A stretch of 64,000 nucleotides of DNA, taken from the NCBI GenBank assembly GCA_964035545.1, contig OZ037769.1:11601133-11665132 (forward strand). Direction: 5' to 3'. The translations under genes were made by a program, and so were the position numbers. This document shows, one piece after another, positions 1 through 64,000 of this stretch. Position 1 is the stretch's first letter; every line of letters begins with the position of its first letter. The notes below the pieces were generated by a model, which made no database searches, was not told where the DNA came from, and saw only the letters and a list, made by a program, of their open reading frames with translations. The DNA is from Bugula neritina. Taxonomy: Eukaryota; Bryozoa; Gymnolaemata; Cheilostomatida; Bugulidae.

Positions 1-197
1 GACGTGTGTCTTAAAGTCTGGAGAGATTACGATGACGTCATCGAGGTAGATCAACAGTGTCTTCCATTTAAGTCCGCTAAAGACCTGTTCCATCAACCTC
101 TGGAAGGTGGCTGGGGCGGAGATCAACTTGACGGCGACACCTTCCACTTCCATAGCTCGTCCTGCGGTCCAGAAGATCCCGGACTTGTCGGCTGACC
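1..197 (-). pseudogene. Gypsy reverse-transcriptase fragment (YLDD)
   Basis: On the minus strand it encodes the RT catalytic palm end (IYLDDVIVIS region) and the stretch before it (LMEQV.SGL), with substitutions. It is cut at the window edge on one side and at the MITE on the other. The full version of this fragment is at 39563-39912. Confidence 0.75.
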
Positions 198-950
198 ACA
201 GGATAGTTAAGGGCAACCTTTTAGCTGCAACTGCCTTGCTGAGGTTTGCATTGTAATCATATAAGAATTCAGTACCAGTAAAATAAAATCTCACCTAATT
301 GTGCTAGAGTCAAAATTTAAAAACTATGTTGTAGATCTTCTTTCCCCCAGTGCAACCTTTTTGGAAAGTTCAATTTTCATTTTTGTTGCAAAGTTATAGA
401 CAAAAAACTGCCCAATTTCGGCCTATTTTGCCAGAAAAGCTGACTTTTCAGTACCAGTAAAATATCTCAGCAGCAAAACATGATATCTGAATAAAAATTG
501 CACTGCTGGAATCCTGAGATATTTCTCTAGTGCATCTTTTTTTCTTTTTCCAATAACTCTGCTAGATTGCTCATAAATTGGTGATTTATACACTGAAAAT
601 GCCATTTTTGTTCATGAGAAACTAGCAGCGCGCAGCACTTCACGCTTCAATGAGCACGTAGGGATGAGAAGATATTGGCGCGTACATAATAATTACAGGC
701 TTGCTAGCTGGCAGGCTATTTTGAATAACTCGCTTTGGACTTTGTTTATGTAGCACCCATAATGAAATGTTGATAGATAACGCAGCCCTAATGAAGGTTG
801 CTGCTTATTGGTTGTAGTTTAATCTTAGGCTAAACAATTGCAAGTAGGCAACACGCATGCCACCCGCAGAGCAATATTATTCAAGAACCTGAACTACATT
901 TTGAGAGAAATTTATGATATTCTTAGTGAGGATGCCCTTAACTATCCTGT
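198..950. mobile_element. MITE family M1, copy 1
   Basis: A 753-bp element with perfect 18-bp terminal inverted repeats: ACAGGATAGTTAAGGGCA at 198-215 and its reverse complement at 933-950. Related copies lie at 35926-36679 and 39913-40664. No transposase. This copy and the one at 39913 share flanks, so they are one insertion copied by the segmental duplication. Confidence 0.88.
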
Positions 951-2870
951 TGTAACCTCCTTTTCCTTTTCCGGCCCCAACCTACGCGTGGGTTGCCAAA
1001 TAGGAACTGTTCCCGCAGCCAGCGGTATCTCATGACAGACGACTCGTGTCAGGCCTACGTCATGAATTCCGCTGCTGAACACGCCGTTCTACTCGCGCAT
1101 CAACTTCGCCATAGCCTGGCGATCCTCGTTGTCATGCAGCCGTGACAGGTCGCCTCATACAACTCCTTGACGTGTGGCGGGATGATCCCCCGCTCTCTAG
1201 GCGGGCGCTGTCAGCGATCACCCGTCGTGTCTCCCAGCAACGGTCCCACGCTCTCTTTCTGGGCAGAGTGGAAACGGCCCAGCATGAACCAGGCCAGTAG
1301 CTTCACCGACTCCATGAAGGGGTTGACGCACTGCACTAAGATCTCTTCTCGCGCAGTCGGCTGATTGAGACTGCTAGCAAGCTGGATTCTATTGTGCGCA
1401 CCTTCCACCACCCCTAGTCCGGAGATCTGGCTATTATTCACTCTACAGTGAATGGTAGCCCGGGAGGGGCCCGGTATCGTACAGTTCCGTATTACCTGCA
1501 CGCCACTAGAGGACGGCTGAACTTGTCGACACAGGTGAGCTCTCGCTCGGCCATCAACATTGCAGACTTACTAAAGTCAATGTGACACCTGTGTTGTTTT
1601 AAGAATGGCATTCCGAGAATAGCATCCTCTTCAAGTTGACTGACGACGAACGTCTCATGTATGGCTTAGTCACGAACACGCCCAGTCAACTCTATAAGGC
1701 TGTAGAAAGGGATGCACGACCCGTCGGCAAGGTGCCATGCTCTCCTGTATATGGCTCTATCCCGGCTCTTTTTTTGGGAGGAAGGGTATCGAAGGCACGA
1801 CGGCTGAGGAGGTTTGTGGTATACCAGGAGTCTAGTAAGAAGGTGACAGCTCGGTCGGTACCTTGCCTGGTAGGAAATAATTATCTCCGTGTGGTTGTAC
1901 CCGTACTTCCCCTGCGTGCTCGGCTTCAGTGAGATAGAGCCCCCCTGGCCTGGCCCGCGATTGGCGGGGCTTCTGGCGGCAAGGGTTTTGTTTCCCGGGG
2001 ATGGAATGTTTCCCTTTTCTCTCCACAGGTGGCCCGCCCACCAGCTCTGGTTCTGGCAGCCGGTCGAAGCAATTGGTGAGTGGCAGTGTAAAGGTACTGG
2101 GTTGCCTTTCTGGTCGACTGGTCCTACGTGGTACCTGCCACTCTTGAGAAGTATACCGTCGCGTCGGTGCAGACGGTCGGCGGTTTTCCTTGCTGGAGTC
2201 CTCCATTCCTGGCTCGCGGGAGGCGGAGACATCCGCGGGCCGTGGAAGTTTAACTCCCATTTGTTTTGTGGACACTCCATACAAAGATGTCCTTGGTCAC
2301 CGCACTCTCAACACAGAGCCGGTGGCCGCGGTGTCTCGTCTGCTACTGCATGGGTCTTTAGACGAGTTGCAGAGTGTCGGAGCGAGTGACGATGGCCACC
2401 AGCTTCTCTATCATCCCAGTCTCTTCACCGTAGCTGCATGTTCCTGGAGGGGCGTGCGTAGCTCACGACGCAGCTCTTGTAGACCGGCCTTGGCATCTAC
2501 AGCGGAGATGCTGAAACGGGCCCGCAGTGCAGCGAAGATTTCATCAACGCTGGTTCCTAGTCCATACGGTTTGGCCTGTTCTGTTGGTGCCATCCTCAGT
2601 TGGATCAGGGCCACTCAGGGTGGCCACTGGGTGATGTCTACCACATCACTGAATTATTGAATAAACTGCTCTACATCTTTCAGGCCAGTAAAGGTGGGGC
2701 TTCCAGGCGATACCTGTAGGTCTCCTTCTCTTGTAACACGGGGCCCTCTGAGGCTACAGCAATATCAAGCTCACCTTCCATGTGTCAAGCTGGTTCTCTC
2801 GCCATCCTGGTTCTTATTAACGTCTGTCAGGTATTTGCATTGCACAGAATGGTCCTACCGCTGCCACCAA
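951..2870 (-). pseudogene. Gypsy gag and protease region, decayed
   Basis: Minus strand. Frames match the related element at 51251 in the protease-RT spacer (around LVQCVNPF). The protease region reads DSW where the catalytic DSG/DTG triad is expected. The Gag zinc knuckle (C-x2-C-x4-H-x4-C, about 2270-2315) carries an in-frame TGA. Several frame breaks show this copy is dead. Confidence 0.7.
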
Positions 2871-3278
2871 TGTCATATTTTCCAATTACGTTATGATGGG
2901 GTTCTACTGTTTGCAATTACCATAGTGGTCAGTTACGTAATTAGATCAGAATAACTCCTGTTTCAGTATGGGAACGACAAATATATTTGAGGCATATAAG
3001 TAAAAGAAAAAAGTGCATTCAGTTGTCCTGAATGTACATAAGTCAAAACGTATCACAATTACTCCAACATCTATTTTCACACAAGTCTATTTTCTACTTC
3101 AGCAGTCTCGAAGCTCTCTGCTTCGCAGGGAGGCAATCACGTGACACAATGGGATTGGATATGTACAAGAGTATGCCATGCCCTTTTATATTCAATTACA
3201 GAGTGTAATCTGTGCTGCAACTACACTTCCACTACCCATTACAATATTATTCTGCATATTTTTTACACGTACTTACCA
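2871..3278 (-). repeat. LTR of gypsy copy A (minus strand)
   Basis: On the minus strand it runs TGGTAAGTACGTG ... AAAATATGACA, followed by a primer-binding-like sequence. It contains a TATA box (AATATAAAAGGG, about 3180-3192). 408 bp; the counterpart is at 42594-42990. Confidence 0.65.
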
Positions 3279-3480
3279 TGGTAAATACCAGAGTTATCCC
3301 CCTTGACACATAACTTATGGCTATTTTTCTAAATACTGCATGGTTATAGCTAAGTTTGTGTTGCAATTTTCCAATATCTTAAATACTATATCTACTGTTA
3401 AGCTTTTAGAGCAGTAAACAGTTTATAAATCCTTTTCCCACATTTACAAATTGCAACGTTGTATGCAATCTAACATTCCA
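3279..3480 (+). repeat. LTR-like remnant (U3 start), plus strand
   Basis: Starts TGGTAAATACC and resembles the first about 180 bp of the LTR at 26480-27062 (shared GTTATCCCCCTTGACACA and CTATTTTTCTAAATACTG). It abuts the head of the minus-strand LTR at 3278, giving a head-to-head join CTTACCATGGTAA. Confidence 0.55.
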
Positions 3481-4761
3481 ACAAAACAATTTGATAGTGC
3501 TCTGTCTAACACTTTTAACAAATCTCCAAAATGTTGATATATAGTACCATTGAATTTCCAACAATCTAACATTTCAATAAAATAATTAGCATATGCATCG
3601 TGCTATAATGCATAGAGAGAAATAATGAGGAGTTGTCCTTTCGATAATAATAATAATAATACAAGTCTCTACAACAGGGGGATACTAGCCCGAATGACTT
3701 GAACGTTGGCTGTTACGGGGAAGTAGTGTCGATGTCAATTTCTGCGGAACAAGCTGAACTATCGCGGCTATTTTTCGAAGGATAAGAATGCTGCAATAGG
3801 TCACGATGCAATAAACAAGGAACTGGCACCTGCTAGCGCTACCAATGGTAATATAATAATAAATGCTCGAGAGATTATGGTACACTAGAAGTGGAGGCGA
3901 TTAATCAGATAATCACAATAAGTGAATATATTTTCCCAGTTATAGCCTATAGGTAAGGAAAAAAATTTCAGTGTGCATAAGTGTGGTAATACTAGATTTA
4001 GAAGCAGGCGAGTATTACTGTCGCTGTCAGTGTGCGTGTTCATGTTGCGTATGGGTGTTTAACTTTTACTTTTAGTTTTACTCTAAGTCTAACTCTTGCA
4101 CTTGTGTCTTGTAGGTGTTCATACACTGTTACAGTTTTAGTCTTACCAAGAGACAGTTAGTCTTACTCTTAGAGTTACTTACACTTACTGTTTGTCTTAC
4201 TCTTGGTTTATTTTTTTTAACAATAATTGTAATTATAGCAATAGCATCATACTCATAGTGATTATCATTATGATTTATGTGGTTATCATTAAATGGTTGG
4301 ATTATCATTATGATTAAGTTTTACTTTAACAATAAGAATAACTGTTAGACTTATATTGTTTCAAGTTCAACACTAACAGTAACAGTGACTGAGTTAACAG
4401 TGTAGCTGTAAGTGTTTACAATTATAATCATAGTTATTCAATAATCATCATCATAATGAGAACCTTATTGTCATAATGTCATCGATAATAGTTTGGAATT
4501 GCATTTGATTATCATTATCTTAATTATATTTGAAAATGGCAATGGTAATCATAATTATAATATGTAGAGAAAATCAAACTAGTAAAAACATCAGAGGCGT
4601 ACTGTTGAAGTTTAAGTCTCGCTTGGATTCACTGGAGTCGGAGATTGGCTAGTAGATGTTGTCATACTACTACTAGTAGTACTACAAACTAACAAAGTTT
4701 ACATCATGTGTTATCTTCATCTTTCCTTCTTTCCACAAATATTCGATGATTTATGGGTGTA
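3481..4761. other. Non-coding, low-complexity flank
   Basis: AT-rich DNA with a short (AAT)n run near 3645. A stretch rich in CTTACTCTTAG-like and ATTATCATTATGATT-like motifs lies at about 4040-4560. No gene or structured RNA recognised. Duplicated at 44016-45174. Confidence 0.6.
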
Positions 4762-6818
4762 GGGGAAGGCGAGGCAAGTTGGGTCAAAAATTGCTTTTTT
4801 TTAATATTGTGGCCAATCTAAGCATGTAAATATCAAACTGTTTGTCATAAAGATAAATTAACATGTTATCTGCAATAGCCCAATTCTATTTTGAGGCAAC
4901 ACCAACATTTAGTCAGCTACAGATAATACCGTAAAACCTTTCTTCTGACCCAACTTACCCCTCATGCGGGGTAAGTTGGGTCACCACCAAAAACAAATGG
5001 GGCAAGTTGGGTCGCTATTTCATTACTATGGTCTCTAACATATCACTGAAATAAATTCAGTTTATTAATGCTCATTAGGTCTAAGTAATGATTATCAGTA
5101 TCTTAGTTTGAGAAAAACATACAAAGTTTGTAACATAGGCCCCCAGTCATTATTTAAGTTAGTGAGATTATTTGAATTTAGACTCTGGGAATGGACAAAA
5201 AAGAAGTAAATTAAATCTGCTTAGGGCTATTATTTTTATTTAATAAAGGGATCAAGAAAACTAACTCGACTCAAAGCCCATGCCATCTAGTTTGTTGCCA
5301 AAACTAACACAGCCTATAGTTCGAACAGTTGTTCTAGTTGAGACAGGTGCCCCCAACACTCCAACAATTTGCTCAGCCTCCACTGCAGATATGTCTGGCT
5401 GTGATGGCTTAGAGAATGTACCCTGTGGAGTCGTTTTGTAAAAGTCCAATTTCTAATCTCCTCCATCCTTGACAACCACCATTCTAACAAAACCTATGGT
5501 TGAACGTTTTCCTTTGTATTTTACCACCACAAACGCCACTTCTTCTGCATCTGCCACATCCTCTTCTGCTTCCGCCTCGGATGATGAATCACTGTCTGTC
5601 TCTAATGGAACTAAATGGTTCTGCTCATCTTCTTCGCTGCAGGATTCTGGCTCTTTCTGTATAGGCCTACGCTTAGGTCGTTCCTTTCCTTTATTCAACT
5701 TGTCTGATCATTTTTGTTCGATTCTTTCTTTCTCTGGTGTGTCTGTCAGTATAGCGGTCTTTACCCGTTTTCTTCTGGGTGCTCCATCTTTGCGTAAAGC
5801 AGCTTTGGGTAAGGGAAGGATATCTTGAGGGGTAACAGGCTGCTTAGAGGTAGCCACCACCAGTGAAGTAGAAGTATCCTGAGAGGTAGCCAATAAACCA
5901 GAAGTACTAGGCGTGCTTGGATTGTAGATTGGAATCTGGAGTAAATTTGGCTGAGATGAACTTGGCGAAGTTGAATCAGATCATCTTGCTTATTGATCAC
6001 TCTTTGAGGTTGGAACATAGTCGGCGTCGGTAAATATGCCTGCATTTGATGGGAATATGCCAGATGAGCGAAAGCCCGATGTTATGTTAGCAACAGTCAT
6101 GTTTTGCCCAAATGCTTGCTCTGTTAGGGCGCCAATGTTTTACACTTTTATGCTCTTGTTCGGATAGATTATCATTAAGTTATCCATTGCCTTGTTGAAG
6201 TATGTTTTCATTGGACCGAAAACAGTTCTATCCAGAGACTGTAATCAGTGTGAAGTATGTGGTGGCAAGGTGAGTAGAACAACTCCTGATTCTTTAACAA
6301 AAGTTACAGACTCTAAGGATATATGTGAGCAGTGATTATTGCAGTATCATGATCTGCAACAATAAATTTACATTCGCACTATGTTTAGCGATTTGGGGCA
6401 AGTTGGGCCACTGACCCAACTAGCCCCAAAATTTTGACCCAACTTGCCCCATTGGCAGCAATTTTGTAAAGCATGTAATTTTTGCATGAAAAAATTAGTT
6501 TAGAAAGTTTTATAATCCACCAAATATAAGCTAACTATTTAAGCATTCATGACACAAAACATCAGCACTCTATCCTCATGCTTAATGACAAAATTTTGGT
6601 CGACTGTTTTGGTGAACAGAATGTCAAATGAAACAAAAATATTAATATTAGCTAATATTTCACTCACCTCTTTTTTGATAGTGTTGTTGTAGTGGCAGGA
6701 AGTTATTTTAGTTTGGCCTTTACTTCTTGACCTAACTATTCAGTTTCCTAGCATTACAGTTTTTGAGAAAATGGCCTGACCCAACTTGCCCCTTGGCCCA
6801 ACTTGCCCCGCCTTCCCC
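4762..6818. mobile_element. Pogo-like DNA transposon, decayed, copy A
   Basis: Flanked by TA (4760-4761 and 6819-6820), the target duplication of the Tc1/mariner-pogo group. Ends are inverted: GGGGAAGGCGAGGCAAG left against CTTGCCCCGCCTTCCCC right. Further copies of GGGCAAGTTGGGTC in both orientations lie inside (about 4965-5015 and 6395-6450). It contains the C-terminal part of a pogo/Jerky-type transposase on the minus strand. The DNA-binding and first catalytic parts are gone. Confidence 0.82.
5261..6400 (-). pseudogene. Pogo/Jerky-type transposase, C-terminal half, broken
   Basis: Minus-strand reading in several frames. It shows GVVLLTLPPHTSH (then a stop), FGPMKTYFNKAMDN, then NITSGFRSSGIFPSNAGIF. 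Next come LPLPKAA and the signature ILTDTPEK, an acidic Ser/Glu stretch, and finally VAFVVVKYKGKRS. These are the end of the DDE_1 transposase core and the typical tail of pogo-type transposases. In-frame stops and frameshifts occur, for example at the T-S-H stop and after NKSIKV. The helix-turn-helix part and first catalytic Asp are absent. The copy at 45663-46790 has the same lesions. Confidence 0.78.
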
Positions 6819-7972
6819 TATGGTTTTTGCCTGAGATTGCATTTACACTTACTGTGTTCATCTTGTAAAGGATTTTTCTATATTGAGTGGTAATGTTGGC
6901 TGTGTTGCCTCTATGCAATTAAAACTTCCTTTCTTCAGATATGACATCAGAAAAACATTTCATAGTACTAGATATAAAATACAAAATAGTTTCAGCAGAA
7001 ATTTTATTAAAACGCAATCTACAATTAGTCAAATATGTAGAATAAACTTATAGAAATGTAATATGTGCTATAAAATATTACATAGTAGAAAATAAAACAT
7101 AACCATATCATAAAAGATTAATCTCTAATTGATCGATTAGATTAGCTGCGGATGTAAAATTTTAGTAGACCCGATAATTGCCATATCGAGAGCGACGCTG
7201 AACCCGAACTTCCGCTGATGAGGCGCCGAAATCATCTGCGGTCACCTGAGTGTCTTCGACCACTGTGCTGTTCTGCTGTGGTAAGTACTTCGCAAAAGCC
7301 ACATACTAGCCCCATCTTCACCTTCACAAACTAACTCAGACCCCTCTTTGCCAATCACAATGTATGGTTTCTCCCCAAAATTTAATAGGTTGATTTGGCA
7401 AAAATTCAGAATTATTATATGGTCAATTGTGTGAGGTCATTTAATTAGCAGCTGGAGGTTGCTGTATTTGAAAAACTGTTACACTTCTTTTGAAACTGAT
7501 CAGAATTCTATAGACTCATTGATGCCAATGTTTTTCAACACAAATTTGTTGAACTTTACTTTTATTATGTTACAGCAAAATATATGCAATAAACGCAACA
7601 CATAATACGGTATTTTACTTTTATTTCAGTGGGTGTTTTTCTTCAAAACTAAAGAATAGATGGCATAATATTTCTAGTTGATACTGCATATTATTTGGCA
7701 AGCGTTATACTCCCAGATAACATCCAGTGAATATTGGGCGTGTACCTAGAGTTCTTTATTAAACTGTGAACTGTAAGGTAATGGCCATATTATTAATTAA
7801 ACTATCTGTGATTATTCTGACAACTCTGGTGATACTTTATTTTTTATAATTGTATATCTAATTTTTGACTCTTGAATGAAATTGTCTTCTGCCCCAACTT
7901 ATGTTTAGTTATTTTTGGTCAGTTGTTGAGTGAGTCACACATTTGACTTGTAACTCATGATCTTCTATAATA

Positions 7973-8363
7973 GACCCTTTTCAGAGGTCCCTAATGTCCC
8001 CTCTTACAATTAAGAGTTGTGGTCTGCCAAAATGAAATTTGTTGAGCAAAATAGGCTTGAACTCATTTTTGTGGTTTTGGTTGCTGAGCAATGCTGAAGT
8101 GCCACTTTAGCATTGCTCAGTATTTCTGTCAAAATTATCCATTAAGAAATATTTAAAAAATTTTTGAACTGCTAATATGTGTGCTTGTAGCAAAATATCT
8201 ATCTCCTAAAAGAACAATTCTATACCATATTTAGTATTCTAAGTAGCAGCCAAACTTCAAATTTTTAATGAGTTTGCTCTTTATGCAAAGGTTCAGCCTA
8301 TTCCCTTTGGGAGACCACAACTCTTAATTGTAAAGAGGCTATCAGAGACCTCTAAAGAAGATA
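7973..8363. mobile_element. TA-flanked MITE (GACCCTTTTC family), copy A
   Basis: About 42-bp inverted ends: GACCCTTTTCAGAGGTCC...ACAATTAAGAGTTGTGG left, and the inverse at about 8310-8360. TA on the left at 7971-7972; the right end is slightly mutated in this copy. No coding capacity. About 390 bp. Confidence 0.75.
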
Positions 8364-8624
8364 TATTCACTATTGTATATTGATTATAATATTTCATCAC
8401 GTTAGCATTTAAACTCTATCATACAGTTTGATCAAAGAATTTTTACTTTTACTCACCTTTAATCTCCAAATATTACTGTTTATTAATTATTATCTTGATT
8501 AAGATCTTTGTGGTAGTAACGTTTGTTTCCTGTTTTGTTGGAGAGTCTGGTTCCACAGGATGTAGATTTGATTCCTGATTGTTACAGATAAGAAGGGACA
8601 TGTTAGTAACAGATACAGAGATTC

Positions 8625-8683
8625 TAATTGGCTGCTATAGAATAGATGTTGAGTAGTCATATATGATTGGCTGATTTCACATA
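8625..8683 (+). promoter_or_regulatory. Proximal upstream region of gene 1 (two ATTGG boxes)
   Basis: Two ATTGGCTG motifs (inverted CCAAT cores) lie upstream of the start codon, in CTAATTGGCTGC and ATGATTGGCTGA. The first motif is kept as an ATTGG core in gene 2, at about 49038-49045. In the second, gene 2 reads TTGTTGGCTGA near 49091, so its ATTGG core is altered. No convincing TATA box is seen. The transcription start is unknown. Confidence 0.35.
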
Positions 8684-8693
8684 ATGGCGGAAG
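8684..8693 (+). CDS. Gene 1 exon 1 (10-nt coding start, M-A-E)
   Basis: ATG GCG GAA G is followed directly by a consensus donor GTAAGT, leaving phase 1. It joins in frame to the exon at 11232, whose acceptor (..TGTAG) leaves two bases of a codon. The same arrangement, ATG GAG GAC G then GTAAGT, occurs at 49110-49119 in gene 2, and the flanks are conserved between the copies. That supports this as the true start rather than a downstream ATG. Confidence 0.7.
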
Positions 8694-11600
8694 GTAAGTC
8701 AGTTTTAGTGAACTAAGTAAATATAATGTAGTAGTTTAACCATTATCCAAGTAACTTATATGAAATTATACAAACTCAACTCATAATGCATTCTTCTGAA
8801 AAATTGTGACTCATTGATGACTATTTTCTTTCATTTCTTAAGTTTATGCATCTTGAGTTCATTTTTTAGAACCAACAACTCAAATATGTTAAAATTGTAA
8901 TCAAGAATTATATGACCACAAACTTGTACTAGCTAAATATTTATTTCTAGTCTATCAGATGATTGCTATGGGTATGACAAATCTAACTTCCTGCTATAAC
9001 ATATGAACTATTGTTACATATGCAACGGATGCTGCTACAGCCCTGACAATGACAATTATATCATACCATAAATAACAGCCATATAGCCATGAAGCATCTA
9101 TTATAATTTTGAATTTTCTCTGAACTAATTGTATTTTTCTGGAATTTAAATATCTTACATATCTTAAATATCTAAACAAATTATCCTGGCTACTCAAGAA
9201 TACAACAGGATAAATTACAAATCTTCAACGTTTCAAAGACACTAACTGGAACTCAGAAGAAATACGGACAAATACAGAAAGAGGCTCTAGCTATAGTGTT
9301 CGCACTAAAGAAGTTTCATCAATACCTCTACGGCCGGCGGTTTATCTTGGTTACCGATCACCGACCATTATTGGCACTATTTGGACCTACAAAGGAGACG
9401 CCAGCTTTAGCAGCCAACAGACTAGCAAGATGGGCACTGCAACTCAGTCAATACGATTATAGTATTGAGTATCGCACGACCAGCAAACATGGCAATGCAG
9501 ATGCACTTAGTCGTCTGCCAGTTGGCCCAGACTTCAAGTTTGATGAGGAGGAAGATGGCAATGATATGGACACGATATGCACGATACGACTGATTTCTCA
9601 ACAATTGAAGCCAACAGATCCAGGAGTACTTCTAAAAGAAACCTTGAAAGATCCCGTTCTGTCTACAGTAATTCGCTACACAAGAGAAGGATGGCCTAAA
9701 ACACTAGAAGAGACAAACACAGAAGATGAGGACCAAACTCATAGTGCAGCTTACAACATACAGTGTTTCAAGAAGGTGTCTGGCTCACTCTCTATCTCAG
9801 ATGGATGCTTGCTGTACGGTTCAAGAGTTGTAATACCGCTTACCCTTCAGCCACAAGTTCTGCAGATTCTTCATCTAGGACACTTTGGCATGCAGCGGAT
9901 GAAACAACTCGCACGTTCTGCTGTTTATTGGCCAAGAATAGACGCAGACATCATGGATGCTTGTAAACAGTGCAGCTCTTGCGCTGAGCACCAAAATCAA
10001 CCAGCCAAAGCTCCTCTCCATCCTTGGATGATTCCAGAAAAGCCATGGAGTCGTATTCACATCGACCATGCAATCAACTTTCTGGGAAGCAACTGGCTAG
10101 TAATTGTGGATGCATACTCAAAGTATCCCTGCATACATCCAACTACATCAACATCTTCCAAGAGAACTACAGAGCTTCTAGAACAAGACTTTGCACACTT
10201 TGGATATCCCCACACTATTGTATCCGACAATGCAAGCACATTCAAGTCTGACGAGTTTCAAAGCTGGTGCCGGGATCGTGGAATAGTTCATCTATCTGGA
10301 GCCCCTTATCACCCTGCCACAAATGGAGCAGCTGAAAGACTAGTGCAATCATTTAAACAGGCTCTAAGAAAATCTAATTTACCACCAAATCTAGCTTTGA
10401 CTGAATTCCTGATGCACTATCGACGCACACCCTTGATAGGAGGATACTCGCCCAGTGAACTGCTGAATGGGAGACAGATTCGTTGCAAAATTGATGTTCT
10501 GCTACCATCACCAGCACACCAAGCCCAAGGACGACAATCAAAGGAAGTGGAAAAGTCTACAGACCAGAAATCCACTGTATCCAAAGTTCACACCTATACA
10601 GTTGGAAGTCCTTGCTACGCACTCTATTGTGGGCCCCGAAGAGACAGAGAACCACGATGGGTCCCTGCCATTGTCACAAAAGTATTGGGACCAAGAAGTA
10701 TAAATGTCAAAGTCACACCAAGAGGACCAATATGGAGACGTCATATTGAACAACTATTACCACGCTACGGGGTTGAGGAAGATTCTGAACCAGCAGACGA
10801 TGTGAAATTTGAAGTTCAAATGGCTGATGTTTCAAATGACGATAGTACTGCTAACCAAATACCTCAACCATGGAGAAATCCCGACTACCCATAGGAGGAG
10901 AGTATGGACCTGAAAATCTTAGAAGATCAAAGAGATTGGCAGCTCGCCAAAATACATAGATGCATCAAAGGCTAGTGGGGAGATGTTACATATGCAACGG
11001 ATGCTGCTACAGCCCTGACAATGACAATTATATCATACCATAAATAACAGCCATATAGCCATGAAGCATCTATTATAATTTTGAATTTTCTCTGAACTAA
11101 TTGTATTTTTCTGGAATTTAAATATCTTACATATCTTAAATATCTAAACAAATTATCCTGGCTACTCAAGAATACAACAACTATATTACAAGGTTTAGTA
11201 GATGTACATTGCATGGTATTTCAATCTGTAGAGGAAAGATATAGAATATGGTTTAACTCTGTCAGTATAGAAGAATCTGATAGAGAATGGGTGAAGAATA
11301 TTCCAGATAAAAGCTACACAATAAATGGGTTGAGACTTGAAAGTAGACGGCATACCATCACTCATGTTATACTGTGGTTTAGCACTCCTCCAGATATTCA
11401 CAATCTCTTCCCTCATCTCACACACCTCGTGTTGAAGGGTATAGAGTCATCTGCCAGGCGTAGCGGGTAATGAAACTCCTCATGATATATTGTATTATTT
11501 AATATGATGTTTATAGAACTTCTTTACTGAAATGTGCAGGTGTAGCATGAAATTATGTCCCTCTTCACCTCTCAGTTTCTTAATATTTATATTCTGGTAG

Positions 11601-14600
11601 TAGAAAGTATTATATATCTGCCTGCTATTTTACAGCTTATCTAAGTTGAAAACTATTGAGAAACAGAATGTGTCAAGGAACTTTCTGTCTGATTATCTAC
11701 CAGATGACATGTTCAATTCTTTACAGTTACTGAAAGAGTTGCATGTCATTGGCTGTAGTCTCAGAACTCTACCAACGAGGTATGTACTGTATATATAATA
11801 AATTATAGTAGAATGATACTGTATGCTGTCCTAAGTGACTCATTATGTAAATTGCTTGCATGTTATAATATAAGACTGCATTAATAGCAGATTATACAGT
11901 GTAATGAATGTATTGTAACACTAAAATGAATTATATACATGTCTGTTATATTACAGCATATCTCAACTGAGAAATCTTGAGATACTGAATGTGTCAGGGA
12001 ATAGCTTGTCTGGTAATCTACCAGATGATATGTTCGAGTCTTTACAATCACTGAAGGAGTTGAATATCAGCGGCTGCACACTCACCACTCTACCAAAAAG
12101 GTGTGTGCTGTATATATAATTATTCTATGTTGACAGAGTAACAACTCTCAACAGAGTCCTACATTGGCTGAATTTCTCTCCATCTAAAACCAGAATTATA
12201 TTATGTTTTGCATTTAATGATTTGCTCTGTCTAACATGATAAGAACCAACTCTCATTGTATGCTATTCTCAGCTTCTGCAACACTGAGCTGCCATGAAAG
12301 TTTAAACTTTGAACTTTCATATTACTAGTTTTTACATAACTGAACAGTTATTAGAATTTCTGCTCTATGGAACTCTGTGGTGGCTCGTGGAGCTACCAGC
12401 AGCGTAATACGGGGAAATATGATTTCCCCTACTATACAGCACGGGGTCACGTAATTGACCCGGAACAATGGACAGCCAATTAGCGACACTGATAGCTAGT
12501 AGCAGTAGTTAGTTTTCCTGCGTTAGTTAGTCGAAGATAGAGTATTGAATTGTGTAGACGTATAGATTAATTGAATGTATTTGTATAGTTTTTGTGATGT
12601 ATTCTTGTGTGTAAAATATACTCGTATTAACTCGACTTATCCTGGTGAAGTTCTCTAGCACATAAATAGACTTTCTTGATTGCACATCAACCCAAAACTG
12701 AAAAACATAACAACTCTTCAGCTATGATGAACCAGTAGACTAGAGGAATATGTTTTTTTAATTTGAATGTATAACAGTGCTGAGTTTGCATATGCCTTGT
12801 TTTAAATATTTCATAAATTATTTTAGCTTTGCATATACAATGTTTTATCCCAGGATATAATGTATATTGTTAATTATCATTGTTATTATTAATGTTTTTT
12901 TCCAAGTAACTTGTTTTGTTTGCAGTATAAAGTATAATGTAACAAATTTTATCGTGCAATCTCATTATATTTAATATGTACAGCATAATCATCTTACAAC
13001 AATAGAAATATTATATACAAGTCCATTATATTACAGCGTATTGGAGCTAACAAATCTTCAGATACGGAATGTGTCAGGGAATTTTCTGTCTGATAATCTA
13101 CCAGATGATATGTTCGAATCTTTACAATCCTTGAAGGAGTTGAATATCAGTATCTCAACTGAGAAATCTTGAGATGCTGAATGTGTCAAGGAATCGGTTG
13201 TCTAATAATCTACCAGATGACATATTCACATCTTTACAATCACTGAAGAAGTTGGATATCAGTGATTGCTGTCTCAGAACTCTACCAAAAAGGTGTGTAC
13301 TGTATATATAATTATTCTATGTTGACAGAGTAACAACTCTCAACAGAGTCCTACCTTGGCTGAATTTCTCTCCATCTAAAACCAGAATTATACTATGTTT
13401 TGCATTTAATGCTTTGCTCTGTGTAACATGATAAGAACCAACTCTCACTGTATGCTATTCTCAGCTTCTGCAACACTGAGCTGCCTTGAGGGTTTAAACT
13501 TTGAACTTTCATATTACTAGTTTCTAGATAACTGAACAGTTATTAGAATATCTGCTCTATGGAACTCTTCAGCTATGATGAACCAGTAGACTAGAGGGAT
13601 ATGTTTTTTAATTTGAATGTATAACAGTGCTGAGTTTGCATATGCCTTGTTTTAAATATTTCATAAATTATTTTAGCTTTGCATATACAATGTTTTATCC
13701 CAGGATATAATGTATATAGTTAATTATCATTGTTATTATTAATGTTTTTTTCCAAGTAACTTGTTTTGTTTGCAGTATATAGTACTGTATAATGTAACAA
13801 ATTTTATCTTGCAATCTAATTATATTTAATATGCACAGAATAATCATCTTACAACAATAGAAAGAATTATATACAAGTCCATTATATTACAGCATATTGG
13901 AGTTAACAAATCTTCAGATACGGAATGTGTCAGGGAATTTTCTGTCTGATAATCTACCAGATGATATATTCGCACCTTTACAATCACTGAAGGAGTTGAA
14001 TATCAGTGACTGCCGACTCAGAACTCTACCAACGAGGTATGTACTGTATTTCTAATAATTATAGTAGAATGAGACTGTCCTAAGTATTCAAAGGAAAATC
14101 TATTTCATTATGTAAATTTTCTGCATGTTCTAATCTAAAACTGCATTAATAACATATTTTACAGTGTAATGAATGTATTGTAACATTAAAAAGAATTATA
14201 TACATGTCTGTTATATTACAGCATATCTCAACTGAGAAATCTTGAGATACTGAATATGCCAGAGAATTATCTGTCTGGTAATCTACCTGATGATATGTTC
14301 ACATCTTTACAATTACTGAAGGAGTTGAATATCAGTGACTGTAGTCTCGGAACTCTACCAAGGAGGTGTGTACTGTATATATTCAAAACATAAATTTGTA
14401 GTAGAATGAGGCTGCATAATGTCATAGAAATTCACTTTTCTGCCTCTTAATTTATAGCTATAAATTTTCATCACCTCTACTTATGCATATTAATTGCATT
14501 TAAAAAAGAGATAAGAAATATTTGTAAATGTAACGCATCCAGAGAGTACTAGACTGGTTTTCGTATCTGTAAATGTTTTCTAAAGGATTTTCATACCTAT

Positions 14601-17600
14601 TCAAAGTAAAGCGTAGTGTCTGCATATATAACTGCCCTACACTAGTAGTACATATATGAATAGCAGTAAAAGGTTTAATGTACAGGCAGCAGTGGGTATT
14701 TTCATGCTTAGAACTTTTTTTTTAAAACAATGAAACTGTAGTCAAACTACTTTATTCTGGCAACTTTTTACAATGAATCATATTCTATTGAAATTTAATC
14801 AGGATGACTTTAAATAGAAAAAGCATTTTGAGTTGAATTTTGATTATTCCAGACCTATATTAATCTTAAAGTAGTTGCAAGAATACTGTACTAGCTGATG
14901 ATAGAATTAGTGGTCTAATAGACGGTTTTCGCATACCTCTCTAGGGGCTTTTATAGTTTGAAGTTGTCTCCTCCCACCCGGTACATGGGGGAGTCTCCAT
15001 GATATATAGAGAGTCATAAAATCAGGAGAAATTTAAGGTTTGTGTGAAGACTATTGCTAGCATAAGTTTCTTTTCTGAGATAAATATTTTGGTCTAAGCA
15101 TACGTAGCAGTTCCAAAAAAGTTTAAATTTTTTTTCTTGACAAATCTTAGAAAAATGAACTTCAAAGCATGTTTGTAGTTTTGGTTACTGAGCTAGCTAA
15201 ATCTGTAACTATGATATAAGTTCCATTAATCATTTGTTATGCTGGCTGTCATGTTCAATTTATAGCTGTTGACCTTTCAACTCTTCGGTTAGGTTCTGCT
15301 GTTAACAAAATTTTAGAGCACTGCTAGTGACTGAGACAGCAGATTAGCTGTGTTAGCATTTTCAATTGGTGACTAGTCAATATTCCGAAGGCCCATTAGT
15401 CCGAAGGCCCATTAGTCCGAAGGCCCATTAGTCCGAAGGCCCATTAGTCCGAAGGTCCATTAGTCCGAAGGTCCATTAGTCCGAAGGTCCATTAGTCTGA
15501 AAATTAGTAGACACATGATAGTAAAGAGCATCCTCACTGAGAATATCATTGATTTCACTCACAATCTAGTTTAAGTTCTTGCTCTGTTAATGCTGTATGT
15601 GGGTGGCATGCGTGTTGCCTGCTTGCGATTGTTTAGCCTGAGATTACACTATGACTAGAAAACAGCTGCCACAATTAGGGCTGCATCGTTTATCAACATT
15701 CCATTATGGCTGCTTTATAAACAAAGTACACAGCAAGCTATTCACTAGCCTGTCAGCTAGCAAGCCTGTAATTAGTATGTACACATCAGTATCTTCTCAT
15801 CTCTAAGTGTTCACTGAAGCATGAAGTGCTGCGAAATGATGATAACTTAGGAAAAAAATTTACTGGCATTTAATTAGTATTACTTATTTTACAGCTAGTG
15901 TAAAAATGACAGGGGACTGCAATTCTATTCTAGCTACAGTCAGTCAGCTACACACCATAATATACCAAACCAAACAAATCCGCAAGATATGTAGATAAGG
16001 GCAACCTTCTAGCTGTAACTGCCTGGCTGGGGCCACACTATTGGTATATAAGAATTCAGTCCAGCCAAATAAAACCTCCCCTAATTGTGCTATAGAATCG
16101 AAATTTAAAAACCATGTTGTAGATCTTTCTGTTCCTCAAAGCAACTTTTTTGAAATTTCCAATAGCTTTTATAGATTTTCTATAAAATATAAAAATATAA
16201 ATATAAAAAATAAAATTTTCGGACTAATGGACCTTCGGACTAATGGACCTTCGGACTAATGGGCCTTCGGACTAATGGGCCTTCGGACTAATGGGCCTTC
16301 GGACTAATGGGGCTTCGGAATATTGCTCCATCCCCTTTTCAATTGAGTATATACTTACGCCTTTATGCTATAAGAATAGCTAAACTACCGAAAAATGAAA
16401 TGTGGATTGATACATGCTATCAAATTTTATAGCAGGCTAAATGCATCTATTGCAATTGTGACAATTATGCTCAAATAAATATATCTATAGATAAACCCAA
16501 ATAGTCTTTTACCTGTTGGCATTCAGGCTTTTGTGTTACAGTTTTGTTATTTCTTAATATTATGCCTGTGGCTTGTAGCATTTAGGAGCAGTAGTGGAGA
16601 AGTTGAAGTAGCCCAAGTTCTTTGAATTACTTTAAAAATGTTGGTGTTGCGAATAACATAACTTCTTTTACTGCATTTCTAATCTAGAACACAGGCTATT
16701 CTCAATTTCTCCATTACTGCACCTATTGCCCATAACACACTACAGTCGAAACGCGACTGTGGCGGCCATTTTGGAGCTGCTTGCGCATGCCTTCAACGTC
16801 ACGTCCTACTTTTTACTGATCACACTACAGTTCACTACGAACGATGAAAGCTAACTGTCTCTAGTCTCGCAGTAAACTTTTAAACCAATAGGAATGCCAT
16901 AAACCAGTTTCTGCAGTATCCACAGTAACCAACAATTAATCTTGGCGCAATTTTTTGAGATTTACTAGCATAATTTAATAAGATTTTCTAGTTATTTTTA
17001 TTCTAATTTACTAGCTTCAATTATTCAAAATTACTAGCTTTATTTAATGATATTACTTAGCTTTATTCAAGCTCATTCACTAGCCTAAAGAACTAAATAA
17101 TTATAGTACGCTAATAAAATTCAACCAAATTAGAAAAACTAAATATGCAGATAAAATTTAGCAAAATTTATCTAATGAATACTTATTTTCATGATTTATT
17201 GAAACTTTCATACATAACTTCATCATAATTATTTTAAAAGTAAATTAATATAATTTTCGAAGAACCAAATCAAATAATAATGCTCGCTAGTAGCACGTGG
17301 AAAAAGTAAAAGCACTTAACCAATCAGGGTTTACCTGGCCAGTCAGTGATTGGCTGATCGCTCAACTTCAGCGATGACAGTTGAACATGTTGAACTTTCA
17401 TCGCATCGCGAAAAACTGACAGTTGCGTTCAGTTGTGACGTCACAGAGGTCAACGCTTAGCCTCGAAAACGCGTTCAAGATGGCCGTTTTGACTGTAGTG
17501 TGGCAGCCCCATTAATCTTGTGTGTAGTAGTCATATCCGCTGGCTGCAGTAGACTCAAGGTCCTAGTTAATGTAGATGGTAGGTTAGTTATATAATTAAA

Positions 17601-20600
17601 TAAAAAAAAGGCTAAGCTAAGCCAACTACTACCGGACCTGAAAACCCAAGTTTTCCAACCCATCGAATTGCAGTATAAACTGAATTATCTGAAAACCGCT
17701 TCAGAAAGAAATTCTGGTTTAAAGTATTAGGCAGATTCTGATAAGTGAAGCAGTGAAATAATGCTGATAAAATTGAGTTATTAACTTTTTGCTTGGGTTT
17801 ACAGTGAAACTATTTATTGTTATAGCTTCTCAACTTCTCATACTCTAAATATCTACATCAGCTAATCTTATTGAAACTTAGCTGTAGTTTTACAGCTGGC
17901 TTGGCTGATTCTGGGTCACAAAATCTTATTGTAAACTTTATATTACACAAGAACTTTGTCTAGTAGTTCAGGCTACTTTATTATAACTGTAAACTATCTA
18001 ATGATATTATAGCTTGTCCAGGAGAGTACTGCCATATAAAACTATGACAGTGGTATATGTATGTTGATAAATTATGGAACTATTATAAATAAGCATAAAC
18101 ATAACAAGTGATTCACTAGCATAAGGAAAGGCAGCATAAAATTGTAATTAATTATGAATCAACAGCTGACATCACAAGAGTAAATATGAACATGTTTAAT
18201 TATTAGCAAATGCACAGTTATAATGCTTTTCTTTAATTTGAGCCTCACATTCGGATGACATAAAATTTTAGAGCTTGGCTATAAGTCAAGACAGCACCAA
18301 TTAGAATATTACAGCTCTTATCTTGAAATAGGCATAAGCGAGGATAAGTTAGCATCAAGTATAACATTTCAATTAAAACTTTCAAATAAAACTATTAGAC
18401 CTGTTGTAAAATATGTAATAAAGATATAGGGCAGACAAAATATTTCAAGATGACGTTGAATGAAAAGATGTCTGCCTAAATATAAAATATTTTAACTAAA
18501 TTTTTGCATAAACTGATCTCTGCTTCTCTTAGTAATATTTTTCTTTTAAAGAAGTTTTAGCCATAACATGAAACTATCTAAAACATTCACAGTTCCTTGA
18601 ACATAATGTAGCACAAGCTCTTAAAAGTATAATCAAGTGTACATGCTATAGCCTATAACACAGCTAGGCTGCTGCACAGGCATGTGAGTAATTACAATAT
18701 GTAACTAGGAGTGAAACAGGACCACTGCAGAATTGAAAGGTCAATTCAGTTATAAATTGCATGGTAATAACAGATAAGACAACAAATGATTATTGGGGCT
18801 TAATCATAGTTGCCATTTCAGCGTTGCCTAGCAACGAAAACCACAAAATCCGTGGAGGACACAACTCTTAATTGTAGGGGAGATCTCGATGACATTGGAA
18901 AAGGGTCTTATTATTCGATATTTGTATATCAATTCAAAGTTTTAACATAAATTTGATGTTTTACATGGTCTGTGACTTGCTGCAATCTGCTTTCTAAACT
19001 TTAGCTTACAGTCATTTTATTTTAGTATACAGAACCTCCAGGCTTTACAAAAACTAGACATATCAAGCAATATATTCAGCAACATTCCACCTTTTGTGTA
19101 CACATTGAGTAGTCTGCAAGAGCTGAATATATCCTACAATGAGCTTCTGAAGTCTCTACACCCTGAGATACTACAGCTGACTCACCTTCATGCACTGAAG
19201 ACAGATGGTTGTGATGCTCTCGCAACTCCTCCACTAGAAGTGTGCAGAGGAGGATTAGATGCTGTGAGGCAATATTACAAGGATTTAGCTCAAGGCTCCG
19301 GAAAGAATATCCCATTCGCTACAGTTGCTATGCTTGGTAATACAATGGCAGGAAAGACAAGTTTAGTTAGAACATTGCAAAGCCGTGAGAGAAGAAGAAT
19401 TTTGACTTACAGAAGCCCGGAAGCTGCCGTAGATGAGACGACAAAAGTCTTCAATGTTCAAGAAGTTGAAGTAGATGGCACAGTGCTGCGTGTCCTTGAC
19501 ATGGGGGGACAGGAAGTGTATCACGCAACATATCAACTCACTTTGAGACAAAACTGTATACCAGTTGTTGTAGTCAATATGGAAGAATATGAAAGCCTTT
19601 CTACAAAGTTTTCCAGTAGAGAAGCTGTGAGAAGATTAGCCTTTGACTACATGTCTCACCTCTATCTGGCCAATCCAGCTCTTGGTGCACCTAAGCTCGT
19701 CTTGACTCATAGAGACAAATTTCCGGGCACCAAATTTCTAGAGCTAAAATCGTCGTTTCTCAACTTGGTGAATCAAATAAGTGCTGAGATTGTTAAAGAA
19801 GAGAAAGAGGTTGGTGGTGCGTTTTGTCGAATTGAACATTTCAAGAAATCAGCAGGTGGAATCTTCATTGATGATGACATTTATGAAGTCGGAATTGATG
19901 ATGAATATGAAGTGTTCGACCAGATCAAGAAATCTCTTTTTCAAAGCAGTCAAACTTTTGTCAAGCCTCTGCCTTTGGTTTGGGAAGAAGTGAATGAGAA
20001 GGTTCTGCTTTTAGAATCTGGCTACAACTCATTCTGGTTTGTTCTGGCTATGCTAAGACAGCAAAACCTTCAACTTGAATCTGGTCAGCTGGGCATCATT
20101 CTTACTTACATGCACGATTGTGGTAAGATTCTGTGGTACAAAAATCTGGATACCCTGAAGCCTTACATCTTCCACAAGATATCAGAAGTTACCAAACTTT
20201 TAACAGTTCTGTATCATCATGATCCCAGTGTGTGGAACAGCCGACATGATCAGTTCCTGCCATTTCTTTCTGGTCATAAAACCTTTGAGATACAAGATTT
20301 TGAAGCAGCCGTAAGTCAATTCACTGAAACCAGTATTTTAACACAGAATATCTTAAGCTATTTAATAAAAACTCAGACCGAATTTAGGAACCACAATGAT
20401 GTAGAAGTTGCTATTTGCCTTCTCAAGACTTTCCGCCTGCTACACGGTCCGTTGCATCATCAATCTGGTGATGATTCCACCGAATTGTGTTTCATTGCAC
20501 CGCAATTTGCTAGAGAATACTTGAATATTGAGTACCAGTCACCAAAACGCATGCGCCTCCATGTTGGCATACTGTTCAATGGCCTAGCGTTACCACACTA

Positions 20601-23600
20601 TGTTTACCATCAGATGACGGTTGGTTTACTAGAGCGGTTTCCTGATGAACTTGCTGATGTCAAAGTCAAGAGAAACGGGGTTGATGTGTATCAAGATGAA
20701 ATATACACGAGGCTGATACACGACTACAAGTCAAGAAAAGTGCTTTTATTTGTCTCATCAGACGCAGAAAACATCATCAGAATGTGGCAGATATTGATTA
20801 CGTCTACTAACAGCATCCTCAGGCATGTTTTAGAAACATGGCCCGCATGCAGACCAGTCCCAACAGTTCACTGTGGTCACTGCTTGTTGCTAGGCAACCC
20901 TCATCCTATAAAGAAAACATCACCTCAGTGGTGTCTTCGCTCTGTAAACTCGGCTGTTCCTCATGTCAAATCATATAAAGGATCCTCAACAATCAAGTGT
21001 CAAGGAGAAGTAATCCCTGCTGCTTTACTCTATCCATGTATGTTGATTTCAGTTAATTAATTAACTTGTTTATTTATTATGAATACATAAATAAGTTCTG
21101 GGCTATGATGCTGATTTACTAACATTTAGACATCGTGGTTGTATATGATATATATTTTGCACTCTGAGATATACTTTATATAATATAAATGTGTAAAGGA
21201 TCTCATTGAATCCTATATAATGCAGCTCATAAAGCTCTTTCTCTTTCCTCTATTGATAAGTCTTGTATGCACATGAATATTTTCATGCAAAATATATTCA
21301 CTCAAACAGTAATTGCTGCCTAAAAATCTGTAAGTTATTGAATATTGCATAAACAAGTTTTCAAATAGTTTGCCTTATTGCATAGCAAAGCCTTATTCCA
21401 TGTTATCCAATGAATATTCCTCTTTACCACCTCTCTTTAATCACAATCTGAAGAATATTTGCTATATTTTGTTGTTAAACCATCTTATCAAATTACAGGT
21501 GAGACTCTGTCAGAAGCAGATTCTGAGAAGTTTAAAAGTGCTGTCAGTGAATTGATTGCCAGAGAAGAGAGAAATCAACCAGATACTTCAGGTAGAGAAA
21601 TGCATATTATTATATATGTGGCTGAGCCACTAAATCTAACTCTTGGTAAAAATGAAGATGTGTGATTTCTAGATGTTACAGTGCCTTTAGTTTGGTTACC
21701 TTTGCAGTTCCATTGTATGCTAGACTACAACTTTATAGAGTAACACTTTTCAAAGTAATCTTTTGAATCTAGAATCCATAGCAGTACCTTTGTAGGCTGT
21801 TCAGTTTTGCTTTCTTGTTTGAATCAATCATACTTTGTATAGAATCTAAATTTCAAGACATTAACTCTGTTGCACTAAAAACTGGTACATGGTTTTGTGT
21901 TTTCCAGTTGAAGATAACGACCTATCAGATCTGAGAACTGAGGAGGTTACAGCCAATGATGATCTGAGTGATCTCTCCGATGAAGACGAGTATTTGTACC
22001 CTGATAAAGAGAAAGGTGTGCAAATGAGGTTGATAAGACCCAAGCTGGAAACGACTACAAACTTGAAAATCAAGCAACTTTTTTCTAACACTGATAAGGT
22101 AATATTTCGTATAATCTAATATAGTATTTAAAGGCACACAGGTGAAGCACATATGTAAAATCTTTCTATGCAAACAAGCCATTATTTCCAATTTATAACT
22201 GCAGGTATACAGTATGACACGCAAAAGAGGAAGAGCTCTGATAATAAACAACAAGAACTTTGATAAGAGACCAGATCTGTGTAGGGCAGGTTCAGATGTT
22301 GATGTTGAGAATATGTCTGTAACGTTGAAGGACTTCAAATTTGAAGTTGTGACTCACACAGATCTGAAAACAGAGGTAGGTATGGTGTGACAAGACAGTT
22401 TCTACTGAATATAAGCTTATGGTTTGTGTATTGTCATATCGTAAAGCTTGCTGACTCAGCATTTACCAACACATATGCAACGGCAGTTTCTGTAGGAAGT
22501 GCGTTTCTACTAAACTAAGTCGAGGCATCTATTAGAATAAAAACATTATTCAGCTAATTCATAACACAAATTTTCCAGGCTATTCTGTCTACCATTAAAC
22601 ATGAAGTACAACGTAAGGAACATGAAGATTTGGGATGTCATGTGTTGGTTATCATGACTCATGGGGGTGTGGGTGGTTTCATTTATGGAGTAGATATGAA
22701 GAAAGTGAGCCTCACTCATGTGTATGACCTGTTGACCCCACTGAACTTTCCTGGAATGTCTGGGAAACCAAAGATTATCATTCTGGAAACTTGCAGTGGA
22801 AGTGTTTCTACAGTTAGTAGAAAGTGCTTTGGGAAGGATTGAAAGTAATTTTCAGATTACTCAAAGCTTAATCTGCTATCAATTTAGTTTATTGTATAAT
22901 TGTCATTTGGTAATGGATGAGCAATTTCTTGTTTTATTAAAATTGAGACTGACAGCTTGGTTGGATTTTCTTGTTTAAACAATTATTAGTTCGGCCATAA
23001 CGAATATATAGATTCTAAACTTGTATAAAATGATATCACAGCTAGGATAGATGTTGGGAACAGAGGCATAGACTCAGCACCCAATGTTGGACAAGCTCAG
23101 ATAGAGCATGCTGAAATCGTCTCACCCTCCCCTACCAGAACCCAAACCGTTGAGAATACCGAGTGTAAGAATAAGAAGAGCTCTGGTGATTTGTTAGTAG
23201 CTGAATCTTCCATTGAGTGTGAGTAGCACAGCTATGCTTTCTTGATAAACCCTCATAATTAATAATAGTCCTACATTTCTCATGCATTAGGAGTGTTCAC
23301 TATCTTATTATGTTACTTTGTTTACCATTAAGACAATTTTGGCTTGATCATTTCACAATAAAGTAAATAGTTTGCATTCAGTGGTGGCCTACACTCACAT
23401 GGCAGTATCTATAAACATAACCAGTTTATTTCACAGCTGGGATAGATGCTGGTGATAAAGACATAGGCCAAGAACCTGGTGCTGGACCAGCTCCGAGAAA
23501 GGATGCTGGAATAGTGTCACCTTCTCTTGCGGAAAAACAAGAGAACGGGAATTTTGAGTCTAAGATTAAGAAAAGCTCTGATGATTTGCTAATAGCTGAA

Positions 23601-25639
23601 TCTATCGCAGAGTGTGAGTAGAGTAGCGATTGATAATTTTAAACAAATTCTTATAGTTGATATTACTATATTGTATTAGTATTAGAAACACAGATAGTTT
23701 TTTGCATATCACTTCTTCTGTACATCTTTGAATGTGCATTTCACAATATAATGAATATTATGCATTCCATAATGGATGAAAAAAAAAATATCTACTAAAA
23801 ATGAGCATTTGTTTCACAGCTGGAAAAGATATTGATGACAAAAGCATAGGCCCAGTACCTGATGCTCTACTAGCTCAAAAAGAGGATGGGAAAACAGGGT
23901 CACCCCTTCCTGTTAGAATTCCAGGAGATAAAGATGCTGAGGCTATGACCAGACTGAACTATGATGATCTGCTAGTAGTGAAAGCTAGCATGGAGTGTGA
24001 GTCTACTCAGTTGTGTTGTATTTCTGTATGCATCTTCACTGAACTATATTTACTTACTGAACAATAGACCTCATGGAGGGTAAAGAGGTGTACTGGGGAA
24101 TGCTACAGATTTTTAGCAGGGGTGCTGTGCTGTGCTGTGCTGTGCTAATCAGAATAAAAATGACAGTTTTTACTTATCTTAAGCATTAAAAGGGTCCTTG
24201 AAAAATGGGCAAAGGGCCACAAGTAGTGAATAGTAGACCACATGGAGGGTCAATAAGTGTACTGGGAATGTTATAGCTCTGTAGTATGTATCCACTGCTT
24301 TCAACACTATACTGATTGTTAATATAATAACCTGGCCAGGTTCCATATTCTCATCACAATGTGTCCCAATTTAATCTCTGTTTCAGTATTTCTATATAAA
24401 TATTAACTATTGTAGCATTTACATCAAAGATACATCCTGTGTATGGGTCGCTAATGGTTAGAGCTCTTGTTTCTTCAATGTATAGACATGCCGGTCACCA
24501 TGATCTCTTCACCATATTCAAACAAGTAAGTTTACCAGTTTAGTTTCTGTAATACAGACTCAATTACCCTAGAAACAACAGTTGCAAAGTAACATTGTGA
24601 AACCACATTGCATCTCTAGCAATGCTGAAAGACATTCACTGGTTCCAAGCTTCGAATAAATGATTTTTCATTCGATGTTTAGAAACAGTTGCATTCAATG
24701 AAACCACATAACTACAATCATAGGTTCATGCTAACCGCAACCACAAACTCAGCCTTATGAACCTCCATTCCCATCGTCCAAAGTCATGGTAACTCGGCAA
24801 ACCCAATGTTTTTAATGGCTAACTAAATTTCTCCCAGTATAGTTACAGCAGCCATCACAATGCAACAAGCAAATACTTGTAAGCAAAGATTAACATGTCA
24901 ATAGGTGGGCTGGTCTCATAATGTGTTGGAAAAGAATTATTCCAGATCACTTAAAGAAGAAATGCTTAAAAGTTTAGTCCTTACTATCAGCATGTTGTTT
25001 TTATCATGTAGCTGAGAATAGGATTCTTTTTCACTCTCAATTTTGTCAAATTAAGCGGAATTATTTATTTTCTGTTCTCAAAAGACTATAAACCTTCAAA
25101 ACTATGCAACAGTTTGCTGCCCAGTTGATGTGAATTGACTCAAATCATTTTCTGTTGCAATATTTTGCTCGATTACTTTATGATTTTTACCCAACTTTGA
25201 TGTACTTTTAGTATGAATAGTTAACTCTGCTTGCTCCATTCTACTGCTAGATAGCTTTTATTTTAATAGAGAGGTAGTTCTCCCCTGAAAGCTATAATCT
25301 GCAACAGCAACAAGGCTTATAGTAGCACTCATATATTCCACTATGACATCATCCTTCTGTCTGAGTCTCAGAAGTTAGAATTCTGGGATATCTGACTCAT
25401 GTCACATGACTCGTAGTCACATGAGTTCAAGTCATAAACCTTTTTCTTAGAAATGTAAATTGTTGAAACTTACAGTTAATTATGATTATGTTTAGGTACA
25501 GACTAAAGTCAGGAAACTGTGCCTAGAGAAAAGGTTAGACAGTGGACAGCTGGTTGTAGCCTGGGATACTCTCACTCACATGAGAAAACTTTACCTGTTT
25601 CCTGGTTTCAATGGATACAAAAGAGATGATAACTCTTAA
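8684..25639 (+). CDS. Gene 1: LRR-Roc-COR-caspase fusion protein (multi-exon)
   Basis: Predicted one-chain receptor: LRR sensor, Roc GTPase switch, COR dimerisation domain, caspase-type protease. Coding exons: 8684-8693, 11232-11466, 11636-11779, 11957-12100, 13893-14036, 14222-14365, 19026-21037, 21499-21591, 21908-22098, 22205-22375, 22579-22816, 23042-23218, 23437-23613, 23820-23996, 24416-24525, 25496-25639. They sum to 4311 nt (1436 aa plus stop); every junction uses GT...AG and keeps phase, with no internal stop. Approximate residues: LRRs 80-370, P-loop 378-386, DMGGQE 432-437, THRD 501-504, COR 590-870, Cys-rich segment 890-945, caspase p20 1040-1175 (His1124, Cys1168), p10 ending at 1436. 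The frameshifted exon 13037-13292 must be skipped. No signal peptide or membrane segment is evident, so a cytosolic protein is inferred. Exon joining comes from reading splice sites, not RNA. A separate downstream caspase gene is possible but less likely, because phases match and no start or polyadenylation signal is obvious between. Confidence 0.82.
9012..9207 (+). repeat. 5' LTR of the young gypsy derivative
   Basis: 196 bp, TG...CA, appears identical to the LTR at 10984-11179. Preceded by target-site copy ACTAT. Confidence 0.92.
9225..10894 (+). CDS. Truncated pol: RNase H C-terminal part and integrase
   Basis: An open frame of more than 530 codons without frameshift. It starts inside RNase H (QKKYGQIQKEALAIVFALKKF.., VTDHRPL, then HGNADALSR). 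The integrase zinc motif follows (HLGHFGMQ... CKQCSSC). The integrase core then has all three acidic positions: Asp in IHIDHAINF, Asp in IVSDNASTF, Glu in TNGAAERL. A C-terminal basic tail follows. The frame is open upstream into the LTR, so no natural start is evident; the first GTG/ATG choice is arbitrary. In a complete element this would be cut from a Gag-Pol polyprotein. Here the upstream pol is absent, so expression is uncertain although the integrase core looks intact. Confidence 0.85.
10984..11179 (+). repeat. 3' LTR of the young gypsy derivative
   Basis: 196 bp, TG...CA, directly after the polypurine tract. Followed by target-site copy ACTAT, which then continues into gene 1 intron sequence. 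Confidence 0.92.
11232..11466 (+). CDS. Gene 1 exon 2 (N-terminal region before the LRRs)
   Basis: Encodes about 78 residues, with phase 1 in and phase 2 out (donor GTAATG). I do not recognise a named domain. The end resembles a first, imperfect leucine-rich repeat (..HNLFPHLTHLVLKG..). The counterpart at 57474-57708 has exactly the same length (235 nt) and is nearly identical, so selection or recent duplication has kept it open in both genes. It probably forms the N-terminal cap of the LRR solenoid. Confidence 0.7.
11636..11779 (+). CDS. Gene 1 LRR exon a (144 nt, phase 2-2)
   Basis: One of a set of 144-nt cassette exons, each encoding 48 residues, that is two LRRs of about 24 residues (pattern LxxLxxLxVSxN..LPDDMFxSLxxLKELxIxxCxLxTLP). 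It starts after TTTTACAG and ends ACGAG|GTATGT. Its first LRR is degenerate, with a Lys-rich stretch where the others have an LxILNVSGN-type core. Confidence 0.8.
11957..12100 (+). CDS. Gene 1 LRR exon b (144 nt, phase 2-2)
   Basis: Two leucine-rich repeats with the motifs LRNLEILNVSGNSLSG and LPDDMFESLQSLKEL. The acceptor is TTACAG and the donor is AAAAAG|GTGTGT. It begins SISQLRN, the type that alternates with exons beginning SILELTN. The following intron is of the long type (about 940 bp here, enlarged by a solo LTR). Confidence 0.85.
12101..13036 (+). other. Long-type intron of gene 1 holding a solo LTR
   Basis: Belongs to the long intron class that follows most SISQLRN-type exons (also at 13293, 58320, 59742 and 60799), with the conserved stretch AACTCTCAACAGAGTCC. 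Here it is enlarged by a solo LTR at 12376-12712. Nothing else is coding. Confidence 0.7.
12376..12712 (+). mobile_element. Solo LTR in a gene 1 intron
   Basis: A 337-bp sequence starting TGTGGTGG and ending ATAACA. It interrupts an intron stretch (GGAACTCTTCAGC) that is uninterrupted in the sister introns at 13293-13892, 58320, 59742 and 60799. ACTC is repeated on both sides (12372-12375 and 12713-12716). A 5-bp AACTC duplication is equally readable if the LTR ends one base earlier. TG...CA ends, a short target duplication and no coding content fit a solo LTR left by LTR-LTR recombination. Confidence 0.75.
13037..13292 (+). pseudogene. Fused, frameshifted LRR exon in gene 1
   Basis: Two neighbouring LRR cassette exons are joined without an intron. 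The first is cut after ..LKELNIS and runs straight into the second exon near its start (junction about 13150). The second exon's normal opening CATATCTC has lost two bases and reads TATCTC. The length is 256 nt, not a multiple of three, so reading through gives TGA at 13170-13172. The outer splice sites (TTACAG and AAAAAG|GTGTGT) look intact. Because all LRR cassettes are phase 2-2, skipping this exon keeps gene 1 in frame; including it would truncate the protein before the GTPase. Confidence 0.8.
13893..14036 (+). CDS. Gene 1 LRR exon d (144 nt, phase 2-2)
   Basis: SILELTN-type cassette encoding two LRRs, with LPDDIFAPLQSLKELN in the middle and TLPTR at the donor. It is very close to the exon at 58915-59058 in gene 2, including the unusual AP in place of S/T before LQSL. 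Acceptor ATTACAG, donor ACGAG|GTATGT. Confidence 0.85.
14222..14365 (+). CDS. Gene 1 LRR exon e (144 nt, phase 2-2)
   Basis: SISQLRN-type cassette encoding two LRRs, ending LGTLPRR at donor AGGAG|GTGTGT. It is the last cassette before a 4.66-kb intron and the large Roco exon. By position it corresponds to the gene 2 exon at 61728-61871. Confidence 0.85.
15378..16325. mobile_element. Fold-back-like element with tandem-repeat inverted ends
   Basis: Both ends carry about seven tandem copies of a 16-bp unit (GCCCATTAGTCCGAAG and its GGTCC variant), in opposite orientation: 15383-15497 and 16217-16320. The outermost bases CAATATTCCGAAG (15378-15390) are perfectly inverted at 16313-16325. The centre (15512-16170) has two opposed pieces related to the 754-bp MITE at 198, 35926 and 39913. 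Long inverted ends built of tandem repeats are the hallmark of fold-back elements. There is no coding capacity. A single-stranded copy could form a large hairpin. Confidence 0.75.
16736..17502. mobile_element. MITE with CACACTACAGTC inverted ends
   Basis: CACACTACAGTC at 16736-16747 is inverted as GACTGTAGTGTG at 17491-17502. Subterminal inverted similarity continues (GGCCATTTTGG against AGATGGCCGTTTT). No transposase. A clear target duplication was not found, so the family is not assigned. Confidence 0.6.
18820..18908. mobile_element. Fragment of the GACCCTTTTC MITE family
   Basis: Contains the stretch ACAACTCTTAATTGTA and ends AAAAGGGTCTTA, matching one end of the elements at 7973 and 48383, with a shared stretch resembling GTTGCCTAGCAACG alongside. 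The other end is absent, so this is a partial copy. Confidence 0.55.
19026..21037 (+). CDS. Gene 1 main exon: terminal LRRs, Roc GTPase, COR domain
   Basis: A single 2012-nt exon, acceptor TTTTAG, phase 2 in and phase 1 out. It opens with about three LRRs (LQKLDISSN.., LQELNISYN..). The Roc domain follows: P-loop GNTMAGKTS at 19336-19362, switch motif DMGGQE and base-recognition motif THRD, the THxD form usual in Roco proteins. The COR domain follows, with conserved stretches such as GIILTYMHDCGKILWY and the region around FEIQDFEAA. A Cys/His-rich tail (VHCGHC ... W-C ... KC) precedes the donor CCAT|GTATGT. In the Roco family, Roc binds GTP and COR dimerises. The paralogue at 62587 is nearly identical. 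Confidence 0.92.
21499..21591 (+). CDS. Gene 1 linker exon 1
   Basis: 93 nt, acceptor ATTACAG, phase 1 in and phase 1 out (TCA G|GTAGAG, a weak donor). It encodes about 31 residues, acidic and predicted helical (ETLSEADSEKFKSAVSEL..). No domain is recognised. It links the Cys-rich end of the Roco exon to the caspase part. Confidence 0.65.
21908..22098 (+). CDS. Gene 1 linker exon 2 (acidic)
   Basis: 191 nt, acceptor TTTCCAG, donor GATAAG|GTAATA, phase 1 in and phase 0 out. It encodes a strongly acidic, Asp/Ser-rich linker (DDLSDLSDEDEYLYPDKEKG) ending in a basic stretch. Such a segment before a caspase domain could be a flexible prodomain linker; its several Asp residues are conceivable processing sites, which is inference only. 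Confidence 0.7.
22205..22375 (+). CDS. Gene 1 caspase p20, first half
   Basis: 171 nt, phase 0-0. The translation carries the caspase core start YSMTRKRGRALIINNKNF and then CRAGSDVDVENM. This matches the family pattern RGxALIINNxxF ... R-x-G-[ST]-D-x-D. The Arg (residue about 1066) corresponds to the p20 Arg of the substrate S1 pocket. The exon ends ..VVTHTDLKTE, matching the family's xDLTxxE segment. Acceptor AACTGCAG, donor ACAGAG|GTAGGT. Confidence 0.9.
22579..22816 (+). CDS. Gene 1 caspase p20, catalytic His and Cys
   Basis: 238 nt, acceptor TTTCCAG. It encodes HVLVIMTHGGVGGFIYG, with catalytic His at 22660-22662, and KPKIIILETCSGS, with catalytic Cys at 22792-22794. The two are 44 residues apart, normal for caspases. 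The usual QACRG pentapeptide reads ETCSG, so the S1-pocket Gln is Glu. The donor at 22817 (TTA|GTAGAA) was chosen because it alone restores phase to the next exon without including a stop. It is weak, and without splicing the frame ends at TGA 22840-22842, so a p20-only product is possible. Confidence 0.85.
23042..23218 (+). CDS. Gene 1 p20/p10 linker exon, copy 1 of 3
   Basis: 177 nt, phase 1-1, acceptor TATCACAG, donor GAGT|GTGAGT. It encodes a polar, low-complexity stretch ending KKSSGDLLVAESSIE. It is homologous along its whole length to the exons at 23437 and 23820. The last residues line up with the first strand of caspase p10 (family form DFLIAYST), so the cassette holds the inter-subunit linker plus the start of p10. 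Confidence 0.72.
23437..23613 (+). CDS. Gene 1 p20/p10 linker exon, copy 2 of 3
   Basis: 177 nt, phase 1-1, acceptor TTTCACAG, donor GAGT|GTGAGT. It encodes GIDAGDKDIG... ending KKSSDDLLIAESIAE. It is the closest of the three to the first copy. The identical length and symmetric phase mean any subset of the three copies can be spliced in without a frameshift. Confidence 0.72.
23820..23996 (+). CDS. Gene 1 p20/p10 linker exon, copy 3 of 3
   Basis: 177 nt, phase 1-1, acceptor GTTTCACAG, donor GAGT|GTGAGT. It ends NYDDLLVVKASME. Joined to the next exon it gives DDLLVVKASMESFTSKI, which aligns without gaps to the caspase p10 opening through to the conserved GS. It is the most diverged of the three copies and the one directly before p10. 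Confidence 0.72.
24065..24275 (+). repeat. Short direct repeats and (CTGTG)n in the intron before p10
   Basis: Two related about 45-bp segments (ATAGACCTCATGGAGGGT at about 24065 and GTAGACCACATGGAGGGT at about 24231) flank a small run of GTGCT units (about 24120-24146). No other feature is seen in the intron 23997-24415. Confidence 0.6.
24416..24525 (+). CDS. Gene 1 caspase p10, first exon
   Basis: 110 nt, acceptor TATTGTAG, donor AAACAA|GTAAGT, phase 1 in and phase 0 out. It encodes FTSKIHPVYGSLMVRALVSS..HHDLFTIFKQ. This matches the family's GSWFIQxL...DLxxIxxxV pattern. The position of the p10 Arg that contacts the P1 residue (Ser-Trp-Arg in typical caspases) reads Ser-Lys-Ile here. Confidence 0.78.
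25496..25639 (+). CDS. Gene 1 caspase p10, last exon with stop
   Basis: 144 nt including TAA at 25637-25639. Acceptor TGTTTAG, phase 0. It encodes VQTKVRKLCLEKRL, then TLTHMRKLYLFPGF, matching the final caspase strand (typically LTKKLYFFPG). It is followed by 3' untranslated DNA with a polyadenylation signal at 26086-26091. Confidence 0.82.
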   Translation, partial: VQTKVRKLCLEKRLDSGQLVVAWDTLTHMRKLYLFPGFNGYKRDDNS

Positions 25640-26320
25640 ATATACACTGTATTATAGACTTCATTCTAGGTTCACAGATGGCAGTAGTGCACTTAGTGAA
25701 TCTATACAATTATATGCTAGTGAACATTTTATAGTATTGACTTTATAAGATTACAGATATAATTGTGTGCTATGGCAATAGTTCTCTGATGAAACTAATA
25801 GTCATTCTATATTTATTGTAATCATGCTGTATGTGTGGCACACATGTATATGTATACTGATTTCTTGGTATAATATACTGATAATTTGTATATTTTCATG
25901 TTTATGAGAACATATTCTTCATACAATGTATCTAGCTACAGCTGTCTATATTTATTATGATGCTGCATTTTACTGGAGTATGAGGTTTTAACATTCATTT
26001 TATTAGTATATAAGTTTCCATTGTATGTTTGTTCTATAGTTATGTTTGATTTCACTTAGATTCTGCATATAATCACTGCTACCTAAATAAACTGAATAAT
26101 ATCCCAGAATAAAACATTCGAACAATTTCAAGCACGCATTCTAACAAGAATAGTAAATGAGTTATTCACTTCTATACTGTTTTATACTTGATAATGATGT
26201 TGACAAGTACTATTAGTGCTTGTGGTCACATGATCAGTCAGTTTATGGTGGAAACTGGGGGTTAGGTTCACAATCCGAGAAAGTTTTGTTCTCTCCTGAT
26301 GGTTTATCTTGGGTCTAGGT
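25640..26320 (+). other. Gene 1 3' untranslated and flanking DNA
   Basis: AT-rich, no coding signal, with the AATAAA signal at 26086-26091. Ends at the target duplication of the hAT-type element. Confidence 0.6.
26086..26091 (+). terminator. AATAAA polyadenylation signal, gene 1
   Basis: A canonical AATAAA hexamer (in CCTAAATAAACTG) about 450 bases after the gene 1 stop. The interval is AT-rich with no other gene feature. It is the first perfect hexamer I noticed after the stop, so it is the likely 3' processing signal; use is not demonstrated. Confidence 0.5.
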
Positions 26321-26479
26321 CAGGGGTGTCCAACCTTTTCAGACCGAGGGCCAGTCTGCAAGTTTCAGCTTGGGCCGAGGGCCACAAATTTTTTTCTGTT
26401 TTTAAAATCAATTTTCAAGATTCATTAAACATCTGCAGGCTATATGTATTATAATTATAAGCGATGGCTAGGCTTTGCA

Positions 26480-27062
26480 TGTGTAGTAGATTTGTGGGTT
26501 ATAGAATGAAATCAGGCAGAGAACATAACTCCTTGTTATAGAAGAGACAAGAGAGAGAGAGGTTGCCGTGTGCTTGCAGTACTTTATTGTAGTAGAGAGA
26601 AGTGTCCAGTGTGAGCTCCAGTCCGCAAGTGACTGAAGCTCTAAAATGTGTGTCCTTTTATACCAGTGGAACAAAGGACTTCTAGAACCTTCTACCGACA
26701 GTGGGCCGATGTTCGGCAGAGGATACCGACATTCGTCATGTCGGTAACCGACACTGGAAATATCGGTAACCGACACTGGAAATATCGGTAACCGACATTC
26801 GGTCTGCCTGCATCCACCTGCCGAAATCGATCCAACTGTCGGTTTACATGAATCAGCAAAAATGAACCCAACCAAGTGTATGCGTATTGTAACTTATAAT
26901 TGCGGAAAGGGGATTAAATGTTTACTATGCCAAAGGCTTAATAATAGCCATAGTATTTAAGGCATTAGAAAGTTACGCCACAGACTTAGCTATAACTACA
27001 GTATTTAGAAAAATAGCCATAAGTAATGTGTCAAGGGGGATAATTCCTAATATTTACCACAC
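26480..27062 (-). repeat. 3' LTR of the nested gypsy (minus strand)
   Basis: On the minus strand it starts TGTGGTAAATATTAGG after the polypurine tract. U3 contains an array of TCGG/CCGA half-palindromes (about 26695-26830), then a TATA box (GGTATAAAAGGACAC, about 26658-26672). R/U5 has AATAAAGTACTGC. The 3' end is estimated. Confidence 0.7.
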
Positions 27063-28722
27063 ACACCCCCTATCAGAAAGTACACTTTTCTGATACAAAA
27101 AGCAGAGGGTAAATATAACAAAAGTAAAATAACGGGTCAAAGGGTAAATATAACAAAGGTAAATAACGGGTCAAAGGGTAAATATAACAAAAAGTAAAAT
27201 AACGGGCCAAAGGGTAAACATAACAAAGGTAGAATAACGGCCGAGGGGCATAGGGACTAGCATAAGAATACAGGGGTAGGGCCACTGGGAGTGCAGAAAA
27301 ATAAAAAAACTTGGTTGAGGTTCAGGTTCTAGAGAAAAAATGGTATAATACTGATAAAAAAAATGGGGTAAGGAGAATAAAATAACTTTGACTGAAAGGA
27401 ATTTATGAGCACACACAAAAATATAATAACATGAAAAAAACTTAGATACTGCAACACACACTATTATTTACACACATATTTGTAATAACACAATTAAACA
27501 CACTAATATATATATTATATAAGGAAAGAAGTACGTAGTATGAGAGTCTTATATGTAATTAAGTTGCCTGCGTAGGGCCTGAATGTCCTCCTAGGTCTCC
27601 GGATCTCTCCTTCGCGGGGACTGGTATGTGCAGACTGGCGACAAGGGGGGGGGGGCAGGATGATGAGTAGAGGAGGAGTGAGACGTCGTGGTGGAGAGTC
27701 GGGAAGGTGAACATCTAGGGGGGAGGCTAGGTGGTATGTGGACTGGTGAGTTGTGGGCTCCTTCTGGTTGCGGCTGGTTCTTTCTACTGTTGTCTATCCT
27801 GGCCAGAACGACCCGTCAGTACATTCGGTAGCGCCAGTGTTCTCCGTCTTGGCCCGTCGGTGTCCATCCAGACAGCCCCACTGCCCAGGGTCACTTGCGT
27901 CTCTTCCGCAGGGAGTTGAGCTTCTACAGGTAAGGGAAGGTCTTCCAGAGCAGTGGGGGCAGACTGGGCCGGGGAGGGGGAACCCGTCGGGCTGACTTGA
28001 GCCGAGCCGGGGTTCCAGATAGAGTGAAAGTCGGGTGGAGTCGCATCGTCTACTCCAGTACCCATGTGGTCAGCTGATGACTCCGGCAGCGGGAGAACCA
28101 TATCATAAGGATCCGAGTTGAGATTTGTACGTGTCGGCGATACTGAGACTGGAGTTGAAATGACCAAACCTCGTGTCACATGTTCGGTCATATTCCACGG
28201 CGCATTTCGGTGGGGCAACTCCACGCTCTCAGTATCTGCCGATTTTCGGTACGTGATCTCAATTGTAGTATCTCTGGCAGGGTATCTAGGCCCGTAGGAA
28301 TTTGGGTTACTGCCTGTACTAGGCGAATTCTGCCCTTGTTAGGGTAGGTCCACGGGTCCTACGTGATAATCGGCTAGATACGTAGGGGGTCTTCTGCTCC
28401 TGGCCTGTCTGTCTAACTCCATAGGTGCCTCAGGCTGTGGTGGAGGTGCGATAGGGGCAGGGATCCCTGGGTCACCTCCCTTAGCCTGGGGTGCTCCTCC
28501 TGGCACCGGGGCCGGCTCTGGGGCCGGTACAACTGGTGGACCAGGTGGAGGAGGAGGTTATGGTGTCTGGTCCGGTTCCACTGGGTCCTGGACTGCAATC
28601 TCCCACTCTCTGGGCCGAGCCACCCGTCCTCGGGAGATGGGCTGGCGAGCCGGCTCGAGTAGGGGAGGAGCCTGCCCCGCAGCGTCTGGGCTGCCCTCAT
28701 AGGGTTTTAACCGCTGCTCGTT
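27063..28722 (-). pseudogene. Gypsy C-terminal tail and 3' internal region
   Basis: Homologous to the Pro/Gln-rich tail encoded at 54850-55400 in the sister element, with frame breaks. The left part (27063-27600) is purine-biased, with repeats of AGGGTAAATATAACAAA (about 27100-27240), and leads to the polypurine tract. No independent gene. Confidence 0.6.
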
Positions 28723-30516
28723 TTAGACTGAGACCTGCCCTGAGCGTTCCACACGGTATGTGTGGTTCGGTAAAACCTCTATGACGCAGTATGGCCCCAC
28801 GAACTTGGGCTGAAGTTTAGCCGACTGTCCGCGCCGCCTGCGGTAGCTCACCATCCATACCCAGTCTCCTACTTGGTATAGTGGTGGCTCCTCGGAGTCT
28901 TCTGTCCTCGTCTGCCACTGCTGCTCGCGCAGTGCTTCATGAGCTCGCTCCATCGTCTCGATGAGCTTCCCCACGTACTCATGTACGGGGGCCTCGGGTG
29001 CACGAACATGGTAGGTTAGGTGCTCCGGGACTCGAGTCTCTCGGCCAAGCATCAGGAAGTTTGGGGTTTCCAGGGTGCTGGAGTGTGGTGTACTGCGGTA
29101 GGCCCGCATGATTTGGGGTAGTACCACGTCCCATTCTTCCTGTCCTCGGCCCAAGAGCAGGCTTCGGAGGGCATCTCCTAACATCCGGTTGTTCCTTTCT
29201 ACGACTCCGTTCCCTTGCGGGTGATATGGGGTCGTCCGGCTTTGATTCACCCCCAATATCCGGCAGAGGTCTCCCATCAGCTGGGACTGGAACTGGGCCC
29301 CCTGGTCAGTGTGAATCTGTTCGGGAAGCCCGAAATAGCAGAATACTTGCTGATCCAGGGTCCGGGCCACGGTGGGAGCTGACGCATCTGGTATAGCCAG
29401 CGCATCAGCCCACCGAGTGAAGTGGTCCGAGAGCACCAGTATCCAGGTGTTCCCTCTGGCGGATAGCGGCATAGGTCCGACTAGATCCACGGCCACTACC
29501 TGCCACGGCCGACCAGCGTATAGCCGGCGTCGGCCCGTGGTCTCGGTAGGGCGGCCATGTTTGCTAGCCTGGCAGACCTCGCATTGCCGTATCCGCAGCC
29601 GTACGTCCCGAGTCAGTCCGGGCCAGTACCAGCGCAGTCTCAGACATCTGATGACCCGACTGGCCCCTGAGTGGGCCTGCTTGTGGGTGTCCCAGATTAT
29701 TTCTCGCCGGAGGGCACGTGGACATACGACGCGTTCCCTCTCACGGCGGTTGTCTGCTGCGAGTGTAATGGTGAGGAGGTCATCTTGGTTGACCTTGAGG
29801 GAATCCCAGCGGCTACAGAGGTGTCGGTACTCGACGTCACCTTGTTGCTGCTGTTCCTCGGTAGGTCGGCGGCCCTCCTTCTTGGCCCGGAAGATGTCAG
29901 CTACTGCCCCTGGCAGTGTCTGCTGAAGCCGGCTCAACTCCTTAACGTTTTGATACAGCGTGGGGTTGGCCCGTAAGGCGTTGACGGTGTCTGGTGGGTG
30001 TTCGGACCAAAGCTGGCCGCGTTCCCAACTATAGACGTCGTCGTCCCCCAGCTGTCTCTCCACGTCAAGGCGGGCAGGTCCTCCGTCTCGCTCCTCAATG
30101 TGCAGACACTGCTTGCAGGCCTCCTCTGGCCGTCTGCTCATCCCATCGGCATTCCCGTGCTTCTTCCCAGCACGGTGCTCGATCCTGTAGGAGAATTCCG
30201 CAAGAATCTCCAGCCATCGGGCCACCTGGCTCGAGGGCTCTGCACGCTTACACAGCCATATTAGAGACGCATGGTCGGTTCGCAACCTGAACGCTCTCCC
30301 ATACAAATATGGCCGGAAGTGCTTCACCGCCTTAACTACTGCCAGGAGCTCCTTCCTGGTGGTGCAGTAGTTTTTCTCGGCGGGGGAGAGGGTTTCGCTG
30401 TAGTAGGCGACGACCACCTCAGTCCCATCCTGGACCTGTGACAGAACAGCTCCCACGTTGTGGTCGCTGGCGTCGGTGTCCAGGATGTATTCTTTGGCTG
30501 GGTCAGGGTACGCCAA
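28723..30516 (-). pseudogene. Gypsy pol: RNase H and integrase
   Basis: A 597-codon stretch on the minus strand, in the same frame as the RT part. RNase H motifs: ILDTDASDHNVGAVLSQ, then RKELLAVVKAVKHFRPYLYG, then HGNADGMSRRP. Integrase zinc motif (H..H..CEVCQASKHGR) and core acidic residues (AVDLVGPMP, HTDQGAQF, GNGVVERN) are present. Ends at a nonsense codon (TAA for CAA/CAG) in the C-terminal domain; homologous coding sequence continues beyond to about 28400. Confidence 0.85.
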
Positions 30517-30579
30517 GATAGGCGCCTCTGTTAGCCGACTCTTGAGGTGGTCAAATGCCTGTTGTTCCTCCTGCGTCCA

Positions 30580-32034
30580 CTACCACCGGACCCCTTTCGC
30601 CGTTAGCCGATTCAGTGGCTGTGCAACTCCTGCAAACCCGGGGATGTACTGCCGATAGTACCCAACCAGGCCCAGGAATGCGCGTAGCTCTGTGAGGTCT
30701 CGGGGAACAGTCCACTCTTCCACAGCCCGTACCTTCTCCGGGTCGGTAGCGACACCGTCACGGCCAACCACATGGCCCAGGTACTTCACCTCCGGCTGCA
30801 AGAGCGTGCACTTGGAGGGCTTTAGCTTCAATGCGGCGGTCCGAAGACGGTCAAAAACCTCCCGCAGACGACTGACATGAGTCGCAAAGTCTGGGGAGAT
30901 TACTATGACGTCGTCCAGGTAGATGAGCAAGGTCTTCCAGTGCAGTCCACTGAGGACCTGCTCCATGAGTCGCTGGAAGGTTGCCGGAACAGACGTTAGT
31001 CCAAATGGCAGAACCTTCCATTTCCAGAGTCCGTCGCGGGTGATGAACGCTGCTTTGTCCTGTGCATCAGGACTGAGGGGTACCTGCCAGTACCCGCTCA
31101 GCGGGTCCAAAGTACTAAAGTACTTGCTTCCCGCGAGGGCATCCAGAGACTCGTCTATCCTGGGGAGAGGGTAAGCATCCTGGATGGTGACACTGTTGAG
31201 TCTGCGGTAGTCCACGCAGAACCTCCAGGTACCAACCTTCTTCTTGACCAAGACCACGGGAGAGCTCCACGCACCGTGGGCAGGCTCAATCAGGTCTCGG
31301 TCAAGAAGGTCTTGCACTTGTCTGCTTACTTCCTTCTCCTTCTCCGGACCTAGCCGTCGTGTAGGCTGCCTGATGGGGGTGGTCCCGGCTGCCAAGGGTA
31401 TCTCATGACACACCACCTTGGTCAGCCCCATGTCTCCATCTCCGCGACTGAAGACATCACTGTAGTCTATCAGTAGTCGAGCCAGTGCTTGGCGATCGGC
31501 ACTACTACTACAGTTCCCACGGGCCCCATCATACAGGCCAGCCACGTGCTCCGGTATCGCCGTCCGTCCGGCCCGAGGGGAAGCACCTGGGGCGTCGGCC
31601 ACTGTTTCCAGTGCCGGCCCCACATCCGATTCCTGGATGGAGTGATACTTCCCCACCAGGGCGCCTGCCGATAGTTGGATCGGCTCTGTGAAAGGGTTAA
31701 TGCACTGTACCAGGAGTTCTCCCTGGCAGTCTAGCCGATTCAGGCTGTTTGCCAATTGGATTCCTCCTGTCACTCCTTCCACCAGTCCCAGTCCAGCTAT
31801 CCTCTTGCAGTTGACCCTGCAGCGGAGGGTAGCCTGGGACCGTCCGGGTACCGTGCAGTTGTGTACTACCTGGACGCCGCCCACTAGGGGCTGGCCGAAC
31901 TTGTCAACGCAGACAAGTTCCTTGCCAGCCATCATTAATGCAGAATTCTGGAAGTCTATGCGACACTGGTGTTTCTCCAGAAACGGCATGCCCAGAATTG
32001 CGTCCTCCTTCAGATGGCTGACAATAAAGGTCAC
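30580..32034 (-). pseudogene. Gypsy pol: protease end, reverse transcriptase
   Basis: A 484-codon open stretch on the minus strand. It covers the protease-RT connection, then the RT core: RFCVDYRRLNSVT, YPLPRIDESLDAL, TLDPLSGYWQVPL and IYLDDVIVIS, with YLDD catalytic Asps present. It ends at an in-frame TAG (minus strand; plus 30580-30582) in the RT-RNase H connection, where related copies have Gln. The next frame continues without a shift, so one nonsense change separates this from the RNase H-integrase part. The 5' end is truncated before the protease active site. Confidence 0.85.
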
Positions 32035-32128
32035 TTGTCACTTGTTATACCTGGGGGGCCACACAAATATAGCTGGAGGGCCGGAACCGGCCCCCCCGGG
32101 CCGCCTGTTGGGCAGCCCTGGTCTAGGT

Positions 32129-33508
32129 AAATGTTTCCAGCTGGGTGATGACCTGTCATCTTTGAGCACTTGGAGAAATCCAAGATGGCCACTAATATGA
32201 AAGAAACATTAATCTAGTAGGTATGAAGTCTATAGTATGCTGAACAAAATTGATTTTTTTTAGGATTCAAGTAGATGTGCAATTTTAGAATGAATATGTG
32301 CTATGCCAAGGAATAGGAATAGAAGTAAAGACCCAAGAGACATGTTGCTCAGCTCGAAAAATCTAAATTTATTCATAAAAATCACATAGTAAAAACGATA
32401 AAAGAAACTTTCAAAATTGCCTGGACAGTTACATATAGAAAAAACGTTGCTTATTGCCGGTGAATAGCAAATGAAAAAAGGATTCAGATACGCATTGTTT
32501 AGCTAAAGTTAAAATATACCATAATGTATGTAAGTAAACAAATGCCACAAATTCCGATCATGTTCAGATTATACCATTCGGTATAGAAATGCAATCGAAT
32601 TTTGAGTTTGAGAAACATACAACATCCAAAATCAAGAGTGCATATAAAATCTTTGGCTGTATATAATAAGGTAAAAAATTGCACCGTTAATAATGGCACA
32701 AGTAGCTAAGTAGGTAAAAATTGCACATTTTCAATACTAGGGCTTGGAGTGAGCTTTGGGCATTTGGACTGGGGAGGGGGGGGCTAGGTTTGGGAATGGG
32801 GGTTTGAAGTTGGGGTTCAAGGGTTGAGGGTTTGAGAAAATTTAACATCAGTTTGCCATTTTTACCTGCTTTCCATTTGTACCATTATTACTGTGCCGTT
32901 ATTACCTGTGCCACTTTTACCTAGAATAATAAAATACACCCTAACTCACCGAAAGAGAAGAAAATTTCTTGCAGATCTACTGGTCCTTGCTGATTACTCC
33001 CTGAATACGGTGATACCCTTAGGGACCCAACTGAGATAACACTTGTGATGCTATTGAGCATGTGCAATCTCAAACAGTTCGCCTTATCATAAAAATCAAG
33101 TTTAGGTGTGGAGTAATTGAAGGCCGAATGCAACCAGAGCTTAAACCACTAAAAGAAAGATTAAAGTCACACAGGTTGTCATTAATGATGAGAATACTCT
33201 TAGATGAAACCAGGCATCAAACCCTGTTATATTGGGAGGTGGAGTTTTTAGCTATTGCAACTCACCGAATGATATCATTGGGTTGTAGCCTCCAGGTGAG
33301 CTCGAGTTCAGCATACAGGCACGGATCGCTTGGCTTGGCTGCGAGGTGACTCCAGCTCCCGTCACTCTGTAGGGGTATTTGTTTGTAGGGGTATTGTCGA
33401 GTCTTTGGATTGGAGTATTTTATTTCTGTGTGTGCTCCGCCGTCGACTTCTTGGGCTAGCACTCACTCATATAGCTTAATGTATTCTGCACAATCTTCAA
33501 TTTCTTCA

Positions 33509-33510
<2 letters not shown>
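32129..33510. other. Non-coding region after the hAT element
   Basis: AT-rich DNA. It includes a G-rich run near 32770-32840. Opposed GGTAAAAATTGCA-like and TGCCATTTTTACC-like motifs (about 32670-32925) may mark a small decayed MITE. No gene recognised. An open stretch at 33062-33349 has no recognisable domain. Confidence 0.45.
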
Positions 33511-33590
<80 letters not shown>

Positions 33591-33638
33591 CCCCCTCTTC
33601 CCCTCTCCTTCTCTCCCTCCCTCTCTCTCTCCCTCCCT

Positions 33639-33674
<36 letters not shown>

Positions 33675-33699
33675 TCTCCCTCTCTCCCTCTCTCTCTCA
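33511..33699. repeat. (CT)n microsatellite
   Basis: About 190 bp of nearly pure CT dinucleotides with CCC interruptions. Protein-like readings through it are artefacts. Confidence 0.95.
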
Positions 33700-34393
33700 T
33701 ACACACTCCCTTTTATACTTTTCATTTTCATTCAAGCCACACATACACCACACTCACCAATATTTTATAACTATATTGCTGCAGGTCGTCAAACTCTGCT
33801 TTCTAGACAAGCAGAGATATGAATTGAAAGTAGTTATAATTTTAATCATTAATGATTTGTAATCCAAATTATAAAGAGTAAAGTCAAGCTGTTGCAATAC
33901 TAAATGTCTAATATATGTATCTATGTAATAATTCTTCCAATTATTATTATTGAGAGTGGATTCTGTATGTGCAATGGTGCCTTATTCGATTAACAGTTCA
34001 AAGCAATTACTCAGCTGCTAGCGTAATAAAAGAACTATATTTGTTAAATATCCATAAAATATAAGAGAGAGACACATCCAGTATCTAAGTTACATTTATC
34101 GTCTAGTTAGAACCTACTACATTCATCAACATACTACTCCTAACTAATTACTCAGTTCTCCGTAAGCATTCTGCTCCGCAGGGGGGTAGTCACGTGCTTC
34201 AATGTCATTGGCTATTCTACACGTGAACGACGTGTACGCTTCGCTAACCACTACACCGCCCCCCTCCAGCAGAGAGCCCACTTCCTGCCAAAAAATCAAA
34301 TTGGGGAAAGAAGCGAACCACACACACAAAAATCGATATATATATATATAAAATATACAAAGCATTTCCGATTCTAAAAACTATACCAAAAAC

Positions 34394-34398
<5 letters not shown>
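33700..34398. other. Possible minus-strand LTR sequence
   Basis: A minus-strand TATA-like motif (AGTATAAAAGGG) lies at about 33708-33719. A polypurine-like tract (GGAGGGGGGCGG, minus) followed by TGTAGTGGTTAGCG lies at about 34240-34265. Together these could be a 3' LTR of an unidentified element. No partner LTR was found, so the call is weak. Confidence 0.3.
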
Positions 34399-34783
<385 letters not shown>

Positions 34784-35000
34784 AAAGAAACATGCAGGCA
34801 ATTGTCCATATTTGCACCATATATACAACAGTTATAAGCGTATACAGCTTAATAGTCATCAGATTGTCTTTCCAGGACGAGATAGTTTGTAGAGGAGGGG
34901 TGCTACTGGCGAGGAATGCCACACAGACGTCATAGCGGGAGAGAGCACGGGGAATCACACAGATCGGGAATGTCGCTTGGAATGGAGTAGAGGCACAGTC

Positions 35001-36863
35001 TTATTCTTGAGCAGCCCGTATGAGCTGAGCAATAGACTCCTTTAGAGACCGCGACTCGCTTGCTGCAGCCGAGATCCTTGGGGCGAGTCGATGTACTTTG
35101 CGCTCTAACTCACTAGCTCGGAGCTCCACTTCACGTAAGTTACCGGCCAAGGATGAAGGACGAGGAGAAGAGGAGTGCCACTGTCACTTACGGTCTGAGG
35201 AAGGAGGAGGGGAGGACGAGCGTTTGTGGGGTCTCGTCTCGATGCGTTGCAGTAAGACTCAGGGAAGAGACTTAAAAGGAGGTATAGGTTCATTTGGATA
35301 GCATTTTACATTTGGCTTCCGGTATCTGGGTGGGGGGGGGGTTTAGTGGTAGGGCCAGGGGTGATGGGTCTGAGAACTGGAAATCCCTGTGAGAGACGCT
35401 CGAGTCGAGCTGGATTGGAGACGAAAGGCTGTATCAGGCTGAAGAACTTGGGATAAGATGCCTCATCCACATCATATAAGTTTTCCTTGAAAGAATTCAT
35501 CGTCCTCTGATGGCGAAGTATGTAGTCCCTGTGGTAGCTGAACTCTCCACAGGGACAAAAGGTGGTGACAAAGTGTTGCGGAATATGTACCCGCAGCCTG
35601 CGGTGGGTTGTAAAGTGCTGCTGACAGAGTCGACACGTGGTGCTGTCTTCATCACCCCGGTGTTGGAGGATTTCTTTCTCCGTCTCTGGCGTCGTCTAGC
35701 ACGTCTTTGACTTCAGTGCGTGTGGCAGTGTACGACTGGATTGAGTAGGTAGTTTGGGCTCAGGATTCCACATCATTTCTAAAGATGGCATCCCCGGAGG
35801 AGTGGGGAACAAGTGTCATATAAAAGAGTATAGTTATTGTTAGATCGCGGCTGACCTTTACAACATAATTCTAGTGAGGATCGACTGTTACTAGTCTGAG
35901 GGTCACAAATTTTTTTATAAGGCACACAGGATAGTTAAGGGCAACCTTTTAGCTGCAACTGCCTTGCTGAGGTTTGCATTGTAATCATATAAGAATTCAG
36001 TACCAGTAAAATAAAATCTCACCTAATTGTGCTAGAGTCAAAATTTAAAAACTATGTTGTAGATCTTCTTTTTCTCCAGTGTAAGTTTTTTGGAAATTTC
36101 AATTTTCATTTTTTTTGCGAAGTTATAGACAAAAAACTGCCGAATTTTGGCCAATTTTGCCTGAAAAGCTGACTTTTCAGTACCAGTAAAATATCTCAGC
36201 AGCAAAGCATGATATCTGAATAAAAATTGCACTGCTGGAATCCTAAGATATTTCTCCAGTGTAAGTTTTTTTCTTTTTTCAATAACTCTGCTAGATTGCT
36301 CATAAATTGGTGATTTATACACTGAAAATGCCATATTTTCTCATAAGAAACTAGCAGCGCGCAGCACTTCACGCTTCACTGAGCACGTAGGGATGAGAAG
36401 ATATTGGCGCCTACATAATAATTACAGGCTAGCTAGCTGGCAGGCTATAATGAATAGCTTGCTTTGTACTTTGTTTATGTAGCACCAATAATGGAATGTT
36501 GATAGATAACGCAGCCCTAACGAAGGTTGCTGCTTATTGGTTGTAGTTTAATCTTAGGCTAAACAATTACAAGTAGGCAACACGCATGCCACCCGCAGAG
36601 CAATATTATTCAAGAACCCGAACTACATTTTGAGAGAAATTTATGATATTCTTAGTGAGGATGCCCTTAACTATCCTGTGCACTTGAGAAACCGTGTTCT
36701 GACAGATAGACTGACTGAGAATCATAGCGTCCAGCTCTAGATCTAAAAGATTGTCGGTCATTACTAAGTCCCCGTCATAATTCACATTAAACACCATCTC
36801 CAGTAATTCTGATTCGATCAGATTGATTAACTCAGAATTAGCTGGTAACAGACCCGTTTCCAT
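35001..36863 (-). pseudogene. Broken zinc-finger / coiled-coil protein gene, split by a MITE
   Basis: Minus strand. It opens at 36861-36863 with an acidic-hydrophobic N-terminal region (ANSELINLIESELLEMVF). A MITE (35926-36679, duplicated GCAC) interrupts it after about 60 codons. The frame continues beyond the MITE, then shifts by one base near 35785, and has a TAG near 35695. Two C2H2-like fingers follow (CRLCQQHFTTHRRLRVH and CPCGEFSYHRDYILRH). A Pro-rich stop at 35306 and another TGA near 35185 precede a final coiled-coil-like segment (ELRASELERKVHRL) ending in TAA at 35001-35003. I do not recognise the family; it could be a host gene or part of an unidentified element. Introns rather than stops are possible for some breaks. 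Confidence 0.5.
35926..36679. mobile_element. MITE family M1, copy 2 (4-bp target duplication)
   Basis: A 754-bp copy with the same 18-bp inverted ends as 198-950. The target duplication GCAC is perfect (35922-35925 and 36680-36683). This is an independent insertion, since its flanks differ from the other copies. Confidence 0.9.
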
Positions 36864-37150
36864 AGATAGGAATACTAGATCTAGGCAGGCTTACCTTGAA
36901 ACTCGGTATTTAGAGACATACTCAACGTTCAAGTATCTGTGTATGAGGTTTGAGAACACGTCTGCCTTTGGCGATGTCGGCGTAGGAAAAGGCCGGGCAG
37001 CGTGTTCACTGCACGTGACTAGGACTTTTTTCCTGGAGCGTAATAATTTTGCCCACTACTCTGCCCTCGTAAAAGTTGAATTTTACGTTGGGTCAACAAC
37101 TCCCACAATTTACTGACAGTTTTTCCGTATGGCCTTCCGCTGGGCTTACA
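36864..37150. other. Unassigned stretch
   Basis: About 290 bp between the broken zinc-finger gene and the gypsy tail. No recognisable feature. Confidence 0.5.
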
Positions 37151-37471
37151 TACTTGCCGCTTTGAACGCAGTCACATATGAAGTCTTTCAAGTATGCTGG
37201 GGGTTGTCTGGTACGCTGTCCTTGTTCCAGAAGAGGTGATGCACTCGCCGGTGGACTATTGAGCCCCACTGGTGGAGCTTCCGGTTCCCTAGTAACTATT
37301 TCTTCTCTAATTTCTCCGGATGGAGCCCCTTCCTCCGTAGGGGTTTACACTTCCGAAAGGGATGGTGTCAGGCCTGGCGCCGGAGACAGTGGACGCACTT
37401 CTGCTGGTAGAAGCGGTCGCTCATCTCTTCCCAGGTCCTTTTCCCGCGGCACGACCACCTCATACTTGGGT

Positions 37472-39912
37472 TCATGCCGCGGTCGCCCACGCGTTGTGGC
37501 TTGCCTCCGGGGCTCCAACAACGGGGAGGGGGGCTTCTCCCACCGCATCAAGGCTAGCCCAATATGGCTTCAAGCGAGCCTCATTCTGGATAGACACCTG
37601 TCCTGAGCGCTCGATTTTGTAGGTATGGTTTGGCATCGCCTCTACTACTACGTACGGTCCCACGAACTTAGGCTGTAACTTAGCCGCCTCTCCGTGACGC
37701 CTACGGTGGTTGACCATCCACACCCAGTCTCCTGTCTGGTGGAGGGGTGGCTCATCGGAGTCTTCACGCCGCACTTGCCACTGCTTTTCTCGTAGCATTT
37801 CGTGTTTGACCTTCATCCGCTCTACCAGTTCACTGACGTACTCGTGAACTGAGCTGTCCTGCTTGGGAACGTGGTAGGTAAGGTGGTCAAGAACCCGAGT
37901 CTTTCGACCGAGCATTAGGAGGTTGGGAGTTTTACCAGTGCTGGTGTGTGGCATGCTGCGGTAAGCGCGCATGACCTGCGGCAGTACCGTATCTCATTCC
38001 TCTTGACTACGCCCGAGTAGTAGATTCCGGAGCGCATCACCTAGCATCCGGTTGTTGTGCTCGACTACCTCGTTACCTTGTGGGTGGTAGGGGGTGGCAC
38101 GGCTCTGATTTACTCTCTAGAAGCGGCAGACGACACTCATCAGTTAAGACAAGAAATGAGCACCTTGTTCAGAATGTATTTGCTCTGGAAGGCCGAAGTA
38201 ACAGAATACATGTTGGTCCAGCATCCTGGCCACTGTCGAAGCCAATGCGTTTGGGATAGCCAGGGCGTCGGCCCACATAGTAAAGTGGTCGGTTAATACT
38301 AGGATCCAGCTGTTGCCTCTGGGGGTTGGGGGTATGGGTCCAACCAGGTCGACAGCTACCACTTGCCATGGCCGTTCAGCATATAACCTCCGTCGTCCCA
38401 CTTCACCAGGGAGACGACCATGCTTGCTGGTCTGACATATCTCACACTGTCTTACTTTGAGTCGTACGTCACGCCCCATCTTGGGCCAGTACCACTGGAG
38501 TTGTAGTTTGGAGATCACCCTCTGCACTCCTGCATGAGCCTGTTTGTGGGTGTCCCAAATTATCTCACGGCGTATGGCAGCAAGGCAGACCGTTGGCGGC
38601 TAGAGTAATGGTCAGTAGACCATCTTGCCCGATCCGCAGCGAGTCCCATCGCTGGCAGAACAGCCGGAACTCGGCACATCCCTGCCTCAGTTGTTCCTGG
38701 CTGGGTCGTCACCTTTCCTTTTGGCCCGATACACGTCTGCCACCACTCCTGGGAAACTTTTCTGGAGATTCCTGAGCTCTTTGACGTTATCGGCCAAAAC
38801 AAGGTTGGCGCGGATATGTTGCACCGTCTCCGAATACTTGTCAGCCGTCGGCTTGAGTTGACCCTGGTCCCAGTCATACTCTGCTCCCGGGTGAGCCAGT
38901 GTCTCTAACTCGGATCGCGAGGGACCTCCATCCTCTTTTCAATGTTGAGACACTGCTTACACCCTCTGTCCGGCCGCTGGCTCAGTCTATCTGCATTGCC
39001 GTGTTTCTTACCCGGTCAATGTTCGATCCGGTAAGAAAACTCAGCTAGAGTCTCGAGCCACTGGGCAACCTGATTGGACGGTTCTGCTCTCTTACACAAC
39101 CAGATCAATGAGGCAAGGTTCGTATGCAGCTAGAACCTTCTGCCGTACAGATAAGGCCGGAAGTGTTTCACCGACTTGATTACTGCCAGCAACTATTTTC
39201 GGGTGGTGCAGTAATTTTGTTCAGTGGGTAAGAGAGAATTGCTGTAGTAAGCTACTACTACTTCTCGGCCTTCCTGCACTTGTGACAGCACAGCGCCAAT
39301 ATTCTGTCACTGGCATCCGTGTTCAGGATACATTCCAGAGCAGGGTCCGGGTATGCCAAGACAGGCGCCGCCGGCAGGCAACCTTTGAGGCGGTCGAACG
39401 CCTGTTGTTCGACCGGAGACCACTGCCACGCTACCACCTCTGCGGTGAGCCAGTTAAACCGCTGCGCTATCCCCTCAAAGTCTGGTATGTATTGCCAGTA
39501 ATACCCTGCCAGGCCCAGGAATGCCCGTAGTCCGGTCAAATCCTGGAGGGTAGCTCAGTCCTTCACTGCTTGCACCTTTTCAGGATCCGTAGCCACGCTG
39601 TTTCGACGGCGACGTGCCCCAGGTACTTTACCTCCGGCTGCAACAGAGCGCACTTGGAGGGCTTCAGCTTTAGACCGGCACCCCCGAGTTTTTCGAAAAC
39701 CTCCCTCTGACGACTGACGTGTGTCTTAAAGTCTGGAGAGATTACGATGACGTCATCGAGATAGATCAACAGTGTCTTCTATTTAAGTCCGCTAAAGACC
39801 TGTTCCATCAACCTCTGGAAGGTGGCTGGGGCGCAGATCAACTTGACGGCGACACCTTCCACTTCCATAGCTCGTCCTGCGGTCCAGAAGATCCCGGACT
39901 TGTCGGCTGACT
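37472..39912 (-). pseudogene. Gypsy copy B pol: RT end, RNase H, integrase
   Basis: Minus strand fragments in order. RT palm with IYLDDVIVIS (39563-39769). RT-RNase H connection with AYPDPALECILNTDASD (39258-39539). Integrase core with AVDLVGPIPP, and HSEQGAHF in place of HTDQGAQF (38144-38527). Integrase C-terminal domain (37472-37972). Frames are interrupted between all of these. The integrase second catalytic Asp position reads Glu (HSEQG), a further sign of decay. Confidence 0.75.
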
Positions 39913-40664
39913 ACAGGATAGTTAAGGGCAACCTTTTAGCTGCAACTGGCTTGCTGAGGTTTGCATTGTAATCATATAAGAATTCAGTACCAGTAAAATA
40001 AAATCTCACCTAATTGTCCTAGAGTGAAAATTTAAAAACTATGTTGTAGATCTTCTTTCCCCCAGTGCAACCTTTTTGGAAAGTTCAATTTTCATTTTTG
40101 TTGCAAAGTTATAGACAAAAAACTGCCCAATTTCGGCCAATTTTGCCTGAAAAGCTGACTTTTCAGTACCAGTAAAATATCTCAGCAGCAAAACATGATA
40201 TCTGAATAAAGATTGCACAGCTGAAATCCTGAGATATTTCTCCAGTGCAACTTTTTTCTTTTTCCAATAACTCTGCTAGATTGCTCATAAATTGGTGATT
40301 TATACACTGAAAATGCCATTTTTGTTCATGAGAAACTAGCAGCGCGCAGCACTTCACGCTTCAATGAGCACGTAGAGATGAGAAGATATTGGCGCGTACA
40401 TAATAATTACAGGCTTGCTAGCTGGCAGGCTATTTTGAATAACTCGCTTTGGACTTTGTTTATGTTGCACCCATAATGAAATATTGATAGATAACGCAGC
40501 CCTAATGAAGGTTGCTGCTTATTGGTTGTAGTTTAATCTTAGGCTAAACAATTGCAAGTAGGCAACACGCATGCCACCCGCAGAGCAATATTATTCAAGA
40601 GCCTGAACTACATTTTGAGAGAAATTTATGATATTCTTAGTGAGGATGCCCTTAACTATCCTGT
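39913..40664. mobile_element. MITE family M1, copy 3
   Basis: A 752-bp duplicate of 198-950 within the segmental duplication. Flanks read GACT left (39909-39912) and GACC right (40665-40668), compatible with a 4-bp GACC target duplication when combined with copy 1 (GACC left). Confidence 0.85.
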
Positions 40665-42593
40665 GACCTCCTTTTCCTTTTCCGGCCGCAACCTACGCGT
40701 GGGTTGCCAAATAGGAACTGTCGCCGCAGCCAGCGGTATCTCATGACGGACGACTCGCGTCAGGCTTACATCATGAATTCCGCTGCTGAACACGCCGTTC
40801 TACTCGTGCATCAACTTCGCCATAGCCTGGCGATCCTCGTCGTCGTGCAGCCGTGACAGGTCGCCTCGTACAACTCCTTTACGTGTGGCGGAACGATCCC
40901 CCGCTCTCTAGGCGGGCGCTGTCAGGGATCACCCGTCGTGTCTCCCAGCAACGGTCCCACGCTCTCTTTCTGGACAGAGTGGAAACGGCCCAGCATGAAC
41001 CAGGCCAGTAGCTTCACCGACTCCATGAAGGGGTTGACGCACTGCACTAAGATCTCTTCTCGCGCAGTCGGCTGATTGAGACTGCTAGCAAGCTGGATTC
41101 TATTGTGCGCACCTTCCACCACCCCTAGTCCGGAGATCTGGCTATTATTCACTCTACAGTGAATGGTAGCCCGGGAGGGGCCCGGTATCGTACAGTTCCG
41201 TATTACCTGCACGCCACTAGAGGACGGCCGAACTTGTCGACACAGGTGAGCTCTCGCTCGGCCATCAACATTGCAGACTTACTAAAGTCAATGTGACACT
41301 TGTGTCGTTTTAAGAATGGCATTCCGAGAATAGCATCCTCTTCGAGTTGACTGACGATGAACGTCTCACGTATGGTGCAGTCACGAACACGCCCAGTCAA
41401 CTCTATAAGGCCGTAGAAAGGGATGCACGACCCGTCGGCTAGGGTGCCATGCTCTCCTGTATATGGCTCTATCCCGGCTCTTTTTTTGGGAAGAAGGGTC
41501 TCGAAGGCACGACGGCTGAGGAGGTTTGTGGTATACCAGGAGTCTAGTAAGAAGGTGACAGCTCGTCCGGTACCTTGCCTGGTAGGAAATAACTATCTCC
41601 GTGTGGTTGTACCCGTACTTCCCCTGCATGCTCGGCTTCAGTGAGATAGAGCCCTCCTGGCCTGGCCCGCGATTGGCGGGGCTTCTGGCGGCGAGGGTTT
41701 TTCTTCCCGGGGATGGAATGTTTCCCCTTTCTCTCCACAGGTGGCTCGCCCACCAGCTCTGGTTCTGGCAGCCGGTCGAAGCGATTGGTGAGTGGCAGTG
41801 AAAAGGTACTGGGTTGCCTTTCTAGTCGACTGGTCCTACGTGGTACCTGCCACTCTTGAGAAGTATACCGTCGCATCGGTGCGGACGATCCGGGGTTTTC
41901 CTTACTGGAGTCCTCCATTCTTGGCCCACGGGAGGCGGAGACATCCGCGGGCCATGGAAGTTTAACTCCCATTTGTTTTGTGGACACTCCGTACAAAGAT
42001 GTCCTTGGTCACCGCACTCTCAACACAGAGCCGGTGGCCGCGGGGTCTCGTTTGCGACTGCATGGGTCTTTAGACAAGTTGCAGAGTGTCGGAGCGAGTG
42101 ACGATGGCCACCAGCTTCTCTATCATCCCAGTGTCTTCACCGTAGCTGCATGTTCCTGGAGGGGCGTGCGTGGCTCACGACGCAGCTCTTGTAGACCGGC
42201 CTTGGCATCTACAGCGGAGATGCTGAAACGGGCCCGCAGTGCAGCGAAGATTTCATCAACGCTGGTTCCTAGTCCATACGGTTTGGCCTGTTCTGTTGGT
42301 GCCATCCTCAGCTGGATCAGGGCCACTCTGGGTGGCCACTGGGTGATGTCTACCACATCACTGAATTATTGAAAAAACTGCTCTACATCTTTCAGGCCAG
42401 TGAAGGTAGGGGCTTTCAGGCGATACCTGTAGGTCTCCTTCCCTTGTAACACGGGGCCCTCTGAGGCTACAGCAATATCAAGCTCACCCTCCATGTGTCA
42501 AGCTGGTTCTCTCGCCATCCTGGTTCTTATTAACGTCTGTCAGGTATTTGCATTGCACAGAATGGTCCTACCGCTGCCACCAATGTCATATTT
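40665..42593 (-). pseudogene. Gypsy copy B gag and protease region
   Basis: Minus strand counterpart of 951-2870, with slightly different frame breaks. The protease-RT spacer (around LVQCVNPF, 40922-41212) and the protease region are readable in pieces. The zinc knuckle stop is also present here, so it predates the duplication. Confidence 0.7.
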
Positions 42594-42990
42594 TCCAATA
42601 ACGTTATGATGGGTTCTACTGTTTGCAATTACCTAGTGGTCAGTTACGTAACTAAATCAGAATAACTCCTGTTTCAGTACGGGAACGACAAATATATTTG
42701 AGGCATATAAGTAAACGAAAAAAGTGCATTCAGTTGTCCTGAATGTACATAAGTCAAAACGTATCAGAATTACTCCAACATCTATCTTCACACAAGTCTA
42801 TTTTCTACTTCAGCAGTCTCGAAGCTCTCTGCTTCGCAGGGAGGCAATCACGTGACACAATGGGATTGGATATGTACAAGAGTATGCCACGCCCTTTTAT
42901 ATTCTATTACAGAGTGTAATCTGTGCTGCAACTACACTTCCACTATCCATTACACGATTTATTCTGCATATTTTTTACACGTACTTACCA
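42594..42990 (-). repeat. LTR of gypsy copy B (minus strand)
   Basis: Counterpart of 2871-3278, TG...CA on the minus strand, next to the primer-binding-like site. Followed at 42991 by the same plus-strand LTR-like remnant as in copy A. Confidence 0.65.
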
Positions 42991-43305
42991 TGGTAAATAT
43001 CAGAGTTATCCACCTTGACACATAACTTATGGCTATTTTTCTAAATACTGCATGGTTATAGCTAAGTTTGTGTTGCAACTTTCCAATATCTTAAATACTA
43101 TATCTATTGTTAAGCTTTTAGTGCAGTAAACAGTTTATAAATCCTTTTCCCATATTTACAAATTGCAACGTTGTACGCAATCTAACATTCCAACAAAACA
43201 ATTTGATAGTGTTCTGTCTAACACTTTTAACAAATCTCCAAAATTTTGATATATAGTACCATTGAATTTCCAACAATCTAACATTTCAATAAAATAATTA
43301 GCATA

Positions 43306-44013
43306 GCAAATGCGTCAATTTAATCCAAAATTTTTCTATGAAGGAACAATATACAAACGTTCAGTTTTTAATACAGCATAATATATACCACCGTCTTTAA
43401 AATGAAACTATTTTTAATAAAATTCATTCATACCCACATTGAGTTTTCTCTTGATGAAATAGCGCATAATTTCAAAATTTTAGGATTTCAACACGAAATT
43501 GTGATGAAACTTATGCCAGTAAAAAGCTGAAACTTTTTTAATGTGATATATATAATATAGTTGTTAGGTGCTGAAAATATCAAGATCATAGCTATTTGTA
43601 AAAGGTGAGTTTTAAGTGCCTGAAAATTCAAAATTTTGAAAAATTGCCAAATTTTTTGCCTAAAAACGTAATGCAGTAGAAAATTTTTCTCAACATTTAT
43701 GGCAGATTTGATGCTTTAATTTGAATAAAATCATGTAGAACTATCATCCATAAAAGTATGAAAGATTTGTATTGAATCGTCTCCGAGATATAAACCCATG
43801 AAATTGACCTTCGGTACCGAAACCCATGAAAAAAGTACCGATTTTTTACCAACCTTTGTTCACATAAAGTGCCATAACTACAAAAATATTAGGAATTAAG
43901 GGCTAATATTTCATATTTTTTCATTTGACATGTTTTGGAATACCATACTAAAATTTCAAAAAAATCTGAGATGGGTCGGTTTTGGCCTTGTTGAGTTGGC
44001 GTGGAATGACCCA
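43306..44013. mobile_element. 708-bp TA-flanked insertion, only in copy B
   Basis: Copy A reads GCATATGCATCG without interruption at 3589-3600. Copy B has 708 extra bases between GCATA and TGCATCG, with TA on both sides (43304-43305 and 44014-44015). Begins GCAAATGCGTCAATTT and ends GGAATGACCCA. No clear inverted ends and no ORF of note, so the family is unknown. It inserted after the segmental duplication, or was precisely lost from copy A. Confidence 0.85.
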
Positions 44014-45174
44014 TATGCATCGTGCCATAATGCGTAGAGAGAAATAATGAGGAGTTGTCCTTTCGATAATAACAATAATACAAATCTCTACAACAGGGGG
44101 ATACTAGCCCGAATGATTTGAACGTTGGCTGTTACGGGGAAGTAGTGACGATGTCAATTTCTGCGGAACAAGCTTAACTACCGCGGCTATTTTTCGAAGG
44201 ATAAGAATGCTGCAATAAGTCACTGGCACCTGCTAGCGTTACTAATAGTAATATAATAATAAATGCTTGAGAGATTATGGTACACTAGAAGTGGAGGCGA
44301 GTAGTCAGATAATCACAATAAGTGAATATATTTTCCCAGTTATAGCCTATAGGTAAGGAAAAAATTTCATTGTGCATAAGTGTGTTAATACTAGATTTAG
44401 AAGCAGGCGAGTATTACTGTCAGTGTCAGTGTGCGTGTTCATGTTGCGTATGGGTGTTTAACTTTTACTTTTAGTTTTACTCTAAGTCTAACTCTTGCAC
44501 TTGGTCTTGTGTCTTGTAGGTGTTCTTACACTGTTACAGTTTTAGTCTTACCAAGAGACAGTAAGTCTTACTCTTAGAGTTACTTACACTTACTGTTTGT
44601 CTTACTCTTGGTTTATTTTTTTTAACAATAATTGTAATTATAGCAATAGCATCATACTCATAGTGATTATCATTATGATTTATGTGGTTATCATTAAGTG
44701 GTTTGATTATCATTATGATTAAGTTTTACTTTAATAATAAAAATAACTGTTAAACTTATATTGTTTCAAGTTCAACACTAACAGTAACAGTAACAGTAAC
44801 TGAGTTAACAGTGTAGCTGTAAGTGTTTACAATTATAATCATATTTATTCAATAATCTTAATCATAATGAGAACCTCATTGTCATAATGTCATCGATAAT
44901 AGTTTGGAATTGCATTTGATTATCATTATCCTAATTATATTTGAAAATGGCAATGGTAATCATAATTATAATATGTAGAGAAAATCAAACTGTAGTAAAA
45001 ACATCAGAGGCGCACTGTTGAAGTTTAAGTCTCGCTTGGATTCACTGGAGTCGGAGATTGGCTAGTAGATGTTGTCATACTACTACTAGTAGTACTACAA
45101 ACTAACAAAGTTTACATCATGTGTTATCTTCATCTTTCCTTCTTTCCGCAAATATTCGATGATTTATGGGTGTA
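44014..45174. other. Non-coding flank, copy of 3589-4761
   Basis: Same low-complexity DNA as in copy A, with small indels. No gene seen. Confidence 0.6.
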
Positions 45175-47229
45175 GGGGAAGGCGAGGCAAGTTGGGTCAA
45201 AAATTGGTTTTTTTAATATTGTGGCCAATCTAAACATGTAAATATCAAACTGTTTGTCATAAAGATAGATCAACATGTTATCTGCAATAGCCCAATTCTA
45301 TTTTGAGGCAACACCAACATTTAGTCAGCTACAGATAATACCGTAAAACCTTTCTTCTGACCCAACTTACCCCGCATGAGGGTAAGTTGGGTCACCACCA
45401 AAAACAAATGGGGCAAGTTGGGTCGCTATTTCATTACTATGGTATCTAACATATCACTGAAATAAATTCAGTTCATTAATGCTCATTAGGTCTAAGTAAT
45501 GATTATCAGCATCTTAGTTTGAGAAAAACATACAAAGTTTGTAACATAGGCCCCCAGTCATCATTTAAGTTAGTGAGATTATTTGAATTTAGACTCTGGG
45601 AATGGACAAAAAAGAGGTGAACCAAATCTGCTTGGGGCTATTATTTTTATTTAATAAAGGGATCAAGAAAACTAACTTGACTCAAAGCCCATGCCATCTA
45701 GTTTGTTGCCAAAACTAACACAGCCTATAGTTCGAACAGTTGTTCTAGTTGAGACAGGTGCCCTCAACACTCTAACAATTTACTCAGCCTCCACTGCAGA
45801 TATGTCTGGCTGTGATGGCTTAGATGAAGTACCCTGTGGAGTCTTTTTGTAAAAGTCCAATCTCTAATCTCCTCCATCCTTGCCAACCACCATTCTAACA
45901 AAACCTATGGTTGAACGTTTTCCTTTGTATTTTACCACCACAAACGCCACTTCTTCTACATCTGCCACATCTTCTTCTGCTTCTGCCTCGGATGGTGAAT
46001 CACTGTCTGTCTCTAGTGGAACTATATGGTTCTGCTCATCTTCTTCACTGCAGGATTCTGGCTCTTTCTGTATAGGCCTACGCTTAGGTCGTTCCTTTCC
46101 TTTATTCAACTTGTCTGCTCATTTTTGTTCGATTCTTTCTTTCTCTGGTGTGTCTGTCAGTATAGCGGTCTTTACCCGCTTTCTTCTGGGTGCTCTATCT
46201 TTGGGTAAAGCAGCTTTTGGTAAGGGAAGAATATCTTGAGAGGTAACAGGCTGCTTAGAGGTAGCCACCACCAGTGAAGTAGAAATATCCTGAGAGGTAA
46301 CCAATAAACCAGAAGTACTAGGCGGTCTTGGATTGTAGATAGGAATCTGGAGTAAATTTGGCTGAGATGAAATTGGCTAAGTTGAATCAGATCATCTTGC
46401 TCATTGATCACTCTTTGAGGTTGGAACATAGTCGGCGTCGGTAAATATGCCTGCGTTTGATGGGAATATGCCAGATGAGCGAAATCTCGATGTTATGTTA
46501 GCAACAGTCATGTTTTGCCCAAATGCTCGCTCTGTTAGGGCGCCAATGCTTTACACTTTTATGCTCTTGTTCGGATAGGTTATCATTAAGTTATCCATTG
46601 CCTTGTTGAAGTATGTTTTCATTTGACCGAAAACAGTTCTATTCAGAGACTGTAATCAGTGTGAAGTATGTGGTGGCAAGGTGAGTAGAACAACTCCTGA
46701 TTCTTTAACAAGAGTTACAGACTCTAAGGATATATGTAAGCAGTGATTATTGCAGTATCATGATCTGCAACAATAAATTTACATTAGCACTATGTTTAGC
46801 GATTTGGGGCAAGTTTGGCCATTGACCCAACTAGCCTTAAAATTTTGACCCAACTTGCCCCATTGGCAGCAATTTTGTAAAGCATGTAATTTTTGCATGA
46901 AAAAATTAATTTAGAAAGTTTTATAATCCACCAAATATAAGCTAACTACCTAAGCATTCATGACACAAAACATCAGCTCTCTATCCCCATGCTTAAGGCC
47001 AAAATTTTGGTCGACTGTTTTGGTGAACAGAATGTCAAATGAAACAAAAATATTGATATTAGCTAATATTTCACTCACCTCTTTTTTGATAGTGTTGTTG
47101 TAGTGGCAGGAAGTTATTTTAGTTTGGCCTTTACTTCTTGAACTAACTATTCAGTTTCCTAGCATTACAGTTTTTGAGAAAATGGCCTGACCCAACTTGC
47201 CCCTTGGCCCAACTTGCCCCGCCTCCCCC
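45175..47229. mobile_element. Pogo-like DNA transposon, decayed, copy B
   Basis: Duplicate of 4762-6818, TA-flanked (45173-45174 and 47230-47231), same inverted ends and internal GGGCAAGTTGGGTC copies. Not an independent insertion. Confidence 0.82.
45663..46790 (-). pseudogene. Pogo/Jerky-type transposase remnant, copy B
   Basis: Same reading as 5261-6400: the GVVLLTLPPHTSH region, NITSGF-type region, ILTDTPEK and VAFVVVKYKGKRS. Shares the frame breaks of copy A with a few private changes. Confidence 0.75.
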
Positions 47230-48382
47230 TATGGTTTTTGCCTGAGATTGCATTTACACTTACTGTGTTCATCTTGTAAAGGATTTTTCTATATTGAGTG
47301 GTAATGTTGGCTGTGTTGCCTCTATGCAATTAAAACTTCCTTTCTTCAGATATGACATCAGAAAAACATTTCATAGTACTAGATATAAAATACAAAATAG
47401 TTTCAGCAGAAATTATATTAAAATGCAATCTACAATTAGTCAAATATGTAGAATAAACTTATAGAAATGTAATATGTGCTATAAAATATTACATAGTAGA
47501 AAATAAACATAACCATATCATAAAAGATTAATCTCTAATTGATCGATTAGATTAGCTGCGGGTGTAAAATTTCAGTAGACCCGATAATTGCCATATCGAG
47601 AGCGACGCTGAACCCGAACTTCCGCTGATGAGGCGCCGAAATCATCTGCGGTCACCTGAGGGTCTCCGACCACTGTGCTGATTTGCTGTGGTAAGTACTG
47701 CGCAAAAGCCACATACTAGCCCCATCTTCACCCTCACAAACTAACTCAGACCCCTCTTTGCCAATCACAATGTATGGTTTCTCCCCAAAATTTAATAGGT
47801 TGATTTGGCAAAAATTCAGAATTATTATATCGTAAATTGTGTGAGATCATTTAATTAGCAGCTGGAGGTTGCTGTATTTGAAAAACTGTTACACTTCTTT
47901 TGAAACTGATCAGAATTCTATAGACTCATTGATGCCAATGTTTTTCAACACAAATTTGTTGAACTTTACTTTTATTATGTCACAGCAAAATATATGCAAT
48001 AAACGAAACACATAATACGGTATTTTACTTTTATTTCAGTGGGTGTTTTTCTTCAAAACTAAAGAATAGATGGCATAATATTTCTAGTTGATACTGCATA
48101 TTATTTGGCAAGCGTTATACTCCCAGATAACATCCAGTGAATATTGGGCGTGTACCTAGAGTTCTTTATTAAACTGTGAACTGTAAGGTAATGGCCATAT
48201 TATTAATTAAACTATCTGTGATTATTCTGACAACTCTGGTGATACTTTATTTTTTATAATTGTATATCTAATTTTTGACTCTTGAATGAAATTGTCTTCT
48301 GCCCCAACTTATGTTTAGTTATTTTTGGTCAGTTGTTGAGTGAGTCACGCATTTGACTTGTAACTCATGATCTTCTATAATA

Positions 48383-48772
48383 GACCCTTTTCAGAGGTCC
48401 CTAATGTCTCCCTTACAATTAGGAGTTGTGGTCTGCCAAAATGAAATTTGTTGAGCAAAATAGGCTTGAACTCATTTTTGTGGTTTTGGTTGCTGAGCAA
48501 TGCTGAAGTGCCACTTTAGCATTGCTCAGTATTTCTGTCAAAATTATCCATTAAGAAATATTTAAAAATATTTTGAACTGCCAATATGTGTGCTTGTAGC
48601 AAAATCTCTATCTCCTAAAAGAACAATTCTATACCATATTTAGTATTCTAAGTAGCAGCCAAACTTCCAATTTTTATTGAGTTTGCTCTTTATGCAAAGG
48701 TTCAGCATATTCCCTTTGGGAGACCACAACTCTTAATTGTAAAGAGGATATCGGAGACCTCTGAAAAGGATC
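48383..48772. mobile_element. TA-flanked MITE (GACCCTTTTC family), copy B
   Basis: Same element as at 7973, with cleaner ends: GACCCTTTTCAGAGG left, CCTCTGAAAAGGATC right, and TA on both sides (48381-48382 and 48773-48774). Confidence 0.78.
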
Positions 48773-49044
48773 TATACTCTATTGTATATTGATTATAATA
48801 TTTCATCACGTTAGCATTTAAACTCTCTATCATACAGTTTGATCAAAGAATTTTTACTTTTACTCACCTTTAATCTCCAAATATTACTGTTTTTCAATTA
48901 TTATCTTGATTAAGATCTTTCTGGTAGTAACTTTTGTTTCCTGTTTTGTTTGAGAGTCTGGTTCCACAGGATGTAGAGTTGATTTCTGATTGTTACAGAT
49001 AAACCAGGACACGTTAGTAACAGATATAGAGGTTCTGATTGGCT

Positions 49045-49109
49045 GCTATAGACTAGATGTTGATCAGTCATATATTGATCAGTCATATATTGTTGGCTGA
49101 TTTCACATA
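49045..49109 (+). promoter_or_regulatory. Proximal upstream region of gene 2, with a 15-bp duplication
   Basis: Homologous to 8630-8683 but with the segment GATCAGTCATATATT present twice in tandem (about 49062-49091), where gene 1 has a single diverged copy. This moves the second GGCTG-containing box and lengthens the spacing to the start codon. Functional effect unknown. Confidence 0.35.
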
Positions 49110-52100
49110 ATGGAGGACGGTAAGTCAGTTTTAGTGAACTAAGTAAATATAATGTAGTAGTTTTACCATTATTCAAGTAACTTATATGAAATTAGAGTAA
49201 CTTATAAGAAATTCTACAAACTTAACTCATAATGCATGCTTCTCAAAAAGATTGTGTGACTCAATGACAACTATTTTCTTTCATATCTTAAAGAATCCCT
49301 GCCACACTTTACTTATATAGCATGAAAATATTCATCTATATCTTAGCCGTCATTAGACCAACCCTTTAAGGGTGAATGGTTAGACTATTTTGTTTTATAA
49401 CAAGTTTAGTGCATGCATGTCCAAAAACCTTTCAGATTTCTGAGCTCTCAGTGCCCACGTATTACGCCGGCTTCCGGTTGGCTTCGAGTCCTAGTTACTA
49501 TATAACTAATAGTAATAATTGCATACTTTCGCTGCATGTTTTTTTTCAGCCACTGCAACACACAGATAAATCACTAAACTGACAAAAACTTTCGTACTTA
49601 GAGTACAACTAATGCTCAAAGAAAAAAAACAATTGATACCATTTTATTATTGATATTAAGAGCTAAAGCTACTTCCGTTAGAAATTTTGAGCATGGAAAA
49701 AATAAAATAGCCTCACCTCCACGATGTAATTAGAACGGGTGGTTAGGTACGGCGATAACACGATATTGTTAAAAGAAATTAGCTAAATCCAATGAGTGGT
49801 GAACTTTTCTATAAAACATTACAAATAATTGCGTATTCAATTATGTAACTTACCCTGCCTTACAAATAGATTATCATTACCATAACCGGATATTACTAAT
49901 ATAACGTGTGCCTAGTAGTACTGCTACTACTACTACTAGTAGTAGTCGCTCCCTATCTTTATAAATTCGATTTCATATTCCCATTGGACTCTAACGAACA
50001 AACTTATTATAGTACTAGTTACACTTACTGTCGACATGACTACACCAGCTTGGCTTCAAGTTCTAAAGGCAAATGCAAAAGAATAGTGTGTGAAGCTGCA
50101 ATGTGCTCGTACAAGGAAAGTCACATGTGTAAATGGCCTGCTGATACTGTGTGTGGTGAAAAATGGACCAAGTTTGTCAATATGAAAAGAAAACAATTTC
50201 TGCCTGATAACTCTCGGGCATGTATAAAGCAAAACTCATTAAGGATCGGTATAGCTACAATAATAGTTATCATTATTATGCATTTATAAAAACCCAATCC
50301 TCCCTTTGACTTAAAATATCGGGTAAATCTAACTACAAGTAATTAATACTAATACCTGTATTGGTAGTAGTAATAATAACATTAGTATTGATCAAATATT
50401 TAATTATTTGACTCGAATTTAAAATCATTAATGGTTATCACTTTATTATTATATGAACTGATAGCAATCATCAAATATTTAGCTTGTAATTTAATATCAT
50501 GCTTGCTCCAAAGCTTTAGTAGCGCAAAACTCAGTTATAATAACTAATTAAACCAGGATCAATATGAGTATTGGCATTACCATTACAAAATAAAAATTAA
50601 ATATTATAATAAATTATAACTTATACTTATAGTACCACCATTACTATTTGATTAGTAACACTATAGTTTTTAAAACTAAATCATACTGATACTGTACAAT
50701 TATAAATATTATTATCTAGCTTGCTAATGCCTAAGTATGGTAATTACTGTTAAAGCTTTCAACATAATGTAATTTTACTGAAATACGCATTCTGAAGTTA
50801 TGTAATATTTCTTGTACTAATGTTGCGTTCTTTTGTAATAGATTTTCATCCTCTATTATTCTGAAATAACTGCGTGCGTCAGTATTATAAATACTGTTGC
50901 GTATCTTTTTTAATGCTGTAATTGTGTAGTAGATTTTTGCATGTACTTATTTCCTGTTGCCCGAGATCGGCATTTCGGCTTTCCGAAAGGTTTCCCCGAT
51001 CCTCCGGCCACGCCACTCAAGACCCGGATAGCGTCAGAAGACACAGGATGGCAGGCGCCTCAGAGATCTCGGAGACCGCAAGGTCTACCCGATCCTCCGG
51101 CCTGGCCACTCCACAACCGGTTCGCGAGGTTGCCCGAGGAAGTCGCGGAGAACTCAGCTTACTCGCAAATGTACCCCAAGCTGCCCTCTCGACCTCAGAA
51201 AACCCCCGTTGTCTCTAAGACGATGAGGAGGCCCGCTGTGCGGACCCAAGTTGTGTCTCCCCCAGAGACTAACCGCTCCAGGAGCACCCAACCGTATGGA
51301 AGCAGCTACTTCCTACCCGGAAAAAAATTCGGGTAAAGCTGCCACATTCCTACTGTACACAGGGTGCACTACAAACCTGCTGAGTGGGCGTCTCTTTGAC
51401 ACCCTTGGCGCCCGAGAGCGGGCGAGCCTCGAGCCGTACGAAGGTGTGGATGGTACGTTGGCGGACGGATCGTGCATCCCTTTTTACGGCGTTATTACGC
51501 TACCTGGACGCGTCCGTGATCAAGTGATTCACGAGACGTTCATAGTCAGCCAGCTGAAGGAGGACGCCATCCTGAGAATGCCATTTCTGGAGAAACACCA
51601 GTGCCGCATGGATTTCCAAAAGTCGGTGGTGGTGATGGCTGAAAGGGAACTTGTCTGTGTTGACAAGTTTGGCAGGCCCTTGGTGGGTGGAGTCCAGGTA
51701 CTGCTGGACTGCACGGTTCCAGAAAGATCCCAGGCGACTCTCCGCTGCAGAGTCAACTGCAAGGAGATCGCTGACCTGGGGGTGGTTGAGGGATCGCACG
51801 GAGCGATCCGACTAGCAAACAGCCTGAATCGGCAAGAGCTCCTTGTGCAGTGTATCAACCCCTTCACGGAACCTGTCTGATTATCGGCCGGAGCGCTGGT
51901 GGGGAAGTACCACTCCATCCAGGACGCGGATGTGGGTCTGGCACTGGAAACAGTGGCCGATACCCAGGGAAACTCCTCTCGCACCAGCCGAAGCGCAGTT
52001 CCGGAGCATATGGCTGACCTGTACGATGGAGCGTGTGGCAACTGTACGAGTAGTACTGAACGCCAAGTACTGGCTCAACTACTCGCGGAGTACAGTGATG

Positions 52101-55100
52101 TCTTCAGTCGTGGCGATGAAGACATGGGGCTGACTAAGGTTATCTCTCACGAGATACCCCTGGCAGCCGGCACCACTCCCATCAGGCAGCCCACCCGGCG
52201 TCTAGGCCCGGAGAAAGAGAAGAAGGTGAGCCGACAGATGCAGGATCTTCTCGACCGGGATCTGATTGAGCCTGCCCATGGTGCGTGGAGCTCTCCAGTA
52301 GTCCTGGTCAAGAAGAAGGATGGTAGCTGGAGGTTCTGTGTGGACTACCGCAGACTCAACAGCGTTACCATCCAAAACGCCTACCCTCTCCCATGGATAG
52401 ATGAGTCTCTGGATGCCCTCGCGGGTAGCAAGTACTTCAGTACTTTAGATCTGCTTAGCGGGTACTGGCAAGTGCCCTCAGTCCTGATGCCCAGGACAAA
52501 GCAGCATTCATTACTCGCGACGGGCTCTGGAAGTGGAAAGTACTGCCATTCAGACTAACGTCCGCCCCGGCAACTTTCCAATGGCTCATGGAGCAGGTCC
52601 TCAGTGGATTACACTGGAAGACCCTCCTCATCTATCTGGACGACGTCATTGTCATCTCCCCAGACTTTTCGACTCATGTCAGTCGTCTGCAAGAGGTCTT
52701 TCACCATCTCCGGGCAGCTGGACTGAAGCTGAAGACCTCCAAGCGTGCACTCCTGCAGCCGGAAGTCATGTACCTGGGCCATGTGGTTGGCCGTGACGGG
52801 GTCTCTACCGACCCGGAGAAGGTACAGGCTGTGAAGGAGTGGGCTGTTCCCCGTGACCTACCCAAGCTACGAGCATTCCTAGGCCTTGTAGGGTACTACT
52901 GGCAGTACATACCTGGCTTCGCAGGGGTGGCTCAGCCGTTAAATCGACTGACCGCAAAGGGTGTTCGGTCGCAGTGGACACAGGAGGAGCTGCAGGCATT
53001 CGACCACCTCAAGCAACGGCTAATGGAGGCACCAATTCCGGCGTATCCTGATCCAGCCAAAGAGTACATCCTGGACACTGACGCCAGCGACTACAGTGTG
53101 GGAGCTGTTCTGTCTCAAGTCCAGGGTGGAAGTGAGGTGGTCGTGGCTTACTACAGCAAGACTCTTGCGGCCGCCGAGAAAAACTACTGTACCACTAGGA
53201 AAGAGCTCCTAGCAGTAGTCAAGGCGGTCAAGCACTTTCGGCCATATCTGTATGGGAGAACGTTCCGGTTGCGAACAGACCATGCATCACTGATATGGCT
53301 GTGTAAACGTGCAGAGCTCTCGAGCCAGGTGGCTCGTTGGCTAGAGATTCTTGCCGAGTTCTCTTACCGGATAGAGCACCGTGCAGGCCGGAAGCATGGG
53401 AACGCCGACGACATGAGCCGCCGGCCGGTAGAGGACTGTCAGCAATGCCTGCACATTGAGAAGCGGGACGGGGACCCGCTCGCCTTGACGTGGAAACAGA
53501 GTTAGGGGAGGGCACCGTCTACTGGTGGGAGCACGGCCATCTTCGGACCGAAACTCACCCAGACGACGTCAAGGCACTCCATGCCAACCCCACTCTGTAC
53601 CAGAATGTCAAGGAGCTGCGCCGACTCCAGGAGACGCTACCCGGCGCGGTAGCGGACATCTTCCGGGCTAAGAAAGAGGGCCGACGACCTAGCGGGGAAC
53701 AGCAGCAGCAGGGAGACGTTGAATTCCAACTCCTCTGTCGTCGCTGGGATGCCTTCAAGGTCAGTCCTGATGGCCTCCTAATGATAACGTTAGCAGCAGA
53801 CAATCGTCAGCAAGAGAGGGACCGCGTCGTCTGTCCACGCGCCCTCCGGCGGGAATTGATCTGGGACACCCATAAGCAGGCTCATTCTGGAGTCAGTCGG
53901 GTCATCAGGTGTCTGCGGCTGCGTTGGTATTGGCCCGGAATGACTCGAGACGTACGACTGCGGATACGGCAATGCGAGGTCTACCAAGCTAGCAAGCATA
54001 GCCGCCCCACGGAAACCACTGGTCGACGCCGGCTATACGCTGGTCGACCATGGCAAGTAGTGGCGGTAGACCTCGTCGGGCCTATGCCGTTATCCGCCAG
54101 AGGAAACACCTGAATACTGGTGCTCACGGACCACTTTACCCGGTGGGCAGATGCTCTGGCTATTCCAGAAGCAACAGCCCCCACGGTGGCCCGGGCTCTG
54201 GACCAAAATGTGTTCTGTTACCTCGGATTACCCGAGCAGATACATACGGACCAAGGTGCCCAGTTTCAGTCCCAGCTTATGGGAGACCTCTGCCGGATAT
54301 GGGGGTGAACCAGAGTCGGACCACCCCATATCACCCGCAAGGGAACGAAGTCGTCGAGCGGAACAACAGGATGTTGGGTGACGCCCTCAGGAGCCTGCTC
54401 CTTGGTCGGGGTCAGGAAGAATGGGACATGGTGCTGCCGCAAATCATGTGGGCTTACCACAGCACACCGCACTCCGCCACGCAGGAGACCCCAAACTTTT
54501 TGATGCTAGGCCGGGAGACACGGGTTCCGGAACACCTGACCTACCATGTCCCCGCCCCCGAGTCACCGGTACATGAGTACGTGGGGGGTCTGATAGAAAT
54601 CATGGGCAAAGCTCATGATGCACTGCGTGCCCAGCAGTGGCAGACCCGCACAGAAGACTCAGAAGAGCCCCCGTTTTACCAGGTGGGAGACTGGGTTTGG
54701 ATGGTGAGCTACCGAAGGCGACGCGAACAGTCGGCTAAACTCCAGCCCAAGTTTCTCAGTCCCTACTGCGTAGTGGAGGTGCTGCCCAACCACACGTACC
54801 GTGTGGAGCGCTCTAGACAGGTCTCAGTTCAGAGCGAGCAGCGCCTGAAACCTTACCATGCTAGCCCAGACGCAGTGGGTCAGGCTCCACCCCTCCTGGA
54901 GCCCAACTGCCAGCCCAACCATCGGGGAAGGACCACCCAACCCCGAGAGGTGGAAATTGTCGTCCCAAGGGAGGCGGATCAGGAACAGGCCGCCCTGCTG
55001 GAACAGCTTGAACAGCAGCAAAGGCAGGAGCGGCGGCAGCAGCAGCAGGCCCTAGGGCCACCACCCCTCCCGGGGGAGGACACCCCTACCCGTATTACGG

Positions 55101-58100
55101 GTGAAGGCGGGGACCTCCCTACGTTGGCAACTGAAGAACCACTGGCACTACAAGTGCCTGCCCATCCATTGAGAAGTCAAAGAGATAGGAAACCATCCAG
55201 ATATCTGGCAGACTATCACGTAGGACACATGGAGATGTTTCTACAGAGGAGTGGTACACCCAGTACGGGTAAAAACTCCGAGTCTCAGTTGCAGAATAGC
55301 CCTGGCAGTACCAGACTTCTCCAAAAGCAACAGCCCCCAGACCAGCACAGTCACCTGGACAACAGATACCCAGCTCTTTCGGGTAATGTTGGCCAAGGTA
55401 GGTAGCGATACTCCATACCCCTGACCGACTTGGAACCCCCTCAAGAGAAGGAAGATGGGGCCACGTCCCTGCTACCTGCCCAGCTGATTGGAGATGGCGC
55501 TACCGCAGCCACCACCCAGCCTCTACGGGTAGCACTGGCAAGACTGGGCAAAGAGCCTGGAGCACCAGTCAGCCAAATAGGAGAGAAAACTCAGCCGCCC
55601 CAACCTTATAATTGCCCCGTCACCGGCAAAATGTGGCACCTCCTTACCGCGAGTGCGTCCTGGATAGTGCAATCCAGGCCTGGTCCAGTATCCTTGACCG
55701 ATGTACTGAAGAGATAGAAAGCCTGGTGCACCACCTCCAATGGCCAAACCGGACAATTAGGAGCCGCCGGCATTAGCCACCCGAACTGTATATATTGTGG
55801 GTACTATTACCATCTTATATTATTGTGATACGTGTGATTAATCATAATACTTTTCTGTTAACCGCATATTTTTCTACTTTTGTGAAATTATTGTTCTATT
55901 ATCTAAAAGGGGATGCTTTTCGATGGGGGGGAGAATGTAATGGATTCTCATTCTCTATTGTCCTGAAATAACAGCATGCAACAGTATTATAAATACTGTT
56001 GCGTATCGTTCTTAATTCTGTAATTATAGTTAAGTAAGCTAGCTTGCTAATGCATAAGTATGGTAATTACTGTTAAAGCTTTCAACATAATGTAATTTTA
56101 CTGAATTACGCATTCTGAAGTTATGTAATATTTTTTGTACTAATGTTGCGTTCTTTTGTAATAGATTTTCATCCGCTATTATTCTGAAATAACTGCGTGC
56201 GTCAGTATTATAAATACTGTTGCGTATCTTTTTTAATGCTGTAATTGTGTAGTAGATTTTTGCATGTACTTATTTCCTGTTGCCCGAGATCGGCATTTCG
56301 GTATTCCGAAATGCCGAAATACCGATAGTCGGCAGTTCGGGCTACCGAAAGCCCCGAAATGCCGAAAGTCGGTGTTTCGGACTTCCGAAATGCCGAAGGT
56401 CGGCGTTTCGGACCTCCGATCTCGGCAACAAGGGAAAAACCCTATCTCTTGCTGTATATAAAAGCCAGCGAGCTCCAGTGTAGTTCAGTCTACTGCTGGA
56501 GCTCACTCGCAGAGGACCTTCAATATTATATTATTCGACTCAATGAAGATTTCTTCAACTGTACAACACATCTTGTTCTCTCTAACAAAGAGTATGTTCA
56601 GGCACTAGTTCTATTCAACCCACAAAAAAATCACACATTGAAAGCAACGTCATGACTATCATCTTCATCTTGATACAATAACAACTCAAACTGATAGCCC
56701 ATTACTGTAGAGACTAAAGACAAAGTGATTACTTCAGAAATCTCAATCAGTCAATGACAGCGTGAGACTGAGTGTGATTCTCATAGTCGTACTCATTGCG
56801 AATGTGATTCTCATTCTGCTCTAAGTATTCTTCGTCAGAGCCAGATATGCTCATATTGATATTTATATTGTATTTATATGTTATTTCTGTATATAATATT
56901 ATATTAGGTATAACTTTATTACAATTACACTGCACAGACTCAGACACGGGTAAGTTGAAAGCTATATATTTGATGCCGTGAAAATTTTTTATGAAATAAA
57001 AACCTAAATTCCACAAAAAAGCACCAATTGGGGGGCCAGACAGCAGTCCAATACGTGAAAAAATGTTAAAACTAAGGTTACATGCAACGGAAAATATAGC
57101 CTATACTTATTTTCTGAATGTCTTACAGGCGGCATTTTATCTATTTCTCGCAATTGCGGTGTAGTACGTCACAGGCAGGTGATAAAAATTCTCAAAGTTT
57201 TTTGGTCATATATGCACTAAACTTGTCATAAAACAAAATTGTCTAAACCTGAAACCCTAAAAGAGTGTTAAAATAATAGCTAAGACATGAATCAATATTT
57301 TCATGCTATATAAGTAAAGTGTGGCAAGGATTCTTTAAGTTTATGCATCTTTTTAGTTCATTTTTTAGAACTAATAATTGAAATATAATAAAATTGTAAT
57401 CAAGAATTATATGACCACTAACTATATTACAAGGTTTATTAGATTTACATTGCATCGTATTTCTAACTTGTAGAGAAAAGATATAGAATATGGTTTAACT
57501 CTGTCAGTATAAAAGAATCTGATAGAGAATGGGTGAAGATTATTCCAGATAAAAGCTACACAATAAATGGGTTGAGACATGAAAGTAAACGTCATACCAT
57601 CACTCATGTTATACTGTGGTTTAGCATTCCTCCAGATATTCACAATCTCTTCCCTCATCTCACACATTTGTTGTTGAAGAGTAAAAGCTCATCTGCCGGT
57701 ATTTTCAGGTAATGAAACTCCTCATAATATATTGTATTATTTAATATGTTGTTTATAAAACTTCTTTACCGAAATGTGCAGGTGTAGCATGAAATTATGT
57801 CCTTCTTCACCTCTCAGTTTCTTAATATTTATATTCTGGTAGTAGAAAGTATTATATATCTGCCTGCTATTTTACAGCTTATCTAATGTGTCTGATTATC
57901 TACCAGATGACATGTTCAATTCTTTACAGTCACTGAAAGAGTTGCATGTCAGTGGCTGTAGACGCAGCACTCTACCAACGAGGTATGTACTGTATATGTA
58001 ATTAATTATACTAGAATGAGGCTGTATGCTGGCCCATGAATTCAATGGAATATCTACCTCATTATGTAAATTGTGTGCATGTTATAATATAAGACTGCAT

Positions 58101-61100
58101 TAATAGCAGATTATGCAGTGTAATGAATATATTGTAACATTAAAAGGAATTATATACATGTCTGTTATATTACAGCATAACTCAACTGAGAAGTCTTGAG
58201 ATACTGAATGTGTCAGGGAATTATCCGTCTAATAATCTACCAGATGATATGTTCGAATCTTTACAATCACTGAAGGAGTTGGATATCAGTGGTTGTAGTC
58301 TCAGAACTCTACAAAAGAGGTGAGTACTGTATATATAATTATTCTATGTTGACAGAGTACCAACTCTCAACAGAGTCCTACATTGGCTGAATTTCTCTCC
58401 ATCTAAAACCAGAATTATATTATGTTTTGCATTTAATGCTTTGTTCTGTGTAACATGATAAGAACCAACTCTCATTGTATGCTATTCTCAGCTTTTGTAA
58501 CACTGAGCTGCCTTGAAAGTTTCCACTTTGAACTTTCATATTACTAGTTTCTACATAACTGAACAGTTATTAGAATATCTGCTCTATGGAACTCTTCAGC
58601 TATGATGAACCAGTACACTAGAGGGATATGTTTTTTAATTTGAATGTATAACAGTGCTGAGTTTGCATATGCCTTGTTTTGAATATTTCATAAATTATTT
58701 TAGCTTTGCATATACAATGTTTTATCCCAGGATATAATGTATATTGTTAATTATCATTGTTATTATTAATGTTTTTTTCCAAGTAACTTGTTTTGTTTGC
58801 AGTATTTAGTATAATGTAACAAATTTTATCGTGCAATCTCATTATATTTAATATGTACAGAATAATCATCTTACAACAATAGAAAGAATTATATACATGT
58901 CCATTATATTACAGCATATTGGGGTTGACAAATCTTGAGATACTTAATATTCGAGAGAATAATCTGTCTAATAATCTACCAGATGATATATTCGCACCTT
59001 TACAATCACTGAAGGAGTTGAATATCAGTGACTGCCAACTCAGAACTCTACCAAAGAGGTGTGTACTGTATATATAATTAATTATACTAGAATGAGACTG
59101 TAGGCTGTCCTAAGTATTCAAAGGAATATCTACCTCATTATGTAAATTGTGTGCATGTTCTAATATAAGACTGCATTAATAGCAGATTATACAGTGTAAT
59201 GAATGTATTGTAACATTAAAATGAATTATACACATGTCTGTTATATTACAGCATATCTCAACTAAGAAATCTTGAAATACTAAATATGTCAGGAAATTGG
59301 CTGCCTGATAATCTACCAGATAATATGTTCAATTATTTACAATCACTGAAGGAGTTGAATATCAGTGGTTGCCAACTCAGCACGTTACCAAAGAGGTGTG
59401 TACTGTATATATAATAATTATAGTTTATAGTAAAATGAGACTGTATGCTGGCTCATGAATTCAAAGGAATATCTAGCTCATTATGTAAATTGTGTGCATG
59501 TTATAATATAAGACTGCATTAATAGCAGATTATACAGTGTAATGAATATTATATTGTAACATTAAAAGGAATTATATACATGTCTGTTATATTACAGCAT
59601 ATCTCAACTGAGAAATCTTGAGATACTGAATGTGTCAGGGAATTATCCGTCTAATAATCTACCTGATGATATATTCACATCTTTACAATCACTGAAGGAG
59701 TTGAATATCAGTGATTGCCTTCTCACCACTCTACCAAAGAGGTATGTACTGTATATATAATTGTTCTATGTTGTCATAGTAACAACTCTCAACAGAGTCC
59801 TACATTGGCTGAATTTCTCTCCATCTAAAACCAGAATTATATTATGTTTTGCATTTAATGCTTTGCTCGGTGTAACATGATAAGAACCAACTCTCACTGT
59901 ATGCTATTCTCAGCTTCTGCAACACTGAGCTGCCTTGAGAGTTTAAACTTTGAACTTTCAAGTTACTAGTTTCTACATAACTGAACAGTTATTAGAATAT
60001 CTGTTCCATGGGACTCTTCAGCTATGATGATTCAGTAGACTAGAGGGATATGTTTTTTAATTTGAATGTATAACAGTGCTGAGTTTGCATATGCCTTGTT
60101 TTGAATATTTCATAAATTATTTTAGCTTTGCATATACAATGTTTTATCCCAGGATATAATGTATATTGTTAATTATCATTGTTATTATTAATGTTTTTTT
60201 CCAAGTAACTTGTTTTGTTTGCAGTATTTAGTATAATGTAACAAATTTTATCATGCAATCTCATTATATTAATATGTACAGAATAATCATCTTACAACAA
60301 TAGAAATATTATATACAAGTCCATTATATTACAGCATATTGGAGTTAACAAATCTTCAGATACTGAATATGTCAGGGAATTTTCTGTCTGATAATCTACC
60401 AGATGATATGTTGGAAACTTTACAATCACTGAAGGAGTTGAATATCAGTGACTGTAGTCTCAGAACTCTACCAACGAGGTATGTACTGTATATATAAATA
60501 ATTATACTAGAATGAGACTGTATGCTGTCCTAAGTATTTAAAGGAATATCTACCTCATTATGTAAATTGTGTGCATTAATAGCAGATTATACAGTGTAAT
60601 GAATATTATATTGTAACATTAAAAGGAAACATATACATGTCTGTTATATTACAGCATATCTCAACTGAGAAATCTTGAAATACTAAATATGCCAAGTAAT
60701 AATCTGTCTAATAATCTACCTGATGATATGTTCACATCGTTACAATCACTGAAAGAGTTGAATATCAGCGGCTGCACACTCACCACTCTACCAAAAAGGT
60801 GTGTACTGTATATATAATTATTCTATGTTGACATAGTAACAACTCTCAACAGAGTCCTACATTGGCTGAATTTTTCTCCATCTAAAACCAGAATTATATT
60901 ATGTTTTGCATTTAATGCTTTGCTCGGTGTAACATGATAAGAACCAACTCTCATTGTATGCTATTCTCAGCTTCTGTAACACTGAGCTGCCATGAAAGTT
61001 TAAACTTTGAACTTTCAAGTTACTAGTTTCTACATAACTGAACAGTTATTAGAATATCTGTTCCATGGGACTCTTCAGCTATGATGAACCAGTAGACTAG

Positions 61101-64000
61101 AGGGATATGTTTTTTAATTTGAATGTATAACAGTGCTGAGTTTGCATATGTCTTGTTTTGAATATTTCATAAATTGTTTTAGCTTTGTATATATACAATG
61201 TTTTATCCCCACATATAATGTATATTGTTAATTATTATTGTTATTATTGTTTTTTCAAGTAGCTTGTTTTGTTTGCAGTATATAGTATAATGTAACAAAT
61301 TTTATCGTGCAATCTCATTATATTTAATATGTACAGAATAATCATCTTGCAACAATAGAAAGAATTATATACATGTCCATTATATTACAGCATATTGGAG
61401 CTAACAAATCTTCGGATACTGAATGTGTCAAGGAATTGGTTGTCTAATAATCTACCAGATGACATATTCACATCTTTACAATCACTTAAGAAGTTGGATA
61501 TCAGTGGTTGCCAACTCAGCACTCTACCAAAGAGGTGTGTACTGTATATATAATTAATTATAGTAGAATGAGACTGTATGCTGTCCTAAGTATTCAAAGG
61601 AATATCTACCTCATTATGTAAATTGTGTGCATGTTATAATATAAGACTGCATTAATAGCAGATTATACAGTGTAATGAATGTGTTGTAACATTAAAAGGA
61701 ATTATATACATTTCTGTTACATTACAGCATAACTCAACTGAGAAATCTTGAGATACTGAATATGTCATGGAATTTTCTGTCGGATAATCTACCAGATGAT
61801 ATATTCACATCTTTACAATCACTGAAGGAGTTGGAAATCAGTTACTGTAGTCTCAGGACTCTACCAAAAAGGTGTGTACTGTATATTATATTCATAACAT
61901 AATATTTATCGTATAATCAGGCTGTATAATGTCCTAAAAAACTCACTTTCCCGCCTCTTCATTTATAGCTTTGATCTTTCATCACCTCAGCACATAAATT
62001 ACATTTAGAAAAGAGATGATTATTTCTAAATTGCACTGCATCCAGGTAGTACTAGGGCTAGGCTGATCTTTGTAACCACTGAAATCAAGAACTAGGATAC
62101 ACAACTTTGTATATGTAAACATTTTTGATTAATGTTCATACCTATTTAAATTAAAGCTTAGTTTCTGCATGTATAACACCTGTAGTGCATATATGAATAA
62201 CAGTGAGTGGTTTGAATATAAAAGGTTTAATTTGCACAAACAGCAGTGGGTATTTTTCATGCTTAGAACTTCATATTTTTTAAAAAAAAAGAATCTACAG
62301 TCAAACTACCTCATTCTGGCAACTTTATACAACAAGTCATATTCTATTGATATTTAATCAAGATGACTTTAAACGGAAAAAGCATATTGGGTTAAATTTT
62401 AATTATTCCTGACCTGAATGAAACTCAAAGTAGTTGCAAAAATGCTGTACTAGCGGATGATAGAATCAGTAGTCTAATTATGTGATATTTGTGTATCAAG
62501 TTTTACCATAAATTTGATGTTTTACACGGTCAGTGATTTGCTTTACTCTGTTCTCTAAACTTTAGCTCACAGTCATTTTATTTTAGTATGCAGAACCTTA
62601 AGAATTTAGAGAGGCTCGACATATCAGGCAATGAATTCACTAACATTCCACCTTCTGTGTACACATTGAGAAGTCTGCAAGAGCTGAATATATCCCACAA
62701 TAACCGTCTGAAGTCTCTAGACCCTGAGATACTACAGCTGAATCAGCTTCATGCACTGAAGGCAGAAAAGTGTGATGCTCTCACAACTCCTCCACTAGAA
62801 GTGCGTAGAGGCGGATTAAATGCTGTGAGACAATATTACAAGGATTTAGCTAAAGGCTCCGGAAAGAATATCCCATTCGCTACAGTTGCTATACTTGGTA
62901 ATACAATGGCAGGAAAGACAAGTTTAGTTAGAACACTGCAAAGCCGTGAAAGAAGAAGAATTTTGACTGACAGAAGCCCAGAAGCTGACGTGGATGAGAC
63001 AACACAAGTATTCAATGTTCAAGAAGTTGAAGTAGATGGCACAGTGCTGCGTGTCCTTGACATGGGGGGACAGGAAGTGTATCACGCGACATATCAACTC
63101 ACTTTGAGACAAAACTGTATACCAGTTGTTGTAGTCAATATGGAAAAATATGACAGCCTTTCTACTAAGTTTTCCAGTAGAGAGGCTGTCAGAAGATTAG
63201 CCTTTGACTACATGTCTCACCTCTATCTGGCCAATCCAGCTCTTGGTGCACCTAAGCTCATCTTGACTCATAGAGACAAATTTACGAGCACCAAATTTCT
63301 AGAGAAAAAATCATCGTTTCTCAACTTGGTGAATCAAATAAGTGCTGAGATTGTTAAAGAAGAGATAGAGGTTGGTGGCGAGTTTTGTCGAATTCAACAT
63401 TTCAAGGAATCAGCAGGTGGAATCTTCATTGATGATGATATTTATGAAGTTGGAATCAATGATGAATATGAAGTGTTCGACCAGATCAAGAAATCTCTTT
63501 TTCAAAGCAGTCAAACTTTTGTCAAGCCTCTGCCTTTGGTTTGGGAAAAAGTGAATGAGAAGGTTCTGCTTTTAAAATCTGGCTACAACTCATTCTGGTT
63601 TGTTCTGGCTATGCTAAGACAGCAAAATCTACAACTTGAATTTGGTCAGCTGGACATTATTCTTACTTACATGCACGATTGTGGTAAGATTCTGTGGTAC
63701 AAAGATCTGGATACCCTGAAGCCTTACATCTTCCACAAGATATCAGAAGTTACCAAACTTTTAACAGTTCTGTATCATCATGATCCCAGTGTGTGGAACA
63801 GCCGACATGATCAGTTCCTGCCATTTCTTTCTGGTCATAAAACCTTTGAGATACAAGATTTCGAAGCAGCCGTAAGTCAATTCACTGAAACCAGTATTTT
63901 AACACAGAATCTCTTAAGCTATTTGATAAAAACTCAGACCGAATTCAGGAACCACAATGATGTGGAAGTTGCTATTTGCCTTCTCAAGACTTTCCACCTG
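49110..64000 (+). CDS. Gene 2: LRR-Roc-COR paralogue of gene 1 (partial, runs off window)
   Basis: Coding exons: 49110-49119, 57474-57708, 57878-57982, 58176-58319, 58915-59058, 59252-59395, 59598-59741, 60335-60478, 60655-60798, 61391-61534, 61728-61871, 62587-64000 (open at the edge). All junctions are GT...AG and in phase, giving 972 codons in the window without a stop. The architecture matches gene 1: the same start, the same N-terminal exon, nine LRR cassette exons, then terminal LRRs and the Roc and COR domains. P-loop, DMGGQE and THRD motifs are all intact. Intron 1 carries an 8-kb transposon. The window ends inside the COR domain, so a caspase tail is expected by homology but not seen. 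With no broken exon, gene 2 looks more intact than gene 1 over the shared part. Confidence 0.82.
49906..50289 (+). CDS. THAP-like zinc-finger ORF of the TTAA element
   Basis: 127 codons. The N-terminal half is hydrophobic and then polar; the true start may be later. From about residue 55 it matches a THAP domain layout: C-x4-C (CKRIVC), then MCKWPADTVCGEKW with the conserved Pro and Trp, then FLPDNSRACIKQ where C-x2-H is expected. The final zinc ligand His is Gln here, a one-base change. THAP domains bind transposon ends in Kolobok and P elements. The ORF stops soon after, so the transposase body is missing or spliced. It is probably a decayed DNA-binding part. Confidence 0.55.
   Translation: MCLVVLLLLLLVVVAPYLYKFDFIFPLDSNEQTYYSTSYTYCRHDYTSLASSSKGKCKRIVCEAAMCSYKESHMCKWPADTVCGEKWTKFVNMKRKQFLPDNSRACIKQNSLRIGIATIIVIIIMHL
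51251..55405 (+). pseudogene. Gypsy pol: protease, RT, RNase H, integrase (multiple lesions)
   Basis: Domains in order: protease (active triad reads YTG in LLYTGCTTNLLS; catalytic Asp lost), RT (FCVDYRRLNSVT ... IYLDDVIVIS), RNase H (ILDTDASDYSVGAVL ... HGNADDMSRRP), integrase (zinc motif with CEVYQ, so one Cys lost; AVDLVGPMP; HTDQGAQF), C-terminal domain and Gln/Pro-rich tail ending at 55405. Lesions: in-frame TGA at 51878-51880; one-base deletion near 52476; frameshift near 53470; Trp-to-stop TGA near 54115; one-base deletion near 54300. It therefore cannot make a full polyprotein. Closest relative in the window: the minus-strand element at 28400-32034. Confidence 0.85.
55406..55935 (+). 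other. 3' internal region of the nested gypsy
   Basis: Between the pol stop and the polypurine tract. Contains an open stretch (55430-55717) without a recognisable domain, probably an extension of the tail. No independent gene is supported. Confidence 0.45.
56302..56440 (+). repeat. TCGG/CCGA palindrome array in LTR U3
   Basis: A dense run of short inverted units (TTCCGAAATGCCGAAA-type and TCGGTGTTTCGGAC-type), spaced about 8-17 bp, ending just before the TATA box at about 56452. Likely a promoter-proximal array of protein sites or hairpins. A similar array lies in the other gypsy LTR at 26695-26830. Confidence 0.7.
56640..57334. other. Right part of the TTAA element
   Basis: AT-rich DNA between the nested gypsy LTR and the right inverted end. 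A minus-strand open stretch (56747-57016) has no recognisable domain. No transposase motif seen. Confidence 0.5.
57474..57708 (+). CDS. Gene 2 exon 2 (N-terminal region before the LRRs)
   Basis: Same length (235 nt) and phases as gene 1 exon 2. Acceptor ACTTGTAG, donor TTCAG|GTAATG. The sequence is nearly identical to gene 1 except at the end, where it reads ..SSAGIFR. It is the first coding exon after the 8-kb intron-1 insertion. Confidence 0.7.
57878..57982 (+). CDS. Gene 2 LRR exon 1 (105 nt, shortened)
   Basis: Counterpart of gene 1 exon 11636-11779 but lacking 39 nt near its start (13 codons, in frame). Half of the first, already degenerate LRR is removed and TLPTR at the donor is kept. 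The deletion preserves phase 2-2. Confidence 0.75.
58176..58319 (+). CDS. Gene 2 LRR exon 2 (144 nt)
   Basis: SITQLRS-type cassette with two LRRs, phase 2-2, donor AAGAG|GTGAGT. Followed by the long-type intron (AACAGAGTCCTACATTGG..). Confidence 0.8.
58915..59058 (+). CDS. Gene 2 LRR exon 3 (144 nt)
   Basis: SILGLTN-type cassette, two LRRs, phase 2-2, with the AP variant before LQSL shared with gene 1 exon d. Followed by the short-type intron. Confidence 0.82.
59252..59395 (+). CDS. Gene 2 LRR exon 4 (144 nt)
   Basis: SISQLRN-type cassette, two LRRs, phase 2-2; LPDNMFNYLQSLKEL replaces the usual LPDDMF..SLQSL. It is followed by a short-type intron rather than the usual long one, so the alternation is broken here. 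Confidence 0.82.
59598..59741 (+). CDS. Gene 2 LRR exon 5 (144 nt)
   Basis: SISQLRN-type cassette, two LRRs, phase 2-2. Shares the rare NYPSNNLPDD stretch with exon 2 of gene 2, suggesting duplication from it. Followed by a long-type intron. Confidence 0.82.
60335..60478 (+). CDS. Gene 2 LRR exon 6 (144 nt)
   Basis: SILELTN-type cassette, two LRRs, phase 2-2, with DDMLETLQSL in the middle. Followed by a short-type intron. Confidence 0.82.
60655..60798 (+). CDS. Gene 2 LRR exon 7 (144 nt)
   Basis: SISQLRN-type cassette, two LRRs, phase 2-2, ending ISGCTLTTLPKR exactly as gene 1 exon b. Followed by a long-type intron. Confidence 0.82.
61391..61534 (+). CDS. Gene 2 LRR exon 8 (144 nt)
   Basis: SILELTN-type cassette, two LRRs, phase 2-2, with LKKLDISGCQL. 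Its middle matches the second half of the fused exon in gene 1. Followed by a short-type intron. Confidence 0.82.
61728..61871 (+). CDS. Gene 2 LRR exon 9 (144 nt)
   Basis: SITQLRN-type cassette, two LRRs, phase 2-2, donor AAAAAG|GTGTGT. It is the last cassette before the Roco exon. The following 715-bp intron lacks the fold-back element that enlarges its gene 1 counterpart. Confidence 0.82.
62587..64000 (+). CDS. Gene 2 main exon: terminal LRRs, Roc and COR (open at edge)
   Basis: Acceptor TTTTAG, phase 2. It reads through to the window end without a stop: LRRs, P-loop GNTMAGKTS, DMGGQE, THRD, then the COR segment. It differs from gene 1 at scattered residues (for example ILTHRDKFTSTKFLEKKSS). 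It is nearly identical to 19026-20439. The catalytic signature residues are unchanged. Confidence 0.9.

Follow-up and report, generated by a model that had tools for sequence, protein, structure and literature searches.

The window, by which we mean the whole analysed stretch of 64,000 nucleotides (C5:11601133-11665132 of the 216 Mb Bugula neritina assembly), carries on its forward strand a gene at 8684..25639 that has been rebuilt from the DNA, with inferred splicing, as 16 exons which join in phase, are separated throughout by GT-AG introns and contain zero internal stops. The domain order of the joined protein is N-cap, leucine-rich repeats (LRRs), Roc GTPase, COR, linker and caspase p20/p10. 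The predicted exons and the 5' part of a further gene copy are placed in the window as follows.

8684..8693, forward strand: exon 1 with the proposed start codon (MAE...), an ATG and then a GT donor
11232..11466 (the 5' edge could be 11199), forward strand: exon 2, N-terminal LRR cap; its phase fits exons 1 and 3
11636..11779, forward strand: LRR exon 1, 144 bp with two repeats, phase 2-2; Pfam LRR_8 on the joined protein
11957..12100, forward strand: LRR exon 2, from the regular LRR-exon scan and phase
13893..14036, forward strand: LRR exon 3, from the regular LRR-exon scan and phase
14222..14365, forward strand: LRR exon 4, from the regular LRR-exon scan and phase
19026..21037, forward strand: Roco exon with the last LRRs, the Roc GTPase (P-loop GNTMAGKTS) and COR
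21499..21591, forward strand: linker exon E2, from paralogues, dN/dS, alignment and phase
21908..22098, forward strand: linker exon E3 with the acidic motif DLSDLSD (candidate self-cleavage site)
22205..22375, forward strand: first caspase p20 exon (RGRALIINN; R-x-GSDVD), from the caspase profile and alignment
22579..22801, forward strand: second caspase p20 exon (catalytic His in MTHG, Cys in ETCSG); Pfam C14 at 8.4e-10 for the exon alone
23042..23218, forward strand: inter-subunit exon Xa, tandem duplicate, phase 1-1
23437..23613, forward strand: inter-subunit exon Xb, tandem duplicate, phase 1-1
23820..23996, forward strand: inter-subunit exon Xc, tandem duplicate, phase 1-1, which gives the first p10 strand (LNYDDLLVVKASME)
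24416..24525, forward strand: first caspase p10 exon (SKIHPVYGSLMVRALVSS), from paralogues and alignment
25496..25639, forward strand: last caspase p10 exon and stop (RKLYLFPGFNGYKRDDNS*), from paralogues, dN/dS, alignment and phase
57420..64000 (edges approximate), forward strand: 5' part of the next tandem copy, with 7 LRR exons at 58915-61871

If exon 2 starts at 11232 the joined protein has 1431 aa, and 1442 aa if it starts at 11199; with only one of the three duplicated p20/p10 inter-subunit exons in use, these lengths become 1313 and 1324 aa. A first-pass annotation of this DNA had proposed sixteen in-phase exons of 1436 codons, and the reconstruction has reproduced this model up to the small difference in length, with the junctions 21037/21499, 22098/22205 and 22375/22579 proving right. 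The ATG and GT donor of exon 1 recur both in the upstream copy (L009) and ahead of the next copy, there as ATGGAGGAC, and exon 2 looks similar by eye to the ITHV/ITHI region in two Watersipora proteins (P0029 and P0043). When shuffled, E2 has remained free of stops in 9% and E3 in 0.9% of the trials. Xc carries LNYDDLLVVKASMES, which is alignable with Watersipora. The exons Xa, Xb and Xc (23042-23996) evolve fast and could be alternative inter-subunit linkers; a long S/T-rich repeat occupies this place in Watersipora P0029. The three X queries have matched one X exon only in the distant paralogues c4_190, c5_173 and c1_227.

On the joined protein, Peptidase_C14 has been found at 2.1e-33 (PF00656, 116 bits at a cut-off of 21.4, profile positions 1-212 of 233), LRR_8 above its cut-off at 7.7e-23 (a single LRR exon alone lies just below the Pfam cut-off) and Roc at 3.7e-8 (PF08477, 35 bits, cut-off 27). 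A putative COR directly after Roc has been identified by model matching to LRRK2 and C. tepidum Roco. The domains named by the first-pass annotation are hence recovered, Peptidase_C14 and Roc by profiles over their cut-offs and COR by this matching, and with Roc present and COR directly after it we assign the predicted protein, as judged from its sequence, to the Roco family. When compared by sequence with PDB entries, the caspase domain has matched an ancestral effector caspase (4.8e-22), CED-3 (1.1e-17) and caspase-8 (3.7e-17), and the matches to the latter two span both subunits. The same scan, of the joined protein without exons 1-2 and with Xc as the only X exon, has given no match at E≤1 to CARD, DED or Death, nor to NACHT or NB-ARC, and a reading of the window gene as an NB-ARC/NACHT protein has been rejected on this Pfam result. 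The absence of a CARD/DED/Death match in the joined protein would agree with adaptor-free signalling. Rfam has given no match at gathering scores in the window.

Three tandem copies of the gene sit in a transposon-rich array. Their LRR exons are exactly 144 bp long, in phase 2-2 and with two repeats each, and they number 4 in the window copy, 3 in the upstream copy and 7 in the next copy, as counted by a strict regular scan that decayed exons may escape. The Roco exon of the next copy starts from about 62587, and the copy continues beyond the window to its caspase exons. In the upstream copy, E3 (L010, about 3968-4160) shows a one-base insertion relative to the window copy, which may reflect a decayed copy or a sequencing slip in a T run. 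Intron 1 holds, at 9012-11191, a pol fragment bearing RNase H/integrase between direct repeats of ~209 bases that are 98% identical, and long reverse-transcriptase/integrase-like frames, of Ty3/Gypsy type by eye, lie at 28723-32037 and 50900-55400. The segments 6000-8841 and 46411-49291 form a 95% identical direct duplication, at least that long, upstream of two gene copies. As to the assembly itself, the contigs C17, C65 and C196 carry non-Bugula COX1 matches, one without TGA codons, so that other organisms may be present in it. COX1 of the mitochondrial contig C295, read with genetic code 5, is 100% identical over 511 residues to a Bugula neritina COX1 record, and a near-equal COX1 match on the chromosome-size contig C6 ties C295 to the host, a cheilostome bryozoan.

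Genome-wide, the gene belongs to a large family whose members are spread over the large contigs. The Roco exon used as query has yielded 66 copies from 145 scored candidates, and a Watersipora Roc-COR piece used as query has given 75 matches, 58 already found and 17 new, which raises the total to 83 Roco exons. Nearly all of these have their own p20 exon downstream on the same strand: 78/83 within 5 kb, 80/83 within 8 kb, 82/83 within 12 kb and 83/83 within 20 kb. In 1000 trials of random placement at 8 kb, the number of pairs averaged 0.5 and never exceeded 4. For the first 66 Roco exons, 64 have been paired, and the three control directions have given 1, 0 and 0. At least 132 p20 exons have been counted, 83 paired with a Roco exon and 49 without a Roco exon found upstream; both the Roco-exon and the p20-exon counts are lower bounds. 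The unpaired p20 exons form clusters on C7, C9 and C2, and caspase-profile matches number 176 in the genome, where several exons of a gene may count separately. We have concluded that Bugula neritina probably holds about 80 such LRR-Roc-COR-caspase genes or more. A 2363-codon frame at the Roco copy C1:33884509, considered as a merged gene, has been rejected, as the frame crosses a stretch of N.

All copies are related, and the pairing therefore excludes chance neighbours, yet it allows for the co-duplication of two genes, a Roco gene and a neighbouring caspase gene that have been duplicated together many times and merely look joined. If the Bugula copies all go back to one ancestral pair, the 80 pairings in 83 do not count as independent observations; no Roco exon has been found upstream of 49 of the 132 p20 exons, and the joining of the exons, including the splicing of the window copy, is read here from DNA alone. 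A retrocopy search with 250 residues spanning the Roco end, E2, E3, p20a and p20b (150/342 candidates scored, 161 matches) has given, among the matches listed, no processed single-frame copy and none longer than about 107 query residues, the longest containing stops, and has thus yielded no intronless evidence of splicing. Against two genes stand the joined reading without a stop, the absence of a separate prodomain match and the behaviour of the exons between Roco and p20. The downstream exons recur in 8/8 paralogues examined, with edges compatible from the flanks, although E2 and a few other short exons align only partially in some, distant, paralogues. The dN/dS ratios, computed against four of the eight paralogues, are 0.25 and 0.25 for the pooled linker in the comparisons with the tandem copies, each based on only 3-4 substitutions of either kind, 0.19 and 0.12 in those with two C6 copies, for which E3 alone was used, and 0.24, 0.18, 0.14 and 0.19 for the pooled caspase exons; pooled linker and caspase exons are under constraint (dN/dS 0.12–0.25). 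Higher values have been obtained for the Roco exon (0.37 and 0.46, from comparison with two copies), for the p10a exon alone (0.57-0.59 in tandem copies) and for the p20/p10 linker exons (1.17, 0.59, 0.77 and 0.59).

A further argument for a single chain has come from another bryozoan genus. Nine annotated proteins of Watersipora subatra (P0029, P0042-P0049) combine Peptidase_C14 with the Roc/COR region, whole or in part, and 7/9 of them also contain LRRs. P0029 covers 87% of the query, to which it is 33% identical; P0042 begins at the P-loop and ends before most of p10, and P0048 begins inside Roc. Precomputed Pfam annotation places Roc on P0049 only, and the remaining Watersipora proteins have been linked to Roc-COR by alignment. 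In a Pfam scan of P0029, Peptidase_C14 has been found at 8.5e-31 and MMR_HSR1 just over its cut-off, with LRR and Roc under theirs (Roc 20.4 of 27 bits). An AlphaFold model of the whole P0046 was poor (pLDDT 58, pTM 0.34) and has been set aside. P0029 and P0043 start with MGCSLS and MGAKSS, which resemble N-myristoylation signals, and the Bugula model starts with MAE, so that membrane anchoring may differ. Two further proteins were considered as caspase-free members and dropped: P0030, which is annotated without a caspase, has an end resembling the last linker segment before p20 and may be a truncated model, and P0032 has likewise been dropped as proof of such members.

An alignment of 16 rows has been built, in which nine rows come from Watersipora, one is the window copy and six are paralogues. 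Of the eight paralogues examined, the tandem copies have been omitted as near-identical; the paralogue rows begin at the C of 'PC'. Conserved across the 16 rows are the 'PC' before E2, a DLSD-type motif and a segment running into p20; the linker middle is variable between these parts, and P0046 is without most of an E2 counterpart. The motif [DE]-[LVI]-S-D in the COR-p20 linker occurs in 16/16 rows of the two genera, and LSD is present in the listed Bugula E3 exons of paralogues. A constrained linker that can be aligned between genera at its ends and at this motif speaks against two genes, and we regard the co-duplicated pair as very improbable. The reading of the first-pass annotation that LRRs, Roc-COR and p20/p10 lie on one polypeptide is accordingly the one we retain for the predicted protein.

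The function of the conserved motif is a matter of proposal. Executioner caspases have D-x-x-D as their consensus and the kinase CK2 has S-D-x-E/D, and as the DLSD-type motif fits both alike, it is put forward only as a candidate self-cleavage site; S-D-x-E/D in the linker could alternatively be a CK2-like kinase site.

The active site of the window copy retains the catalytic His (MTHG), the Cys (ETCSG) and the p20 arginine, and it departs from the QACxG pentapeptide by E instead of Q. The S1-pocket arginines of caspases are the p20 R and the p10 SWR arginine; the former is kept in 16/16 alignment rows of the two genera, and at the position of the latter the window copy has I. The first-pass annotation had spoken of an executioner protease, a label that finds no support for the window copy, in which the substrate pocket differs from that usual in caspases (Q→E, R→I). 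Because of these two exchanges Asp cleavage is doubtful for this copy, and it is best described as a caspase homologue rather than as an established Asp-specific caspase. One may therefore ask whether, given a genuine fusion, the Bugula branch or at least the window copy represents a pseudo-caspase or a protease of altered specificity that scaffolds or regulates other caspases and does not act as an executioner. The E for Q is found in 7/7 Bugula alignment rows and in most but not all of the 23 p20 loci whose sequence has been followed as far as the active site. These loci comprise 21 different sequences; 19 of them are Roco-paired, and L003, L005, L006 and L008 have no paired Roco exon. The p10 arginine position is R, I or S among the copies, with R in several paralogues, and the cysteine has been lost at 2/23 loci. 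Yet 21/23 loci keep the cysteine, the window copy preserves His, Cys and the p20 arginine, the pooled caspase exons are under purifying selection, and Watersipora has QACSG in 9/9 proteins and Arg or Lys at the p10 position in 8/8 rows reaching it. We thus consider an inactive or redirected Bugula branch unlikely, though worth bearing in mind. At the loci L044 and L025 the catalytic cysteine is replaced (EASSG, EAASG), and these may be pseudo-caspase members.

The composition of the protein can be compared with several known systems. LRRK1 and LRRK2 have a kinase output and the Bugula protein a caspase output; for Roco of C. tepidum no output domain is known. MFHAS1-like LRR-Roc-COR proteins and the amphioxus protein P0039 share the N-terminal module of the Bugula protein, but P0039 ends in a Death domain, which would have to be connected to a protease through adaptors, and Bugula has the protease in that place. 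P0039 with its Death domain and amphioxus LRR-Roc-COR proteins are among the first named matches from other animals in a search with the first 500 query residues (7988 candidates scored), and the Watersipora caspase region (507 candidates) has given mite or schistosome caspases among its first named matches from other animals; in these word-based protein searches more distant fusions could escape. A metagenomic protein, P0041, is LRR-Roc-COR-CHAT by precomputed Pfam and 26% identical over 36% of the query; it carries CHAT, not C14, and its CHAT domain is presumably a caspase-like peptidase. The NLR inflammasome, the Apaf-1-CED-4 apoptosome and the PIDDosome combine sensor repeats, a switch or scaffold and a proximity-activated caspase, and they consist of several polypeptides. 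Relative to the NLR and apoptosome ATPases, the Bugula protein would be one polypeptide with the GTPase Roc in place of NACHT/NB-ARC.

A close parallel is bacterial. Bacterial LRR-AP-GTPase (Roco)-COR proteins are reported to carry at least 24 kinds of C-terminal domain, a caspase included (PMC8195603, eLife 2021); they are conflict proteins that, like the Bugula protein, join LRRs, a Roco GTPase, COR and a C-terminal effector and occur in several copies per genome (PMC8195603). In contrast to these LRR-Roco-effectors, the Bugula gene is an animal gene with introns, and its caspase domain finds its PDB matches among animal caspases, CED-3 included; moreover, 80/83 Bugula Roco exons go with a caspase, whereas the bacterial C-terminal slot holds at least 24 domains (PMC8195603). 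For animals, no LRR-Roc-COR-caspase protein has been found described among the matches listed from titles and abstract starts of the openly licensed PMC literature, and database entries of the 'uncharacterized protein' type with this order exist. The order thus appears to be known in bacteria, with an animal description not found. From the earlier interpretation the one-chain fusion is upheld, whereas its statement that no described example was known gives way to the bacterial LRR-Roco-COR-caspase proteins in print (PMC8195603), its pointer to sponges and cnidarians to a bryozoan host, a sponge origin being rejected by COX1, and its executioner label for the window copy to the pocket changes given above.

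Taking the observed anatomy and conservation together with steps borrowed from Roco and caspase biology, we consider it probable, though by a limited degree, that a single Bugula neritina gene encodes a one-chain intracellular receptor with an LRR sensor, a Roc GTPase and COR, an acidic linker and a caspase, which would work in the following manner. The LRRs would bind a ligand of pathogen or non-self origin, and a nucleotide-dependent rearrangement of the COR dimer would pair two caspase domains. Their proximity would lead to self-processing at two places, the conserved DLSD-type motif that lies between COR and p20 and the variable stretch linking p20 to p10, and the freed active protease would start cell death or inflammation with no need for a CARD/DED adaptor. 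The tandem, transposon-rich arrays and the varying number of LRR exons fit an NLR-like immune or allorecognition role. A one-piece sensor-protease could also serve colony life, in allorecognition or polypide regression, and not anti-microbial immunity: the family is very large, LRR-variable and tandemly arrayed in a colonial animal, and bryozoans renew zooids by regression. Variable LRR families are, however, also typical of immune receptors, and we judge a purely colonial purpose to be rather unlikely.

With the one-chain receptor as the preferred reading, a broader view may be offered tentatively, and with somewhat less than even confidence: bryozoans may have evolved an adaptor-free inflammasome, consisting of ~80 or more LRR-variable one-polypeptide receptors with a self-releasing caspase, as a counterpart of the bacterial LRR-Roco-caspases, with the Bugula pocket shifted to a new specificity. 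To our knowledge, initiator caspases in the known animal systems are gathered by CARD, DED or Death-fold partners. A receptor with its own caspase, multiplied ~80-fold in one bryozoan and annotated in a second genus, would show that animals too can unite sensor, switch and protease on a single polypeptide, as described for bacteria, and one molecule could then carry the signal that other animals relay via a chain of adaptors. It would also make it possible to test directly whether caspase activation by induced proximity can be driven by a Roco dimer, a question that bears on the signal output of LRRK2-type switches.
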